A stretch of 64,000 nt of DNA. It comes from Hemileia vastatrix (lineage: Eukaryota; Basidiomycota; Pucciniomycetes; Pucciniales; Zaghouaniaceae). The translations under genes and the position numbers were made by a program. The DNA is taken from contig JASXTE010000005.1 of the NCBI GenBank assembly GCA_030280995.1, positions 29,246,501 to 29,310,500 of the forward strand, in the 5' to 3' direction. Of this stretch, positions 1-64,000 are shown piece by piece. The notes under the pieces are model-generated. The model searched no databases. It saw only the letters and a list, made by a program, of their open reading frames with translations, and was not told the DNA's origin. How positions within the stretch are numbered: position 1 is the stretch's first letter; the number at the start of each line of letters is the position of its first letter.

Positions 1-665
1 TGTTTTGTTGCGTCAAAGTATTTTTTGTTTCACTTAAAATATCCTTAAATCAGACTGTACCATCTGTTTGGAATTATTTTTCTCATAGTTCCTATGTTCC
101 AATCTTGTTTAGTTATTCACTATTTTTACTTACTGATTTAGGAATTAATGGCGGAAAATTGGATTCTTAATTGGGGTTTTAATTATTTGTTTCATATTTT
201 TCTCTACATTGTTATGTTTCATTTACTCTTTGATATATTTGTTTTATTCTATTCTAATCATTGTATTTACAAATATAGTGGCGCCTCAGAGGACCCATTT
301 CCTATAAAAGGGCCTTGGATAATCCCCTGTAGCCTGATCACTTATTATACACTCCACAAATTAAATACTATTTTACTACGTTTATAATTTTTTATTAGTA
401 ATACAATTCTAATTAAAATTCTATATAACAATTGAAAGGTTGCTTTACTTCTGATAGTAATTAAAAGTGTTTGCCGCGCAGAACCCTTACATTAAATAAT
501 ATTATTATTAATAAATCCTAAGTTTTTGTCATCTCTCAAGTTACTCGCCGTTGTTTTCCTTTTAAATAAATTAAATATTCTATTGTAGTTTATTTCTTTT
601 ATTTTTCCCTTGTCCTCCTCCTTTTCTCCTCTTTTCCTTACCTTCTTCTAGACGACTGACCGACA
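1..665 (+). repeat. 5' LTR of element A (partial)
   Basis: The segment is a near-identical direct repeat of 7997-8672. It ends in GACCGACA, directly before the primer site. A short ORF near 148-387 lies wholly inside the LTR and recurs in the other LTR; I do not regard it as a gene. Confidence 0.93.
303..310 (+). promoter_or_regulatory. TATA box of element A 5' LTR
   Basis: TATAAAAG followed by GGCC is conserved in the 3' LTR at 8299-8306 and in element C (40224-40231 and 60883-60890). It is the likely core promoter for the genomic transcript. Its function is inferred from position and conservation. Confidence 0.6.
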
Positions 666-667
666 AC

Positions 668-680
668 TGGGGGCCTTTCC
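668..680 (+). other. Primer binding site, element A
   Basis: TGGGGGCCTTTCC starts two bases after the LTR end. Element C has TGGAGGCCTTTCC (40602-40614) and F has TGAGGCCCTTTCC (31460-31472) at the matching place. The TGG start fits the CCA end of a primer tRNA; I cannot name the tRNA. Confidence 0.65.
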
Positions 681-1336
681 AAACGACGACAATGATCGAG
701 CCTGGCGACGAACGACAAAACGCACGGACCACCTAGCAAAAACAAAACTTTTGCCGCGACTGTGTTTCGAACTTGGGTTCAATTTCTTAGGTTTATATTA
801 TTTTGAAGTGATTTTTTGATCACTATAGTAAGTTCACCTTTGCACCTCTCACTCATATTACTATATTTTTACTGCAATAACAGTGATTGTGGCTTAATTG
901 CTGATTCACTGAGTGTAAGTGTTCAATTATTAAAATTTTTTTTTTCCTAGTTGACCATTATAGAGTGTTAAATCCTCTTAGTCCTAGAAGAATTAACATT
1001 TTTTATTAATACAAATTGAATTATTAATTTAATTTTTTATTATTATTAATTATTGTTAATTTTGGTTGACTTAAAAGTACTTTGTGCTTAGTCCCAAATA
1101 TATTGCCATATTTAATATTGGTAATTAATTGGTTGAATTAACTTGATTGTTTATTCCCAATTTAACCTTGCAATCCATTTTTTTTAAAGTTAATTTTTAT
1201 AATTATTACTTTATATTGAAAATTTTTTTTCTATAATTTAATTAATAAATTTTTTTTTATTATTTGGAGCAATTATTAACTAAATTTTATTATTTTTTTT
1301 AAAAAATAAGAAGTAAATTAAAATCTTCCCACTAGT
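681..1336 (+). other. Element A untranslated leader with three bulged hairpins
   Basis: This AT-rich leader has no ORF. It holds three inverted repeats of one design: a variable stem, an unpaired TT, then a 3-bp inner stem. They are at 947-987 (CTAG/CTAG with GAC/GTC), 1061-1098 (TTTGG/CCAAA with GAC/GTC) and 1127-1162 (AATTGG/CCAATT with GAA/TTC). Both outer and inner stems change in a paired way between copies. The position between primer site and gag suits a packaging or dimerisation signal, which is inference. Confidence 0.7.
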
Positions 1337-2018
1337 ATGTCCAACAATTTGGCTGAAAAAATGGATAACATGCAAGTGGATGAAATTGAAATTGACTATG
1401 ATGCTGACACTGTAAGTTCTTCAAAAGTTGGACATAAAAAATCTTATGCTAACACAAAGAATTCACATACTGCAGGATGTGGAAATGACAGGAAATGTAA
1501 ACAAACCAGACCCCCTTCCCCCAGTACCACAGAAGGAAGTAAAGCCTCTAGTGCCTCAATAAGGTCTTCCAAAAGGCTTCAAAATAAAAAAGCTTCCTCT
1601 GCCACAACAAATCAGCAACCTATCCAGTCATATAAAAGAGTTGAAGACAGAAAATATGACATACAAAGCAAAGGTAGACACCTTGTGGGATCAGGTTCAA
1701 GAACTCAGGAACCAGATTCAGGCCCAGGCCCCTCCTCAGTTACCTCCCAATCAGCCTCAGTTTCAGGCTCAACCTTTACAGCCACCCAGCTCAACCATCC
1801 TAAATCCAAACACTATGGAAGTAGAGAAATGGAAATGGGATTATCTAATGAGTCACTACCAACAGAATGTGCTACACCCTCCTCATCATCAGCCTGGCCC
1901 ATCCAGAACACCTAATTTCCATCCACCTCCTCATCCCTACCAACAAGGCAGGAGAAAGAAGGCCCAAGCACAATCTCAAACCCAGTCTCAGGGGAATTTT
2001 CCTCCTCTGCCATGGTAA
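1337..2018 (+). pseudogene. gag: Element A first gag frame, frameshifted
   Basis: The frame opens at ATG 1337 (MSNNLAEKMDN) and is related to 41310-41927 of element C. The N-terminal part is in one frame. Near 1640 the homology moves to another frame, with a coiled-coil-like stretch (KVDTLWDQVQELRNQ) and then a Pro/Gln-rich region, so a small indel has broken it. It ends in LPW-stop, whose TGGTAA overlaps the ATG of the next frame. The function is unknown; the charged, low-complexity character fits a Gag N-terminal region. No enzyme motif is visible. Confidence 0.65.
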
Positions 2019-2638
2019 GTAATTTGGTTGATAGTCACTTGGGTATGTTTTCTAATAAATCTTCTTCTGCAGGTAATATTATTGAACATGGTGAAAGAAC
2101 AGTTAAACCTGTTAAAATAAAGCTTCCTGTAACTAGTAGCCCTATTGATGTAATTAGTAAATTTTCATTTGATGAACCTTTACATTTAACTTCTACTTCT
2201 TTAATTAATCCTTCTCTTGCAATTAAAAATGATTCTGTTCCCCCTGAAATCTATACCTTAATTGAAAAAACTTCTGAGGAAATATTGAAAGATACCCTTG
2301 ATTTTAATGTTGTAAAAGACAAACATGTGAGAGAAGTGTTAATCCATGAAAATGATAGATTAAATAATTTACACTTGCAATGTAAAGTGAGTCCTTCTGT
2401 ACAAGATACAGCTTATTTAAAAATCAAAGAAACCTTGAATATTGTTCTTAGTCAGCAAAAGCAAATAAGAAGTGACCATAGAGCTATCTCAGATAGAAAT
2501 ATCAGTCTACATAAGACCTTGAGTGAATTGAAACCCCTTATTGAAGAAAATTATTCATTCAAAAATGAAATAAAATCTCTGCAAAATGAGTTTAAAAAGC
2601 TAAAAAATGATTTCCATGCACTAAGTACGAAACACTAA
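2012..2638 (+). pseudogene. gag: Element A second gag frame, coiled-coil rich
   Basis: ATG 2012 overlaps the stop codon of the previous frame (2016-2018), and the same overlap is kept in C, F and R. The product is about 208 aa, with a long Lys/Glu/Leu-rich C-terminal half predicted to be coiled coil (LSELKPLIEENYSFKNEIK and following). The stop at 2636 is absent from element C, where the frame reads on through H-T-V-S-E, so in A it is probably a mutation and this frame once ran directly into the capsid and pol frame at 2687. Translation may have been by reinitiation or by frameshifting at the overlap. Confidence 0.6.
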
Positions 2639-2686
2639 GTTTCTGAGGACAGAAATGTTCTATCTCTTGCAAAATTAAATGACCAG

Positions 2687-5302
2687 ATGTCTGAAATTCC
2701 AAGAATAAAAAACTATGTGTCTGACCTGCAGGAAAAGTTCTCAACCTTAACCATCAATAATGAATTAAATGAGATTTCTGTCAATAAGCTGCATAAAAAT
2801 AAAGGGAAAAAACCTGAACAAAGTTCATCCTTTCTTCCTCATATATCAACCATTAAACAAACTGACAATGAGTCTGTAAAATCTTTTGCTACTAGCAAAA
2901 AATCTTGTGATGGTCATGTACCAGCTGTTTCTGTAAATAATGAAATTTCTGAACACCTGGCTAAACTTCAGGGATTATTAATAATGAATAATTCAAACCA
3001 AAAAGTGGACCATCCCAGTAGTCAGAAAAATTGGCCTAAGTTAGACCAATATCCTACCTTTGATGGTGATTCTTCCTCTGATTGGCAACGCTTTATCCAA
3101 AGAATTGATAATTTAAAGAGATCTTATAAACTACCTGATGAGGAAATTGTTTCTAAGCTAATTTCTTTATTTTCCAATGTAGCCTGGATGTGGTATGAAT
3201 CTGTCCTTTTAGATAACAATCATTATACATGGAATGATTGGAAATCCTTGATTGAGAATCAGTTTGGTGGTTCAAAATTCAGGTTAGCTCAGCAGAGACT
3301 GTATGAGAATACTAGATATGTATCCTCCTCTGTTGAAAAGCCCATTGTTTTTCTGATGAAAATAACTAAAATCCTTAGAGCAATTGATCCAAAGATGGAT
3401 TATGATATTTGGAGAGATAAAATCTTGTATAAATTACCAAATTCTCTTAGGGATTTGATTGTTGCTAGAACTGAGCATGTAAGGGAAAATTCTTCTTTCA
3501 TTAATATCTGTAATGAAGTACTGCTCAACCATAGATATGAACCAAAGAATTACCTTGGTAAATCTTATAATGATCAGAATAAAACTTCTACAAAGCTCCC
3601 AGAAAAATCTGGTAAACCCTCTGCCCCAGTTGCACCTAAAAAATATGCAACAAATACTTGTTATAAGTGTAACAAACCGTGGCAGAAGGGTCATGTTTGT
3701 GACAAGAAAATTCATCTTGTTGAACAAAATGAAGACACTGATGAAGTTGAACTTGATGTCAATAATTCTTCCAGTGACTGTGAAAGTAATATCTCCTATG
3801 ACAATGAATCTGTTAAAGATGTTTTAATGTTGGAACATGATGTCCATTATTTAAATAATATTTCTGAAGATTGTGTATTGAATTTATCTTCAGTAGAAAA
3901 TGCTGAGATAATTAAAGATATTACTAACAATTCTATTCCTATATCCCCTTTAAAGGCACCTGTTATCATTAATGGTAAAAATGTTGATGTAGTTCTTGAT
4001 TCTGGTGCTGGAGGAAGTGTAGTATCTGAAAAAGCTTTGGCTTCAGTGGATAAGGAATATTTGAGTAAATTATTACCTATAACTTCTGAAAAATGGAGAG
4101 GGTATGGTTCTACCTTATTTCCTATTGGCAAATACAAAACCTCTGTATTCTTCAAATATAATGGTGGTTTTGTCAGAGCTGTTTGTGAGTTTGTTGTCAT
4201 GAAAAATGATAATTTAAGTAATTGGTTTATTATGGGAAGTGATATTTTAACCATGTTTGGTGTGAAACTGGACCCAGCAAATAATTGCTTTACCTTAGGA
4301 ATGAATGGGAAAAGAAAATTCGAAATTTCCTCTCCTAGAACTTCTGGGCATTTGTTAAAATCTTGTAACTCACTAATCCAGTGTAAAGGTAGAACAACAA
4401 CTGAAATGGATGATTTAATACATGAAATAAATACCGCTTCTTTTGGTGATCAGTTGACTAGTGAACAAAAGAATTCTATTGTTGCCTCTATTACCTCTTT
4501 CCCTATGTCTTTTGCTCATGGTTCTCATGTCTTGGGAATTGTTCAGGAAGAGATGAAAATTACCTTATCGTGTAATTTGAGTGATATTCCTCCTACCCTT
4601 AAGAAAAAACCATATCCTGCTTCTCCATCAAAAAGAAAAGATATTGAAGATAATATTGAAACATTATTGAAAATGAATATCATTGAGAAAGTGGATGTCA
4701 CTCCCAAATATTGTGTCATCTCCCCAGTCTTGATTTCTTATGAAAAAGATAAAGCTAGATTATGTGGAGATTACAGAGCTTTAAATACTTATACTGTTGA
4801 TGATATTTATCCTTTACCCAGAATTAATTCAATACATGCTACCTTGCAAGGTGCAAAATTTATTAGTTGTCTGGATGGTAATAAAGGTTATCATCAAGTT
4901 CCAGTTGAGAAAAATTCTCAAATTTTTTTGCTTATTGCTACTCATATGGGAATATATAAGTATGTTAGGATGCCATTTGGCCCTAAAAATGCTCCTTCAG
5001 TTTTCCAGAAAGTCATGGATAACACTTTCCATCAAGAAATTATTGAAGGCTGGCTCATGGTTTATATTGATGATATTATTGTTTTTTCTAAAACTTTTGA
5101 TGAACATATGATTCACTTGAATAGAGTTTTCCAAAAAATGGATGAAATCAATATGACCTTATCTTTAAAAAAGTGTAAATTTGGTTTTCAATCTTTGAAA
5201 GTCCTTGGCCATGTTGTGTCAGGCTTACAAATTTGTGTAGACCATAATAAAGTTGCTGCCATTCAGAATGTAAAAGCACCAACTTCTGTAAGAGAAATCT
5301 AA
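2687..5302 (+). pseudogene. gag-pol: Element A capsid, zinc knuckle, protease and RT palm
   Basis: The 871-aa frame holds, in order: a retrotransposon capsid-like domain (residues about 115-290, WPKLDQYPTFDGDSSSDW), a zinc knuckle of the C-x2-C...GH-x-C type (C325 to C338, CYKCNKPWQKGHVC), an aspartic protease centre DSGAGGS at D438, and the reverse transcriptase fingers and palm. RT motif A is LDGNKGYHQV (D730), motif B is FGPKNAPSVFQ, and the catalytic YIDD is at 793-796 (codons from 5063). A TAA at 5300 replaces the CAA seen in element C just after the palm, separating it from the thumb and RNase H. The domains themselves look undamaged. Confidence 0.88.
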
Positions 5303-5308
5303 AGTTTT

Positions 5309-5905
5309 TTGGGTATGTGTGGCTATTATAGACAATATATTAAAAATTATCAGGTCATAGCCTTGCCTCTTACAAAACTGACCAGAAAAGATGTTGCTTT
5401 TCTCTGGAATAATGACTTTCAAAAAGCTTTTGATACATTAAAAAGTTGCTTAATGACAGCCCCTATATTGGCTCTTCCAGATTTTAACAAGCCATTTGTC
5501 CTTTATACAGATACTAGCTTTATTGGTCTGGGTGCTGCCCTTCACCAAAAGCAAATTATTAAATATAAATCCTCAGAGGTTGTAATTTGTTATATTTCAA
5601 GAACCTTAAGAAATAGTGAATTGAAATATGGTGCCACTCAATTGGAGTGCTTAGCAGTTTTTTGGGCTCTTGAGAAACTTCATTACTATTTGGATGACCA
5701 AAAATTTGAGTTGGTAACTGACTGTAGTGCTGTGAAATCTCTCTTAAACCTAAAGACACCTAACAGACATATGTTCAGGTGGCAACTTGCTGTTCAAGAA
5801 TACAGAGGAAGGATGACAATTATCCATAGAGCTGGAAATGTTCACTCTAATGTTGATATGCTCTCCAGATTGCCTCTGCCAAATAATGACTCCAATCCTG
5901 CTTAA
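5309..5905 (+). pseudogene. pol: Element A RT thumb and RNase H
   Basis: This continues the preceding frame after the 5300 stop. SFLGMCGYYRQYIKNY is the usual Ty3/Gypsy RT connection. RNase H follows, with acidic residues visible in YTD, in LE of ATQLECLAV, in VTDCSAVKSL and in NVDMLSR. It ends at a stop (5903) where element C encodes Phe (GCTTTT). The frame was once continuous with the integrase region starting near 5954. Confidence 0.85.
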
Positions 5906-5953
5906 GTACCTGAAGATGATACTGTTCATATCCATGGTATATTTATAATTGAT

Positions 5954-6646
5954 ATGGAAGAGGAGTTATTACAGTTAATACTGGATTCATATGATAAAGA
6001 TTCTGATTTAAATAAATTGGTTACTATCTTAAATGATCCTAAGAATGCTTCAATTCAAGCATTAATAAAACCTCTTCCTGCAAAGTACCAAAATACTTTA
6101 AATAAAGGAAAGTTCTCTATTGAAGATGGTTATATATATTATAGAAGAAAGCTTACCAATTTAATTGTGATTCCTCCTTCAATGAAGGAAACTATCCTCA
6201 AACTTTGTCATGATGACATATTAGCTGGTCATTTTGATCTTGAAAAAACATTGATTAGAATCAAAAACACTGCATGGTGGGCTAATATGTCTGAAGACAC
6301 AAAATTATATGTTGAATCTTGTGATTCCTGCCAAAAATCTAAAAGGTTAACAGGTAAGAGAGCAGGGTTATTACAACATATTGAAGCACCTAGTGCTCCC
6401 TGGAAAATCATTAATATGGATTTTGTCACTGGTCTTCCTGTTGCAGGTAAAGACAGCTTTAACTCTTGTTGGGTAATAGTGGATAGATTCACAAAAATTT
6501 GCAAATTTATTCCAACCCACAAAGATGTATCCACCAAAGAATTAGCTTTCTTATGGTGGTCTTACATGTTTAATATTATTGGTTTCCAAAGGCCATTATC
6601 TCTGATAGGGATCCAAAATTCACTTCTGAGTTTTGGACCTCTTTGA
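5954..6646 (+). pseudogene. pol: Element A integrase, zinc domain and start of core
   Basis: The HHCC zinc domain is visible (CHDDILAGHFD, then VESCDSCQKS). The core follows with its first catalytic Asp in NMDFVTGLP. About 6590 one base is lost from a T run (C reads GGTTTTCC, A reads GGTTTCC), so the SDRDPKF motif containing the second Asp is read out of frame and the ORF ends at 6646. The homology resumes in the frame of 6643-7488. Confidence 0.85.
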
Positions 6647-7488
6647 TGAATATTTGTGGCTGTGAGTTGAAATTGTCTACAGTTCACCATCCTCAGACTG
6701 ATGGTCTAGCTGAAAGAATGATTCAAACTTTGGAAGATATGATTAGAAGGTATTGTGCCTTTGGTTTAGAATATAAAGACAATGACAGATTTACTCATGA
6801 TTGGGTCACTCTTTTGCCTGGTCTTGAATTTTCATATAATAGCACTGTTCATTCTGTCACTGAGAAAAAGCCTTTTGAGCTTTGGTTAGGTTATGTCCCA
6901 AACACTCCTGCTCAGATTCTCAATAATAAATTAACTAAGTTGGAACTACACCCTGGTGTAAAATCTTTTATGCAAATGCAACAGCTATGCAGAGAACATG
7001 CTCAGAGTTGTATTGATAAAGCATTTGAATATGAAAAGAAAATATGGGATAAATCCCATAAAGAATACACATTTAACAAGGGTGATGAAGTGTTGATCTC
7101 TACTGTCCATTTCAATTTACAAGGTAACCACAAATTAAAAGATCCTTTTGTAGGACCATTTGTTGTTAAAAGCATGGTTGGTGATAATGCAGTAGAAGTT
7201 GTATTGTATTCTCCATATGATAGGAAAAATCCTGTCTTTCCAATTCCTTTGCTTAAGCCTTATACTTCCAACAGTGACTTATTTCCAAAAAGAAGAGGAA
7301 GACCTAAGAAGAACCCTCAGGAAGTCACAGAAACAGCAGAAATTGATAAAATTATCAATGATAGAATTATCACTTCTGAAAGAGGTACTGAATATTTATT
7401 GAGATATAAGAACAAATCATCTGAACATGATGCATGGATACCTGGCAAGGAAATTTCAAATCTGCCTACTCTGTTGAAAAAATACTAA
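6643..7488 (+). pseudogene. pol: Element A integrase C-terminal part with AT-hook patch and chromodomain
   Basis: The segment begins just after the frameshift. It contains the catalytic Glu of the DDE triad in [13 protein letters not shown], a GPF-type module (FVGPFVV), a basic RRGRPKK patch like an AT hook, and a C-terminal chromodomain of about 50 residues (EIDKIINDR to [10 protein letters not shown], with the aromatic YLLRYK strand). Chromodomains at the integrase end define chromoviruses and can direct integration to marked chromatin. That role is known for the family and is not shown here. Confidence 0.85.
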
Positions 7489-7525
7489 AAGAAAAAATCT
7501 TAGCATTTTTTTTATTGTTTTTTTT

Positions 7526-7537
7526 AGAGTGAGGGAG
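7526..7537 (+). other. Polypurine tract, element A
   Basis: AGAGTGAGGGAG directly abuts the 3' LTR start TGTCAGCC. The same tract occurs before the LTRs of C (to 47438) and F (to 61594). It is the expected plus-strand primer. Confidence 0.8.
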
Positions 7538-8672
7538 TGTCAGCCAGGCTATTCCAGGAGTCTAGTAAATGATATGTAACTTATAAAACCTGAAAGAGTG
7601 GGTAAGAATTGTATTTAATGAATATAAATTAATATTTTATTGCATAATAAAATTATATAAGTATTTTAATATATACAAGTGTTATATTAATTTTATTGGT
7701 TATATAAATTTTTATATACAGTTAAATTGAACATAATATAATATATTCTACAAATAATGGCGCATTTATATGTTATTTAATAATTATAAATTTATATTTA
7801 ATTAATTAAAAAACATATATTATAATTATAAGTGTAAAATTGACTTATAATATATGTAAATTAATTATTTAAATTTATATATTAAATAACACCTTTTCAT
7901 ATAATACTAAACAATAATTAATGACGCTTCTTTTGACCCTTAATTGTATCAGGAAAAACCAATTAATTAATTTATACTAAATTGAGATTAATTACATGTT
8001 TTGTTGTGTCAAAGTATTTTTTGTTTCACTTAAAATATCCTTAAATCAGACTGTACCATCTGTTTGGAATTATTTTTCTCATAGTTCCTATGTTCCAATC
8101 TTGTTTAGTTATTCACTATTTTTACTTACTGATTTGGGAATTAATGGCGGAAAATTGGATTCTTCATTGGGGTTTTAATTATTTGTTTCATATTTTTCTC
8201 TACATTGTTATGTTTCATTTACTCTTTGATATATTTGTTTTATTCTATTCTAATCATTGTATTTACAAATATAGTGGCGCCTCAGAGGACCCATTTCCTA
8301 TAAAAGGGCCTTGGATAATCCCCTGTAGCCTGATCACTTATTATACACTCCACAAATTAAATACTATTTTACTACGTTTATATTTTTTTATTAGTAATAC
8401 AATTCTAATTAAAATTCTATATAACAATTGAAAGGTTGCTTTACTTCTGATAGTAATTAAAAGTGTTTGCCGCGCAGAACCCTTACATTAAATAATATTA
8501 TTATTAATAAATCCTAAGTTTTTGTCATCTCTCAAGTTACTCACCGTTGTTTTCCTTTTAAATAAATTAAATATTCTATTGTAGTTTATTTCTTTTATTT
8601 TTCCCTTGTCCTCCTCCTTTTCTCCTCCTTTTCTCCTCTTTTCCTTACCTTCTTCTAGAAGACTGACCGACA
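7538..8672 (+). repeat. 3' LTR of element A
   Basis: The 1135-bp LTR starts TGTCAGCCAGG and ends GACCGACA, giving TG...CA ends. A TATA box lies at 8299-8306. The LTRs of C, F and R and the solo LTR at 26442 share the TGTCAGCC start, so they form one broad LTR family. An ORF near 8090-8431 within it repeats the spurious 5' LTR ORF and is not annotated. Confidence 0.93.
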
Positions 8673-8781
8673 ATGTTTATTATCTGCCATGGTTCATCAG
8701 GAGATTCAATATTTTGCATTAATCCAGCTCTTTTACCAGTCAATTTTTTTGATTTTTGGCAAGAATCACAGGATTGAACGT
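8673..8781 (-). pseudogene. pol: Element R integrase fragment between A and B
   Basis: Read on the minus strand this 109-bp piece encodes the integrase stretch after the zinc domain: CDSCQKSKKLTGKRAG, then the start of the core (APW-like DEPWQI). It matches element F near 38358-38460. It is the only R sequence left between two independent insertions and shows that A and B both landed in the same integrase gene. Confidence 0.8.
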
Positions 8782-9871
8782 TGTGGTAGCCTAAAGTTTA
8801 GTATGGCACCTAAGTACTTAAATGGAGTTATTACGGTGTGCAAGATTGGCATTATTATTTTTTTATATATAAAAGGGTTTTATTTAATTTATTTGAGTTT
8901 TAAATATGAAGAAATTGGTCATGAGCAAATGCCTACACGAAAACAATTTATTTTACGGAGAAAACTTATTTTTACGGTCTGAAAAATTTATAAGTATCAA
9001 GTCGAGTCACTCAAGAACCTTGGGAAATTTTCCCAGAATTTTTACTATTTTTCTTATATTTTTAAATGAATTTTAAAGTTTTATAGAAATATTTACGTTT
9101 TCAGAAATTACTTAACTTCGATGAATTTTCACGGGGTAATTAGAGCTGCGCAGACTACGAAAATTAGTTTGGTATGTAAAGGGGAAGTAGCTCTATTAAG
9201 TGTACTTTTTCTAGATTTTTATTATAGTTTTAAGGTTCTAATTGAGTCCGGAAGTCCGGACAGACTCCGTACGGGCTCCGGATTGACTCTGGAAGAGCTC
9301 TGGAGGGGAAAACTTAGGCATGTGACTAGGAATACTTAAGCGCTTCTCAAACTCGAAATTGAGAGGGGGGATACATCATAAAGCTTAATCATTGACCACC
9401 ACAGTCTCATTTTTTATTACTCAACAAATTAAATAAATTGTAATACCCTTATAACTTTATATTTTATATATAACATTTTAGAAATACTACTCAACAATTT
9501 AAATCACACTTCATACAGGGTATCTTTAGAAAGGTCTTCATCGCTGGGACTTGATTATTGCTGTCTCATAAAAATTTAAATTATTATAAAAACATAAAAG
9601 TCAATCTTTTCAGACCTTTCACTGGTACACCTTAATTGTTGTTATCAGTATTTCTTTCTCAACAGCCACTTTTATTAAAATCTCAATAAGCGTTAATTAT
9701 TTTAGAGTTTCATTATTTTATCAATCAGATCCAAGTAGATTGGTTAGCTTAGTGATATAAAATTCCCATTTTGTTATTTTTTTATTGGAAGGACAGGGTT
9801 TTCAGCTAAATCCACATATCTCCTCCGGATTCTGCTTACAGCAAGGCAACTGTAAGAGTTTACCTTACCAT
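8782..9871 (+). repeat. 5' LTR of element B
   Basis: The 1090-bp LTR starts TGTGGTAGCC and ends near CCTTACCAT. It is a direct repeat of 19983-21117 with scattered substitutions (a few percent by eye). TATATATAAAAG at 8864-8875 is a probable TATA box. Near 9245-9305 there is a GC-richer cluster built on CCGTACGG and TCCGGA-like palindromes. The exact 3' end is uncertain by one or two bases. Confidence 0.9.
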
Positions 9872-9874
9872 AGT

Positions 9875-9891
9875 TGGCGCCCAACGTGGGG
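9875..9891 (+). other. Primer binding site, element B
   Basis: TGGCGCCCAACGTGGGG begins three bases after the LTR. Element D has the same site with one change at 49282-49298. It is a typical retroelement tRNA primer site; the tRNA is not identified. Confidence 0.75.
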
Positions 9892-10047
9892 TTCAAATTC
9901 TCTAGCTTTCTTTAAAGACTTACTTGGATCAAGAACGTTCTTAGCCTGCAAGAGGCTTATTTTCTGGAACTCTAATTGGATTTTTGTTATTGGCCTGCAA
10001 GAGGCTTGTTATTTTAACGGTTGTTAATGCTTTTCTTATGTTTTGGG
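9892..10047 (+). other. Element B leader with two small hairpins
   Basis: This is short untranslated sequence between primer site and gag. Two hairpins of the same design are present: AGCCT-GCAAG-AGGCT at 9942-9956 and GGCCT-GCAAG-AGGCT at 9991-10005. The outer pair changes from A-T to a G-T wobble. Confidence 0.5.
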
Positions 10048-11229
10048 ATGTCTTCTACTAGTGGAACTGCTGTGTTGGCTTCTGGTGTACCTGTTAGAGC
10101 ATCAGTAAGGATTGTATCTTGGGTTGGGCCCAAGTTTTCTGGAGATGATTTAGAAGGATTTTTACATAGGTATGAAACTGCAGCTGCGATTGATGGTGCT
10201 TTACCTTTGGATATGGTGAAGCAGATTAGGTTCTTTATTTTGGAAAGAGAGGTGGAAAAGGAGGTTATTTCTATGGATGGTTATAAAGATCAAGATTGGA
10301 AAAATCTCAAGATGGAAATGGAAAAAAGGTGGCCAAAAGTTTATTCATTGGAGGATCTAAAGGATATAGCTAGGAAATGGGAATCAAAAGGTGGTGTAAA
10401 ATCTCTGCATCAGTATCATCAGTTTATGGTTGAATTTCAGGTGGTTCTGGATTATTTGTTGGAGTATGAAATTTTATTTCATGATAATGCATCAAAGTAT
10501 ATTTTTTGGGATGCTATGGGGGAAAAGGTTAAGAAAGATGTTTTGATGGTGCTTATTAATGCGAATTTAATGAAGGATTGCCCAGATGGAGAAACTAGGA
10601 TTCCTGGTATGGAGGTGCTAAAGAAGGCTATTTTAGAACATCTGGATACTCATAATTCTGTTGATTTGGACTCTGGAAAAGAGGTTTTTCTTGCTCAAGA
10701 GATAGAAGAGGGCGGTTTAGAAGAATTAGCTTCTGTTGAATTTTTGGAATCAGCCATTCCTGAAGATTTTGTCCAGCCTGAAGATATTATTTTTGTTAAC
10801 AATTCTGTTGGGAAAGAAGAGATTTTTGAAGATGAAGATATTGTTGTCATTAATGACAAAATTTTAGATGATGGGGATAATTTTGTGTTGAATGATTCGA
10901 AATCGGATTTAGAGGATTTTTTGCCTCAGGTTTTTTCTTCAGAAGCAGAGACTGTCTGCAATGAAGATATGGATATGGTGGATTTTTTACAATCTCAGGG
11001 AGAGATTGTTAAGGAGGATATGGTTTTCCCTGCACTAATAAAGAGTGTAGTGGTATTTGATAATAGAGTGCATAAATTGGATGCACTCATATTTTGGAAA
11101 AAGGTTGTTTATTTTTTATGTCCAATGGTAGGACAAATTATGGGGGTTTATTTTTGGGTTTTATGGAATCGGTGGATAAGCCCTTGGGGCAAAATTATGG
11201 ATTATCTCCAGGGGATATCAAGAATTTAA
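10048..11229 (+). CDS. gag: Element B Gag (capsid), no zinc knuckle
   Basis: I chose ATG 10048 (MSSTSGTAV) because it aligns with the D start MASGSS at 49369; the frame is open a little further upstream. The product is about 393 aa. Residues about 20-200 (PKFSGDDLEGFLHRYETAAAIDG, DMVKQIRFFI) match D Gag and look like a retrotransposon capsid. The C-terminal half is very acidic (EDEDIVVINDKI) and ends in a Trp-rich hydrophobic stretch. No CX2CX4HX4C knuckle is present, although D has one (50235 onward). It lies directly behind a short leader, so it is probably the first translated protein. Confidence 0.8.
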   Translation: MSSTSGTAVLASGVPVRASVRIVSWVGPKFSGDDLEGFLHRYETAAAIDGALPLDMVKQIRFFILEREVEKEVISMDGYKDQDWKNLKMEMEKRWPKVYSLEDLKDIARKWESKGGVKSLHQYHQFMVEFQVVLDYLLEYEILFHDNASKYIFWDAMGEKVKKDVLMVLINANLMKDCPDGETRIPGMEVLKKAILEHLDTHNSVDLDSGKEVFLAQEIEEGGLEELASVEFLESAIPEDFVQPEDIIFVNNSVGKEEIFEDEDIVVINDKILDDGDNFVLNDSKSDLEDFLPQVFSSEAETVCNEDMDMVDFLQSQGEIVKEDMVFPALIKSVVVFDNRVHKLDALIFWKKVVYFLCPMVGQIMGVYFWVLWNRWISPWGKIMDYLQGISRI

Positions 11230-11231
11230 TT

Positions 11232-11253
11232 CCTCCGAAATGAGGATAAACTA
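11232..11253 (+). other. Hairpin-TAAACT motif after B gag
   Basis: CCTC pairs with GAGG around a six-base loop CGAAAT, followed by ATAAACTA. It begins three bases after the gag stop and is the first of about 25 copies in B. Confidence 0.6.
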
Positions 11254-11285
11254 CCTAAACTGGGCTGAAATTTTCTTTTATTGTT

Positions 11286-13001
11286 ATGTCTTCAATTTAT
11301 TCAGGATTCAAATTATTATGGATGCCCTCATTTTTTGGGGTAGCAGGGGCTGATCACTCTAATGTTGTAATCTCTCCTCAGGATGAGATCCCAGATTGCA
11401 ATAGGTCAGCTCACTTGGAGATAATTCAAGTGGATTCTCAATTATTTTCTGTTAATATTACTTTTGAGTGCAAATATGTTTTGGACTTTTCTATATGTTT
11501 ATTGGATTTACCCGGTTTTTCTATTAAATTTAAAAACGGTGAAAAAGGCAAAATGGGCCAAATTAGGTTGGATAAAAATTGGAAGGGTATGTTCGATAAC
11601 CTCCAGCAAGAGGGTAAACTGCGAAAATCTCATCAAAAGTCGATTAAAAATCTCAGTATAAGTAAAACACAAAAAAATAATTTTTGTGAAAATTCAAATT
11701 CGGGCCTCCAGCAAGAGGTTAAACTGCAAGTATCTCCTTCTATTATGGACCTCCAGCAAGAGGGTAAACTGCAATTATCTCATCAAAACCTGATTAAAAA
11801 TCTCAGTATAATAAAAACAAAAAAAAATAATTTTTGTGAAAATGTTATTCCGGACCTCCAGCAAGAGGGTAAACTGCAAAAATCACATCAAAATCAAATA
11901 AAAAATCTCGGTATAATTAAAACACAAAAAAATAATTTTTGTGAAAATTCAATTCCGGTTCTCCAGCAAGAGGTTAAACTGCCAACTTTCTTTATGGGTG
12001 ATTTACTGTTGGATAAGGGAAGCAATAGTGTTGGAAAATATGTTTATAAATTAGACAAGGGAAAGGAGAAAAGGGTAAAATTTAAAAATGAAATAAAATA
12101 TTTTTCTAATTTTTCTTATTCTGATTCTGGCGATGAAGAAGATTCATTTGATGAAAGTTTTAATGGCGGTACAAAAGAAAATGTTTTACCTCAACTTTAT
12201 TTAGATGTGGACGCAGCCAAATATAAGAAAGTAGCAAATAAAGTTTGACCTATTAATGAACCGCTACCTGCTGAATTAAATCCACCTTTGAGAAGACCAA
12301 GGTTATCAAGAGATCCTTATGAAAGTCCCTTGGTAAAGAATCCGCCTGAATTTTCTGAGACGTCAAGAATCACTTTTGAGAGACTGGGTGTTGTTAATTT
12401 TGGACCTGATGGTTGGTTGTCTGGGGAAGAGAAGAAGTTGTTGTTGGATGTGATGGTCAAGCGAGAGAAGGCCATTGCTTTTGTAGAAGAGGAGAGGGGT
12501 GTGTTGAAGCATTCCTATGGGGAGCCTTACAAGATTCCTGTGGTATGTCATGAACCGTGGCAGCAGAAACCAATTCCTATTCCGGCTGCATTGAAAGAAG
12601 CTTATATTGAAGTTGTCAGAGAAAGGATACACACTGGACTGTATGAGCAATCAACATCAAGTTATTCTAGTCCGGTATTTTGTATCAAGAAACCGAATGG
12701 CAAGCTTAGAGTTGTTCATGATCTAAGGGAATTAAATAGGGTTACAATAAAGGATGCTAGGATACCACCTAGTGCTGAGGAGTTTGTTGAAGCGTTTTCA
12801 GGGAGAGTGTGTTATGGTTTGGGAGATATTATGGGTGGATATGATGAGAGAGAGTTACATCCGGACTCAAGGCCTCTCACTACATTCGATACGCCACTTG
12901 GACGTTTACAGTTAACAAGATTACCTCAAGGAGCAACAAATTCGGTTGCAGTTTATCAAGATCAGATGGCTTGGATCCTTCAAGATGAAATTCCACAATA
13001 T
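11286..13001 (+). pseudogene. pol: Element B linker region and RT N-terminal half
   Basis: One frame runs from 11286 through a single TGA at 12246 (where D encodes Arg) to the CACTA-like insertion at 13002. The first 320 residues are a low-complexity, partly repetitive linker containing several LQQEGKL units, unlike any enzyme. After the stop come RT sequences: VCHEPWQQKPIPIP, SSYSSPVFCIKKPNGKLRVVHDLRELN, motif A LGDIMGGYDE and motif B LPQGATNSVAVYQ. No DSG or DTG protease centre in a plausible context is visible between gag and RT. A start codon for this frame is not clear. Confidence 0.75.
11598..11985 (+). repeat. Coding tandem repeats carrying hairpin motifs
   Basis: Five copies of CCTC or TCTC, loop CAGCAA, GAGG and TTAAACTG or GTAAACTG lie at 11600, 11705, 11750, 11855 and 11960 (starts). 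They are embedded in imperfect repeats of about 105-150 bp that encode SHQN-IKNLSI-KTQKNNFCEN. The reading frame is kept across the repeats. The stem is unchanged apart from one T at its first base (11960), compatible with a wobble pair. Confidence 0.8.
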
Positions 13002-13888
13002 CACCACGCAATATAGGGGGAGGACTTGCTAGCAAGTCCGCAACTTGAAGTCAGATGGAAATCAGATGGAACTCAGACTGAAGTAATACTGAACTTTCAC
13101 TTGAAGTATCACACAAATAACAATGGATCTATATTGAAAACATAGTGAAAGTGTGAGGATAACTGAATGGAAGCCAGAAAAAATCATTCCATGAGTCTAC
13201 TCAATGCAAAGTATTTTTTGAAACAGCTTATTAAAATAATACTTTATTAAATTAATTTGATCAATAAAAATTGATTGACAATATTGCAATTCTTAAATAC
13301 AATAATTTTATTAAAAAATTTCAGATTACATATAAAAAAAATCAGTGACTTTTTCTATTACTTACAACTGTTTTTACAGAATTGAAAACTATGTTTCAGC
13401 TAATATTTTATGGAAGTGAACTCTGTTCTTTGCCCGAAGAACAGAGTTCATCCTCCTATTTTCACACTCTGTTTGCACCAATCTCCATCCCTTTCAATTC
13501 TATCAACACATGCTTGTCTTCCCTTCCCATGCCTTTCGCTATCCTCCCAGCCCCATTGTATGCCATCCTCTTTTGATCCCCATTTCACCCCTCTCAACCT
13601 CTCCCAGACCCTTTTCTTCATTTAAAATGCCTCGGAACCCTTAATCTTCCCTTCCAACTCTTTCCCAACCTTTTCGCTACCCCATACACCCTTCCTCACC
13701 CCTCTCTCCAGCCTTTCCAGCCCTTGTAGCCCCATTTGTGTTCACATGAGCTTCAAGGTGTGTTCAAAGTAAATTCAATACTTCTTCATGATGGTTTCAT
13801 CACTTCCTCAATGTGTGCTCAAAAAGATATGAATTAGGGTTCAAGGTTGCGGACTTGCTAGCAAGTCCGCCCCCCATATTGCGTGGTG
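13002..13888 (+). mobile_element. CACTA-like nonautonomous DNA element, 887 bp, in B RT
   Basis: Terminal inverted repeats of about 47 bp begin CACCACGCAATAT and include the perfect palindrome GGACTTGCTAGCAAGTCC. The flanking TAT is duplicated at 12999-13001 and 13889-13891. Without the element the RT frame closes exactly (DEIPQY then AGIFIDDGG), as in D. CAC...GTG ends with a 3-bp duplication resemble CACTA/CMC elements, and two shorter relatives here start CACTAC. No transposase is visible. A perfect 13-bp stem with a 6-base loop lies at 13418-13449. Confidence 0.8.
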
Positions 13889-13891
13889 TAT

Positions 13892-16564
13892 GCTGGAATC
13901 TTTATAGATGATGGAGGAATTAAGGGACCAACAACCGACTATGATAACCAGGTGTTGGAAGAGAATCCCTGGATACGCAAATTCATTTGGGAGTTTGCAA
14001 TTACATTAGAAAGAATCTTGTTTCGAATTGAAGAGGCTGGGTTAACTATTTCAGGCTCAAAATTTTCCTGTTGTGTGCCAGCCTTAGAAATATTAGGCCA
14101 TGTGGTATGTAGAGAGGGTAGGATTATGTCCAAGAAGAAAGTTAACAAAATTCAGTCCTGGCCAAGACCCAAGAATACGACCAAAGTTAGAGGGTTTTTA
14201 GGCGTTTGCGTATATGTTAGAATGTTTATCAAGGACTTTTCTTCATTGGCAGCTCCATTGAGATGGTTAACGAGAAAGGATGCAGACTGGGAGTGGGATG
14301 AAGAGTGTGAGAAGGCGTTTGTGAAGTTGAAAGAGGTTGTAGGGAAGGATTTAGTCCTGCACAAGTTGGATTATGGAAAAGATGCTGGTAGAATTTATTT
14401 AGCAGTTGATTCAAGTCAGATTGCAGCTGGGGCGGTTCTGTCTCAGATGGATAAAGCTGGTTACATCAGGCCAGTTAGGTATGAATCTGTAGTATTTACT
14501 GAGGTAGAATCAAGATATTCTCAACCAAAATTGGAATTATGTGGTGTGGCGAGAATACTGAAGAAACTTCAGCATATTTTGTGGGGGCAACATTTTGAGT
14601 TGCAAGTGGATGTGAAATCGTTAATCCAGATGATTAATTCCCCAAGTTTACCTAACACACCCATGACAAGATGGGTAGCTTTTATTCAACATTTTTCGTT
14701 TGATTTAGTTCATAAGTCTGGCAAGACTTTTACTATGCCAGATGGTTTATTGAGGAGCCCACCCACTGAAGAAGATTCAGACTCAGAAGAGTTCGATGAA
14801 GATATACCTATTATCAAAGCCAGCACTAAAGGAGCTGAAGACTTTCCATACCTCCCCCATGAGGTTAAACTGGCAGGACTATTGTGTTTAGATTATGATA
14901 ATGATGACCTCCACCAAGAGGATAAACTGGAAAATAGTTTTTATGTTAATAAAGGTGTTGGAAAAGGTGTAGATAAGTTCGGTAGAGAGGAGGTAGAAGA
15001 AGATGTGGTGTATGTAGAGGAAGATAGATTGGTAGTGTGGGATAGTAGTAATTTAAGGAATGGTGTATATATTGGAGAATTAGAGAATTTAAATAAAAGG
15101 GTGGATAAAGAGAAAGAGGTATTTTCAAATACGGTTTACGAAGGATCCAAAGGTTCAGAAGAAAAACGACGACATAGCTCGATTAAAGATTTATTTAGGG
15201 GTCAACGATTATTGGCTCATTCATGTGCAGGTGATATTGGTGATAGAGAAGTCCCTATTGATGTTATATTAATTGATTTTCAAGATGAAGTCTGGGGTCA
15301 GACTGGTTTTTATTTTTTATTAGTCAAATATTTGTTGACATTAGAGAGGCCAGAAGATTGTGAAGACGATGAATGGGTGGCTATCAAGAGGAAGTCATCT
15401 ACGTTTTATTTATCTGGTCGACGTTTAATGAGGAGAAGGTATCCAAATCCTCAAGTAGTTATAACTCAAGAGAAGGGGCAAGAATTAGTTTTGAAATCAC
15501 TGCATGAAGATCTCGGGCATAGAGGCGTTGGAGAAACGTTTAGAAGAATTTCTGATCGATTTTGGTGGCCTGGCATGAAGATGGCTGTTAAACAGTGGGT
15601 TCAGTCATGCGAAGAATGTCAAAGAGGAAGTTATTTAAGGCCAAAAGAACCTGGAGGCGCGACCGGTGAATATACGCTCTTTGGGAGAGTTAGTTTAGAT
15701 GCTGTTCATATAAAAGAGGGACGGTATAAATATTTAATTGTGGCCAGAGATGATTTATCTGGTTGGGTAGAGGCAGCGCCTCTTATTGATTTAACTGCCA
15801 AAAATGTGGCAGAATTTTTTTTGAATAATTGGGTATATAGGTATGGGGTGATGAAGTTGGTAACGGTAGATGGAGGTCCTGAATTTGGTACAGAGTTTAA
15901 AGAGGCCGTATTGAAAGTTGCATCAAAGGTTAGGGTAGCAACCCCATATTATCCCGAAGCTGAAGGCATGGTTGAAAGAGGGCATCAAGTTATTAAGGAT
16001 GCTTTAGTTAAAATGTGTGGGACAAGTGCCGAAAAATGGAGGCACTATTTACCTTTAGTTTTATTTGCTGATCAAATCACTGCCAAAAGGACGACCGGAT
16101 TTTCACCTTATGAACTTGTTTTTGGACAGAAAGCAGTTTTACCGGTTGATTTAGAAGCTGAATCATATCGTGGAGTTGACTGGGACACGGTCAAAACTAC
16201 TGAAGAATTATTGTATGCAAGAATGATGCAGCTAGAAAAGAAAGAAGAATATTTAGAAAAGGCATATTTGCGGATGATGAAGATCCGAAATCAATCAGTC
16301 AGATATTGGGATGAGCGGTTGGCACATCGATTAAGGAAACCTTTGAACCCAGGTGATATGGTCCTGGTGTATAATAGGAGTTTGGAAAGTCAGTGGGGAA
16401 AGATTTTTGCAGATAGGTGGAATGGACCGTATAAAATCAAGGAGCAAGTTTCCGGCGGTTCATATGTGCTAGAAGAGTTGGATGGAGTAGTATTGAAGAA
16501 GAGGGTAGCAGCCGATCAAGTGAAACGGTTCTATCCTAGAGGCACCAGGAGTGCCGAAGTCTAA
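13892..16564 (+). CDS. pol: Element B RT C-terminal half, RNase H and integrase
   Basis: This is an open frame of about 890 aa. It starts at the DNA-element boundary, so it has no native start codon of its own. The RT active site is FIDD (AGIFIDDGG), followed by LEILGHVVCREG, the connection RGFLGVCVYVRMFIKDFS, and RNase H (YLAVDSS, ESRYSQPKLELCGV, MPDGLL). A linker holds two more hairpin motifs. The integrase zinc domain is HEDLGH...CEECQ. Core catalytic residues lie in SLDAVHIKEG, TVDGGPEFG and AEGMVERGH. A GPY module (RWNGPYKIKE) is near the end. There is no chromodomain. All catalytic residues I can check are present. Confidence 0.88.
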   Translation, partial: AGIFIDDGGIKGPTTDYDNQVLEENPWIRKFIWEFAITLERILFRIEEAGLTISGSKFSCCVPALEILGHVVCREGRIMSKKKVNKIQSWPRPKNTTKVRGFLGVCVYVRMFIKDFSSLAAPLRWLTRKDADWEWDEECEKAFVKLKEVVGKDLVLHKLDYGKDAGRIYLAVDSSQIAAGAVLSQMDKAGYIRPVRYESVVFTEVESRYSQPKLELCGVARILKKLQHILWGQHFELQVDVKSLIQMINSPSLPNTPMTRWVAFIQHFSFDLVHKSGKTFTMPDGLLRSPPTEEDSDSEEFDEDIPIIKASTKGAEDFPYLPHEVKLAGLLCLDYDNDDLHQEDKLENSFYVNKGVGKGVDKFGREEVEEDVVYVEEDRLVVWDSSNLRNGVYIGELENLNKRVDKEKEVFSNTVYEGSKGSEEKRRHSSIKDLFRGQRLLAHSCAGDIGDREVPIDVILIDFQDEVWGQTGFYFLLVKYLLTLERPEDCEDDEWVAIKRKSSTFYLSGRRLMRRRYPNPQVVITQEKGQELVLKSLHEDLGHRGVGETFRRISDRFWWPGMKMAVKQWVQSCEECQRGSYLRPKEPGGATGEYTLFGRVSLDAVHIKEGRYKYLIVARDDLSGWVEAAPLIDLTAKNVAEFFLNNWVYRYGVMKLVTVDGGPEFGTEFKEAVLKVASKVRVATPYYPEAEGMVERGHQVIKDALVKMCGTSAEKWRHYLPLVLFADQITAKRTTGFSPYELVFGQKAVLPVDLEAESYRGVDWDTVKTTEELLYARMMQLEKKEEYLEKAYLRMMKIRNQSVRYWDERLAHRLRKPLNPGDMVLVYNRSLESQWGKIFADRWNGPYKIKEQVSGGSYVLEELDGVVLKKRVAADQVKRFYPRGTRSAEV
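14861..14929 (+). other. Two hairpin-TAAACTG motifs inside B pol
   Basis: Copies at 14861-14882 (loop CCCCAT) and 14908-14929 (loop CACCAA) have CCTC/GAGG stems within the RNase H to integrase linker. Element D keeps one at the corresponding place (53907-53928, loop CCCCAA). Confidence 0.7.
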
Positions 16565-16776
16565 CTCCGAAATGAGGATAAACCACAATTTTAATGACTT
16601 TTATTAAATTTATACCTCCGCAATGAGGATAAACTATGACATTTATGAAATTATATGGATACCTCCGCAAAGAGGATAAACTATGATATCGACAAAATTT
16701 TATGGATTCCTCCGCAATGAGGATAAACTATGATGTTTATAAAGACCTTATTGACCTCCGCAACAAGGATAAACTA
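16564..16776 (+). repeat. Array of five hairpin motifs after B pol
   Basis: Starts are at 16564, 16615, 16662, 16709 and 16755, spaced 46-51 bp. Three have perfect CCTC/GAGG stems with CGCAAT or CGCAAA loops and ATAAACTA tails; the first and last each lose one pair. The first sits across the pol stop. D keeps one degenerate copy at its pol end (55464-55485). Confidence 0.78.
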
Positions 16777-17734
16777 TATTCTTTATATCAAAATGCTTTA
16801 CTGTCGTTTCACTGTATATGGGCAAAGAAACTATGATGAAACTTAACAAAATGCAAGAAAACCTTCTTTTAAATTTTCGAAATTTAAAATTCTTAAAATA
16901 TGGGTGAAGATAGGGTTGGAAAATTTTTTAAAAATTTATTGGAAGAAGTGTTCACAGGGGAACCTTCTTAATTTAATATTGGCAAGTGTGGGGGTAATTT
17001 ATGGGCTGGCTGCTCTATACACAATTACCCCATAATGTTCGTTTCCAAAATTTTCCCTGTTTCTAGTTGAATCCTGGCTTTGTCTTTTAATTATAGGAAG
17101 TCCACTAAGACTATAAACTGGAACGAATCAAGAGACACCGCTCTCAACGCCGGATTCAAGATTCTTTTTATTTTATTTTGTTTTTGATTTTTTTATGTTA
17201 GATTGTGATTTCTGTTCTTTAATATATATTATGAATTATTGTAAAGGTGATGCTCACTGGTGGTCTCTAATCATTTTTATAAATTGGAGGGAGCCCACCC
17301 AGTGATCATCATTATAAAATTTATCTTCTAAAAACTTTCATTTAATTTCTTTTCTTTTCAATTTCTCAAAATTGTGTAACCACATCAAGTTGCACTTGGA
17401 TGTGGGTATGATGTCGAGGGTACGGCTCATCAAATGGCCGGGGGGCATCTTTTAAAATTTTATTTTATAAAAAATTTTTTATTACTTTTTTTTATCTTTC
17501 TTTAAAAATTAAATTTTAACTTTTATTTCAAAACTATCTTCTTTTTTTTTTAAAAAAAAAAATCTTTTATTTTAAATAGTAAAATAAATAAATAAAAAAA
17601 ATAATAATAATAAAAAAATAAAATAAAATAAAAAAAAAAAAAAAAAAAAGGTATTTTAGTTTTAGGTAGTTTAGATGTTTATATTTTATTTTTCTAACAT
17701 TATTCAAGAAAGCTACATACCAGGAAGAACACCA
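16777..17734 (+). other. B 3' region: stem-loops and A/T tract, no gene
   Basis: No ORF is credible here. Stem-loops shared with D are at 16990-17031 (GGGGTAATT/AATTACCCC), 17380-17405 (CCACAT+CAAG paired with CTTG+ATGTGG) and a conserved block at 17255-17325 around CACTGGTGG...CCACCCAGTG. One hairpin motif with stem AGTC/GACT lies at 17099-17120. From 17455 to 17650 the sequence is low-complexity A/T ending in an A run. Confidence 0.65.
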
Positions 17735-18747
17735 TCAAGGGTTGTTATCTTTTGAAGAATCGAAATTAGAAAATTTAGAAGGACCTTGATCGATTTCCTG
17801 GGATTTGAATCTTATTTCACGGTCACGATAGTGTTGAAGCCAGTTGGCTATTTTGAAAAGGTCTCTTAACAGTTGCTCTCTCATCCAAGATTCTGATCTA
17901 TCAGAGGGCGGGTATCGTTGGAAATAAGCGATAAGGTTATTAAAATTAGCAAAAAGCTTTTCAGACACTAGGTGAATTGGAACTCTAGGGAAGCTTGGAT
18001 TAGGTTCTGGTAGTTCATAAGCTGAATATGAAATTGGAGAACCGGTGGACGCTTATCAAATTAAAATATCAGCAAATTAAAACCTGAAGATTAAGAAATA
18101 AAAAGAGACAACTAACCTGTGTCAACACTATCATGATCATAGATAAACGGTTTACTTGGTAATGGAGTGGGATTTTTTATGTTTAGGAAAGGATTTTTTA
18201 TTTTTGATAGATGAGGAGGACTGGTGTTGGATTTGGTGTTTGAAGTAGATGTTCTGGGCCTTTTGGATGAAACAAGAGAAGATGAAGACTGCTGGCTATT
18301 ATAGGACCTTTTATGCTTTAAGATGTTGGAAGAAGGAGAAGAATTGTTAGAAGGTTGAAGCATGGCCCTGGGAGCAGCAAGAGTTCTTGGGGGAGTAGCA
18401 GCAAGTCTAGATTGGAGAGAAGGACCCAGAGGATTAGGTGATGGAGAAAGATTTAAATAGGCTGATGGAGAAAAAGGTATGGGATCTTTAGAGTTTGATG
18501 GAATAGGGGGTGGAGTAGAAGGTGAAGAAGAAGGAGGAGGATTGCAGAAGGCGGCGAAGCTAGTAGCAGTAATGGGGAAAGAACCACAGTTCAAGCCAGA
18601 ACATTTTCTTTTCTTCTCATAGCAGGATAAACAGGCCCTGTTATAAGTGTGCTTTTGCCAGTTAAAAGAGAAGATACATTCCCTATGGGTGAAGGCACAA
18701 TATTTGCAAGATTGATCAGCTGAAGCAATGAAGTCAGAAGGTTTCAT
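17735..18747 (-). CDS. Antisense gene of element B, spliced, Zn2Cys6-like protein
   Basis: ATG 18747 opens exon 1 (18747-18117). A GTTAGT donor and GATAAG acceptor, with a GCTGAT branch-like site, bound a 65-bp intron (18116-18052). Exon 2 (18051-17735) joins in frame to a TGA. The product is 315 aa and intact. N-terminal cysteines C14, C17, C24, C39, C42 and C49 have CX2CX6CX14CX2CX6C spacing, as in fungal Zn2Cys6 DNA-binding clusters, but the basic half (CLSCYEKKRKC) is second rather than first. A Ser/Pro-rich middle has a KRPR basic patch. The C-terminal part is helical and charged (NNLIAYFQRYPPSDRSESW). It is probably nuclear and DNA-binding; that is inference. D has two relatives. Confidence 0.75.
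18052..18116 (-). other. Intron of the B antisense gene
   Basis: The intron is 65 bp, GTTAGT...AAG, with CTGAT about 20 bases before the acceptor. Removing it joins two ORFs in frame, total coding length divisible by three. The relatives in D have introns at the equivalent boundary between the basic middle and C-terminal domain. Confidence 0.72.
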
Positions 18748-18841
18748 CTTGTTAGGAGATATTTTTTTGAAGAAGAAAACTTGAAACTAGGATGAAGAAA
18801 GCTGGTGGCAAAATCTGGGTTCAAGGATAGAGAAGTTGTTA

Positions 18842-19309
18842 GGTCCACCAAGACCCTAAACTGGACTATTATCAAGCTGTTGGGTCCACCATGACCTTAA
18901 ACTGTATTTCTTATCGATTAAATGTTTGGTCCACCATGACTTTAAACTGGTAGTTCATTCATTGTTTAGTCCACTATGACTTTAAACTGGAAAATTAATA
19001 TCTGCAGGATAATTCAACATTCATTGGTCCACTATGGCCTTACACTGGATTACTTGTCGATCAAATGTTTGGTCCACTATGACATTAAACTGGATTATCA
19101 AATTTATTCAATCTTTGGTCAAGCCTAGGCCTTACTTAGGAATTTATCAAGTTATTTATGCACCTAAACTATCTTTGGTCCACCAAGACCGTAAACTGGC
19201 AATCGATTATATGTTTGGTCTACCAAGACTTTAAATTGGAATGTCAATCTTGTTTGGATAACTCAATTCAATCTTTTAATTTATCACTGTCCACTATGAC
19301 TCTAAACTG
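18842..19309 (+). repeat. Array of about nine hairpin-TAAACTG motifs
   Basis: Copies start at 18842, 18883, 18928, 18968, 19026, 19071, 19177, 19217 and 19288, with a very degenerate one near 19117. Stems are GGTC/GACC, AGTC/GACT and wobble forms, loops are CACCAA, CACCAT or CACTAT, and tails are TTAAACTG or similar. Spacing is mostly 40-60 bp. The array lies just upstream of the antisense gene start, so it is also that gene's likely promoter or leader region. Confidence 0.78.
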
Positions 19310-19969
19310 GTTATTCAATTATTTCTGGAATTGGGTGCTGATAAGCTTTAGGAGGTTAAAATTTTAGGTGGTGATGATGCTAATGAAAGCATAATGGTTA
19401 ATTAGGTGAAATTTGTGGCGCTTTAACATGGTCTAAAGTTGAAATTATTATTGGAAGCCTGGAAAAAGTATTTTATTGGTTTGCTGTATAGCAAAGTTTG
19501 AAAATTGTGATGAAGGAATCAGAAGTTAGGATGGTAGTTGGATTTTAGGGAATGATTTTTTTTAGTGCCTCATAGTTAGGCCATTTTTTTTTTGGTGTGA
19601 AGCTTGGAGGACCTTATGGCGAGATTGGAATCATAGAATTCGGCTCAGTGGGGGGCCCTATGAGGTTGGAATCAGGAGTATTCGGCTCATAGGAAGATCC
19701 ACTCTCTCAATGCTGTGACAAGAAGGAAGACTGGTATATGGGAGTCTTAAGGGATTCAAACCTTGCTCTCAGTAGTGGAATCATCACAAGATTTATATTA
19801 TTTTATTTTATGTTATATCAAGCCAGAGAAGAAGAAACAACGTTTTTATTATCAAGAATTAAAAGAAGACCAGCTAAAACAAATTTATCAAATTACTTTA
19901 TTGGAAAAGATAATTCTTTTGGAATTGCTCAACCACTTATGCAAAGTTATAAGAATGGGGACATTCTCA
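19310..19969 (+). other. B 3' region before polypurine tract, nothing recognised
   Basis: There is no motif or convincing ORF. A short frame at 19738-19995 runs into the LTR and lacks any family signature. The last bases before the tract (GGACATTCTCAATTGG) are shared with D. Confidence 0.5.
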
Positions 19970-19982
19970 ATTGGAGGGAGGA
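19970..19982 (+). other. Polypurine tract, element B
   Basis: ATTGGAGGGAGGA abuts the 3' LTR; element D has TTGGAGGGAGGA at 59666-59677. Confidence 0.78.
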
Positions 19983-21117
19983 TGTGGTAGCCTAAAGTTT
20001 AGTATGGCACCTAAGTACGTAAATGGAGTTAATACGGTGTGCAAGATTGGCGTTATTATTTTTTTATATATAAAAGGGTTTTATTTAATTTATTTGAGTT
20101 TTAAATATGAAGAAATTGGTCACAAGCGAATGCCTACACGACAACAATTTATTTTACGGAGAAAACTTATTTTTAAGGTCTGAAAAATTTATAAGTATCA
20201 AGTCGAGTCACTCAAGAACCTTGGGAAATTTTCCCATAATTTTTACTATTTTTCTTATATTTTTAAATGAATTTTAAAGTTTTATAGAAATATTTACGTT
20301 TTCAGAAATTACTTAACTTCGATGAATTTTCACAGGGTAATTAGAGCTGCGCAGACTACGAAAATTAGTTTGGAATGTAAAGGGGAAGTAGCTCTATTAT
20401 GTGTAATTTTTCTAGATTTTTTATTATAGTTTTAAGGTTCTAATTGAGTCCGGAAGTCTGGACGGACTCTGTACGTACTTTGCTTTGACTCCGTACGGAC
20501 TCCGTTCCGACTCCGTACGGGCTCCGGATTGACTCTGGAAGAGCTCTGGAGGGGAAAACTTAGGCACGTGACTAGGAATACTTAAGCGCTTCTCAAACTC
20601 GAAATTGAGAGGGGGGATACATCATACAGCTTAATCATTGACCACCACAGTCTCATTTTTTATTACTCAACAAATTAAATAAATTGTAATACCCTTATAA
20701 CTTTATATTTTATATATAACATTTTAGAAATACTACTCAACAATTTAAATCACACTTCATACAGGGTATCTTTAGAAAGGTCTTCATCGCTGGGACTTGA
20801 TTATTGCTGTCTCATAAAAATTCAAATTATTATAAAAACATAAAAGTCAATCTTTTCTGACCTTTCACTGGTACACCTTAATTGTTGTTATCAGTATTTC
20901 TTTCTCAACAGCCACTTTTATTAAAATCTCAATAAGCGTTAATTATTTTAGAGTTTCATTATTTTATCAATCAGATCCAAGTAGATTGGATAGCTTAGTG
21001 ATATAAAATTCCCATTTTGTTATTTTTTTATTGGAAGGACGGGGTTTTCAGCTAAATCCACATATCTCCTCCGGATTCTGCTTACAGCAAGGCGACTGTA
21101 AGAGTTTACCTTACCAT
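19983..21117 (+). repeat. 3' LTR of element B
   Basis: The 1135-bp LTR is 45 bp longer than the 5' LTR, and the difference is an expansion of GACTCCGTACGG-like units near 20461-20525. The TATA box is at 20065-20076. Confidence 0.9.
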
Positions 21118-21122
21118 AACGT

Positions 21123-22635
21123 ATAGTTTTGTTTCTTCAGACATATTAACCCACCAAGAAGTGTTTTAAATTCTGATCATTGTTTTTTCGAGATCAAAAT
21201 GTCCAGCCAATATGTCATCATTACAAATTTTTAAAATGATTTCTTTCATAGAAGGAGGAATAACAAGAACATTACTCAACTTTCTTCTACAATAGAGGTA
21301 GCCTTCATCAATTGAAAATTTACCTTTTTCCAAAGCTTTCTGGTACTTTGGTGGAAAGGTTTTAATTAATGCTTGTATTGAAGCATTCTTTGCATCATTT
21401 AATATGGTACATAACTTTTTCAAGTCAGTTTCCTTATCATATGAATCCAGAAGAAGCTGTAATAGCTCTTCCTCCATATCAACCACATATATCCCATGAA
21501 TATGAATAATTTCATCTTCAGGAACATATGCATGATTTGAGTCATCATTTGGCAAAGGTAACCTTGAAAAAATATCCAGATTTGAGTGAACAATACCAGC
21601 CCTATGATTTATTGTAATTCTCCCTCTATATTCTTGAACAGCCAGTTGCCATCTGAACTTATTTCTGTTAGGTTTTTTCAAGTTTAGTAGGGATTTAAAT
21701 GCACTGCAGTCAGTGACTAGTTCAAATTTCTGGTAATCCAGGTAATAATGTAGCTTCTCTAGAGCCCATACTACTTCTAAATATTCTAGTTGAGTGGCAC
21801 CATATTTAAATTCACTATTTCTCAAGGTTCTTGGGATATAAAAGATAACTACTTCAGAAACCTTATCATTCATCACTTGTTTCTGATGGAGGGCAGCACC
21901 AAGACCAATAAAAGTGGAATCAGTATATAAGAAAAATGGTTGCTTAAAATCAGGTAAAGCAAGAATTGGTGCTGACATCAAATAATGTTTCATAGTATCA
22001 AAAGCTCTTTGTCTTTCATTTTTCCAGACAAAAGCAACATCTTTCCTAGTCAGTTGGGTAAGGGGTAATGCTATGACTTGGTAATTTTTAATATACTGTC
22101 TATAGTATCCACACATTCCCAAAAAACTCTGTAGCTCTCTAACTGTGGTAGGAGCCTTCACCTGTTGTATGGCTGCCACTTTATTTTGATCAACACATAT
22201 CTGTAACCCTGAGACAACATGACCAAGAACTTTTAAGGAATGAAAACAAAAATTACATCTCTTCAAAGCCAGTGTAATATCTATCTCATCCATCTTATGT
22301 AAAACTTTACACAGGTTGTTAAGATAATCCTCAAATTTTTTAGAGAATATAATGATATCATCAATATAAACCATCAGCCATCCTTCAATTATCTCTTGAT
22401 GGAATGTGTTATCCATAACTTTTTGAAAAACAGAAGGGGCATTTTTAGGGCCAAATGGCATCCTAATATACTTATAAATACCCATATGAGTAGAAATCAT
22501 CAGAAAATTCTGAGAATTCTTCTCAACAGGTACCTGGTGATATCTTTTATTAACATCCAAAGAGCTGATATATTTAGCATCTTGTAGAGGTAACATGTAT
22601 AGAGCTAATTCTGGGTAGAGAATAGATATCATCAA
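21123..22635 (-). pseudogene. pol: Element R RT palm, RNase H and integrase start
   Basis: The minus-strand open frame to 21166 covers RT from motif A (SSLDVNKRYHQVPV), motif B (FGPKNAPSVFQ) and catalytic YIDD (22357-22368) through RNase H to the integrase zinc domain. In that domain the first His of the HDDILAGH pair has become Asn (CNDDILAGH). A one-base insertion shifts the frame at 21166, and the rest up to 21123 is integrase read in another frame. Element B then interrupts it. Compared with F this part is the best preserved of R. Confidence 0.85.
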
Positions 22636-23013
22636 CAGTATAAATGTTCAATGCTCTATAATCACCACATAACCTGGATTTTTCTTTCTCATAATAAATT
22701 AGGAAAGGTGAGATAACACAATTTTTAGGTGTTTCAACTACCTTTTCAACAACATTTATTTTTAAAAGGGTAGAGATATTGTCTTCAATATCTTTTCTCT
22801 TTGTGGGAGAAGCTGGATTAGGCTTCTTCTTTAAAGTAGGTGGCATTTCTTTAAATGGAAAAATAATGAAAGCTTCATTTCTTCTTTTACCAATTCTAAT
22901 TCATGTGATCCTTGAGCAAAGGACATAGGAAAAGATTTTATCAATTTAATGACTGAGTCTTTATCCTCACCAGAGAGTTGTTCTCCAAAAGAAGAATTTT
23001 CAATTTCAGACAC
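22574..23013 (-). pseudogene. pol: Element R RT fingers and protease-RT linker
   Basis: Two overlapping frames on the minus strand carry the linker (SFPMSFAQGSHELELVKEEMK) and RT fingers (KRKDIEDNISTLLKINVVEKV, RLCGDYRALN). Frameshifts near 22850 and 22600 separate them from each other and from the palm. Confidence 0.75.
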
Positions 23014-23037
23014 AAGGGCAGAAATTTCTTTTGTAGA

Positions 23038-23859
23038 TCATCCTTTATATTGAACTACATAATGACATGTTTTCAATCCTGGTGTTAATAATTTCTTGGG
23101 GGAGGAAATTTTAAATTTTCTCTTCCCATTGATCCCTATTGTGAAGCATTGGTTTGAAGGATCTAACTTTATTCCATATTTGTTTAAAATGTCATTTCCA
23201 ACAATGAAAAAACTACTCAAGTTATCATTTTTCAGGACAACACAATCAAACACAGCTCTTACAAAGCCATGATTATATTTGAAAAATACTGTGGCTTTGT
23301 ATTTACCAATGGGGGACAAAACTGAGGCATAACCTCTCCAATTCTCAGAAATGATAGGCATAAGTTTTGATTTATAATCTTGGTCCACTGAAGCAAGTGC
23401 TTTTTTGGATACTACACTTCCTCCAGCTCCAGAATCTAAGACAACCTCAATGTTGTTTCCATTGATCAAGACTGGTGGCTTGAGAGGGGAAATAATAATT
23501 GAGCTGTCCTCATGGTTTTTTATAATCTCAGCAACCTCTACTGTAGATAAATCACTATCCTCAATATCAATATTATTTAAATAATGAATATCCTCTTCCA
23601 GAATTAATATTTCCTGGTGAGATTTGTATGAGATATTGCTGGCATAATCACTTGAAGTTTCATCAAGTGCTATTGTGCAATCAGCATGTTCCTCTTCTTG
23701 CTCAACAAGATGTATCTTCTTGTCACAAACATGGCCTTTCTGCCAAGGCTTACTGCATGTGAAGCAAGTATCTGTTGAATAATTTTTGGGTGCAACAGGG
23801 GCAAAACGTTTACCAACCTTTTCCACAGGTTTTTGTTGGTGATTAGAGGTTTTCTCCAA
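23038..23859 (-). pseudogene. gag-pol: Element R zinc knuckle and protease
   Basis: The 273-aa minus-strand frame includes CFTCSKPWQKGHVC (zinc knuckle) and the aspartic protease centre VVLDSGAGGSVVS. It closely parallels F (34862-35662). It ends at a stop before the RT linker. Confidence 0.83.
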
Positions 23860-25342
23860 TGAAGTTCTAGAAATGAGTCTTCTAGAATCATACTTGTTGT
23901 TTAGAAGGATCTCATTACAAGTATTAATGAAAGAAGAAGGTTCCTTTGAGAACTCAGTCCTAGCATCTTTTAAGTCTTATAGAGACATAGGTAATTTATA
24001 GAGGATCCTGTCCTTCCATAACTCAAACTCAATATCTAGGTCCATTTCCCTCAAGATTTTCACAAGTTTCATCAAGAACTCAATAGGTTATTCAGTAGAA
24101 GAGCTATATCTGGTTTCTTCATATTGTCATTGCTGAGCTAATCTAAACTTGGAACCACCAAATTGTTCTTTAATTAATTTTTTCCAATTTTCCCATGAGT
24201 AGTCATTTTTATCCAAGAGAACAGATTCATACCACATTAGGGCTATATTGGTAAATAAAGAAATTAATTTTGACACAATTTCCTCATCTTGGAGTTTGTA
24301 AGAATTTTTTAGATTATCAATCCTGCAAATGAACTGTTGCCAATCAGAGGAAGTGTCACCATCAAATGTTGGATACTGGTCAAGTTTTGGCCAATTCTTT
24401 TGATTTGAATTAGTTTCCTTATTACAAGCCTCTTTCTGAATGAGAAATAGCTTTATTTTCTACAATTGTGCAGTAATTTCATTTTTTAATCCTTCTGTTG
24501 ATGATCCAGGTACATCATCAATTTTTGATGGGAGATCAGTGATATCAACAGGTATTTCTTAAACTAATAATACTTTGGATGAAATAGGAACAGGTAGAAT
24601 TTTGGTATCCTGCTAAACAGATTCTTTCAAAGAGATGTCAGAAAACGTTTCATTATATATCAATGAATTCAATTTCTTCTCCATGGTTGTTAACGTAGTT
24701 TTTACTCTTGGAAAACTAGACAAATTCTAATTGATGGTTGCAAAAGATAATTGATACTTACTTTGTAAAGATGAATAATGGTTACTCAGTCCTTCTAAGT
24801 TCAACTTATGTCCCTCTAGCTCCTGGAAACAGATGGACACAGTATCTTTTAATTTAGACAAATAATTCTTGATATATTGCCATAAAGAAACTTTCTTTTC
24901 ATGAGCTACTTTGTAATTAAACAAATCATCAGAAACTCTCTGTAACTCACTCCTCAATGCTTGATAAAACTTTTCAGTTAACAAACTATTATATTTCTGA
25001 GTCAATCGCATGTTGTTCATTATATGATTTTATTTAGCAATAATATCCCTCAAATATTTACCATTAATGTTTGCTACATCTGGAGTATTTCTTAATAGTG
25101 AAACAGAATGACTTTCCAGATTCTCATAAAACTCAGGATCAAATGTCTCATCAATAATAGCCGCATCCGGTTAATTATTGAAGAAGCAATTAAAACCAAA
25201 GGATTAGATACATTAGAATATTGTGCAATTTGTCTACTATTCTCAGCCTCTACTGGTCTCACAGTCTCATCTCCTCTTTCAGAATTACCTGAAGGAACTG
25301 AATAAGTTATAAGAAATGATACTTGTGATTCAATAGAGGGGA
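23860..25342 (-). pseudogene. gag: Element R second gag frame and capsid, decayed
   Basis: Minus-strand homology to F and A is spread over several short frames. ATG 25349 (MVIPSIESQ) starts the second frame and is followed by a coiled-coil-like stretch (25020-24727) and capsid remnants between about 24470 and 23900 (LDQYPTFDGDTSSDW). Multiple stops and frameshifts break it. Confidence 0.7.
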
Positions 25343-25963
25343 TTACCATGGCTTGGGCAAGACTTGGATGTGATTTTATTTCTCTTTCTTCCTCCTTGGT
25401 AGGGGTGAATAGGTGTTGGGTTGAACTGATTGGTTCTTGAAGGACCTGCCTGAGGTACTTGTTGCTGTTGTTGTTGAGAAAGGTAATTCCACTAGGATTT
25501 CAGCCAATCCCACTGCCACTTTGAGACTTCCACATTTTCTTGTTGCTGGGGGGCCAATTGTTGAAGGGCTTTTGAGGGAGGAGGTTTCCTCTTCTCTTTA
25601 AGGAAGGACTCTATTTTTCTTACCTTGTCTTCTAGATAGTCTGTTTTTGACCTCAGCTTGAGGTTTTCTGACCTCAACTCCTTTATGTGAGTGGAGAGAT
25701 TTTTGACTTGCTGATTCAAGGGCATCTTTCTTATTTTGGAGCCTTTTGGAAGCTCTTCTAGGGGGTTGATAGAATGCTTTTGATCTTGAGCAGTTGTCTC
25801 CACTAATATTTCCATCTCCTGCATTTCTACATCCTGATTGGTCCAGTAATATATTGATTTGAGCTAGTTTTGTAGTCAAAGGAGAACTTACAGAAAAAGA
25901 TTCATCATAATCAATTAAATCAAGTTCCTCATCACGTCCAGCAGAAGCACCTTGATCAATCAT
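25343..25963 (-). pseudogene. gag: Element R first gag frame
   Basis: ATG 25963 (MIDQGASAGRDEELD) opens an acidic N-terminus. The homology moves frame near 25800 to the coiled-coil segment NQQVKNLSTHIKELRSENLK. It ends in LPKPW-stop overlapping ATG 25349, the same junction as in A and C. Confidence 0.65.
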
Positions 25964-25993
25964 AGTTGTAATTAACCTGAGCTGAGAGAACAA

Positions 25994-26436
25994 AATATAT
26001 AATCAGTTATTATATTTAATTTATTTAAAGAAAAATAAGGAAAAAAATATATTATATAATTAATTATCAGGACCTTGTAATCAGCTGGAATAATTAAAAT
26101 ATAATGTTTATCACGACAAAAAATCAACTGAAATAATAATCACAACTTTATTAATTTTTAAGGTAATTTTATAACCAAGATTTAAAATAAATCAACTGAA
26201 ATAATAAAATAATTTAATAATTAGTAATATTTTGATAATTATCAGGTCTAGAAGTCAACTGAAAATAATTTAATTACCATGACTTATTTTCAACTGAAAT
26301 TATTTTAATTACCAGGACTTATTGTCAAATGAAATAATTTGATATAATTAATTTAATAAAGTTATAATATTACTAATTTACTGCAAGGACAATTTGTCAA
26401 CTGAAACAATAATATAAATTTCTAATTATCAGGACA
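25994..26436 (-). other. Element R leader, hairpin array
   Basis: On the minus strand this leader repeats CAG-TT-GAC ... GTC-CTG-like hairpins, seen on the plus strand as CAGGAC...GTCAACTG, with several degenerate copies between 26069 and 26440. No ORF is present. Confidence 0.65.
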
Positions 26437-26441
26437 GAAGT

Positions 26442-28203
26442 TGTCAGCCTTGATATTCCCAGGACTCAGTAAAAGTTACTTATAGGTTATGTTAAAAACA
26501 TGGACTTTACATGGGATCAGTAAATTAAAGTACACAAATAGTATACATAAGTAAAATGATGATAATATACAAAATATGCCATTCACTACGCAATATAGGG
26601 GGTGGACTTGCTAGCAAGTCCTCAACCTGAACTCAGATGGAACTCAGATGGAACTCAGACTGAACTCATACTGAACCCATACTGAACTCTACTTGAACAC
26701 CCACCTAAAACTGTTCTTCTGAGTGGTGTTCATTCCTGATTGTATGGCTCCTTTATCAATAGCTCAATGTGTGTTCAATCTATGGTGAGTTTGGGTCCAA
26801 GGTTGCGGACTTGCTAGCAAGTCCGCCCCCCATATTGTGTGGTGATTATAACACCTTATATACACACATATATCCACATTTTTTAAGTCTTATGTACTTA
26901 ATATTAAGTTGTAATACTTTAGGGTAGTCTTAAGAACCTTAAATATAAGGCTACATAATTTTTAAGTACACTTAAAGCTGTTATTTTCATTGTTTTATGT
27001 AAAAAACAAGAAAGGTGCTTTAAATCACTTAAAAGTTGATCATATGCGCTATAAATTTAATAATATTAAAAATGAGCTTTGACTGATCAATTTGTCTTAG
27101 TTAGGACTATTGATTTGGCTACTCAAATGCATAAAAATTACACTTCTCAAATTTGGTGTTTTTTATGCCAGAAATGGCTTCTGTGTACTGGCCACATACT
27201 GCCTGTATTTTTCCCATGTGAATAGCTTCATTTTTAGCAAAGTTATCTTTTTCACACTATATTTTCCCCACATTCTACACCCACTGCGGGAAACAGACTA
27301 AAATAGGCAACAGGTGCTTATTTAGTGTCCTAATTTAATTATAGGTGCATTGACCTTATTATATGAACTAATTTCATTAATAGCCTCAAGCTTGGAGCCT
27401 TTAATTCAATACCATGTTTAAATTCACCTAAATTAGTCAAGGATTTACCCGTGCAAGGGCCTTCCAAGGACTTCATGTAGTTACCCCACATCTCACGCCC
27501 TTTTTTGGGTTTTTTAGTGGTTTCTCAGTCAATTTTGGTTATTTTTGAATGGTGATTTCACGTAGTATAATGTCATGATTAGCGCCAAAATTTCTATCAT
27601 TAATAACCCTTATTTTAATTATTAATTGGTCTTAATTTTCCCTTTTTTATCCTTTTATAATAATGTATAATACACATATACTCTCTTTTTTGCTTATTCT
27701 TTATTTTTGATGGATTATCCCTATTACTACAGGATTTTGGCAGGTGATATCATTCTAATTATGTTACTAGTAACTCTTTTTGGTTCTGAAAATTTATATT
27801 TGCTAGAATTAAGTTTCATTAATTGTGTATTGAGCTGGTAAATCATAGGGGTCATTGGGGAATTAATTGTGTATAAAAGCAGGAGGTTTTTGGTCTTGTT
27901 TTCTGCATTCTTTATCATTACAATTTAAAAATATAACCAATACAATAACAATACATATCAATAGTACTTATAAAGTCTTTTAATAGTGTCTGAATTTATT
28001 AAAATCTATTTTTCTACAATCTATAAAGATTGTAAGCCATATATATAATTAGTGAGATTAGAATTACTGAGACCCTTATAATGAGTTATATTTTTAATAC
28101 TTATTGGAGTTTTACTACAGTATTCATATACGACCATAAAAATCTTCTAGACAACTGACTATTCAAGCTAGTTCTCGTCTTTGTACTTGACCTCAGCCTG
28201 ACA
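26442..28203 (+). repeat. Solo LTR in the R leader, carrying a MITE
   Basis: It starts TGTCAGCC and ends CCTGACA, and GAAGT is duplicated at 26437-26441 and 28204-28208. Without the 261-bp MITE it is about 1.5 kb. Only the first dozens of bases resemble the element A LTR, so it is a distinct family. Removal restores an R leader of about the same length as that of F. No gene is seen in it. Confidence 0.82.
26584..26844 (+). mobile_element. CACTA-like MITE, 261 bp, copy 2
   Basis: It begins CACTACGCAATATAGGGGG and ends CCCCCATATTGTGTGGTG, with ATT duplicated at 26581-26583 and 26845-26847. The subterminal palindrome around TTGCTAGCAA is present at both ends. It is nearly identical to the 261-bp copy at 32092. 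Confidence 0.83.
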
Positions 28204-28208
28204 GAAGT

Positions 28209-28652
28209 CAACTGAAATAATTAAAAAAAATAATATAATTAATTTAACTTTTATATCACTTCTAGGACTAAGAACAATATAGTTTTATCTTTGTCAACTA
28301 AGAAAAAAAATTTATTTTGCCAGAAACCTCCCCCTCTAAGATGAGCAAGTTAATGCCACTTTACAGAGTGCTGAGTAACAAAAGATGTATGTGTACAATG
28401 AAATGTGTAAAATGACCCACAAATAGTAATCAAATAATTACCACAATTATATATGACTATTGTCAATATATGAATATAAATTTTGGAGCATGGTTCAATT
28501 CCTGGTCACAGCAAAAAAGTAAGTCATGTGGCTGATGACTTTTGTCATCTTCATCATATACTCGTCCTATTGGCACCTTGTCATCGATAGTCCCTTGGTC
28601 ACTGGCTTCAAGATATTGATGTGCCATCCACAATTCCAAAAGGGCCTCAATT
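28209..28652 (-). other. Element R leader next to the 5' LTR
   Basis: This is noncoding sequence with the degenerate primer site near 28640-28651 (minus strand TTGAGGCCCTT) and one hairpin around 28262-28305. A 64-aa frame at 28463-28657 has a homologous but broken counterpart in F and no recognised family. Confidence 0.55.
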
Positions 28653-29469
28653 TTCAATGGGGCTTTCAGGTCTAGAAGATTTCTTACGGCGGTCCAACAG
28701 CAGTAACAGTGGAAAATTTAGGATCTCAAAGTTTAGAGTATGTTTATCTATCTTTTATTTATTTTACTCAAATTTAAGAGGTATGAATTTTTAATTATTA
28801 TTATAAATTAATGAGGTAGTACTACATAAATTTAATTACTAAAAAAATAGATAGTAATAAATAATTATATGGAATAAGTTGTTTGTTAATGTAGTAAGTA
28901 ATGAATGGATCAAAAGCAACCAGAAAGGGAGGCCTTATATAGGCAAAGGAGAGACAAATGACAGAGCAAGAATTCTAAAAACAAATGTATGAGAGAAGGG
29001 AAAGAATTTTCCTGCAGAAGAAGAAGAACATTTCAAATTATAATATTTTTCTGTAAGGAATGTTTTAGAATACTCTATTTACTGTAAATGTCAAAAGAAA
29101 ATTATTTATTTTAAATTTCCGGTACTTTTTATTTTTAAATAAGTAATTTGATTTTTTTGAACATATTTATTTTTATTTAAAATTATATTTCAAATATTAA
29201 AACCTTTTCTTATTTTAATATTGTATTTTAATATTTTAATTTTAATTTCCTATCAACTGTCATTTGAACACGGTAAAAAATAAAAATAAAATATATATAG
29301 GACAATTAATATTAATTTTAAATTTTTACCAAATTTACTTCTTTTGTAACTAGTTAATTTATTACACGTAAATTTAAAGTAATAAAATTAATAATAATAA
29401 AAAAAGGCCTGGCTTGATCCCAATAAAAATTAATTATTTAACTGGGTAAGTCTAGCATCCTGGCTGACA
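28653..29469 (-). repeat. 5' LTR of element R
   Basis: The 817-bp LTR on the minus strand starts TGTCAGCCAGGATGC at 29469. It is an inverted copy of 30653-31457. A TATA box (minus TATATAAG) is at 28934-28941. Confidence 0.87.
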
Positions 29470-29470
29470 T

Positions 29471-30410
29471 CTTTTGACATCTTTTGACATCTTTTGACAT
29501 CTTTTGGCATCTTTTGGCATCTTTTGGCATCTTTTGTCATCTTTTGTCATCTTTTGTCATCTTTTGTCATCTTTTGTCATCTTTTGTCATCTTTTGTCTT
29601 CTTTTGTCATCTTTTGTCATCTTTTGTCTTCTTTTGTCTTCTTTTGTCTTCTTTTGTCTTCTTTTGTCTTCTTTTGTCTTCTTTTGTCTTCTTTTGTCTT
29701 CTTTTGTCTTCTTTTGTCTTCTTTTGTCTTCTTTTGTCTTCTTTTGTCTTCTTTTGTCTTCTTTTGTCTTCTTTTGTCTTCTTTTGTCTTCTTTTGTCTT
29801 CTTTTGTCTTCTTTTGTCTTCTTTTGTCTTCTTTTGTCTTCTTTTGTCTTCTTTTGTCTTCTTTTGTCTTCTTTTGTCTTCTTTTGTCTTCTTTTGTCTT
29901 CTTTTGTCTTCTTTTGTCTTCTTTTGTCTTCTTTTGTCTTCTTTTGTCTTCTTTTGTCTTCTTTTGTCTTCTTTTGTCTTCTTTTGTCTTCTTTTGTCTT
30001 CTTTTGTCTTCTTTTGTCTTCTTTTGTCTTCTTTTGTCTTCTTTTGTCTTCTTTTGTCTTCTTTTGTCTTCTTTTGTCTTCTTTTGTCTTCTTTTGTCTT
30101 CTTTTGTCTTCTTTTGTCTTCTTTTGTCTTCTTTTGTCTTCTTTTGTCTTCTTTTGTCTTCTTTTGTCTTCTTTTGTCTTCTTTTGTCTTCTTTTGTCTT
30201 CTTTTGTCTTCTTTTGTCTTCTTTTGTCTTCTTTTGTCTTCTTTTGTCTTCTTTTGTCTTCTTTTGTCTTCTTTTGTCTTCTTTTGTCTTCTTTTGTCTT
30301 CTTTTGTCTTCTTTTGTCTTCTTTTGTCTTCTTTTGTCTTCTTTTGTCTTCTTTTGTCTTCTTTTGTCTTCTTTTGTCTTCTTTTGTCTTCTTTTGTCTT
30401 CTTTTGTCTT
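29471..30410. repeat. 10-bp minisatellite, 94 units
   Basis: The units run CTTTTGACAT (3), CTTTTGGCAT (3), CTTTTGTCAT mixed (8) and CTTTTGTCTT (80, the last 77 without interruption from 29631-29641 on). Because 10 is not a multiple of 3, all three plus frames encode the same decapeptide repeat and stay open for over 300 codons; they are not genes. The array lies exactly between the outward-facing LTR starts of R and F. Confidence 0.97.
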
Positions 30411-30652
30411 CTTTTTATTCTTTTTATTCCTTTTTTATTTATTTTTTCTTTTCTTTACTTATTGTTTCTTTTCTTTTCTGTTTTTTTCTTTTTAAACTCT
30501 TTTAACTTTTTTCATTGTTTTTGATTCTTTTTCATTTTCATTTTCAAATTCATCTTCATTTTCATATTTTTATTTTTGTTTATTTTTGTTTTTTTCTTTT
30601 CTTTTTCTCTTTTTCTCTTTTTTTGTTTTTTTCTTTTTTATGTTTTTCTTTT
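30411..30652 (+). repeat. Pyrimidine-rich tract
   Basis: Degenerate TTTTTATTC, TTTTCATTTTCA and TTTTCTTT repeats, almost purely pyrimidine on the plus strand, run up to the LTR of F. Confidence 0.9.
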
Positions 30653-31457
30653 TGTCAGCCAGGCTGCTAGACTTACCCAGTAAAATGATTAATTATTTAT
30701 TGGGGTGAAGCCATGCCTTATTATTTTTATTTCTATTAATTGTAATAAACTTACATTAAATTTACTTATAATAAATTAACTAATTACAAAAATGTAAAAG
30801 TAGTAAATAATTAATATTAATATTAATATGTCCCATATATTTTTATTTTCTAACACTGTGCTCAATGACAGGTTAAGAGAAATAAAAATTAAGATTAAAA
30901 TTAAAAAAATTTAAATTGACATAAAATTTAATATTCAAATAAAAATAAATATATAAAAAAAATTCAAATTACTTTTTTAGAATTGACATTTACAGCAAAT
31001 TTTTAATAAAATAATTTACTTTCTTCATATACAGCAAATACACTTTTCTGACACCTTTTGGGAACAACTTTATTATTTGAAAATGTTTTCTGGAATATTC
31101 CTTTTCTTCTCTCATACTACTGTATTTAGGATTTTTTACTCCGTGCTTTGTCTCTCTTTGCTTATATAAGGCCTCTCTTTTTTGGTTGTTTTTGATCATT
31201 CATTACTTACTTATTTTATCAAAACCATTTACTGCACTTAAAATATTTATTACTATTTCTTATTTTTTTAGTATTTACAATTACATAGCTCTAACTCATT
31301 AATTATAATAATAATTATAAATTTTTTACCTCTTTAATTTGAGTAAAACAAATAAAAAGATAATCACACATACTTTATCTTTGAAATCCCAAAATTCCCC
31401 TATCACCGCTGTTGGACCTCCATTAAAAACCTTCTAGACCTAAAAGACCCATTGACA
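30653..31457 (+). repeat. 5' LTR of element F
   Basis: The 805-bp LTR starts TGTCAGCCAGGCTGC and ends CCCATTGACA. It is a direct repeat of 61595-62090 and an inverted repeat of 28653-29469. TATATAAG at 31163-31170 is a probable TATA box, and the primer site follows at 31460-31472. Confidence 0.88.
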
Positions 31458-31472
31458 CTTGAGGCCCTTTCC

Positions 31473-32736
31473 AAATTGTTGACGGCGCATCAATATCTTG
31501 AAGCCAGTGACCAAGGGTCCATTGACAAAGAGGTACCAGTAGGATGAGTGACGACAAAAACAACAAACGTCATCAACCATGTGACTTACTTTTTTGCTGC
31601 AACCAGGAATCGAACCGTGCTCAAAAATTTAGGTTCATATATTGACAATAGTCATATTTATTGGTGATAATTATTTGATTCTATTTTTGGGTTGTTTTGT
31701 ACATTTCATTGTCCAAGTACATCTTTTTTTACTCAGCACTCTGTAAAGTGGCATTAACTTGCTCATTTTACAGTGGGAGGTGTCTGGAAAATAAATTTTT
31801 TTTCCTAGTTGACCAAGATAGAACTATATTTTTCTTAGCCCTAAGAGTGATATAAAAAAATTAATTTAATTATATCAAATTTTTTTATTTATTTCAATTC
31901 ACTTTTGTCCTGATAATTAAAATTTTATATTATTGTTTAAGTTGACAAATTGTCCTGGAAGTAAATTAATAATATTAGAAATTAATTAAATTAATTATAT
32001 TAAATTATTTCAGTTGACAGTAAATCCTGGTAATCAAATTATTTCAGTTGACATTAAGTCCTGGTAATTAAAATTATCTCAGTTGACAATACACTACACA
32101 ATATAGGGGGTGGACTTGCTAGCAAGTCCTCAACCTGAACTCAGATGGAACTCAGATGGAACTCAGACTGAACTCATATTAAACCCATACTGAACTCTAC
32201 TTGAACACCCACCTAAAACTTTTCTGCTGAGTTGTGTTCATCCCTGATTGTGTGGTTCCTTTGTCAATAGCTCAATGTGTGTTCAATCTGGGGTGAGTTT
32301 GGGTCCAAGGTTGCGGACTTGCTAGCAAGTCCGCCCCCCATATTGTGTGGTGATAGGTCCTAGTAAAAAAATTATTTCAATTGACATTAAGATCTGGTAA
32401 TTAAAATTATTTTAAGTTGACTAAGTCCTGTTAATTAAATTCTTCAGTTGACTTCTAGTCCTGATAATTATCAAAATATTACTAATTATTAAATTATTTT
32501 ATTATTTCAGTTGATTTATTTTAAATCCTGGTTATAAAATTACTTTAAAAATAATAAAATTGTGATTATTATTTCAGTTGATTCTTTGTCCGGATAAACA
32601 TTATATTTTAATTATTCCAGTTGATTACAAAGTCCTGATAATTACTTATATGGTTTCCCCCTTATTTTTCTTTAAATAAAATAAAAATAATAACTGATTA
32701 AATATTTCTTTCACTCAGTTTAGGTTAATTACAACT
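31473..32736 (+). other. Element F leader, hairpin array plus MITE
   Basis: About twelve copies of a short hairpin occur between 31804 and 32637. The typical form is CAG, unpaired TT, GAC, 5-base loop, GTC, CTG. Good copies are 32045-32063, 32445-32463, 32508-32530 (GAT paired with ATC) and 32618-32637. The MITE at 32092 sits in the loop of one copy. No ORF is present. Confidence 0.72.
32092..32352 (+). mobile_element. CACTA-like MITE, 261 bp, copy 3
   Basis: It has CACTACACAATAT...CATATTGTGTGGTG ends and ATA duplicated at 32089-32091 and 32353-32355. Length and most of the sequence equal copy 2. Orientation relative to the host element differs, so the two insertions are independent. Confidence 0.83.
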
Positions 32737-33356
32737 ATAACTGATCAAGGTACTTCTGCTTGCTATGATGTGGAACTAGATTTAATTGATTATGATGAAG
32801 CTTCTTCTGTAGGTTCTCCTTTGATTACAAAATTTTCTCAAATTAATAAATTACAGGACTAATCAGGATGTAGAAATGAAGGAGATAGAAATATTAGTGG
32901 AGAAAACTGCTCAGGATCAAAAGCCTTCTATCAACCCCCAGAAGAGCTTCCCAAAGGCTTCAAAATAATAAAGATGCCCTTTAATCAGCAAGTAAAAAAT
33001 CTCTCCACTCACATCAAGGAGTTGAGATCAGAAAACCTCAAGCTGAGGTCAAAAACAGACTCTCTAGAAGACAAGGTAAGAAAAATAGAGTCCTTCCTTA
33101 AAGAGAAGAGGAAACCTTCTCCTCCAAAAGCCCTTCCACAATTAGATCCCCAGGAACAATAAAAGGTGGAAGTCTTAAAGTGGCAGTGGGATTTGCTGAA
33201 CAACCATTGGGATTATCTGTCCCAACAACAACAGCAAAAAGTACTTCAGGCAGGATCTTTAAGAACCAATCAGTTCAACCCAACACCTATTCAACCCTAC
33301 AAAGGAGGAAGAAAGAGAAAAGAAATCACATGCAAGTCTTGCCAAAGCCATGGTAA
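32737..33356 (+). pseudogene. gag: Element F first gag frame, start codon lost
   Basis: The ATG of R has become ATA at 32737. Acidic residues, the coiled-coil segment and a Gln-rich tail follow in several frames. The end LPKPW-stop (33351-33356) overlaps ATG 33350. Confidence 0.65.
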
Positions 33357-34015
33357 TCCCCTCTATTGAATTTCAAGTACCATTTCTTATAACTGATTGA
33401 GTTCCTTCAGGTAATTCAGGAAGAGGAGATGAGACTGTGAGACCAGTAGAGGCTGAGAATAGTAGAAAAATTGCTAAATATTCTAATTTATCTAATCCTT
33501 TGGTTTTAATTGCTACTTCAATGAAAAATCTGGATATGGCTATTATTTATGAGACACTTGATCCTGAGCTTTATGAGAATCTAGAAAGTTATTCTGTTTT
33601 ACTATCAAGAAATACTCCAGATGTAGCTAACATTAATGATGAATATTTGAGGGATATTATTGCTAAATAAAATCATATAATGAATAATATGCAATTAAAT
33701 AAGATATATAATAGTTTGTTAAACGCACAGGTTTATCAATCATTGAGGAGTAAGTTACAGAGATTTTTCTGATGATTTGTTTAATTACAAAGTAACTCAT
33801 GAAAAGAAAGTTGCTTTATGGCAAAAAATCAAGAATGAGTTGTCTAAATTAAAAGATACTGTGTTCATCTGTTTCCAGGAGCTAGAGGGACATAAGATGA
33901 ACTTAGAAAGACTGAGTAACCATTATTCATCTTTAAAAAAAAGAATCAATTATCTTTTGAAACCATCAATGAGAATTTATCTAGTATTGCAAGAGTAAAA
34001 ACTAGGTTAACAACC
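33350..34015 (+). pseudogene. gag: Element F second gag frame, decayed
   Basis: MVIPSIEFQ starts at 33350. GDETVRPVEAENSR matches R, and weaker similarity to A (GERTVKPVK) is visible. Stops and frameshifts interrupt it near 33390, 33670, 33775 and 33998. Confidence 0.65.
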
Positions 34016-34861
34016 ATGGAGAAGAAATTGAATTTATTGATATATAATCAAAAGTTTTCTAAAATCTCTTTGAAAGAATCTGTTTATCAGGATACCACAA
34101 TTTTACCTGTTCCTAGTTCATCCAAAGTAAAATTAGTTCCAGAAATACCTGTTGATATCACTGAGCTCACATCAAAAATTGATGATGTACCTGGATCATC
34201 CACAGAAGGATTAAAAAATGAAATTACTGCACAATTGGAGAAATTACAGCTATTTCTCACTCAGAAAGAGGCTTGTAATAAGGAAACTAATTCAAATCAA
34301 AAGAATTGGCCAAAACTTGACCAGTATCCAACATTTGATGGTGACTCTTCCTCTGATTGGCAACAGTTCATTTGCAGGATTGATAATCTAAAAAATTCTT
34401 ACAAACTCCAAGATGAGGAAATTGTGTCAAAATTAATTTCTTTATTTACCAATATAGCCCTAATGTGGTATTAATCTGTTCTCTTGGATAAAAATAACTA
34501 CTCATGGGAAGATTGGAAAAAATTAATTAAAGCATAATTTGGTGGTTCCAAGTTTAGATTAGCTCAGCAAAGGCAATATGAATAAACCAGATATAGCTCT
34601 TCTACTGAAAAACCTATTGGGTTCTTGATGAAAATTGTGAAAATTTTGAGGGAAAAAGACCCAGATATGGAGTTTGAGTTATGGAAGGACAGGATCCTCT
34701 ATAAATTACCTATGTCTCTGAAAGAATTAATAGATTCTAGGACTGAGTTCTCAAAGGAACCTTCTTCTTTCATTAATACTTGTAATGAGATCCTTCTAAA
34801 CAAAAAGTATGATTATAGAAGATTCATTTCTAGAACTTCATTGGAGAAAACGTCAGATTAA
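34016..34861 (+). pseudogene. gag: Element F capsid region
   Basis: WPKLDQYPTFDGDSSSDW and DEEIVSKLISLFTN show the capsid-like domain. TAA replaces the Glu codon after MWY at 34472, and further stops fall near 34534 and 34580. The frame resumes at 34625 and ends at 34859. Confidence 0.78.
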
Positions 34862-35662
34862 CAGCAAAAACCTCTGGAAAAGGTTGGTAAATGTTTTTCC
34901 CCTGTTGCACCCAAAAATTATTCAACAGATACTTGCTTCACATGCAGTAAGCCTTGGCAGAAAGGCCATGTTTGTGACAAGAAGATACATCTTGTTGAGC
35001 AAGCAGAGGAACATTCTGATTACACAATAGCACTGGATGAAACTTCAAGTGATTATGCCAGCAATATCTCATACAAATCTCACCAGGAAATATTAATTCT
35101 GGAAGTGGATATTCATTATTTAAGTAATATTGATATTGAGGATAGTGATTTATCTACAGTAGAGGTTGCTGAGATTATAAAAAACCATGAGGACAGCTCA
35201 ATTATTATTGCCCCTCTCAAGCCACCAGTCTTGATCAATGGAAACAACATTGAGGTTGTCTTAGATTCTGGAGCTGGAGGAAGTGTAGTATCCAAAAAAG
35301 CACTTACTTCAGTGGACCAAGATTATAAATCAAAACTTATGCCTATCATTTCTGAGAATTGGAGAGGTTATGCCTCAGTTTTGTCCCCCATTGGTAAATA
35401 CAAAGCCACATTATTTTTCAAATATAATCATGGTTTTGTAAGAACTATATGTGATTTTGTTCTCATGAAAAATGATAACTTGAGTAGTTGTTTCATTGTG
35501 GGAAATGAAATTTTAAGCAAATATGGAATAAAGTTAGATCCTTCAAACCAATGCTTCACAATGGGGATCAATGGGAAGAGAAAATTTAAAATTTCCTCCC
35601 CCAAGAAATTATTAAAACCAGGATTGAACACATGTCATTCTGTAGTTCAATATAAAGGATGA
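34862..35662 (+). pseudogene. gag-pol: Element F zinc knuckle and protease
   Basis: The zinc knuckle CFTCSKPWQKGHVC is encoded about 34934-34975, and the protease centre LDSGAGGSVVS about 35261-35293. The open frame from 35105 to 35662 ends at a stop before the RT linker. Confidence 0.82.
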
Positions 35663-37565
35663 TCTACAAAAGAAATTCCTGCTTTTGTGTCTGAAATCGA
35701 CAATCCTTCTTTTTGAGAACAACTTTATGATGAGGATAAAGAATCCATCATTAAATTGATCAAATCTTTTCCTATGGCCTTTGCTCATGGATCACATGAA
35801 TAAGGATTGGTAAAAGAAGAAATGAAGTTTTCATTATCTTTTCCATTGACAGAAATACCACCTACTTTTAAGAAGAAGCCTTATCCAGCATCTCCCACAA
35901 AGAGAAAAAATATTGAAGACAATATCTCTACCCTTTTAAAAATGAATATTATTGAATAGGTAGTTGAAACACCTAAACATTTTGTTAACTCACCTGTCCT
36001 AATTTATTATGAGAAAAATAAAGCCAGGTTATGTGGTGATTATAGAGCATTGAACACTTATAATGTTGATGATATCTATCCTTCACCCAGAATTAGCTCT
36101 ATACATGCTACCTTACAGGGAGCTAAATATTTCAGCTGTTTTGATCGTAATAAGGGATTTCACCAGGTACCTGTTGAGAAGAGTTTTAAGAATTTTCTGA
36201 TGATTGCTACTCAATGGGTATTTATAAGTATATTAGGATGACATTTGGCACTAAAAATGCCCCTTCAGTTTTTCAAAAAGTTATGGATAACACATTCCAT
36301 CAAGAAATAATTGAATGATGGCTGATGTCACCGGACAACCTACGCACAAGGTCGAGGATGTTCCTGAAAGTGAGATGAGGGATTTAGAAACTTCTTCGAA
36401 GCACAGATGAATGGTTCGAGGAAGTGATTCAAAGGTCACTCAAAGTAAGAGCTACAGGTTCGTGGTATGTTTGACAAGAATTATAAGATAGTTTCAAAGG
36501 TAATAGGAATTCTTAAGATCTCACGAAGGGTTGAAAAACTCAATTATCAAAGATTTAGGATTTAGAAATGATTATTGAGAAAATAAAAGAAAGATACAAT
36601 AACAATGATTTAACTTAAAGATTTTACCACTATTAAATGTAAATACGTTTTATAATTTAATTCTAAGATATATCGAACCAAATACCTAGCCCTTTTATAT
36701 CCTTTATTCCTCCTCGCATTGACCTCCCTCTCATCGCACCATTCCCATACCATTGACCATTACTAACATACACTTAGACCCTCTTCGCTAATATCCGTCC
36801 ATGCTCAATTTACCCCTTTTAATTATTTAAAAAACTTTTAATGAAAACTACTAATGTACTATTACGTTGATCATAGCGCTGTGCGTCGCTTATTGAAATT
36901 GAGACTAAGGCACACTATTGAGAGATTGACTAATTTAGCTTTAGAGTTTAGGCTAGCGCAGTTGAACAGTAAGTACACAAAGGGGAATCGCAGTTGCTAT
37001 GGAGAATTGCTTTCTGCGCTTCGAGTATAGATTTAGAACTCAATATTATTGATTTAATGAGCTGCTTTTGCCTTGAGTGTCACGTGGCGCGTGACAGCTG
37101 ATGGTTTATATTGATGATATCATTATATTCTATATAACATTTGAGGACCATCTTAACCACCTGTGTAAAGTTTTCCATAAGATGGATGATATAAATATGA
37201 CACCAGCTTTGAAGAAATGTAAATTTGGTTTTCATTCCATAAAAGTGCTTGGTCATGTTGTCTCAGGCTTACAGATATGTGTTTACCAAAACAAAGTGGC
37301 AGCCATACAACAGGTGAAGGCTCCTACCACAGTTAGAGAGCTACAGAGTTTTTTGGGAATGTGTGGAAACTATAGACAGTTTGTTGAAATTTACCAGGTA
37401 ATAGCATTACCCCTTACCCAACTGACTAGGAAAGATTTTTCTTGTGTCTGGAACAGTGAAAGACATAGAGATTTTGATACTTTGAAACATTGTTTGATGT
37501 CAGCACCAATTCTTGCTTTACCTGACTTTAATCAACCATTTGTTTTATACAATGATGCCAGTTAA
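35663..37565 (+). pseudogene. pol: Element F reverse transcriptase, split by a solo LTR
   Basis: The linker and fingers (35700-36050, several stops) lead to motif A in a weak form (SCFDRNKGFHQVPVEK). The solo LTR (36326-37096) sits just before the active site. RT continues with MVYIDDIIIF, LKVLGHVVSG-like sequence and SFLGMCGNYRQ until a stop near 37563. Confidence 0.8.
36326..37096 (+). repeat. Solo LTR of an unrelated family
   Basis: The 771-bp sequence begins TGTCACCGG and ends GCGCGTGACA, and GCTGA is duplicated at 36321-36325 and 37097-37101. Removing it restores the RT reading across the insertion. It resembles none of the other LTRs in the window. Confidence 0.87.
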
Positions 37566-39272
37566 TTTGTCTTGGTGCTTCCCTCCATCAGAAACAAGTG
37601 ATGAATGATAAGTTATCAGAAGTAATAATTTTTTATATCTCATGAACCTTGAGAAATAGTGAATTGAAATATGGTGCCACTCAACTAGAATATTTAGCAG
37701 TAGTATGGGCTCTAGAGAAGCTACATTATTACCTGTATGACCAGAAATTTGAACTTGTCACTGACTGAAGTGCAGTTAAATCCTTACTAAACTTGAAAAA
37801 ACCTAACAGAAATAAGTTCAGATGGCAACTGGCTGTTCAAGAATATAGAGGGAGAATTACAATAAATCATAGGGCTGGTATTGTTCACTCAAATCTGGAT
37901 ATTTTTTCAAGGTTACCTTTGCCAAATGATGACTCAAATCCTGCATATGTTCCTGAAGATGAAATTATTCATATTCATGGGATATATGTGGTTGATATGG
38001 AGGAAGAGCTATTACAGCTTATTCTGGATTCATATGATAAGGAAACTGACTTAAAAAAGTTATGTACCATATTAAATGATGCAAAGAATGCTTCAATACA
38101 AGCATTAATTAAAACCTTGCCACCAAAGTACCAGAAGGCTTTGGAAAAATGTAAATTTTCAATCAATGAAGGCTACCTCTATTATAGAATAAAGTTGAGT
38201 ATTGTTATTTTTATTCCTCCTTCTATGAAAGAAATAATCTTGAAAATTTGTCATGATGACATATTGGCTGGACATTTTGATCTTGAAAAAACAATGATCA
38301 GAATTAAAAACACTGCTTGGTGGGTTAATATGTCTGAAGACACCAAACTATGTGTTGAATCCTGTGATAATTTCCAAAAATCAAAAAGATTGACTGGTAA
38401 AAGAGCTGGATTAATGCAACATATTGAATCTCCTGATGCACCATGGAAGATAATCAACATGGACTTTGTAACAAGATTACCCATTTCTGGGAATGACAGT
38501 TATAACTCTTTTTGGGTTATTGTGGATTGATTCACAAAAGTGTGTAAACTTATCCCTACCCATAAGGATTCTTCCACTAAAGAATTAGCCTTCTTATTGT
38601 GGTATCATATGTTTAATACAGAAGGTTTTTCCTAAGGCCATAATCTCTGACAGGGACCCCATATTTAATTCTGAATTTTGGATGTCTCTGATGGATGTTT
38701 GTGGTTGTGATCTGAAACTATCTACTGCCTATCACCCCCAAACTGATGGCTTAGCTGAAAGAATGATTCACACTTTAGAGGACATGATAAGAATGTATTG
38801 TGCATTTGGTCTTGAGTACAAATAAAATGACAGATTTACTCATGATTGGGTTATTCAACTTCCTGGGTTGGAATTTACTTATAATAGCTCTGTTTATTCT
38901 GTTAACCAGAAAAAGCCTTTTGAGCACTGGATGGAATATGTTCCAAATACTCCAGCCGATATTCTCAATAATAAAAGACCTAAGTCCAATTTAAATCCTG
39001 GCTTAAAATATTTTCTTCAAATGCAACAACTTTTCATAAGTCATGCTAAAAAATGTATTGAAAAATTCTTTGAATATGAGAAGAAGAGATGCAAAAAATC
39101 CCATAAAAAATACATTTTTAAAAACAGTGATGAAGTACTGATTTCTACATTCCAATTAAATTTAAAAGGTAATAAAAAATTAAAAGACCCATTTTTAGGT
39201 CCATTTGTTGTCAGAAGAATGGTTTGTGATAATGCAGTTGAAGTTACTTTTTATTCACCATATGACAGAAAA
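37566..39272 (+). pseudogene. pol: Element F RNase H and integrase
   Basis: RNase H pieces (GATQLEYLAVVWALEKL, with VTD followed by a stop) lead into a 245-aa frame at 37793-38530. It has the integrase zinc domain (CHDDILAGHF; the second pair is damaged to CDNFQ) and the start of the core. The core continues with SDRDPIFNSEFW and [12 protein letters not shown] before the GPF module (FLGPFVV). Element C interrupts it at 39273 within the codons of YDRK. Confidence 0.8.
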
Positions 39273-40600
39273 TGTCAGCCAGGCTATACCAGGAGCCCAG
39301 TAAATGATATGTTAATTTATTGGACCTGAAAGAGGGCCTAAAAATTGTATTTTATGTATATAAATTAATATTTTATTACATAATAAAATTATATAAATAT
39401 CTTATTAAATAATAAAATTATATAAATATCTTATTAAATAATAAATTTATATAAATATCTTATTAAATATAAGTGTTATATTAATTTTATTGTTATATAA
39501 ATTTTTTATACATTTAAATCAAGCATAATATATTTTATATTCTACAAGTAATGGCACATTTTTATGTATTTAATAATTATAATTTAATAATTAATTAATT
39601 ACAAACATATATTGTAATTATATATGTAAAGTTGACTTATAATGTGATTAAATTAATTGATAAAATTTATATATTAAATAAAACTTTTCATATATTATTA
39701 AAAAATAATATTAGGCGCTTCTTTTGACCCTTAATTGTTTCAGAAAAAATTATTAAATAAATTATAACACTTATTTAATAACATAGTATTAAAATCCCCA
39801 CTTTTAATTACAAATATCATTAAATTAATTATATGTTTCACTTAAACTAATTATTGAATTAATTAAATAGTTAAAACAATTAACTAAAATTTCTTTAAAC
39901 TGGATTGAATTTTTTATATGAATTTTTGGCGTAAAAATAATTTTAATTGTTTTACTTAAACCCTTTACATGTCACTATAATGTCTGTTTTGTATTATATT
40001 ACTCATTGTTCTCATGTTTCAGACTTACTTGGTTACTAATTATTTTAATTAAGTGTTTTGGGAAGTCATGGTGGGAAAATGGTTAATTACTCACAGGTTT
40101 TAGTAAATTGTTTCATATTTTTCTCTTAATATCCATGTTTCCTTTCTACTCTTTTATATTCTTGTTTTAGCTTATTACTATTTTGTATTTACTTATTTGT
40201 GGCGCTTCAGAGGTCCCTTGGTCTATAAAAGGGCCTTGAGTAATCCCCTTTAACCCATCACTTATTATACACTCTAATTACTTACAATTTTTAAAAGTTA
40301 TGCATTTATTTTATTTTTATTAGCATTATAAAACTAAGTTAAGACAAATAAATTACTTGAAAAGGTTGCAATAAGTCTAAAAATAATCTTGGTGTTTGCC
40401 GCGCATTGAAAATAATACTTACTTATATAAATATATTATAATTTAATACCTGTCACTACTGTACCAAGTCCAAATAAATTTTGTTGTCTCTCCCTCTCAG
40501 AATAATTATATTTTTTATTATTTCTTTTTCTTTATTTTTTATTATCTTTTCCCTATATTTCCTCCACTTCTTCTTCTTCTTCTAGACCACTGCCCGATAA
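39273..40600 (+). repeat. 5' LTR of element C
   Basis: The LTR is about 1328 bp and starts TGTCAGCCAGGCTATACC. It is longer than the 3' copy partly because of a short tandem repeat of TATATAAATATCTTATTAAA-type units near 39385-39470. TATAAAAG is at 40224-40231. The last bases read CCGATA rather than CCGACA, so the exact end is uncertain. Confidence 0.88.
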
Positions 40601-41309
40601 TTGGAGGCCTTTCCAAATGACGACAACAACTACAGACTTGCAACAAACAACATAGCGCACAGACCACCCAGCGAAAAAAGTAAACTTTTGCCACAACTGT
40701 GTTTTGAACTTGGGTTCGATCATTTAGGTTTATATTAAATTAAATCATATATTATTTTGAAGTGATTTTATGATCACTTTAGTAAGTTAACCTTTGCACC
40801 TCTCACTCATATTATTATATTTTTGCTTCAATAACAGTGTTTGTGGCTTAATTGCTGATTCACTGAGTGTAAGTGTTCATTATTTTTTTTTAATTTTTGT
40901 TTTTACAAGTTGACTATAATAGAATAAAACTCTTAGTCCTAGAAGACAATTAATATTTAATAAATTATTAAATTTATTTTATTATTATTTTTTGTATATT
41001 GGTTGACCATAATAGTACTCAGTACTTAGTCCCAATATTACCATTATATTAATTTTTGGTATTAATTATTTTGGTTGACTTATTAAAACTTTATTGCTTG
41101 GTCCCATTTTAATTATTGTTAATTCTTAATAAATAATTGTAATTACATTTATTTGTATTACATTTTTGATAATTAATTGACTTTTTGATAAAAATTATAT
41201 TTTTTTTTGTTAAAATTCAATAAATTTTATTTTGAAATAACAATTTGCATCATTAAATAATTTTGATTCTATTTTAACAGTTTAAATCTCCAGTAGTTTG
41301 GCTAACAGC
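40601..41309 (+). other. Element C primer site and leader with hairpins
   Basis: The primer site is at 40602-40614. Hairpins equivalent to those of A lie at 40906-40942 (outer stem damaged), 40996-41038 (ATATTGG/CCAATAT with GAC/GTC) and 41071-41106 (TGG/CCA with GAC/GTC). No ORF is present. Confidence 0.68.
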
Positions 41310-41927
41310 ATGGATAACTTACATGTGGATGAGTTTGAAGTGGATAATGACACTGAATCTGTAGGTTCTTCTAAATTAGCTTACAAAAATTATTCAGCTG
41401 ACAAAAAACCTTCAGGACATGGAAATGGCAAGGGAAGTGGAAAACCCCTCTCACCAAACACCTCTGAAAGAAGTAAAACCTCTAATAATTCAGGAAAATC
41501 AACTCAAAGGTATAAAAAAAAGATACCTCTAACCCAACAAGTAAACAATCTGTCCAGTCACATCAAAGAACTGAAATCAGAAAGCATGAAGTACAAGGCA
41601 AGGGTAGACACACTCTGGCAGCAGATGCAGGAATTATTAAATCCCAAACAGGCTCAAAATCCACACTTCCCAGCCTCTCAGCCTCAGCCTCAACCTCAGC
41701 CCAATCAGGTACCCAGCTCCTTCACACAAAATCAAAGCACTCTGCAAGTGGAACAGTGAAAATGGGATTACTTGATGAGCCATTACTAACAGAATTTTCA
41801 GCAACCACAAGCTCAACACCCTGGCACATCCAGGACACCAACCTACCATCCATCTCCTCAGTCCCATCCTTATCAGGGAGGCAGAAGAAAGAAAGCACAG
41901 GGGAAGTTTCCTCCCTTACCATGGTGA
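41310..41927 (+). pseudogene. gag: Element C first gag frame
   Basis: ATG 41310 (MDNLHVDEFEVDND) matches the second Met region of A; the first Met of A is lost. It includes the coiled-coil segment QQVNNLSSHIKELKSE and a Gln/Pro-rich tail. One TGA replaces a Trp codon of A near 41757. The end LPW-stop overlaps ATG 41921. Confidence 0.72.
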
Positions 41928-42600
41928 GTAATTTGTTTGATAAACATGTTGGTATGTATAATAACAAAGCTTCTTCAGGTAATATTGTGGATTCTGGTGA
42001 AAGAACAGTTAAACCCTTAAAAAGAAAACTTCCTTTAATGAGGAGCCCCAATGATGTAATTAGCAAATTATCATTTGATGAACCTTTACATTTGACTTCT
42101 ACTTCTTTAATTAATCCTTCTCTTGCAATTAAGAATGATTCTGTTTCCCCTGAAGTCTATACTTAAATTGAGAAAAATTCTGAAGAAAAATTGAAAGATA
42201 CCCTTGATTTTAATGTTGTAAAAGACAAACATTTAAGAGATGTGTTAATACATGAGAGTGATAGATTAAATAATTTGCACTTGCATTGTAAAGTAAGTTC
42301 TTCTGTACAAGATACAGCATATTTAAAAATCAGAGAAACCTTGAATATTGTTCTTAGCCAACAAAAACAAATAAGGAGTGACCATAGATCTATCTCAGAT
42401 AAGAATATCAATCTGCATAAAACCTTAAGTGAATTGAAACCCCTTATTGAGGAAAATTATTCATTAAAAAATTAAATTAAATCTCTACAAAATGAGTTTA
42501 AAAAGGTAAAAAATGATTTCCATGCACTGAGTGCCAAACACACAGTTTCTGAGGACAGAAATGTTTTATCTCTTGCAAAAGTAAATGACCAGATGTAAGA
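41921..42600 (+). pseudogene. gag: Element C second gag frame
   Basis: MVSNLFDKHVGMYNN is the counterpart of A 2012. Stops at 42164, 42473 and about 42597 interrupt it. The region around 42540 reads through where A has a stop, showing that this frame was once joined to the capsid frame. Confidence 0.72.
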
Positions 42601-44960
42601 AATTCCAAGGATAAGAAGCTATGTGTGTGACCTGAAGGAAAAATTTTCAACATTAACCATCAATAATTATGGTATAAGTGAGAATGCTGCCCATAAGCTG
42701 CATAAAAATAAAGAAAAAGAACCTGAACAGAGTTCCTCCTTTCTTCCTCATATTTCGGCCATTAAACAAACTGACAATGAGTCTGTAAAATATTTTGCTA
42801 CTAGCAAAAAATCTTGTGATGGTAATGTACCACCTTTTTCTGTAAATAATGAAATTTCTGAACACCTGGCTAAACTTCAGGAATTGTTAATGATGAATAA
42901 CTCAAACCAAAAAATGGACCATCCCAGTAGTCAGAAAAATTGGCCTAAATTGGACCAATATCCTACCTTTGATGGTGATTCTTCTTCTGATTGGCAACAC
43001 TTTATCCAAAGAATTGATAATTTAAAGAGATATTATAAACTACCTGATGAGGAAATTTTTTCTAAGCTAATTTCTTTATTTTCCAATGTAGCCTTGATGT
43101 GGTATGAATCTGTTCTTTTAGATAACAATCATTATACATGGAATGATTGAAAATCCTTGATTGAGAATCAGTTTGGTGGTTCAAAATTCAGGTTGGCTCA
43201 GCAAAGACTGTATGAGAATACTAGATATGTATACTCCTCTATTGAAAAACCCCATGTTTTCCCTATGAAAGTAACAAAAATCCTGAGAGCAATTGATCCA
43301 AGGATGAATTATGATATTTGGAGAGATATAATCTTGTATAATTTACCAAATTCTCTTAGAGATTTAATTGTAGCTAGAACTGAGAATGTAAGGGAAAATT
43401 TTTCTTTAATTAATATCTGTAATGAGGTACTACTCAACCATAGATATGAACCAAAGAATTACCTTGGTAAATCTTATCATGATCAAAATAAATCCTCTAC
43501 AAAGCCCCCAGAAAAATCTGGTAAACCCTCTTCCCCAGTTGCACCTGAAAAATATGCAACAAATACTTGTTATAAATGTAACAAACCATGGCAAAAGGGT
43601 CATGTTTGTGACAAGAAAATTCATCTTGTTGAACAACATGAAGACACTGATGAGTCTTAAATTGACGTCAATAATTCTTCTAGTGACTGTGAAAGTAATA
43701 TCTCCTATGAAAATGACTCTGTTAAAGATGTTTTAATGTTGGAATTATTTAGATAATATATCTGAAGAGTGTGTATTGGATTTATCTTCAGTGGAAAATG
43801 CTTAAATAATTAAAGATATTACTAACAATTCTATAGCCATATCCCCTTTGAAAGCACCTGTTACCATTAGTGGTAATAATGTTTATCTAGTTCATGACTC
43901 TGGTGCTGGAGGAAGTGTAGTGTCTGAAAGAGCTTTAGCTTCAGTAGATAAGGATTATTTGAGTAAATTATTACCTATAACTTCTGAAAAATGGAGAGGT
44001 GTGGTTCTACCTTAATTCCTATTGGAAAATACAAAGCTTCTGTATTCTTCAAATATAATGGTGGTTTTGTCAGAGCTATTTGTGAATTTTTTGTCATGAA
44101 AAATGATAATTTAAGCAATTGGTTTAATATGGGTAATGATATTTTAACCATGTTTGGTGTGAAATTGGACCCAGAAAATAATTGCTTCAACTTGGGATTG
44201 AATGGAAAAAGGAAACTCAAAATTTCCACATCTAGAAAACCTTCTGGGCATCTGTTAAAGTCTTGTAACTCACTGATCCAGTGTAAAGGCAGAACAACAA
44301 TTGAAATGGATGATTTATTAAATGAAATAAAAACTGCTTCTTTTGGTGATCAGTTAACTAGTGAACAAAAGGATTCTATTATTGCCTCAATTACCTTTTT
44401 CCCAATGGCTTTTGCTCATGGTTCTCATGTCTTAGGAAGTGTTCAGGAAGAAATGAAAATTAACTTATCCTGTAACTTGAGTGATATTCCTCCTAGTCTT
44501 AAGAGAAAACCATATCCTGCTTCTCCAACAAAAAGAAAGGATATTGAAGATAATATTTCCACATTATTAAAAATGAATATCATTGAGAAAGTGGATGTCA
44601 CCCCCAAATATTGTGTCATCTCCCCAGTCTTAATTTCTTATGAAAAAATAAGGCTAGATTATGTGGAGATTACAGAGCATTAAACACTTATACTGTTGAT
44701 GATATTTATCTTTACCCAGAATTAATTCAATACATGTTACCTAGCAGGGTGCAAAATTTATTAGTTGTCTGGATGGAAATAAAGGGTATCATCAAGTACC
44801 TGTTTAGAAAAATTCTCAAAATTTTTTGCTTATTGCTACTCATATGGGAATATATAAGTATGTTAAAATGCCATTTGGCCCTAAAAATGCACCTTCAGTT
44901 TTTTAAAAAGTCATGGATAACACTTTCCATCAGGAAATTATTGAGGGATAGCTCATGGTG
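42601..44960 (+). pseudogene. gag-pol: Element C capsid, zinc knuckle, protease and RT
   Basis: Capsid (LDQYPTFDGDSSSDW), zinc knuckle CYKCNKPWQKGHVC, protease centre DSGAGGSVVS (about 43890) and RT fingers to palm are recognisable in several frames. Stops lie at 43148 (TGG to TGA), 43658 and 43804. Frame changes lie near 43745, 44010 and 44650, and further stops in the palm fall near 44803 and 44903. It was clearly an A-like gene. Confidence 0.8.
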
Positions 44961-45859
44961 TATATTGATGATATCATAGTTTTTCTAAAACTTTTGATGA
45001 ACATATGGTTCATATAAATAGGGTTTTCCAAAAAATGGATGAAATCAATATGACCTTGTCCTTGAAAAAGTGTAAATTTGGTTTTCAATCTTTGAAAGTC
45101 CTTGGCCATGTTGTCTCAGGCCTACAAATTTGTGTAGACCACAACAAAGTTGCTGCGATTCAAAATGTGAAGGCACCAACTTCTGTAAGAAAAATTCAAA
45201 GTTTTTTGCGTATGTGTGGCTATTATAGACAATATATTAAAAATTATCAGGTAATAGCCTTACCTCTTACTAAACTAAATAGGAAAGATGTTGCATTAAT
45301 CTGGAATATTGACTGTCAAAAAGCTTTTGATACATTAAAATGTTGCTTAATGACAGCCCCTATCTTAGATCTTCCAGATTTTAACAAGCCATTTTTCCTG
45401 TATACAGATGCTAGCTTTGTTGGTCTGGGTGCTGCCCTCCACCAGAAACAAATTATTAATGATAAATCCTCAGAAGTTTTAATTTGCTATATTTTAAGAA
45501 CCTTGAGAAATAGTGAATTGAAATATGGTGCTACTCAATTAGAGTGCTTAGAAGTTGTTTGGGCTCTTGAGAAGCTTCATTACTATCTAGATGACCAAAA
45601 GTTTGAATTGGTAACTGACTGTAGTGCTGTGAAGTCCCTCTTGAACCTGAAAACACCTAATAGACATATGTTCAGGTGGAAACTTGCTGTTCAAGAATAC
45701 AGAGGATGGATGACAATTATCCATAGGGATGGAAATGTTCACTCCAATTTTGATATGCTCTCCAGATTGCCTCTACCAAACAATGACTCAAATCCTGCTT
45801 TTGTACATGAAGATGATACTGTTCATATCCATGGTATATTTATATTTGATATGGAATAA
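44961..45859 (+). pseudogene. pol: Element C RT active site, thumb and RNase H
   Basis: YIDD is encoded near 44961-44972 but followed by a frameshift. The frame from 45005 holds the rest of the palm, SFLRMCGYYRQYIKN and RNase H (YTDASFVGLGAALHQ, LVTDCSAVKSLL, NFDMLSRLPLP). It ends at TAA 45857 in place of a Glu codon. Confidence 0.8.
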
Positions 45860-47401
45860 GAGTTATCTCAATTAATACTCGATTCATATAATAAGGATTC
45901 TGACTTAAATAAATCAGTTACTATCTTAAATGATACTAGGAATGCTTCAATTCAAGCATTGATTAAAACCTTTCCTGCAAAGTATCAAAATGCTTTGATT
46001 AAAGGAAAGTTTTCTATTGAAGATGGTTATATATATTATAGAAGAAATCTTACTAATTTAATTGTAATTCCTCCTTCTATGAAAGAAACTATCCTCAAGC
46101 TTTGTCATTATGACATATTAGCTGGTAATTTTGATCTTGAAAAAACATTGATTAGAATCAAATACACTGCATGGTGGACTAATATGTCTGAAGACAAAAA
46201 ATTATATGTTGAATCTTGTCATTCCTGCCAAAAATCTAAAAAGTTTACAGGTAAAAGAGCAAGGTTATTACAACATATTGAAGCACCTGATTTTCCTTGG
46301 CATATAATTAACATGGATTTTGTCACTGGTCTTCCTGTTTCAGGTAAAGAAAGCTATAACTTTTGTTAGGTAGTAGTAGATAGATTCACAAAAATGTGCA
46401 AATTTATTCCCACCCACAAAGATGTATCCAACAAAGAATTAGCTTTCTTATGGTGGTCTTACATGTTTAATATTATTGGTTTTCCAAAAGCCATTATCTC
46501 TGATAGAGATCCAAAATTTACTTCTGAGTTTTGGACCTCTTTGATGGATATTTGTGGCTGTAAGTTAAAGTTGTCTACAGCTCACCATCCTCAGACTGAT
46601 GGTCTAGCTGAAAGAATGATTCAAATTCTCGAAGATATGATTAGAAGGTATTGTGCCTTTGGATTAGAATAAAAAGACAATGACAGATTTACTCATGATT
46701 GGGTCACTCTATTGCCTGGTCTTGAATTGGCATATAATAGCACTGTTCATTCTGTCACTGAGAAAAAGCCTTTTGAGCTTTGGTTAGGTTATGTCCCAAA
46801 AACTCCTGCTCAGATTCTCAATAATAAATTACCTAAGTTGGAACTACACCCTGGTGTAAAATCTTTTATGCAAATGCAACAGCTATGCAGAAAAAATGCT
46901 CAAAGCTGTATTGATAAAGCATTTGAATACGAAAAGAAATGATGGGATAAATCCCATAAAGAATACACATTTAAAAAGGGTGATAATGTGTTGATATCTA
47001 CTGTCTATTTCAATTCACAAGGTAAAAACAAATTAAAAGATCCTTTTGTAGGACCATTTGTTGTTAAAAAAATGGTTGGAGATAATGCAGTAGAAGTTGT
47101 ATTGTATTCTCCATATGATAGGAAATATCCTGTTTTTCCCATTTCTTTGCTTAAGCCTTATACTTCCAACAGTGACTTATTTCCCAAAAGAAGGGGAAGA
47201 CCTATGAAAAAACCTCAGAAAGTCACAGAAACTGCAGAAATTGATAAAATTCTCAATGATAGAATTATCACTTCTGAAAGAGGTACTGAATATTTATTGA
47301 GATATAAGAACAAATCATCTGAACATGATGCATGGATACCTGGAAAGGATATTTCAAATCTTTCTACTCTGTTAAAGAAGTACAAAAAGAAAAAATCTTA
47401 G
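45860..47401 (+). pseudogene. pol: Element C integrase with chromodomain
   Basis: In the zinc domain the HDDILAGH His pair is altered to HYDILAGN, and CHSCQ is present. Core residues are in [21 protein letters not shown] and [12 protein letters not shown]. Then come a GPF module, RRGRPMKK and the chromodomain EIDKILNDR...WIPGKDISNL, ending at 47401. Stops at 46366 (TGG to TAG), 46670 and 46940 break it. Confidence 0.82.
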
Positions 47402-47438
47402 CATTTCATTTTTTGTTGTTTTTTTTAGAGTGAGGGAG

Positions 47439-48203
47439 TGTCAGCCAGGCTATACAAGGAGCCCAGTAAATGATATGTTAATTTATTGGACCTGAAAGAG
47501 GGGGTAAGAATAGTATTTTATGTATATAAATTAATATTTTATTACATAATAAAATTATATAATTATCTTCTTAAATATAAGTGTTATATTAATTTTATTG
47601 TTATATAAATTTTTATACATTTAAATTAAGCATAGTATCTTTTATATTTTACAAATAATGGCCCAATTTTATGTATTTAATAATTATAATTTAATAATTA
47701 ATTAATTACAAACATATATTATAATTATATATGTAAAATTGACTTATAATTTAATTAAATCAATTGATAAAATTTATATATTAAATATAACTTTTCATAT
47801 ATTATTAAAAAATAATATTAGGCGTTTCTTTTGACCCTTAATTGTCTCAGAAAAAATTATTAAATAAACTATAAAACTTATTTAATAACATAGTATTAAA
47901 ATCCCCACTTTAAATTACAAATATGATTATATTAATTATATGTTTCATTTAAACTAATTATTGAGTTAATAACATAGTTAAAACAATTAATTAAAATTTC
48001 TTTAAACTGGATTGATTTTATTATATGAATTTTTGGTATGAAAATAATTTTAATTGTTTTACTTAAACCCTTTACATGTCACTATAATGTCTGTTTTGGA
48101 TTATTTTACTCATTGATCTCATGTTTCAGACTTACTTGGTTACTAATTATTTTAATTAAGTGTTTTGAGAAGTCATGGTTGGAAAATGGTTAATTACTCA
48201 CGG
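47439..48203 (+). repeat. 3' LTR of element C, left part
   Basis: It starts after the polypurine tract TGAGGGAG and continues at 60756 beyond element D. ACGG at 48200-48203 is duplicated at 60752-60755, marking the D insertion. Confidence 0.9.
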
Positions 48204-49277
48204 TGTGGTCTTCCAACATTGGCAGGGGCCTTTGTTGCGTGATTTGGCGCTTTTTGTGCATGTCTTAATTGACATCTGTTAAGGAATTGGGTATTTTTCT
48301 GGTTTTATTCCGTGGATATTGGGTCTGTGGGTATGTGGGTACTATCATTGGATAGCCCCAGTTTTTCTCTATATTTTATGTTTTGAAGACATTTTTCATA
48401 TTCTAAGTTTTAAGAAGTCATTTCCTCATTCTTCATTTGTAAAAGATAGCTGTTTAATTTTGTTTTTTGTGTTATATGGGCTAACCTTAAGTCTTAGGGT
48501 TAAGTGCTTAGTACCATTGGATAGAGCTAATTTTTCTTTATATTTCATGTCACAATGTTGTTATAGTGAAATTCCGTGTTTTAAAGGTTTTAGTAGTTGT
48601 AGCTAATTTTTCTAAGTAGATTAGTTGTTTTTATTGGTTTTCTGGCTTCAGGGAGGCCGGGCCGCTTCAGGCGGCACCTCCGACGTTGGGCGGCCTGCCC
48701 GCCTCTGTTTTAGAAGGTTGGGGAGCGCTTCAGGAGGGTTTTATTATTCAATTTGGTGGGTGCGCATGGGCTCTTAGATAGTGGTCTGTGTGTACATAGT
48801 GAATAAGACAGTTTGGGGCAACCTTAATTATCATACAACCATCCAGAGGTGATATCCTTGTTCCTCACTCAGTTTTCACTGTTTTCTGGCCACAATTTGG
48901 CTGTGTTTGTTGCAAGTGAGTTCTTCATTTAACTTAACTTTGACAACTGTTTTCTCTGTTATAGTCTTGCAAGCTATAGCAAGTATTATTGCTGTCTCTG
49001 GTGTGGATTTGCAGCCTACATCAAATATCTTTGCTGTCTCTGGTGTGGACATTGTTCTACATTTCTGTTCTTTGGTCTGGTAGTCTGTCTGGTGACTACT
49101 TTCTTGGCTCATCAAGCAGTCAAGTGTGTTGAAAAGGGGCTTTAGCAAACCAGGAACCAACTTACTTTAGCAAGTAAATCTCACTCTATTTTTCTAAAGG
49201 GACAGGGGATTTTCTCTCTGATTTTTCTCCAAATCCCTTGGTCAAGGCCTATAGCTAGTACTATAGGATTGTCTACA
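48204..49277 (+). repeat. 5' LTR of element D
   Basis: It starts TGTGGTCTTCC and ends TTGTCTACA. A GC-rich block at 48650-48715 (GGCCGGGCCGC and GGCGGCCTGCCCGCC) stands out from its AT-rich surroundings and is kept in the 3' LTR. No clear TATA box is seen. Confidence 0.93.
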
Positions 49278-49281
49278 TTTC

Positions 49282-49298
49282 TGGCGCCCAACATGGGG
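49282..49298 (+). other. Primer binding site, element D
   Basis: TGGCGCCCAACATGGGG lies four bases after the LTR and differs from B at one base. Confidence 0.75.
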
Positions 49299-49368
49299 TA
49301 GAACTGGCTAGTTCCTTGATATCTCTGTTTTCATTGGTTGGCTCTTTTTGGTGATTTGGTCTGGAGCA

Positions 49369-50203
49369 ATGGCTTCTGGTTCCTCTATTTCTGTGGTGAC
49401 TGTCAGTGGGGGGGATGGTCCTCCTGCTGTGATGGTTCGGGAGTGTGTGAGGATTAAAACTTGGGATGGTACCAAGTTTAATGGGGAGGATGTCAAGTGG
49501 TTTCTAGAGAAGTATGAAACTGCTGCTGGAGTGGATGGTGCTTCCTACCTGGACATGGTGAAGCAGATTATCTTCTTCATTGGTGATAGGGAAGTGGAGA
49601 AGGAGATTGTGGCCATGTCTGGCTACAAGAAGAGGGATTGGAAATTGTTGTGTAGGGAGATGGTGGATAGATGGGGTGTCAGGTTCACTATGGTGGATCT
49701 GAACAAGGTTGTCAGTGAATGGCAATCTTATGGTGGTGTTGGTAACTTGCATAGTTACAGAAAGTTTCTGCTACATTTTGATCCTGTGGTGGAATATAGC
49801 TGGCACATGAAAATGCTGCCAAGGATGTTTTTTGGTCTGCCCTGGCTAGAGATTTCAGGATGGATGTGTTGAAGGAGTTGTCAAGAAAGGAATTGATGAA
49901 GACTCTTTCTAATGGGGACCAGAAGTTGCCTGCCTTGGATAAGGTGAAGGAGGCTGTTGTTTGAACTTATTGGATGTGGACACCTATCAGGAGGGGTGTG
50001 CCAAGTATGTCAGGAAAGTAAGTGAGGCTTTGGCTGAAGAGGAAGTTAGGGAGAAGAAGGAGGGGAAGAATTTGGTGCAGGTTCCCAAACAGGAGAGGAA
50101 CCCAATGGTGGAGCAGTTGGCTTATCTTACAAAGAAGCTGCATTTTTTTGATAAGGAGGCTAAGAAGGTCAATAAGGCACCTTCTCAGCCTAGAAAACTT
50201 TGA
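49369..50203 (+). pseudogene. gag: Element D Gag capsid region, frameshifted
   Basis: ATG 49369 (MASGSSISVV) starts a frame matching B Gag (TKFNGEDVKWFLEKYETAAGVDGA, DMVKQIIFFI). A frameshift near 49810 and a stop near 49962 break it. The homologous sequence carries on in a second frame to 50203 (EREKKEGKNLVQVPK-like, charged), and then the 50022-51644 frame takes over. Confidence 0.75.
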
Positions 50204-51644
50204 TAGGAGGGCTGGTAGGAGTGATCCCTGGGTCTGCTCTTATTGCAGCAGGAGGGGGCACAGGTCCAATGATTGTTGGGCATTGAACAGGGATGTGTCT
50301 GAAGGAAAGGTGGAATTTGATGGCATAGTTTTCAAGTTCCCTGATGGTTCTTTTGTTAAGCCCAGTGAGGGGCAGGCTCCTGTTGATTTGGTCAGGAGAA
50401 GGGGAGGTCTCAATCAAAGGAGGCCAAGGTTTGAGGAGATTCCTGATCAAGGGAGGTCTTCTGGTAAGGAGGATGAGGATACCAAGGGAAAGGGGAAGGA
50501 GGTCAGTAAGGTCTCTTATTCTACTTCCTTTGGTGGTTTGGAGTTGTATTCTTGTGGTGGGCAGTCAAGTGGTGAATTCTTGGCTGGTGTTTATGATGTG
50601 AAAGCAGGGAAGGTGGGAAGGCCTAAGAGCAGTTCTCAGGCCCAACCAAAGCCAAATGCTTCAAAGGGTGATCCTAAGCTGAGTCCAGCTAGGAAAAGTT
50701 ACAGCAAAGAGGAGCTGTACAAGATGCAGAAGGGTATGGCTGACATGGGCCCCCCTAGTTTTGGTGCATTGGACCTGAATGATGAGCCAATGCCAATGGA
50801 GGTGGATTCTGACTCTGAGGAGGATGTCCCTTTGGCTTTATTGCCAAAGCCTCCTGGATTTAGAGGTTCCGGTGAGGGATCTGGTTTGGTTCTTGTTAAT
50901 GGTAAACCTGTTGGTGGTGCTGGTCCGCAAGAAGCTTCTAAGATCAAGGTGGTGAAGCCAAGGGCTCACTTTGAGAGGCCAGTAGTTTCTGGTCAAGTTA
51001 ATGTTATGGACTCTGTCCTGGAAAGGATAAATCAGGGTCAGGTTTCCCTATCTTATGGGGAATTGTATGCTATCAGTCCAGGGTTGGCTGATAGACAGAA
51101 AAAGTTGTTGACCAGGAGAAGAGTTTCTTCTGGGGGGGTAGAATACATTTGTGATTCTGCTGGAAAGTTTGGTGAGGGTTTGGAAACTCATTTTTCTGCT
51201 CCTCTGGGATATGTCAATGTAACTCTGAATGGCCAGGAGGCAAGGGAATTGGTGGATTCAGGTTCTCAGATAAACCTGATTTCTTTGTTTGAGGCAACTC
51301 ATATGGGAATCCCCATCAAAACTGGTATTGGTAAGAATTTGAGAGGGATCAATGGTCATGTCACTGAATTGGTTGGAACTTCAGATTTTGTGAAGTTAGA
51401 TGTTGGCGGAGCCTCAGGGAAGGTTCATTTTTACATTGCTAAAGGTAATGTAAAATCAGTTTTATGTGGGCCATTCTTGATCTATTTTCACGCAAGAATT
51501 GGTTATCAATTTGATTTGGGAATCAGTTTGGAGTTGACTGGTGAAGATGAAAGGAGGCTACACATGAGGTTATCATCCCCTGGAGAGTATGGTTGGGAGA
51601 CAAGGCCTGGTTTATCTTCAATGTGCCAGTGCATGGACTGCTGA
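50190..51644 (+). pseudogene. gag-pol: Element D zinc knuckle and protease
   Basis: This is the long open part of a frame. The CCHC knuckle CSYCSRRGHRSNDC is encoded from 50235. A 300-residue basic and acidic linker follows, then a retropepsin-like domain (YVNVTLNGQEARELVDSGSQINLIS, with DSGS from 51255, and GINGHVTELVGTSDF). The matching region is missing from B. It ends at 51644 before the RT linker. The start upstream of 50190 is artificial; the natural frame came from gag. Confidence 0.8.
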
Positions 51645-52200
51645 AGGAGAGGGAAGGAAGTGGGTTCTGCCTCTGGTTTTTTGGAGTGTGGCTCAGGCTC
51701 TATTGAGAGTCTGTCTTTTTTAGAGTAATGAGGGCTGATCACCCTAGTGCTACAACCTCTCTTCAAGATGAGTAAATCCCAGGTTGTAGTAGGTCAGCTC
51801 CCTTGGAGATATACCAAGTGTATTTTCAACTTTCTCTTTTTAATGGTTCTCTTCTCTGAAAGTATTCATCAAGTTTTTTATCAAGTCTCTGTTCTCTCTC
51901 AAGATTCTTAATTATTTTTAATTCAAGCTCAAGGAAGAAGATTTATTATATATCTTTATTGAAAGATATGCGGAATAGTTTTGGAGTTGTGAGATTGGGG
52001 TCTAAAAGTAAGTCCTCCCAATTGTGCACCGCTAGGGTTTCTTCTACACCTTTCAAAAACATTACCTTGGCCACACATGTGAGCAATGGGGAATCCCTTG
52101 GTTTTTGTTCCAGGTCTGGTGGTGAAGATTTCCTGAAGATCCCTCAAGTTGAAGGTGGATCAGCAAATGTATAAGAAGGTAGCGCAGAAGATTAGGCCTT
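51645..52200 (+). other. Element D linker between protease and RT, no open frame
   Basis: The nucleotide sequence is alignable with B 11330-12240 in places (GGCTGATCACCCTAGTG, GGTCAGCTCCCTTGGAG), but no long frame remains. B's tandem hairpin repeats are absent here. Confidence 0.55.
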
Positions 52201-55200
52201 TTAATGAGGCTATGACTGTGGGTTTGAATCCCCCTTGAAGAGACCTCTTTTGTCAAGAGATCTGTACTGTACTCCTTTGGTGAAGAATCCTCCAGAATTT
52301 GTAGAGAAGGATAGGGTGACCATGGAAAGGATTAAGGTTGTTAATTTTGGTCCTGATGGGTGGTTGTCTTAAGAAGAAAAGAAGTTTTTGTTGCACATTA
52401 TTGTGCTAAGGGAAAAGGCAGTAGAATTTGTTGAGGAGGAAAGGGGTGTATTGAACCACTCTTATGGGGAACCTTACTTGATTCCCGTGGTTTGTCATGA
52501 ACCTTGGCAAATCAAACCTATTCCAATTCCAGCCGCTATTAGAGAGGATTTTGTGGAGTTCATTAGGTAAAGAGTCAGGACTGGGTTATACGAACAATTG
52601 ACATCCAGCTACTCAAGTCCAGTTTTCTGTGTAAAGAAGCAGCATGGGAAGTTGCGGGTGGTTCATGATCTTAGAGCCTTGAATAGACTCACTATCAAGG
52701 ACACTGGTATGCCACCAAGTGCAGAGGATTTTGTTGAAGCTTTTGCTAGAAGGGTGTGTTATGGTTTGAGTGATATTATGGGTGTTTATGATGAGAGGGA
52801 ACTTCATACGGATTCAAGGCCTCTCACAATTTTTGAGACTCCTTTGGGAAGATTTCAACTCACTAGGTTGCCTCAAGGAGCAACTAATTCAGTGGCAGTT
52901 TATCAAGCATGGATGGCTTGGATTTCTCAGGATGAGGTTCCTACTCATGCTGATATTTTTATTAATGATGGTGGAATTAAAGGACCATCCACTGATTATG
53001 GTAATGAAGTGTTAGCGGAGAACCCTGGCATAAGGAGGTTTGTATGGGAATATGCAATAACTCTAGAGAGAGTGTTGTTTAGGATTGAAGAGGCTGGTTT
53101 GACCATTTCAGGGTCAAAAATCTGTTGTTGTGTTCCTGCTTTGGAAATTCTGGGTCATGTGGTATGTAAAGAGGGAAGGATTATGGCAAAAAAGAAGATT
53201 AATAAAATTCAGTCATGGCCAAGGCCTAAAAATACTACTGAAGTCAGGGGATTTTTGGGTGTATGTGTATATGTCAGGATTTTTATTAAGGATTTTTCTT
53301 TGTTGGCTTCACCTTTAAGGAGGTTGACCTGAAAAGATGCAGATTGGGAATGGAATGAAGAGTGTGAAGAGGCTTTTCAGAAGTTGAAAAAGGTTGTTGG
53401 TGAAGATATGGTTCTTCACAAGTTGGATTATGCTGTTGGTGCTGGAAAATTTATATGGCAGTAGACTCAAGTTATATTGCTGCTGGTGCAGTTTTGTCTC
53501 AGGAAGATAAAACTGGGAGGGTCAGGCCAGTAAGATATGAGTCTGTGGTGTTTAATGAGGTGGAATCTAGGTATTCTCAACCTAAGTTGGAATTGTGTGG
53601 TGTAGCAAAAATTTTAAAGAAGCTACAGATGGTTTTGTGGGGGCAGCATTTTGAGCTGCAGGTGGATGAAAAATCTTTAGTTAAGATGATCAATATGCCT
53701 AGTCTTCCAAATGCTCCAATGACTAGGTGGGTGGTATTTATTCAACCTTTTTCTTTCAACCTGGTACACAAACCAGGTAAAACCTTTACTATGCCTGATG
53801 GATTATCTAGGAGGCCACCAACAGATGAAGATTCTGAGGCTGAAGAGTTCTATGAAGATGTTCCAGTGGTTAGGGCCAGCACAAAGGGTGCTGAAGATTT
53901 TTCTGACCTCCCCCAAGAGGCTAAACTGGCTGGATATGATCTTGATTCTGGTGATCAGGATGTTTTTGTTGATGAAGATGGAGTTGTTGTTTGGGACAGC
54001 TCAAATTTGGAAAAGGGTGTTTTTGTTAGTGAACTGGATTCTCACAAGGTTCAGTGGAAAGAGAAGGACGTGCCAAAATTTGAGGATTTGTGTCCTGGTT
54101 GGGCTGCTCAATTGGCTCATGTTCATAATGGTGATTTTGATGACAGAATTGTACCCTTGGATGTTGTTTTGTTGTATTTTGAAGATGAGACCTGGGGTCA
54201 GTCTGGGTTTTATTTTATTTTGGTGGAATATCTGTTGACCTTAGAGAGGCCAGATAGTTGTGATGATGATACTTGGTTGGCAATCAAGAAGAAGAGTCCT
54301 GCATTTTATGTGTCAGGAAGGCGGTTGATGAGGAGGAGACATCCAAATCCTCAAGTGGTGGTGACTCAGAAGAAGGGTCAAGAATTGGTTTTGAAGTCTT
54401 TGCATGAAGAGCTTGGTCATAGAGGCTTTGGGGAGACTTATAGAAGTGTAGCAGACAGATTTTGGTGGCCAGGTATGAAGTTGGCTGTGCAGGGTTGGGT
54501 TCAATCTTGTGAAGAATGTCAAATAAGAAGTCATTTGAAACCTAAAGAGGTGGGCCGTGCTACTGGTGAATCAACGGTTTTTGGAAGGGTCAGTCTGGAT
54601 TCTGTCCATCTTAAAGAGGGCAGGTCAAAATACTTGATTGTTGCTAGGGATGATTTGTCTGGTTGGGTTGAGGAAGTGCCTCTGGTTAATTTGACTGCCA
54701 AGAATGTGGCAGAGTTTTTGAAGAAGGAGTGAATTTATAGGTATGGGTTGATGAAGTTGGTGACTGTTGATGGCAGGCCAGAGTTTGGTGCCGAATTTAA
54801 AGAAGCTGTGGCTAGTATTGGTTCTAAAGTTAGAGTGGCTACACCATATTATCCTAAAGCTAAAGGCATGGTTGAAAGAGGCCATCAAGTTATCAAGAAC
54901 GCTTTGGTGAAGATGTGTGGAGATAGTGCTTAAAAGTGGAGGCATTATTTACCCTTGGTGTTATTTGCTGGTAGGGTCACTGTGAAGAGGACAACTGGAT
55001 ATTCTCCTTATGAGTTAATGTTTGTTCAAAAAGCCGTTCTACCAGTGGACTTGGAAGCTGTCTCTTATCATGGAATTGATTGGGATGACGTGCACTCAAC
55101 AGAAGATTTGCTCTGTTCCAGAATGCAACAGTTAGAATGTAGAGAGGAATGTCAAGAGAAGGCATACTCTAGAATGATGAAGATTAGGTATCAATCATTC

Positions 55201-55463
55201 AGGTACTGGGACAAGAAGTTGGCTCATAGACTCAGGAATCCCTTGAAACCTGGTTGTTTGGTTTTGGTGTATAATAAAAGTTTGGAGAGTCAGTGGGGAA
55301 AAAAGTTTGCTGACAGATGAAATTGACCTTACAGAGTCAGATCTCAGGTGTCTGGAGGTTCTTATGTTTTGGAAGAGTTGGATGGTGCAGTCTTAAAGAA
55401 GAGAGTGGCTGCAGACCAGGTCAAGAGGCTCTATCCTATAGGCACTAGGCATGAAGAAGATTG
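52201..55463 (+). pseudogene. pol: Element D RT, RNase H and integrase
   Basis: It is homologous to B pol throughout. RT has SSYSSPVFCVKKQHGKLRVVHDL, motif A LSDIMGVYDE and motif B LPQGATNSVAVYQ, but the active site reads FIND (IFINDGG) where B has FIDD. RNase H, the zinc domain (HEELGH...CEECQ) and the core (SLDSVHLKEG, TVDGRPEFG, KGMVERGH) follow. Stops occur at about 52369, 52568, 53330, 54730, 54931 and 55318, and there is a frameshift near 53450. The end aligns with the B stop. Confidence 0.85.
53907..53928 (+). other. Hairpin-TAAACTG motif inside D pol
   Basis: Stem CCTC/GAGG, loop CCCCAA and tail CTAAACTG lie in the same linker as the B copy at 14861. Confidence 0.68.
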
Positions 55464-55512
55464 ACTCTGCTATGAGGATAAACTATGGAACGTTCTTTTT
55501 GTTTTTGTTTTT

Positions 55513-55548
<36 letters not shown>

Positions 55549-56761
55549 GTGTTGCAGAGCAACTTTTGTGTTGGAAACTTTTTGTTAGAAGGTACCCATG
55601 GGTGGGGCTTCTAGATTTGATCTTGGTAAGTGTAGGGGTGACTGATGGGCTGGCTGCTCTATCAACAGTTACTTCAGATTGTCTGTTTCCAACCCTTTCT
55701 CTTAATTTTTTTGAATCCTAGTATTGGTTTCTTTTCACAGGTTTTAGTCCTTTATGACTTTAAACTGGAATTTCCTTTGGTTTTCAAGTTCTGGACTCGT
55801 AACTCTTATTGGTTTGGGTTTATTGTGTTGGATGTTGTGTTTTTGTTAGACGGTACCCAGGGGGGGGCTTCTAGATTTTATTTTGGCAAGTGTGGGGGTA
55901 ACTGATGAGCTGGCTGCTCTGTAGAACAGTTACCCCAGAATGTCTGTCTCAAGTCTTTTGTTTTTCCTAGTTGAATTCTTATTCTGTTGTTTATTATTCA
56001 GGTTTCAAGTCCACTTTGACTTCAAACTGGTTTGGGACTGGCTTCTTTATCTTTGGTTCTTTCGGATTGGTGGTGGATCACCGGTGGTCTCCCATCATTT
56101 TTACTTATTGGAGGGAGCCCACCCAGTGATCATTTCTATGGACTGGGCTATCTCTTATTGGACAATCTATGGAGCTGGGATTTATTGATTTTGTAGTTAT
56201 GTTTTTGATAGATAGTAGTTTTAGATTATTCTTTTTTTTTCTTTTTTTTTCTTTTAATTTTTTATGGGGGTTGTTTAAAATTATAAAATGAAAAATATAG
56301 GGTGTTACCACATCAGGGTCACCTGGATGTGGGCAAGCACTGGTGGGGGAAGGCTCATCAATTGACCGGGCAATGCTATTTTCATTTTTTCTTTTATTTA
56401 TTATTTATTTCATTTGTTTCTGTGTTTCATTATTTTTATTATCTTCTGAATTTCTAATTTTTTTGTTTTTTGTTTTCTGTTAATCATTAAAAATATTTAA
56501 TTGTGTATCCACATCAAGGTGCACTTGGATGTGGGTAAGGTATCAGGGGATCAGCTCATCAATTGGCTGGGGGATACCTTTTGTATTATTTTTTATATTA
56601 TATTTTATTTCATTTATTTTTACTTTTATTTCATTTTATTTATCAATTTTTAATTTTAGTATATGAGTAGTAAAAAAAAAAAAAAAAAAAAAAAAAACTC
56701 TGAAATTATTGTTATTAATTCTTTTATATTATTAATATGTTTATAATATTTTTGCAGGAGC
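55464..56761 (+). other. D 3' region part 1: stem-loops and homopolymers, no gene
   Basis: Hairpin-TAAACTG motifs are at 55464-55485 (degenerate), 55746-55767 and 56008-56029. GGGGTAACT-type stem-loops are at 55635-55675 and 55895-55936. CCACAT-type stem-loops are at 56308-56332 and 56509-56534. There is a run of 44 T at 55514-55557 and 26 A at 56672-56697. ORFs here contain homopolymers and have no family signature. Confidence 0.65.
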
Positions 56762-58313
56762 TCATTGTCTGGATGATGAAGTTTCTGGAGGCTGGTCTGG
56801 ATTATGATGTTGTTTTTCTTTTTTGCTGGGATTGTGGGAAGCACTGTGTTCTTTGAAGTGCATCCTGCTGGAGAGATTATATGGATTGTAATGGGCAGGA
56901 ATTGAATTAGAGGGAAGTTCAGAGGAGGAAGAAGAAGAGGCATGAATGGAGTGCTGGAGGGTGTGCTTAATGATTCTAGACATTTTCCAGTGGTTGTCCA
57001 ACAGGCGCTTTCTCAGGGATTTTTCAAAGTCATTCAAAGGTCCATGGAGGGCAAAGGCTTTTAGCATGTTGGAACACATGGTGCTTAGGTGTTTTTTCAT
57101 GTCTCCATAATCCAGGGTCAAAGAAGTTTCAAGAGTTTGGCCAACTCCAATAGTAGATTCAGGAAGAGGCGTGCCAACTAGACAAGAAGAATTGGATCAG
57201 TAATTTTTTTTGTTGAAGAAATGGGATGAATTAATTTGGTACTTACAGATTGGAAGCTCATCAAATTTGTAAGCAGCCAGAATTTGGATCTCTGAAGATT
57301 CTGGAATGATCATAGTGAGTGGATACACCAGGGAAAGATATGGATTCTCTTGGTCTTCCTCTGAAAGATTTTGAGAACTTGAACTAGGAGGCTGATGTTC
57401 CTGGGGCCTAGTTGGAGCAGCAGGATTGTTGTTTATGTTATGGTTGATATTTCTGTCGGATTCAGCTGGAGGAGGTGCTGGTGATGGAGTACCAGGGTTG
57501 TTAAAAGATGGAGCAGGAGAGGGTGATTTGGAAGCAGATTGATCTCTTCTGTATGGAGCTTTTGAAGGGATGGAACTGTCAGAAGAATAGTTGGCTGAAA
57601 GAGGAGAGGTGTAGTTTTCTTCTCTTAGCTGGGGACAAAGTTGTTGCTTGGGTGCAGTGTTGGGTGCTCTGGTTTCTTCTTGGGGTTCTCTGGAAGGTCT
57701 CCTAGAAGTTTGGGAAAATTTGGATTTTTCAGACCTTGAAAGGGTTGGCTGCATTGCTCTGGGAGCAGTGGGAGGTGATTGCGTAGAGTTTTTTTTGTTG
57801 ATTGAATGAATTTGGCTTTTTTCCGGTTGTTTTTGAAGGTTTTGAGCCTGATTTTCAATGTCAGTGAGGTGGGCGGGCCACCTGGACGCGGTCTAGAAGC
57901 CTGGGAGCTGATCTTGAAGCTTTTGGAGCTAATTTGGCAGAGATAAAAGCAGTTTCTTGGGAAGCTAAGGCTGGTCTTTTAGGAAGAGTTCTGGAAGCTG
58001 AGCTTCTGGATCTTCTGGAAGGTGCTGAAGATAAAGAGGAAGAGGAAGGACCAAGCTCTGGGGATCTGGTAGGGGATCTGGAGATGTATTTATGAGAAGG
58101 TTAAGGAGGAGGAATAGGGTAGTTGGCATCTCTGTCACATTTTTTCTTTTTGGAATAGGAAGAATCAAAAGCCCTGTTGTAGAATTTGACTTCAGAAGTT
58201 GGAAGAGTGTTGGTGCAAGGTCTGCACATGTGGATGCACTGTTTGCAGGCATAGTCTTTGGGAGCAGTGAAGCAAGGAAGAGTAGAAGGGTTAACATCAG
58301 GAGATCCAGCCAT
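56762..58313 (-). pseudogene. Antisense gene 1 of element D, spliced, damaged
   Basis: ATG 58313 (MAGSPDVNP) begins a protein whose cysteine cluster has CX2CX6C followed by a half in which two Cys are now Phe and Ser. A stop at 58101 and a frame change near 57870-57890 damage exon 1. Its later part (57754-57247) is Ser/Pro-rich and contains the PRAMQP box shared with the B gene. A GTAAGT donor (57246) and TAG acceptor (57178), with an ACTGAT branch-like site, give a 69-bp intron. Exon 2 (57177-56762) joins in frame. Likely a relict DNA-binding-type protein like that of B. Confidence 0.68.
57178..57246 (-). other. Intron of D antisense gene 1
   Basis: The 69-bp intron is GTAAGT...GTCTAG with ACTGAT upstream of the acceptor. 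Both flanking frames join in phase. Confidence 0.7.
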
Positions 58314-58465
58314 GATCTGTGGTGAGAAAAGATGATGGGAAGGGATAGGAGGAGATTTTTTGTCAGTGATGGGTAGATGATGAAGTGAAGGTGAAAGTTC
58401 AGCAGGTTGGCTGTAGAGGTGTTCTGTATGAAATTGGCTGCGTCTTTTTTATGCACAATTCTGTC

Positions 58466-58645
58466 AGTCCATCAAGACTTTAAACTGAAATCTGGTTTCT
58501 GTTAGGCCTCCAAGACTTTAAACTGGCTGGTTTCAAGATTTTATCAAGACTAGTCCGTCAAGACTTTAAACTGAACACTGTGTTAGTCCCCCAAGACTAT
58601 AAGCTGAAGATTGTTGTTAGTTTAGTCCCCCAAGACTATAAACTG
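58466..58645 (+). repeat. Array of hairpin-TAAACTG motifs, D
   Basis: Good copies lie at 58466, 58552, 58585 and 58624 (starts) with AGTC/GACT stems and loops CATCAA, CGTCAA or CCCCAA. A shortened copy is at about 58505. The array lies just upstream of the antisense gene 1 start, as in B. Confidence 0.75.
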
Positions 58646-58989
58646 AGGAACGGGTTTTGTTGTTGATGTTGGTTTTGAAAGATTGGTGAAGGGTATCCAC
58701 AGGGGGAGCCTCCAAATTTAGCAAAGGCAGGTTTGGGGGTAATTGATGGGCTGGAAGCTCTATTTACAATTACCCCAGATTGTTAGTTTTTTCTCTGTGT
58801 CTTAATATGGTTGATCTCTGGCTCTGGGTTTATGATTTAGGTTTTTGAGTCCCCCAAGACTTTAAACTGAGGGTTTTTGAGTCCCCCAAGACTATAAAAT
58901 GAGGATGGTCCCCCAAGACTTAAAACTGAGGGTTGTTTGTGGTTACATCCTATAAAGGGTGTGGTCAATTTTTCTTTTCTGAATCAAAC
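58646..58989 (+). other. D spacer between antisense genes
   Basis: It holds the third GGGGTAATT/AATTACCCC stem-loop (58736-58776) and three more hairpin motifs at 58848, 58880 and 58907. No ORF is present. Confidence 0.65.
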
Positions 58990-59629
58990 TCAAGTACTAG
59001 TGGAATTACAGAGGGAATCAAGAGATAAAATGAAGTGTTCAGAATTAGACTTGAACTGGTGAATGAGGTGTCTTCTTTTCTCAATATCCTGTGGATCTCT
59101 AGCAGGAGTGGATTGGAAGTAGTGAAGCAGAAGTTGTTTCTGTTGAGATGTGTGTTGTTGGAATTTGGCCATGATAGTGGCCAAGTGGTTCGGTGTTGGT
59201 GGTGCAATGGATCCTACATTGTTATCATCACTATCAGAAGATGGAGGAACTGAGAAGTCATCAGTTTTAAAGTTGAAGGAAGAAAAGAAAGTTCTTTACC
59301 ATCAGATGGACAAGGGATGGTGGAACTAGTTGTTTTATTGGTTTTGGCCCTCTTCTGGGAAGGGTGAAGCTTTTTGATTAATCTGGGTATAAGAATGGAT
59401 GGCCTAGATCTTTTGGTGCTGGAAGAAGATGGACCAGGTTGAGGGGGGGTGAATCTGTTGCAGAAGATAATGGACCAGGTCTGTAGCAGGTCTTCTTTCT
59501 GGATTGGCAGACATCACAGGACGTTCTGTATGGATTGACAGGAGGTGTGATGGTGCAGATTAGATTATTTTCAATGCAGTATTGGCAAGGACCCATTTCA
59601 GAGGCAGATTTGGGAAGAAGGTTGAACAT
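58990..59629 (-). pseudogene. Antisense gene 2 of element D, spliced, one frameshift
   Basis: ATG 59629 (MFNLLPKSASE) starts exon 1. C15, C18, C25, C38, C41 and C48 give CX2CX6CX12CX2CX6C, the Zn2Cys6 spacing, with the basic half second (CDVCQSRKKTC). A run of seven G (plus strand 59443-59449) appears one base short; after it the frame encodes SSSSTKRSRPS, similar to SSKRPRTS in B. The intron (59299-59250, 50 bp) has GTAAAG...CTCAG and an ACTGATG branch-like site. Exon 2 (59249-58990) joins in frame and ends at TGA. Apart from the homopolymer shift it is intact, about 196 aa. Confidence 0.68.
59250..59299 (-). other. Intron of D antisense gene 2
   Basis: The 50-bp intron is GTAAAG...CTTCTCAG, with CTGATG about 13 bases before the acceptor. 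It joins the basic middle region and the C-terminal domain in phase. Confidence 0.68.
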
Positions 59630-59665
59630 GGTGGTTTGATGAGGAAAGAATGTGGACATTCTTAA

Positions 59666-59677
59666 TTGGAGGGAGGA
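59666..59677 (+). other. Polypurine tract, element D
   Basis: TTGGAGGGAGGA directly precedes the 3' LTR and is shared with B. Confidence 0.78.
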
Positions 59678-60751
59678 TGTGGTCTTCCAACATTGGCAGG
59701 GGCCTTTGTTGTGTGATTTGGCGTTGTTTGTGCATGTCTTAATTGACATCTGTTAAGGAATTGGGTATTTTTCTGGTTTTAATCGGTGGATATTGGGCCT
59801 GCGGGTATGTGGGTACTATCATTGCATAGCCCCAGTTTTTCTCTATATTTTATGTTTTGAAGACATTTTTCATATTCTAAGTTTTAAGAAGTCATTTCCT
59901 CAATCTTAATTTATAAAAGATAGCTGTTTAATTTTGCTTTTCGTGTTTTATGGGCTAACCTTAAGTCTTAGGGTTAAGTGCTTAGTACCATTGGATAGAG
60001 CTAATTTTTCTCTATATTTCATGTCACAATGTTGTTATAGTGAAATTCCGTGTTTTAAAGGTTTTAGTAGTTGTAGCTAATTTTTCTAAGTAGATTAGTT
60101 GTTTTTATTGGTTTTCTGGCTTCAGGGAGGCCGGGCCGCTTCAGGCAGCACCTCCGACGTCTGGCGGCCTGCCCGCCTCTGTTTTAGAAGGTTGGGGAGC
60201 GCTTCAGGAGGGTTTTTTTATTCAATTTGGTGGGTGCGCATGGGATCTTAGATAGTGGTCTGTGTGTACATAGTGAATAAGACAGTTTGGGGCAACCTTA
60301 ATTATCATACAACCATCCGGAGGTGATATCCTTGTTCCTCACTCAGTTTTCACTGTTTTCTGGCCACAATTTGGCTGTGTTTGTTGCAAGTGAGTTCTTC
60401 ATTTAACTTAACTTTAGCAACTGTTCTCTCTGTTATAGTCTTGCAAGCTATAGCAAATATTATTGCTGTCTCTGGTGTGGATTTGCAGCCTACATCAAGT
60501 ATCTTTGCTGTCTCTGGTGTGGACATTGTTCTACATTTCAGTTCTTTGGTCTGGTAGTTTGTCTGGTGACTACTTTCTTGGCTCATCAAGCAGTCAAGTG
60601 TGTTGAAAAGGGGCTTTAGCAAAACAGGAACCAACTTACTTTAGAAAGTAAATCTCACTCTATTTTTCTAAAGGGACAGGGGATTTTCTCTCTGGTTTTT
60701 CTCCAACTCCCTTGGTCAAGGCCTATAGCTAGTACTATAGGATTGTCTACA
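59678..60751 (+). repeat. 3' LTR of element D
   Basis: The 1074-bp LTR has the same length as the 5' LTR. It ends TTGTCTACA, followed by ACGG and the rest of the element C LTR. Confidence 0.93.
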
Positions 60752-60755
60752 ACGG

Positions 60756-61278
60756 GTTTTAGTTAATTGTTTCATATTTTTCTCTTAATATCCATGTTTC
60801 CTTTCTACTCTTTTATATTCTTGTTTTAGCTTATTACTATTTTGTATTTACTTATTTGTGGCGCTTTAGAGGTCCCTTGGTCTATAAAAGGGCCTTGAGT
60901 AATCCCCTTTAACCCATCACTTATTATACACTCTACTTACTTTCAATTTTTAAAAGTTATACATTTATTTTATTTTTATTAGCATTATAAAACTAAGTTA
61001 AAATAAATAAATTACTTGAAAAGGTTGCAATAAGTCTAATAATAATATTGGTGTTTGCCGCACATTGAAAATAATACTTACTTATATAAATATATTATAA
61101 TTTAATACCTGTCACTACTGTACCAAGTCCAAAGGAATTTTGTTGTCTTTCCCTCTCAGAATAATTATATTTTTTATTATTTTTATTTCTTTATTTTTTA
61201 TTATCTTTTCCCTATATCTCCTCCTCTTATTCTTTATTCTTCCTCTCTTCTTCTCCTTCTTCTAGAAGACCGGCCAAT
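60756..61278 (+). repeat. 3' LTR of element C, right part
   Basis: It continues the LTR broken at 48203 and includes a TATA box at 60883-60890 and the end ACCGGCCA(AT). The same sequence, uninterrupted, is at 40095-40600. Confidence 0.88.
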
Positions 61279-61560
61279 AGAAAACATCCTGTTTTTCCAA
61301 CATCTCTTTTGAAACGTTAAACATTTAATAGTGATTTATTTCCCAAAAGGAGGGGAAGACCAAAGAAGACCCCTAATGAAATCACTGAGACAGAAGAAAT
61401 TGATAAGATTATAAATGACAGAATAGTTACTGCTGAAAAAGGTACAGAATTCTTATTGAGATTCAAGAATATATCCTCTGAATATGATTCTTGGATACCT
61501 GGGAAGGAGATATCTAATCTTCCTAATCTGCTAAAGAAATATAAAAAGAAAAAATCATAG
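61279..61560 (+). pseudogene. pol: Element F integrase C-terminus with chromodomain
   Basis: It resumes the integrase frame cut at 39272. KRRGRPKK (AT-hook-like) is followed by a chromodomain ([26 protein letters not shown]) and the end KKYKKKKS-stop. One stop lies just before the basic patch. Confidence 0.82.
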
Positions 61561-61594
61561 AATTTTTTTTAAATTTATTTTTAGAGTGAGGGAG

Positions 61595-62090
61595 TTTCAG
61601 CCAGGCTGCTAGACTTACCCAGTAAAATGATTAATTATTTATTAGTATGAAGCCACACCTTATTATTTTTATTTTTATTAATTATAATCTATTTAAATTA
61701 AATTTACTTATAATAAATTAACTAATTACAAGAATATAATGTTAGTAAATTAAAATTAATATTAATATGTCCCTTATATCTTTATTTTATAACACTGTGC
61801 TCAATGACAGATTAAGAGAAACAAAAATTAATATTAAACTTAAAAAAATTTAAATTGAAAAAAACTAATATTCAAATAAAAATTAATATATACAATAAAA
61901 TTCAAATTACTTATTTAGAATTGAAATTTACAGTAAATTTTAATAAAATAATTTACTTCTGTAATATACAGTAAATAAAATTTTCTGAAACCTTCTTTTT
62001 GGAACAAATTTATTATTTGAAAATATTTTCTGGAATATTCCTTTTCTTCTCTCATACTACTGTATTTAGGATTTTTTTTCCGTGCTTTGT
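61595..62090 (+). repeat. 3' LTR of element F, truncated
   Basis: It follows GAGTGAGGGAG. The first bases have mutated to TTTCAGCC. It matches 30653 onward and stops abruptly after CCGTGCTTTGT. Confidence 0.85.
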
Positions 62091-62935
62091 ATTCTAAAAT
62101 ATAGCTGTTTAAATTTTTTTTATGGGCTAAACTTAAATCTTAGGGTTAAGTGCTTAGTACCATTAAGTAGAGCTAATTTGGCTCTATATTTTATGTCTCA
62201 AAGTTTTCATAGCTGAATTTTGTGTTTTAAGGGTTTTAGAAGTTGTGGTGGATTTTTCTAAGTATTTTTGGTTTTATTTAAGATTTTTGGTGGTTTTCTG
62301 GCTTCAGGGAAGTCTGGCTGCCTCTAGGTGGGCCACCCGTCCACCTCTGTTATAGAAGGCTGGGAAGTGTTTCTAGAGGGTTTTTATTCAATTTGGCTGT
62401 ACAAAGTGCCAAATTTGTTGCTGTGCATAGATTTTTTAGATGGTGGTCTGTGTGTACATACTGAATAAGACAGTTTGGGGCAACCTTAATTATCATACAA
62501 CCATCTGGTAATTATATCATTGTTTCTCACTCAGCTTTCACTGTTTTTTGGCCACAATTGTCTGTTTTTATTGCAAGGTCAGTTCTTCATTTAACTAAAC
62601 TTTGGCAACACATTTCTCTGGTGTAGCTTTGCAACCGGCATCAAGTATTATTTCTGTTTTCTGTGCAACAGTGCACAGTGTTTTGGTTTTCTGGTGTGGA
62701 TCATTCTGCATTCCAGGCTCCTGGTTCTTTGGTTCTCAGTGGTCTGATATTTGCTACTGTCTTGACTTGTTAAGCAGTCAAGAAGTGTGTTGCAAGGGGT
62801 CTTGTAACAGTCTCTAATTTTCTGTAGCAAGTAAATCTCACCTGGTGTTTCTCAAATGGACAGAGGTTTTTCTCTCCAGTTTTACTCCAACTCCCTTGGT
62901 CAAGGCCTATAGGCAGTACTATAGAACTTTCTACA
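62091..62935 (+). repeat. Truncated LTR related to element D
   Basis: It is divergent from but colinear with the D LTR (TAGCTGTTTAA, CTTAGGGTTAAGTGCTTAGTACC), ending CTTTCTACA. The left part is missing at the junction with the F LTR. ORFs at 62602-62964 lie inside it and have counterparts only in D LTRs. Confidence 0.8.
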
Positions 62936-64000
62936 GCAGCTAAAACTGAAGTGATAGAATTCATAGCTTTGTGAAGTTACTTTCTAGTAGAGAGGTGCTT
63001 CATTATTGTTGGTAGAAAAGATTGTTGGTATAAGGTTTAGGTGATGAGTAGGAAGTGGGAATTCTCCACCAAATGAGCAGGTGGGGTGTGTAGATAGAAA
63101 AAAATGTTATGTTTTTTCCACCAAAATTAAGCATCATAGAGTGAAGAGACACATAAGGATGAGAAAAAATGCTATGTGTTTGGTACAAAAATTAAGTAGC
63201 ATAGAGTGAAGAAAAACGTAAGAATGGCATATGCAATTATATGTCATGTGACTTGCTTACAAATCAATATTGGATGTGATGAGTTTGGGATCAGGAATTA
63301 GGAACAGAAATTGAGGTATAAGAGGCAGGACCATTACAAAGAAAGTTATTTTTCTTGGGGTGTCAATTAGGAGACCTATTTTTCATAGTTTCATTCAACA
63401 TAAATAAGTTATTATTGAGCTATTAGGGGATATCAATGTTCAGGGATCCACAATGAGCAATCACAAATTTTTTTTCCAAGCTTCCGACATCATTAATTGA
63501 GGAAGATTCTTATCTACTAGCCCCAGGGCTAGTGGATAAGGAATCCTCAATTATGCATAATCCTGTCTCTTACACAGGGGGAAAAAATGAAGACTTGTAG
63601 GCGAGTCGTTTTTAAGGTTTCCTGGAGTAATCTGTGGAGTAATCTCTTGATTCTAAATTTGATGTCTAGATATAGGTGTATAATTTGTTATCAATCTCTG
63701 ATAATTTATGAGAAATCTCTAAAACCAAGCTTTTTTTCTTGGATGCAGATTTTGGAATGGAAAAATCTTTGAAACTCTAAAAAACAGATATCATCAAATT
63801 TCAGACAAGTTCAAATAATATTCTGCACTTTCTTCATGAAAAACACAAATTATTTCTATCAAAAGACCAATAACAGGAAAAAGTGCCATGCTATGATTTA
63901 TTAGAAAAAAAATTCAAACATTATAACCTGTCATAATGTATTTTGCACTATTATTATTTTTTCATTAAACAAATGGATTACATATATTAAGGTAGAGATT
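62936..64000. other. Right flank, no gene recognised
   Basis: About 1 kb is left. Short ORFs have no family signature. It contains two imperfect direct repeats of about 65 bp (63099-63228) and a strong inverted repeat at 63495-63552. It may be older repeat debris or genuine host intergenic sequence. Confidence 0.5.
63495..63552. repeat. Inverted repeat, 27-29 bp arms
   Basis: The left arm runs AATTGAGGA to CTAGCCC, and the right arm (63526-63552) is its near-perfect reverse complement around a two-base centre. Differences are a 2-base insertion and about two changes. Function is unknown. Confidence 0.75.

Follow-up and report, generated by a model that had tools for sequence, protein, structure and literature searches.

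Packaging signals of retroviruses usually lie in the LTR, the leader or gag. For the LTR retrotransposon Ty3, passages of PMC4974528 describe RNA packaging as dependent on UTR or POL sequences, with nt 429-4979 dispensable in trans assays, and state that Ty3 RNA structure is uncharacterised and that the packaging sequences of such elements are not precisely defined. The Gag of Ty1 favours Ty1 RNA whose pseudoknot is correctly folded, according to part of PMC8396678, and an encapsidation role of this pseudoknot could not be shown in mutants, according to passages of PMC4974528. The pseudoknots of luteoviruses are given in a section of PMC3835772 as having an S1 of 4-5 bp, an S2 of 3 bp and extensive loop-stem contacts.

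Within the window, the 64,000-nt stretch of Hemileia vastatrix DNA analysed here, elements B and D were recognised as Ty3/gypsy LTR retrotransposons, with LTRs (94.1% identical in B, 97.0% in D) and reverse transcriptase, RNase H and integrase in this order (domains RVT_1, RT_RNaseH and Integrase_H2C2). A piece of the B integrase matches the integrase chains of Ty3 and foamy virus. Both elements carry copies of a 23-nt motif formed by a 4-bp stem, a hexaloop and an NTAAACTR tail (Table 1). The preliminary description had reported about 25 same-sense hairpins in B; the motif and its uniform sense proved real, and the count by direct reading is 23, from 11232 to 19309. The same reading confirmed the reported copies 3' of gag and within the linker, pol and the 3' region, and added copies 3' of pol; all are in gag-pol sense. 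Spacing within arrays is 40-47 nt and 45/105 nt. LTR, leader and gag hold no copy; 5' of the gag stop, a covariance model found none in B or D, and the strict pattern none in elements L131 and L132.

Table 1. Motif copies and structured modules in elements B and D (window coordinates).
Feature	Position	Strand	Context
Minor (A22) class copy	11232..11253	+	B, directly 3' of gag stop 11227-11229
Module W	11347..11412	+	B, between gag and pol; D counterpart about 51732-51800
Five main-class copies	11600..11981 (starts 11600, 11705, 11750, 11855, 11960)	+	B, in frame, gag-pol linker ORF; S2 = G7-C23
Two main-class copies	14851..14929 (14851, 14908)	+	B pol, between RNase H and integrase
Five A22-class copies	16564..16776	+	B, 16564 on last base of pol stop codon; array 16615, 16662, 16709, 16755
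Module X	16975..17040	+	B; D copies 55624-55694, 55884-55954, 58712-58785
Main-class copy	17099..17120	+	B, 3' of module X
Module Y	17215..17335	+	B; D counterpart 56050-56165
Module Z	17360..17460	+	B; D copies 56290-56390, 56490-56590
Nine main-class copies, degenerate array	18842..19309 (18842, 18883, 18928, 18968, 19026, 19071, 19177, 19217, 19288)	+	B, upstream of antisense ORF
Main-class copy	53907..53928	+	D pol, place equivalent to B 14851
A22-class copy	55464..55485	+	D, on stop codon ending pol
Two main-class copies	55746..56029 (55746, 56008)	+	D, each 3' of a module X copy
Eight main-class copies	58466..58928 (58466, 58504, 58552, 58585, 58624, 58848, 58880, 58907)	+	D, near antisense ORFs

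A rule-based count (tail at least 6/7, four stem pairs), compared with shuffles, gave 19 sense and 0 antisense matches in B (shuffle mean 1.0, maximum 4) and 12 and 0 in D (mean 0.55, maximum 2), a set that differs from the 12 curated copies of D. By the same rule there were no matches on either strand in element A or at 60201-64000, and 2 sense and 1 antisense at 20991-48100 (shuffle mean 1.6). Exact TAAACTG occurs in B 16 times in sense, 13 of them with a 4-bp stem, and twice in antisense, never with a stem. The preliminary description had suggested a search by covariance model, and had named equal abundance on both strands or abundance outside the elements as observations that would speak against it. 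Such a model, trained on B alone, recovered the 12 D copies; at E up to 1 it had no match on the minus strand and none in the rest of the window. Equal abundance can be ruled out for the window and for 20 further elements, and within this window the motif is not abundant outside the elements. Across the genome (747.6 Mb), one stem type alone accounts for 31,869 exact matches, with 0 for the reversed control. In the 20 further elements, which were chosen from genome matches of this one stem type, 287 of 287 strict matches are in pol sense. A relaxed search of 22 elements returned 395 sense against 16 antisense matches, 15 of the latter with two mismatches, and the B-trained model gave 127 sense and 0 antisense matches at E up to 0.1 on 10 elements not of the B type. 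With up to about 25 copies per element, the strand that would be packaged carries many copies of the motif along its length, as with multiple dispersed packaging signals.

Stem S1 was analysed in the 35 window copies (33 distinct), where 95.5% of its cells are paired compared with 73.4% in shuffles and the covariation score is 0.516 compared with 0.146; none of 500 shuffles was as high in either measure. The compensatory stem changes reported earlier are borne out by this score solely for the outer two of the four pairs, as T3-A12 and C4-G11 are nearly invariant, and not by the number of pairs changed on both sides (2, against 2.0 in shuffles) nor by that of further pair types (6 against 5.4), neither of which is exceptional in the 35 window copies. 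Among the strict matches both outer pairs are standard in 246 of 287, though the search left those four bases free, and GG/CT (G-U) occurs 15 times while AG/CC (A-C) is absent. Across 166 distinct sequences the outer pairs likewise show G-U/U-G 10 times and A-C/C-A 0 times. The inner pairs, with C-A 7 times and U-G once, count against the explanation preferred below. The three stem types share one loop and tail.

The earlier picture of a hairpin followed by a tail was right about the stem and under-read the rest, as the invariant tail of the main class is predicted to join a compact H-type pseudoknot. In its layout, S1 pairs bases 1-4 with 11-14, L1 is C5-N6, S2 pairs loop bases 7-9 with tail bases 21-23, base 10 stands alone between the helices, and an A-rich six-base loop, N-UAAAC (15-20), crosses S1. 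S2 is complete in 21 of the 35 window copies, the runner-up loop-tail helix in 5 of 35, and pair 7-23 is C-G in 144, G-C in 47 and U-A in 28 of 287 matches. For S2 alone, the number of further pair types in the window copies is not exceptional. Column covariation is too weak for judging S2 because subfamily history confounds and inflates it, the non-structural columns 2-14 and 14-23 outscoring 7-23, which ranks fifth; S2 was therefore also assessed by flank clusters, tail shuffles and synonymous sites. Complete S2 was found in 89 of 124 distinct main-class sequences, compared with a mean of 56.5 and a maximum of 67 in 1000 shuffles of the tails, and in 27 of 34 with one sequence per flank cluster (p 0.0005). 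The minor class has A at base 22, is often fused to the pol stop codon and lacks S2: among 40 distinct sequences, 28% pair 7-23 and 5% pair 8-22. Pairing of the loop with 3' sequence, with covariation, is thus confined to the main class, which very probably forms a pseudoknot. Reinitiation at an AUG in the A22 loop was dropped, the AUG not being constant among copies.

At the coding copy in pol the codon is kept in 72 of 74 comparisons, against 0.56 of 7009 elsewhere, and synonymous codons are conserved at B copy 14851. At B sites found by their flanks only, 19 of 858 changed in coding cores against 320 of 2340 in flanks, and 47 of 1166 in non-coding cores against 433 of 3180; an alternative ratio of 0.18 is biased by the motif filter. 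Non-coding cores of D are conserved no better than flanks (137/946 and 375/2580), in a set with visible misregistration. Recent changes at orthologous sites are mostly not compensatory: in S1, single changes left 20 pairs broken and 11 paired and double changes 9 and 0; in S2, the figures are 13 and 12 for single and 3 and 2 for double changes. Because of the covariation, the strand bias, the synonymous constraint and, in B, the core-versus-flank conservation, a sense-strand RNA structure is almost certainly under selection, which supports the earlier proposal of selection on RNA structure.

Four further modules have predicted structures. Module W has 31 predicted pairs, 0 broken and 4 changed on both sides (two sequences, aligned stretch); module X has 20, with 1 changed on both sides and 1 broken (four sequences); and module Y has 24, with 1 changed on both sides and 0 broken (two sequences). 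In module Z, of 22 predicted pairs 4 are changed on both sides and 6 are broken in one sequence, and its covariation term is slightly unfavourable (+0.23). Modules W and X keep a fixed distance to a motif copy. Module X plus motif was also considered as an intron and this was dropped, the ends being inconsistent between copies.

The sequence identifies the motif as an RNA module that acts in cis and belongs to the sense strand (mRNA or genomic RNA) in one family of Ty3/gypsy elements. The dispersed copies, from just 3' of gag to the 3' end, would act as multivalent sites for one RNA-binding protein, being kept while the spacers change, and the protein would read the fixed bases UCC, A9, GA and UAAACU. 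Most likely this would be the family's own Gag, and the array would mark full-length RNA for selective packaging and assembly. Multivalent protein binding by the array is probable; recognition by Gag for packaging in particular is a possibility that we hold with reserve. Taken as a whole, a multivalent tag on genomic RNA, most likely read by Gag for packaging, is our best, if tentative, explanation. In window B neither a CCHC knuckle nor a protease was detected and yet the motif set is retained, in keeping with a signal that acts in cis and is served in trans. The preference of Ty1 Gag for RNA with a folded pseudoknot and the dependence of Ty3 packaging on UTR or POL sequences also favour this explanation. 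The Ty3 trans assays, the Ty1 pseudoknot mutants and the usual place of retroviral signals, all mentioned above, count against packaging. It is doubtful whether pseudoknots and modules W, X, Y and Z together make the RNA a multivalent scaffold, that is, a self-identity code for packaging whose reader would be the element's Gag or a recruited host protein. Dispersed pseudoknot-based packaging, if true, would be unlike the 5' leader signal of retroviruses. A pseudoknot this short and abundant, fixed both in strand and in sequence code, offers a directly testable candidate packaging signal, and its natural copies, which number tens of thousands in a single genome, are a rich data set on pseudoknot evolution.

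With Gag recognition and packaging as the leading functional reading, its main rival is mRNA protection, in which a host RNA-binding protein would shield the stretch 3' of the gag and pol stops from nonsense-mediated decay or deadenylation, as the stability element of Rous sarcoma virus protects RNA behind the gag stop. The B copy 2 nt behind the gag stop would suit this, as would the lack of copies upstream of that stop in B, D, L131 and L132 and the coincidence of a copy start with the last base of the pol-end stop codon in 11 elements out of 22, counting A22-class copies that begin with AC and have no more than one mismatch. However, D, L131 and L132 have no copy at the gag stop, most copies lie far from stops, many of them within coding sequence, and sequence and structure seem stricter than a loose shield would require, so that we consider protection unlikely. 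Another protein-mediated role, such as nuclear export, localisation or translational control, e.g. of pol or a subgenomic RNA, would draw on the same sequence and strand evidence as packaging and on the adjoining modules W and X; nothing points specifically to any of these roles, and no slippery site or other recoding signal is conserved at a constant distance, the flanks carrying about 0.5 bit of information or less, which makes it an improbable alternative.

At the DNA level, the inverted half-sites with their 6-bp spacer could be bound by a dimeric protein, possibly a C6 zinc-cluster protein encoded in antisense, since antisense ORFs with C-X2-C-X6-C spacing have the 3' arrays on their upstream side. 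This is very unlikely: the half-sites co-vary, whereas loop and tail, which are asymmetric, do not change with them, the outer pairs pass through G-U and not A-C intermediates, loop and tail covary, and copies also occur in pol and the linker. Repeats without function that spread by tandem duplication and gene conversion, a few subfamilies having passed on the paired changes, would account for the array spacing, the subfamily structure in the covariation and the rarity of compensation among recent changes. They would leave unexplained that B cores are kept while flanks change in coding and non-coding sequence alike, as well as the synonymous constraint in pol, the strict orientation and the sharing of one loop and tail by three stem types, and we regard this as extremely unlikely.

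Rfam 15, small riboswitch pseudoknots included, gave 0 window matches at gathering score, and a permissive search gave two B matches far below it; no description of the motif was found in the literature searched. In prokaryote contigs the CC/GG pattern occurred in 64 stretches, of which 63 held a single match and one held two; this is near chance level by estimate, and they were rejected as relatives. Viral contigs gave 7 and 9 stretches. Among these 80 loci six had at least three relaxed matches when both strands were counted, and none exceeded four. Two pol pieces compared with viral contigs gave no confirmed relative.

The luteoviral P1-P2 frameshifting pseudoknots (BWYV, PLRV, PEMV-1, ScYLV) are of the same size class as the motif, and their L1 starts with a conserved C, as it does here; unlike them, the motif comes in as many as about 25 copies per element, frequently outside coding sequence. 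A luteoviral-type -1 frameshift stimulator would have a slippery heptamer a short, constant distance upstream; in the 35 copies the upstream columns hold about 0.5 bit or less and no conserved heptamer of this kind, and most window copies lie outside coding overlaps, which also argues against such a role. The multiple dispersed packaging signals of RNA viruses likewise repeat one RNA shape many times along a genome and share a recognition sequence among the copies, whereas the motif is a predicted pseudoknot in near-identical copies, lies in an LTR retrotransposon and is a candidate site for capsid-protein contact. The Rous sarcoma virus element also follows the gag stop of a retroelement, with a long region downstream, but it is not known to be a repeated pseudoknot, and the gag-stop copy of the motif was seen only in the type of element B. 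The Ty1 pseudoknot, too, belongs to LTR-retrotransposon RNA and, as described in passages of PMC8396678 and PMC4974528, is bound preferentially by Gag; it is one long-range structure at the 5' end, whereas the motif consists of many local 23-nt units 3' of gag.

The motif is a 23-nt unit of the sense-strand RNA, with bases 1–4 facing 11–14 (stem S1) and a tail NTAAACTR. In the main class, with G at base 22, bases 7–9 can also pair with 21–23 (helix S2), allowing an H-type pseudoknot; in a minor class with A at base 22, S2 is not formed. Two elements of the window, 72–76% identical over aligned pol stretches, carry 23 (B) and 12 (D) copies, so that the repetition noted in the preliminary description of B was correct and its count of about 25 becomes 23. 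Trained on the 23 B copies, which match by construction, a covariance model also recovered 12/12 D copies in a window search at E up to 1 (the weakest at E 0.03 to 0.1); neither the minus strand nor the rest of the window gave a match. By a rule-based count B holds 19 sense and 0 antisense copies (shuffle mean 1.0).

In the whole assembly (747.6 Mb, 791 contigs), one stem type, CCTCCNNNNNGAGGNTAAACTG, was matched exactly 16,036 times on one strand and 15,833 times on the other, against 0 and 0 for its reversed control. From these matches, 20 stretches of ~10 kb were chosen, not randomly, and yielded 287 strict matches in a search that left bases 1, 2, 13 and 14 free. At each of the 20 loci a single strand held all strict matches, namely the one with the longer pol match (a shorter pol match on the opposite strand is also present in L115 and L116), bearing out, together with the count in B, the earlier claim that the motif always follows the gag-pol sense. 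A relaxed search (≤2 mismatches) of 22 elements including B and D gave 395 matches in the sense orientation against 16 antisense ones, of which 15 had two mismatches, and the B-trained model found 127 matches, all sense, in 10 non-B-type elements at E up to 0.1.

As the outer S1 bases were unconstrained in the search, their pairing constitutes a fair test. Standard pairs occupied both outer positions in 246/287 matches, which upholds the proposal that the two stem sides change together (AG/CT 104, CC/GG 99, GG/CC 24, GG/CT 15, AC/GG 14, GG/CA 7, TG/CT 7, TC/GG 4, CC/GT 4, others 9). AG/CC, the A-C counterpart of GG/CT, was absent from the 287, and among 166 distinct sequences the outer pairs included 10 G-U or U-G and 0 A-C or C-A, pointing to sense RNA; the inner pairs (one U-G, seven C-A) added no support to this reading. 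Eleven of the 17 AC-start copies listed take the last base of the pol stop codon as their first base, and the codon can account for the A-G mismatch in them. By itself S1 is weak, with five examples at -1.9 to -5.2 kcal/mol.

S2 was complete in 21/35 window copies, and the next best loop-tail helix in 5/35. Taken alone in the window, S2 had 80.8% of cells paired vs 70.7% in shuffles (0/500) and a covariation of 0.249 vs 0.150 (1/500); its further pair types were not exceptional. Moreover, 89 of the 124 distinct main-class sequences had a complete S2, whereas 1000 tail reshufflings averaged 56.5 and never exceeded 67. Position 7-23 was C-G in 144 of the 287 matches, G-C in 47, C-U in 29, U-A in 28, C-A in 20 and others in 19; G24 follows in 15/17 sequences with C7 and A23, making a bulged pairing possible. 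With one sequence per flank cluster, 7-23 was paired in 27/34 (permutation p 0.0005). More than one S2 type is found with a given S1 type (CC/GG: G-C 17, C-G 12; AG/CT: C-G 25, U-A 15, C-A 14). Weighing against S2, 7-23 ranked only fifth when every column pair was scored, the non-structural 2-14 and 14-23 scoring higher because subfamilies share history.

Around the pol copy at 14851, the codon was identical in 72/74 comparisons with a conserved amino acid, vs 0.56 of 7009 in the rest of the ORF, and its 7-codon window ranked fourth among 776; 13/21 elements were used, those >85% identical to B being excluded, and many local alignments stop just behind this site. A second pol copy kept 11/12 codons. 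Very high synonymous conservation between subfamilies was also seen at pol 15206-15239, 15344-15364 and 15611-15634, possible further RNA elements. When sites were located by flanks alone (139 site comparisons), the core differed less than the flanks in B coding (19/858 vs 320/2340), B non-coding (47/1166 vs 433/3180) and D coding sites (1/88 vs 40/240), and equally in D non-coding sites, a set with visible misregistration (137/946 vs 375/2580). Changes at paired positions were mostly single; in S1 the pair was broken in the majority of cases (20 broken, 11 kept; double, 9 and 0), and in S2 the outcome was about even (13 broken, 12 kept; double, 3 and 2). Many motif copies are probably decaying.

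B and D have four additional folding modules in common, W to Z, some pairs of which changed on both sides. Support is strongest for W (31 pairs, none broken, 4 changed on both sides) and weakest for Z. By a loose pattern X was found in 17/20 loci, and a strict motif lies 98-105 nt behind an X in 15 of these 17 (22/32 X matches). The antisense ORFs show C-X2-C-X6-C type spacing, the spacing of the fungal zinc cluster, which suggests that the host is a fungus; the ORF of B was matched in 7/20 loci, antisense to pol every time.

Motif-bearing elements of the window, their folding modules and antisense features
Feature	Position	Strand	Description
Element B	8782-21118		Ty3/gypsy LTR retrotransposon
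Element D	48204-60751		Ty3/gypsy LTR retrotransposon
W	11347-11412, plus D counterpart		between gag and pol; folds
X	16975-17040, plus D counterparts		behind pol; folds
Y	17215-17335, plus D counterpart		behind pol; folds
Z	17360-17460, plus D counterparts		behind pol; folds
Antisense ORF	18112-18786	(-)	B, behind pol; six-cysteine zinc-cluster-like spacing
Antisense ORF	57965-58471	(-)	D, behind pol
Six-cysteine zinc-cluster-like motif	59587	(-)	near D 3' LTR

Behind the 5' LTR of B (9937-10010), a GCCTGCAAGAGGC hairpin occurs in two copies, with a stem-loop different from the main motif. The B pol insert at 13002-13888 has inverted ends of 43 nt (95% complementary), and 29325-30500 is a tandem array of period 10 bp with 101 overlapping register copies and several open frames on both strands. 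The stretch 10018-12248 of B encodes a gag without CCHC knuckle and Pfam protease, and a TGA lies within the pol frame at 12246.

In the most likely reading, a protein that recognises UCC, A9, GA and UAAACU of the folded unit would attach to the RNA at many points. Gag of the family itself would be the economical candidate: Ty1 Gag favours RNA in which the pseudoknot is correctly folded (PMC8396678), and the packaging of Ty3 RNA relied on UTR or POL sequences (PMC4974528). The latter, a review, also describes the Ty3 interior as mostly dispensable in trans assays, and states that no role of the Ty1 pseudoknot in encapsidation could be demonstrated. No CCHC motif or Pfam protease was detected in element B, and presence of the motif set in such a copy fits a signal served in trans. 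Both are found in D; among B-type elements, two upstream stretches have a CCHC motif and are 54-56% matches to the gag-protease piece of D. Alternatively, the motif may be an mRNA protection element, as B, D, L131 and L132 have no copy 5' of the gag stop and copies sit on stop codons; PMC5580461 and PMC4764554 would be viral precedents.

No Rfam family matched in the window, and no such motif was described in the titles and abstract starts covered, a set with few subscription journals. For the proposed Gag-read signal in many copies, multiple dispersed packaging signals of RNA viruses (PMC6281560) offer a parallel in arrangement. In geometry the motif is the same as the luteoviral pseudoknots (PMC3835772), in use it is different.
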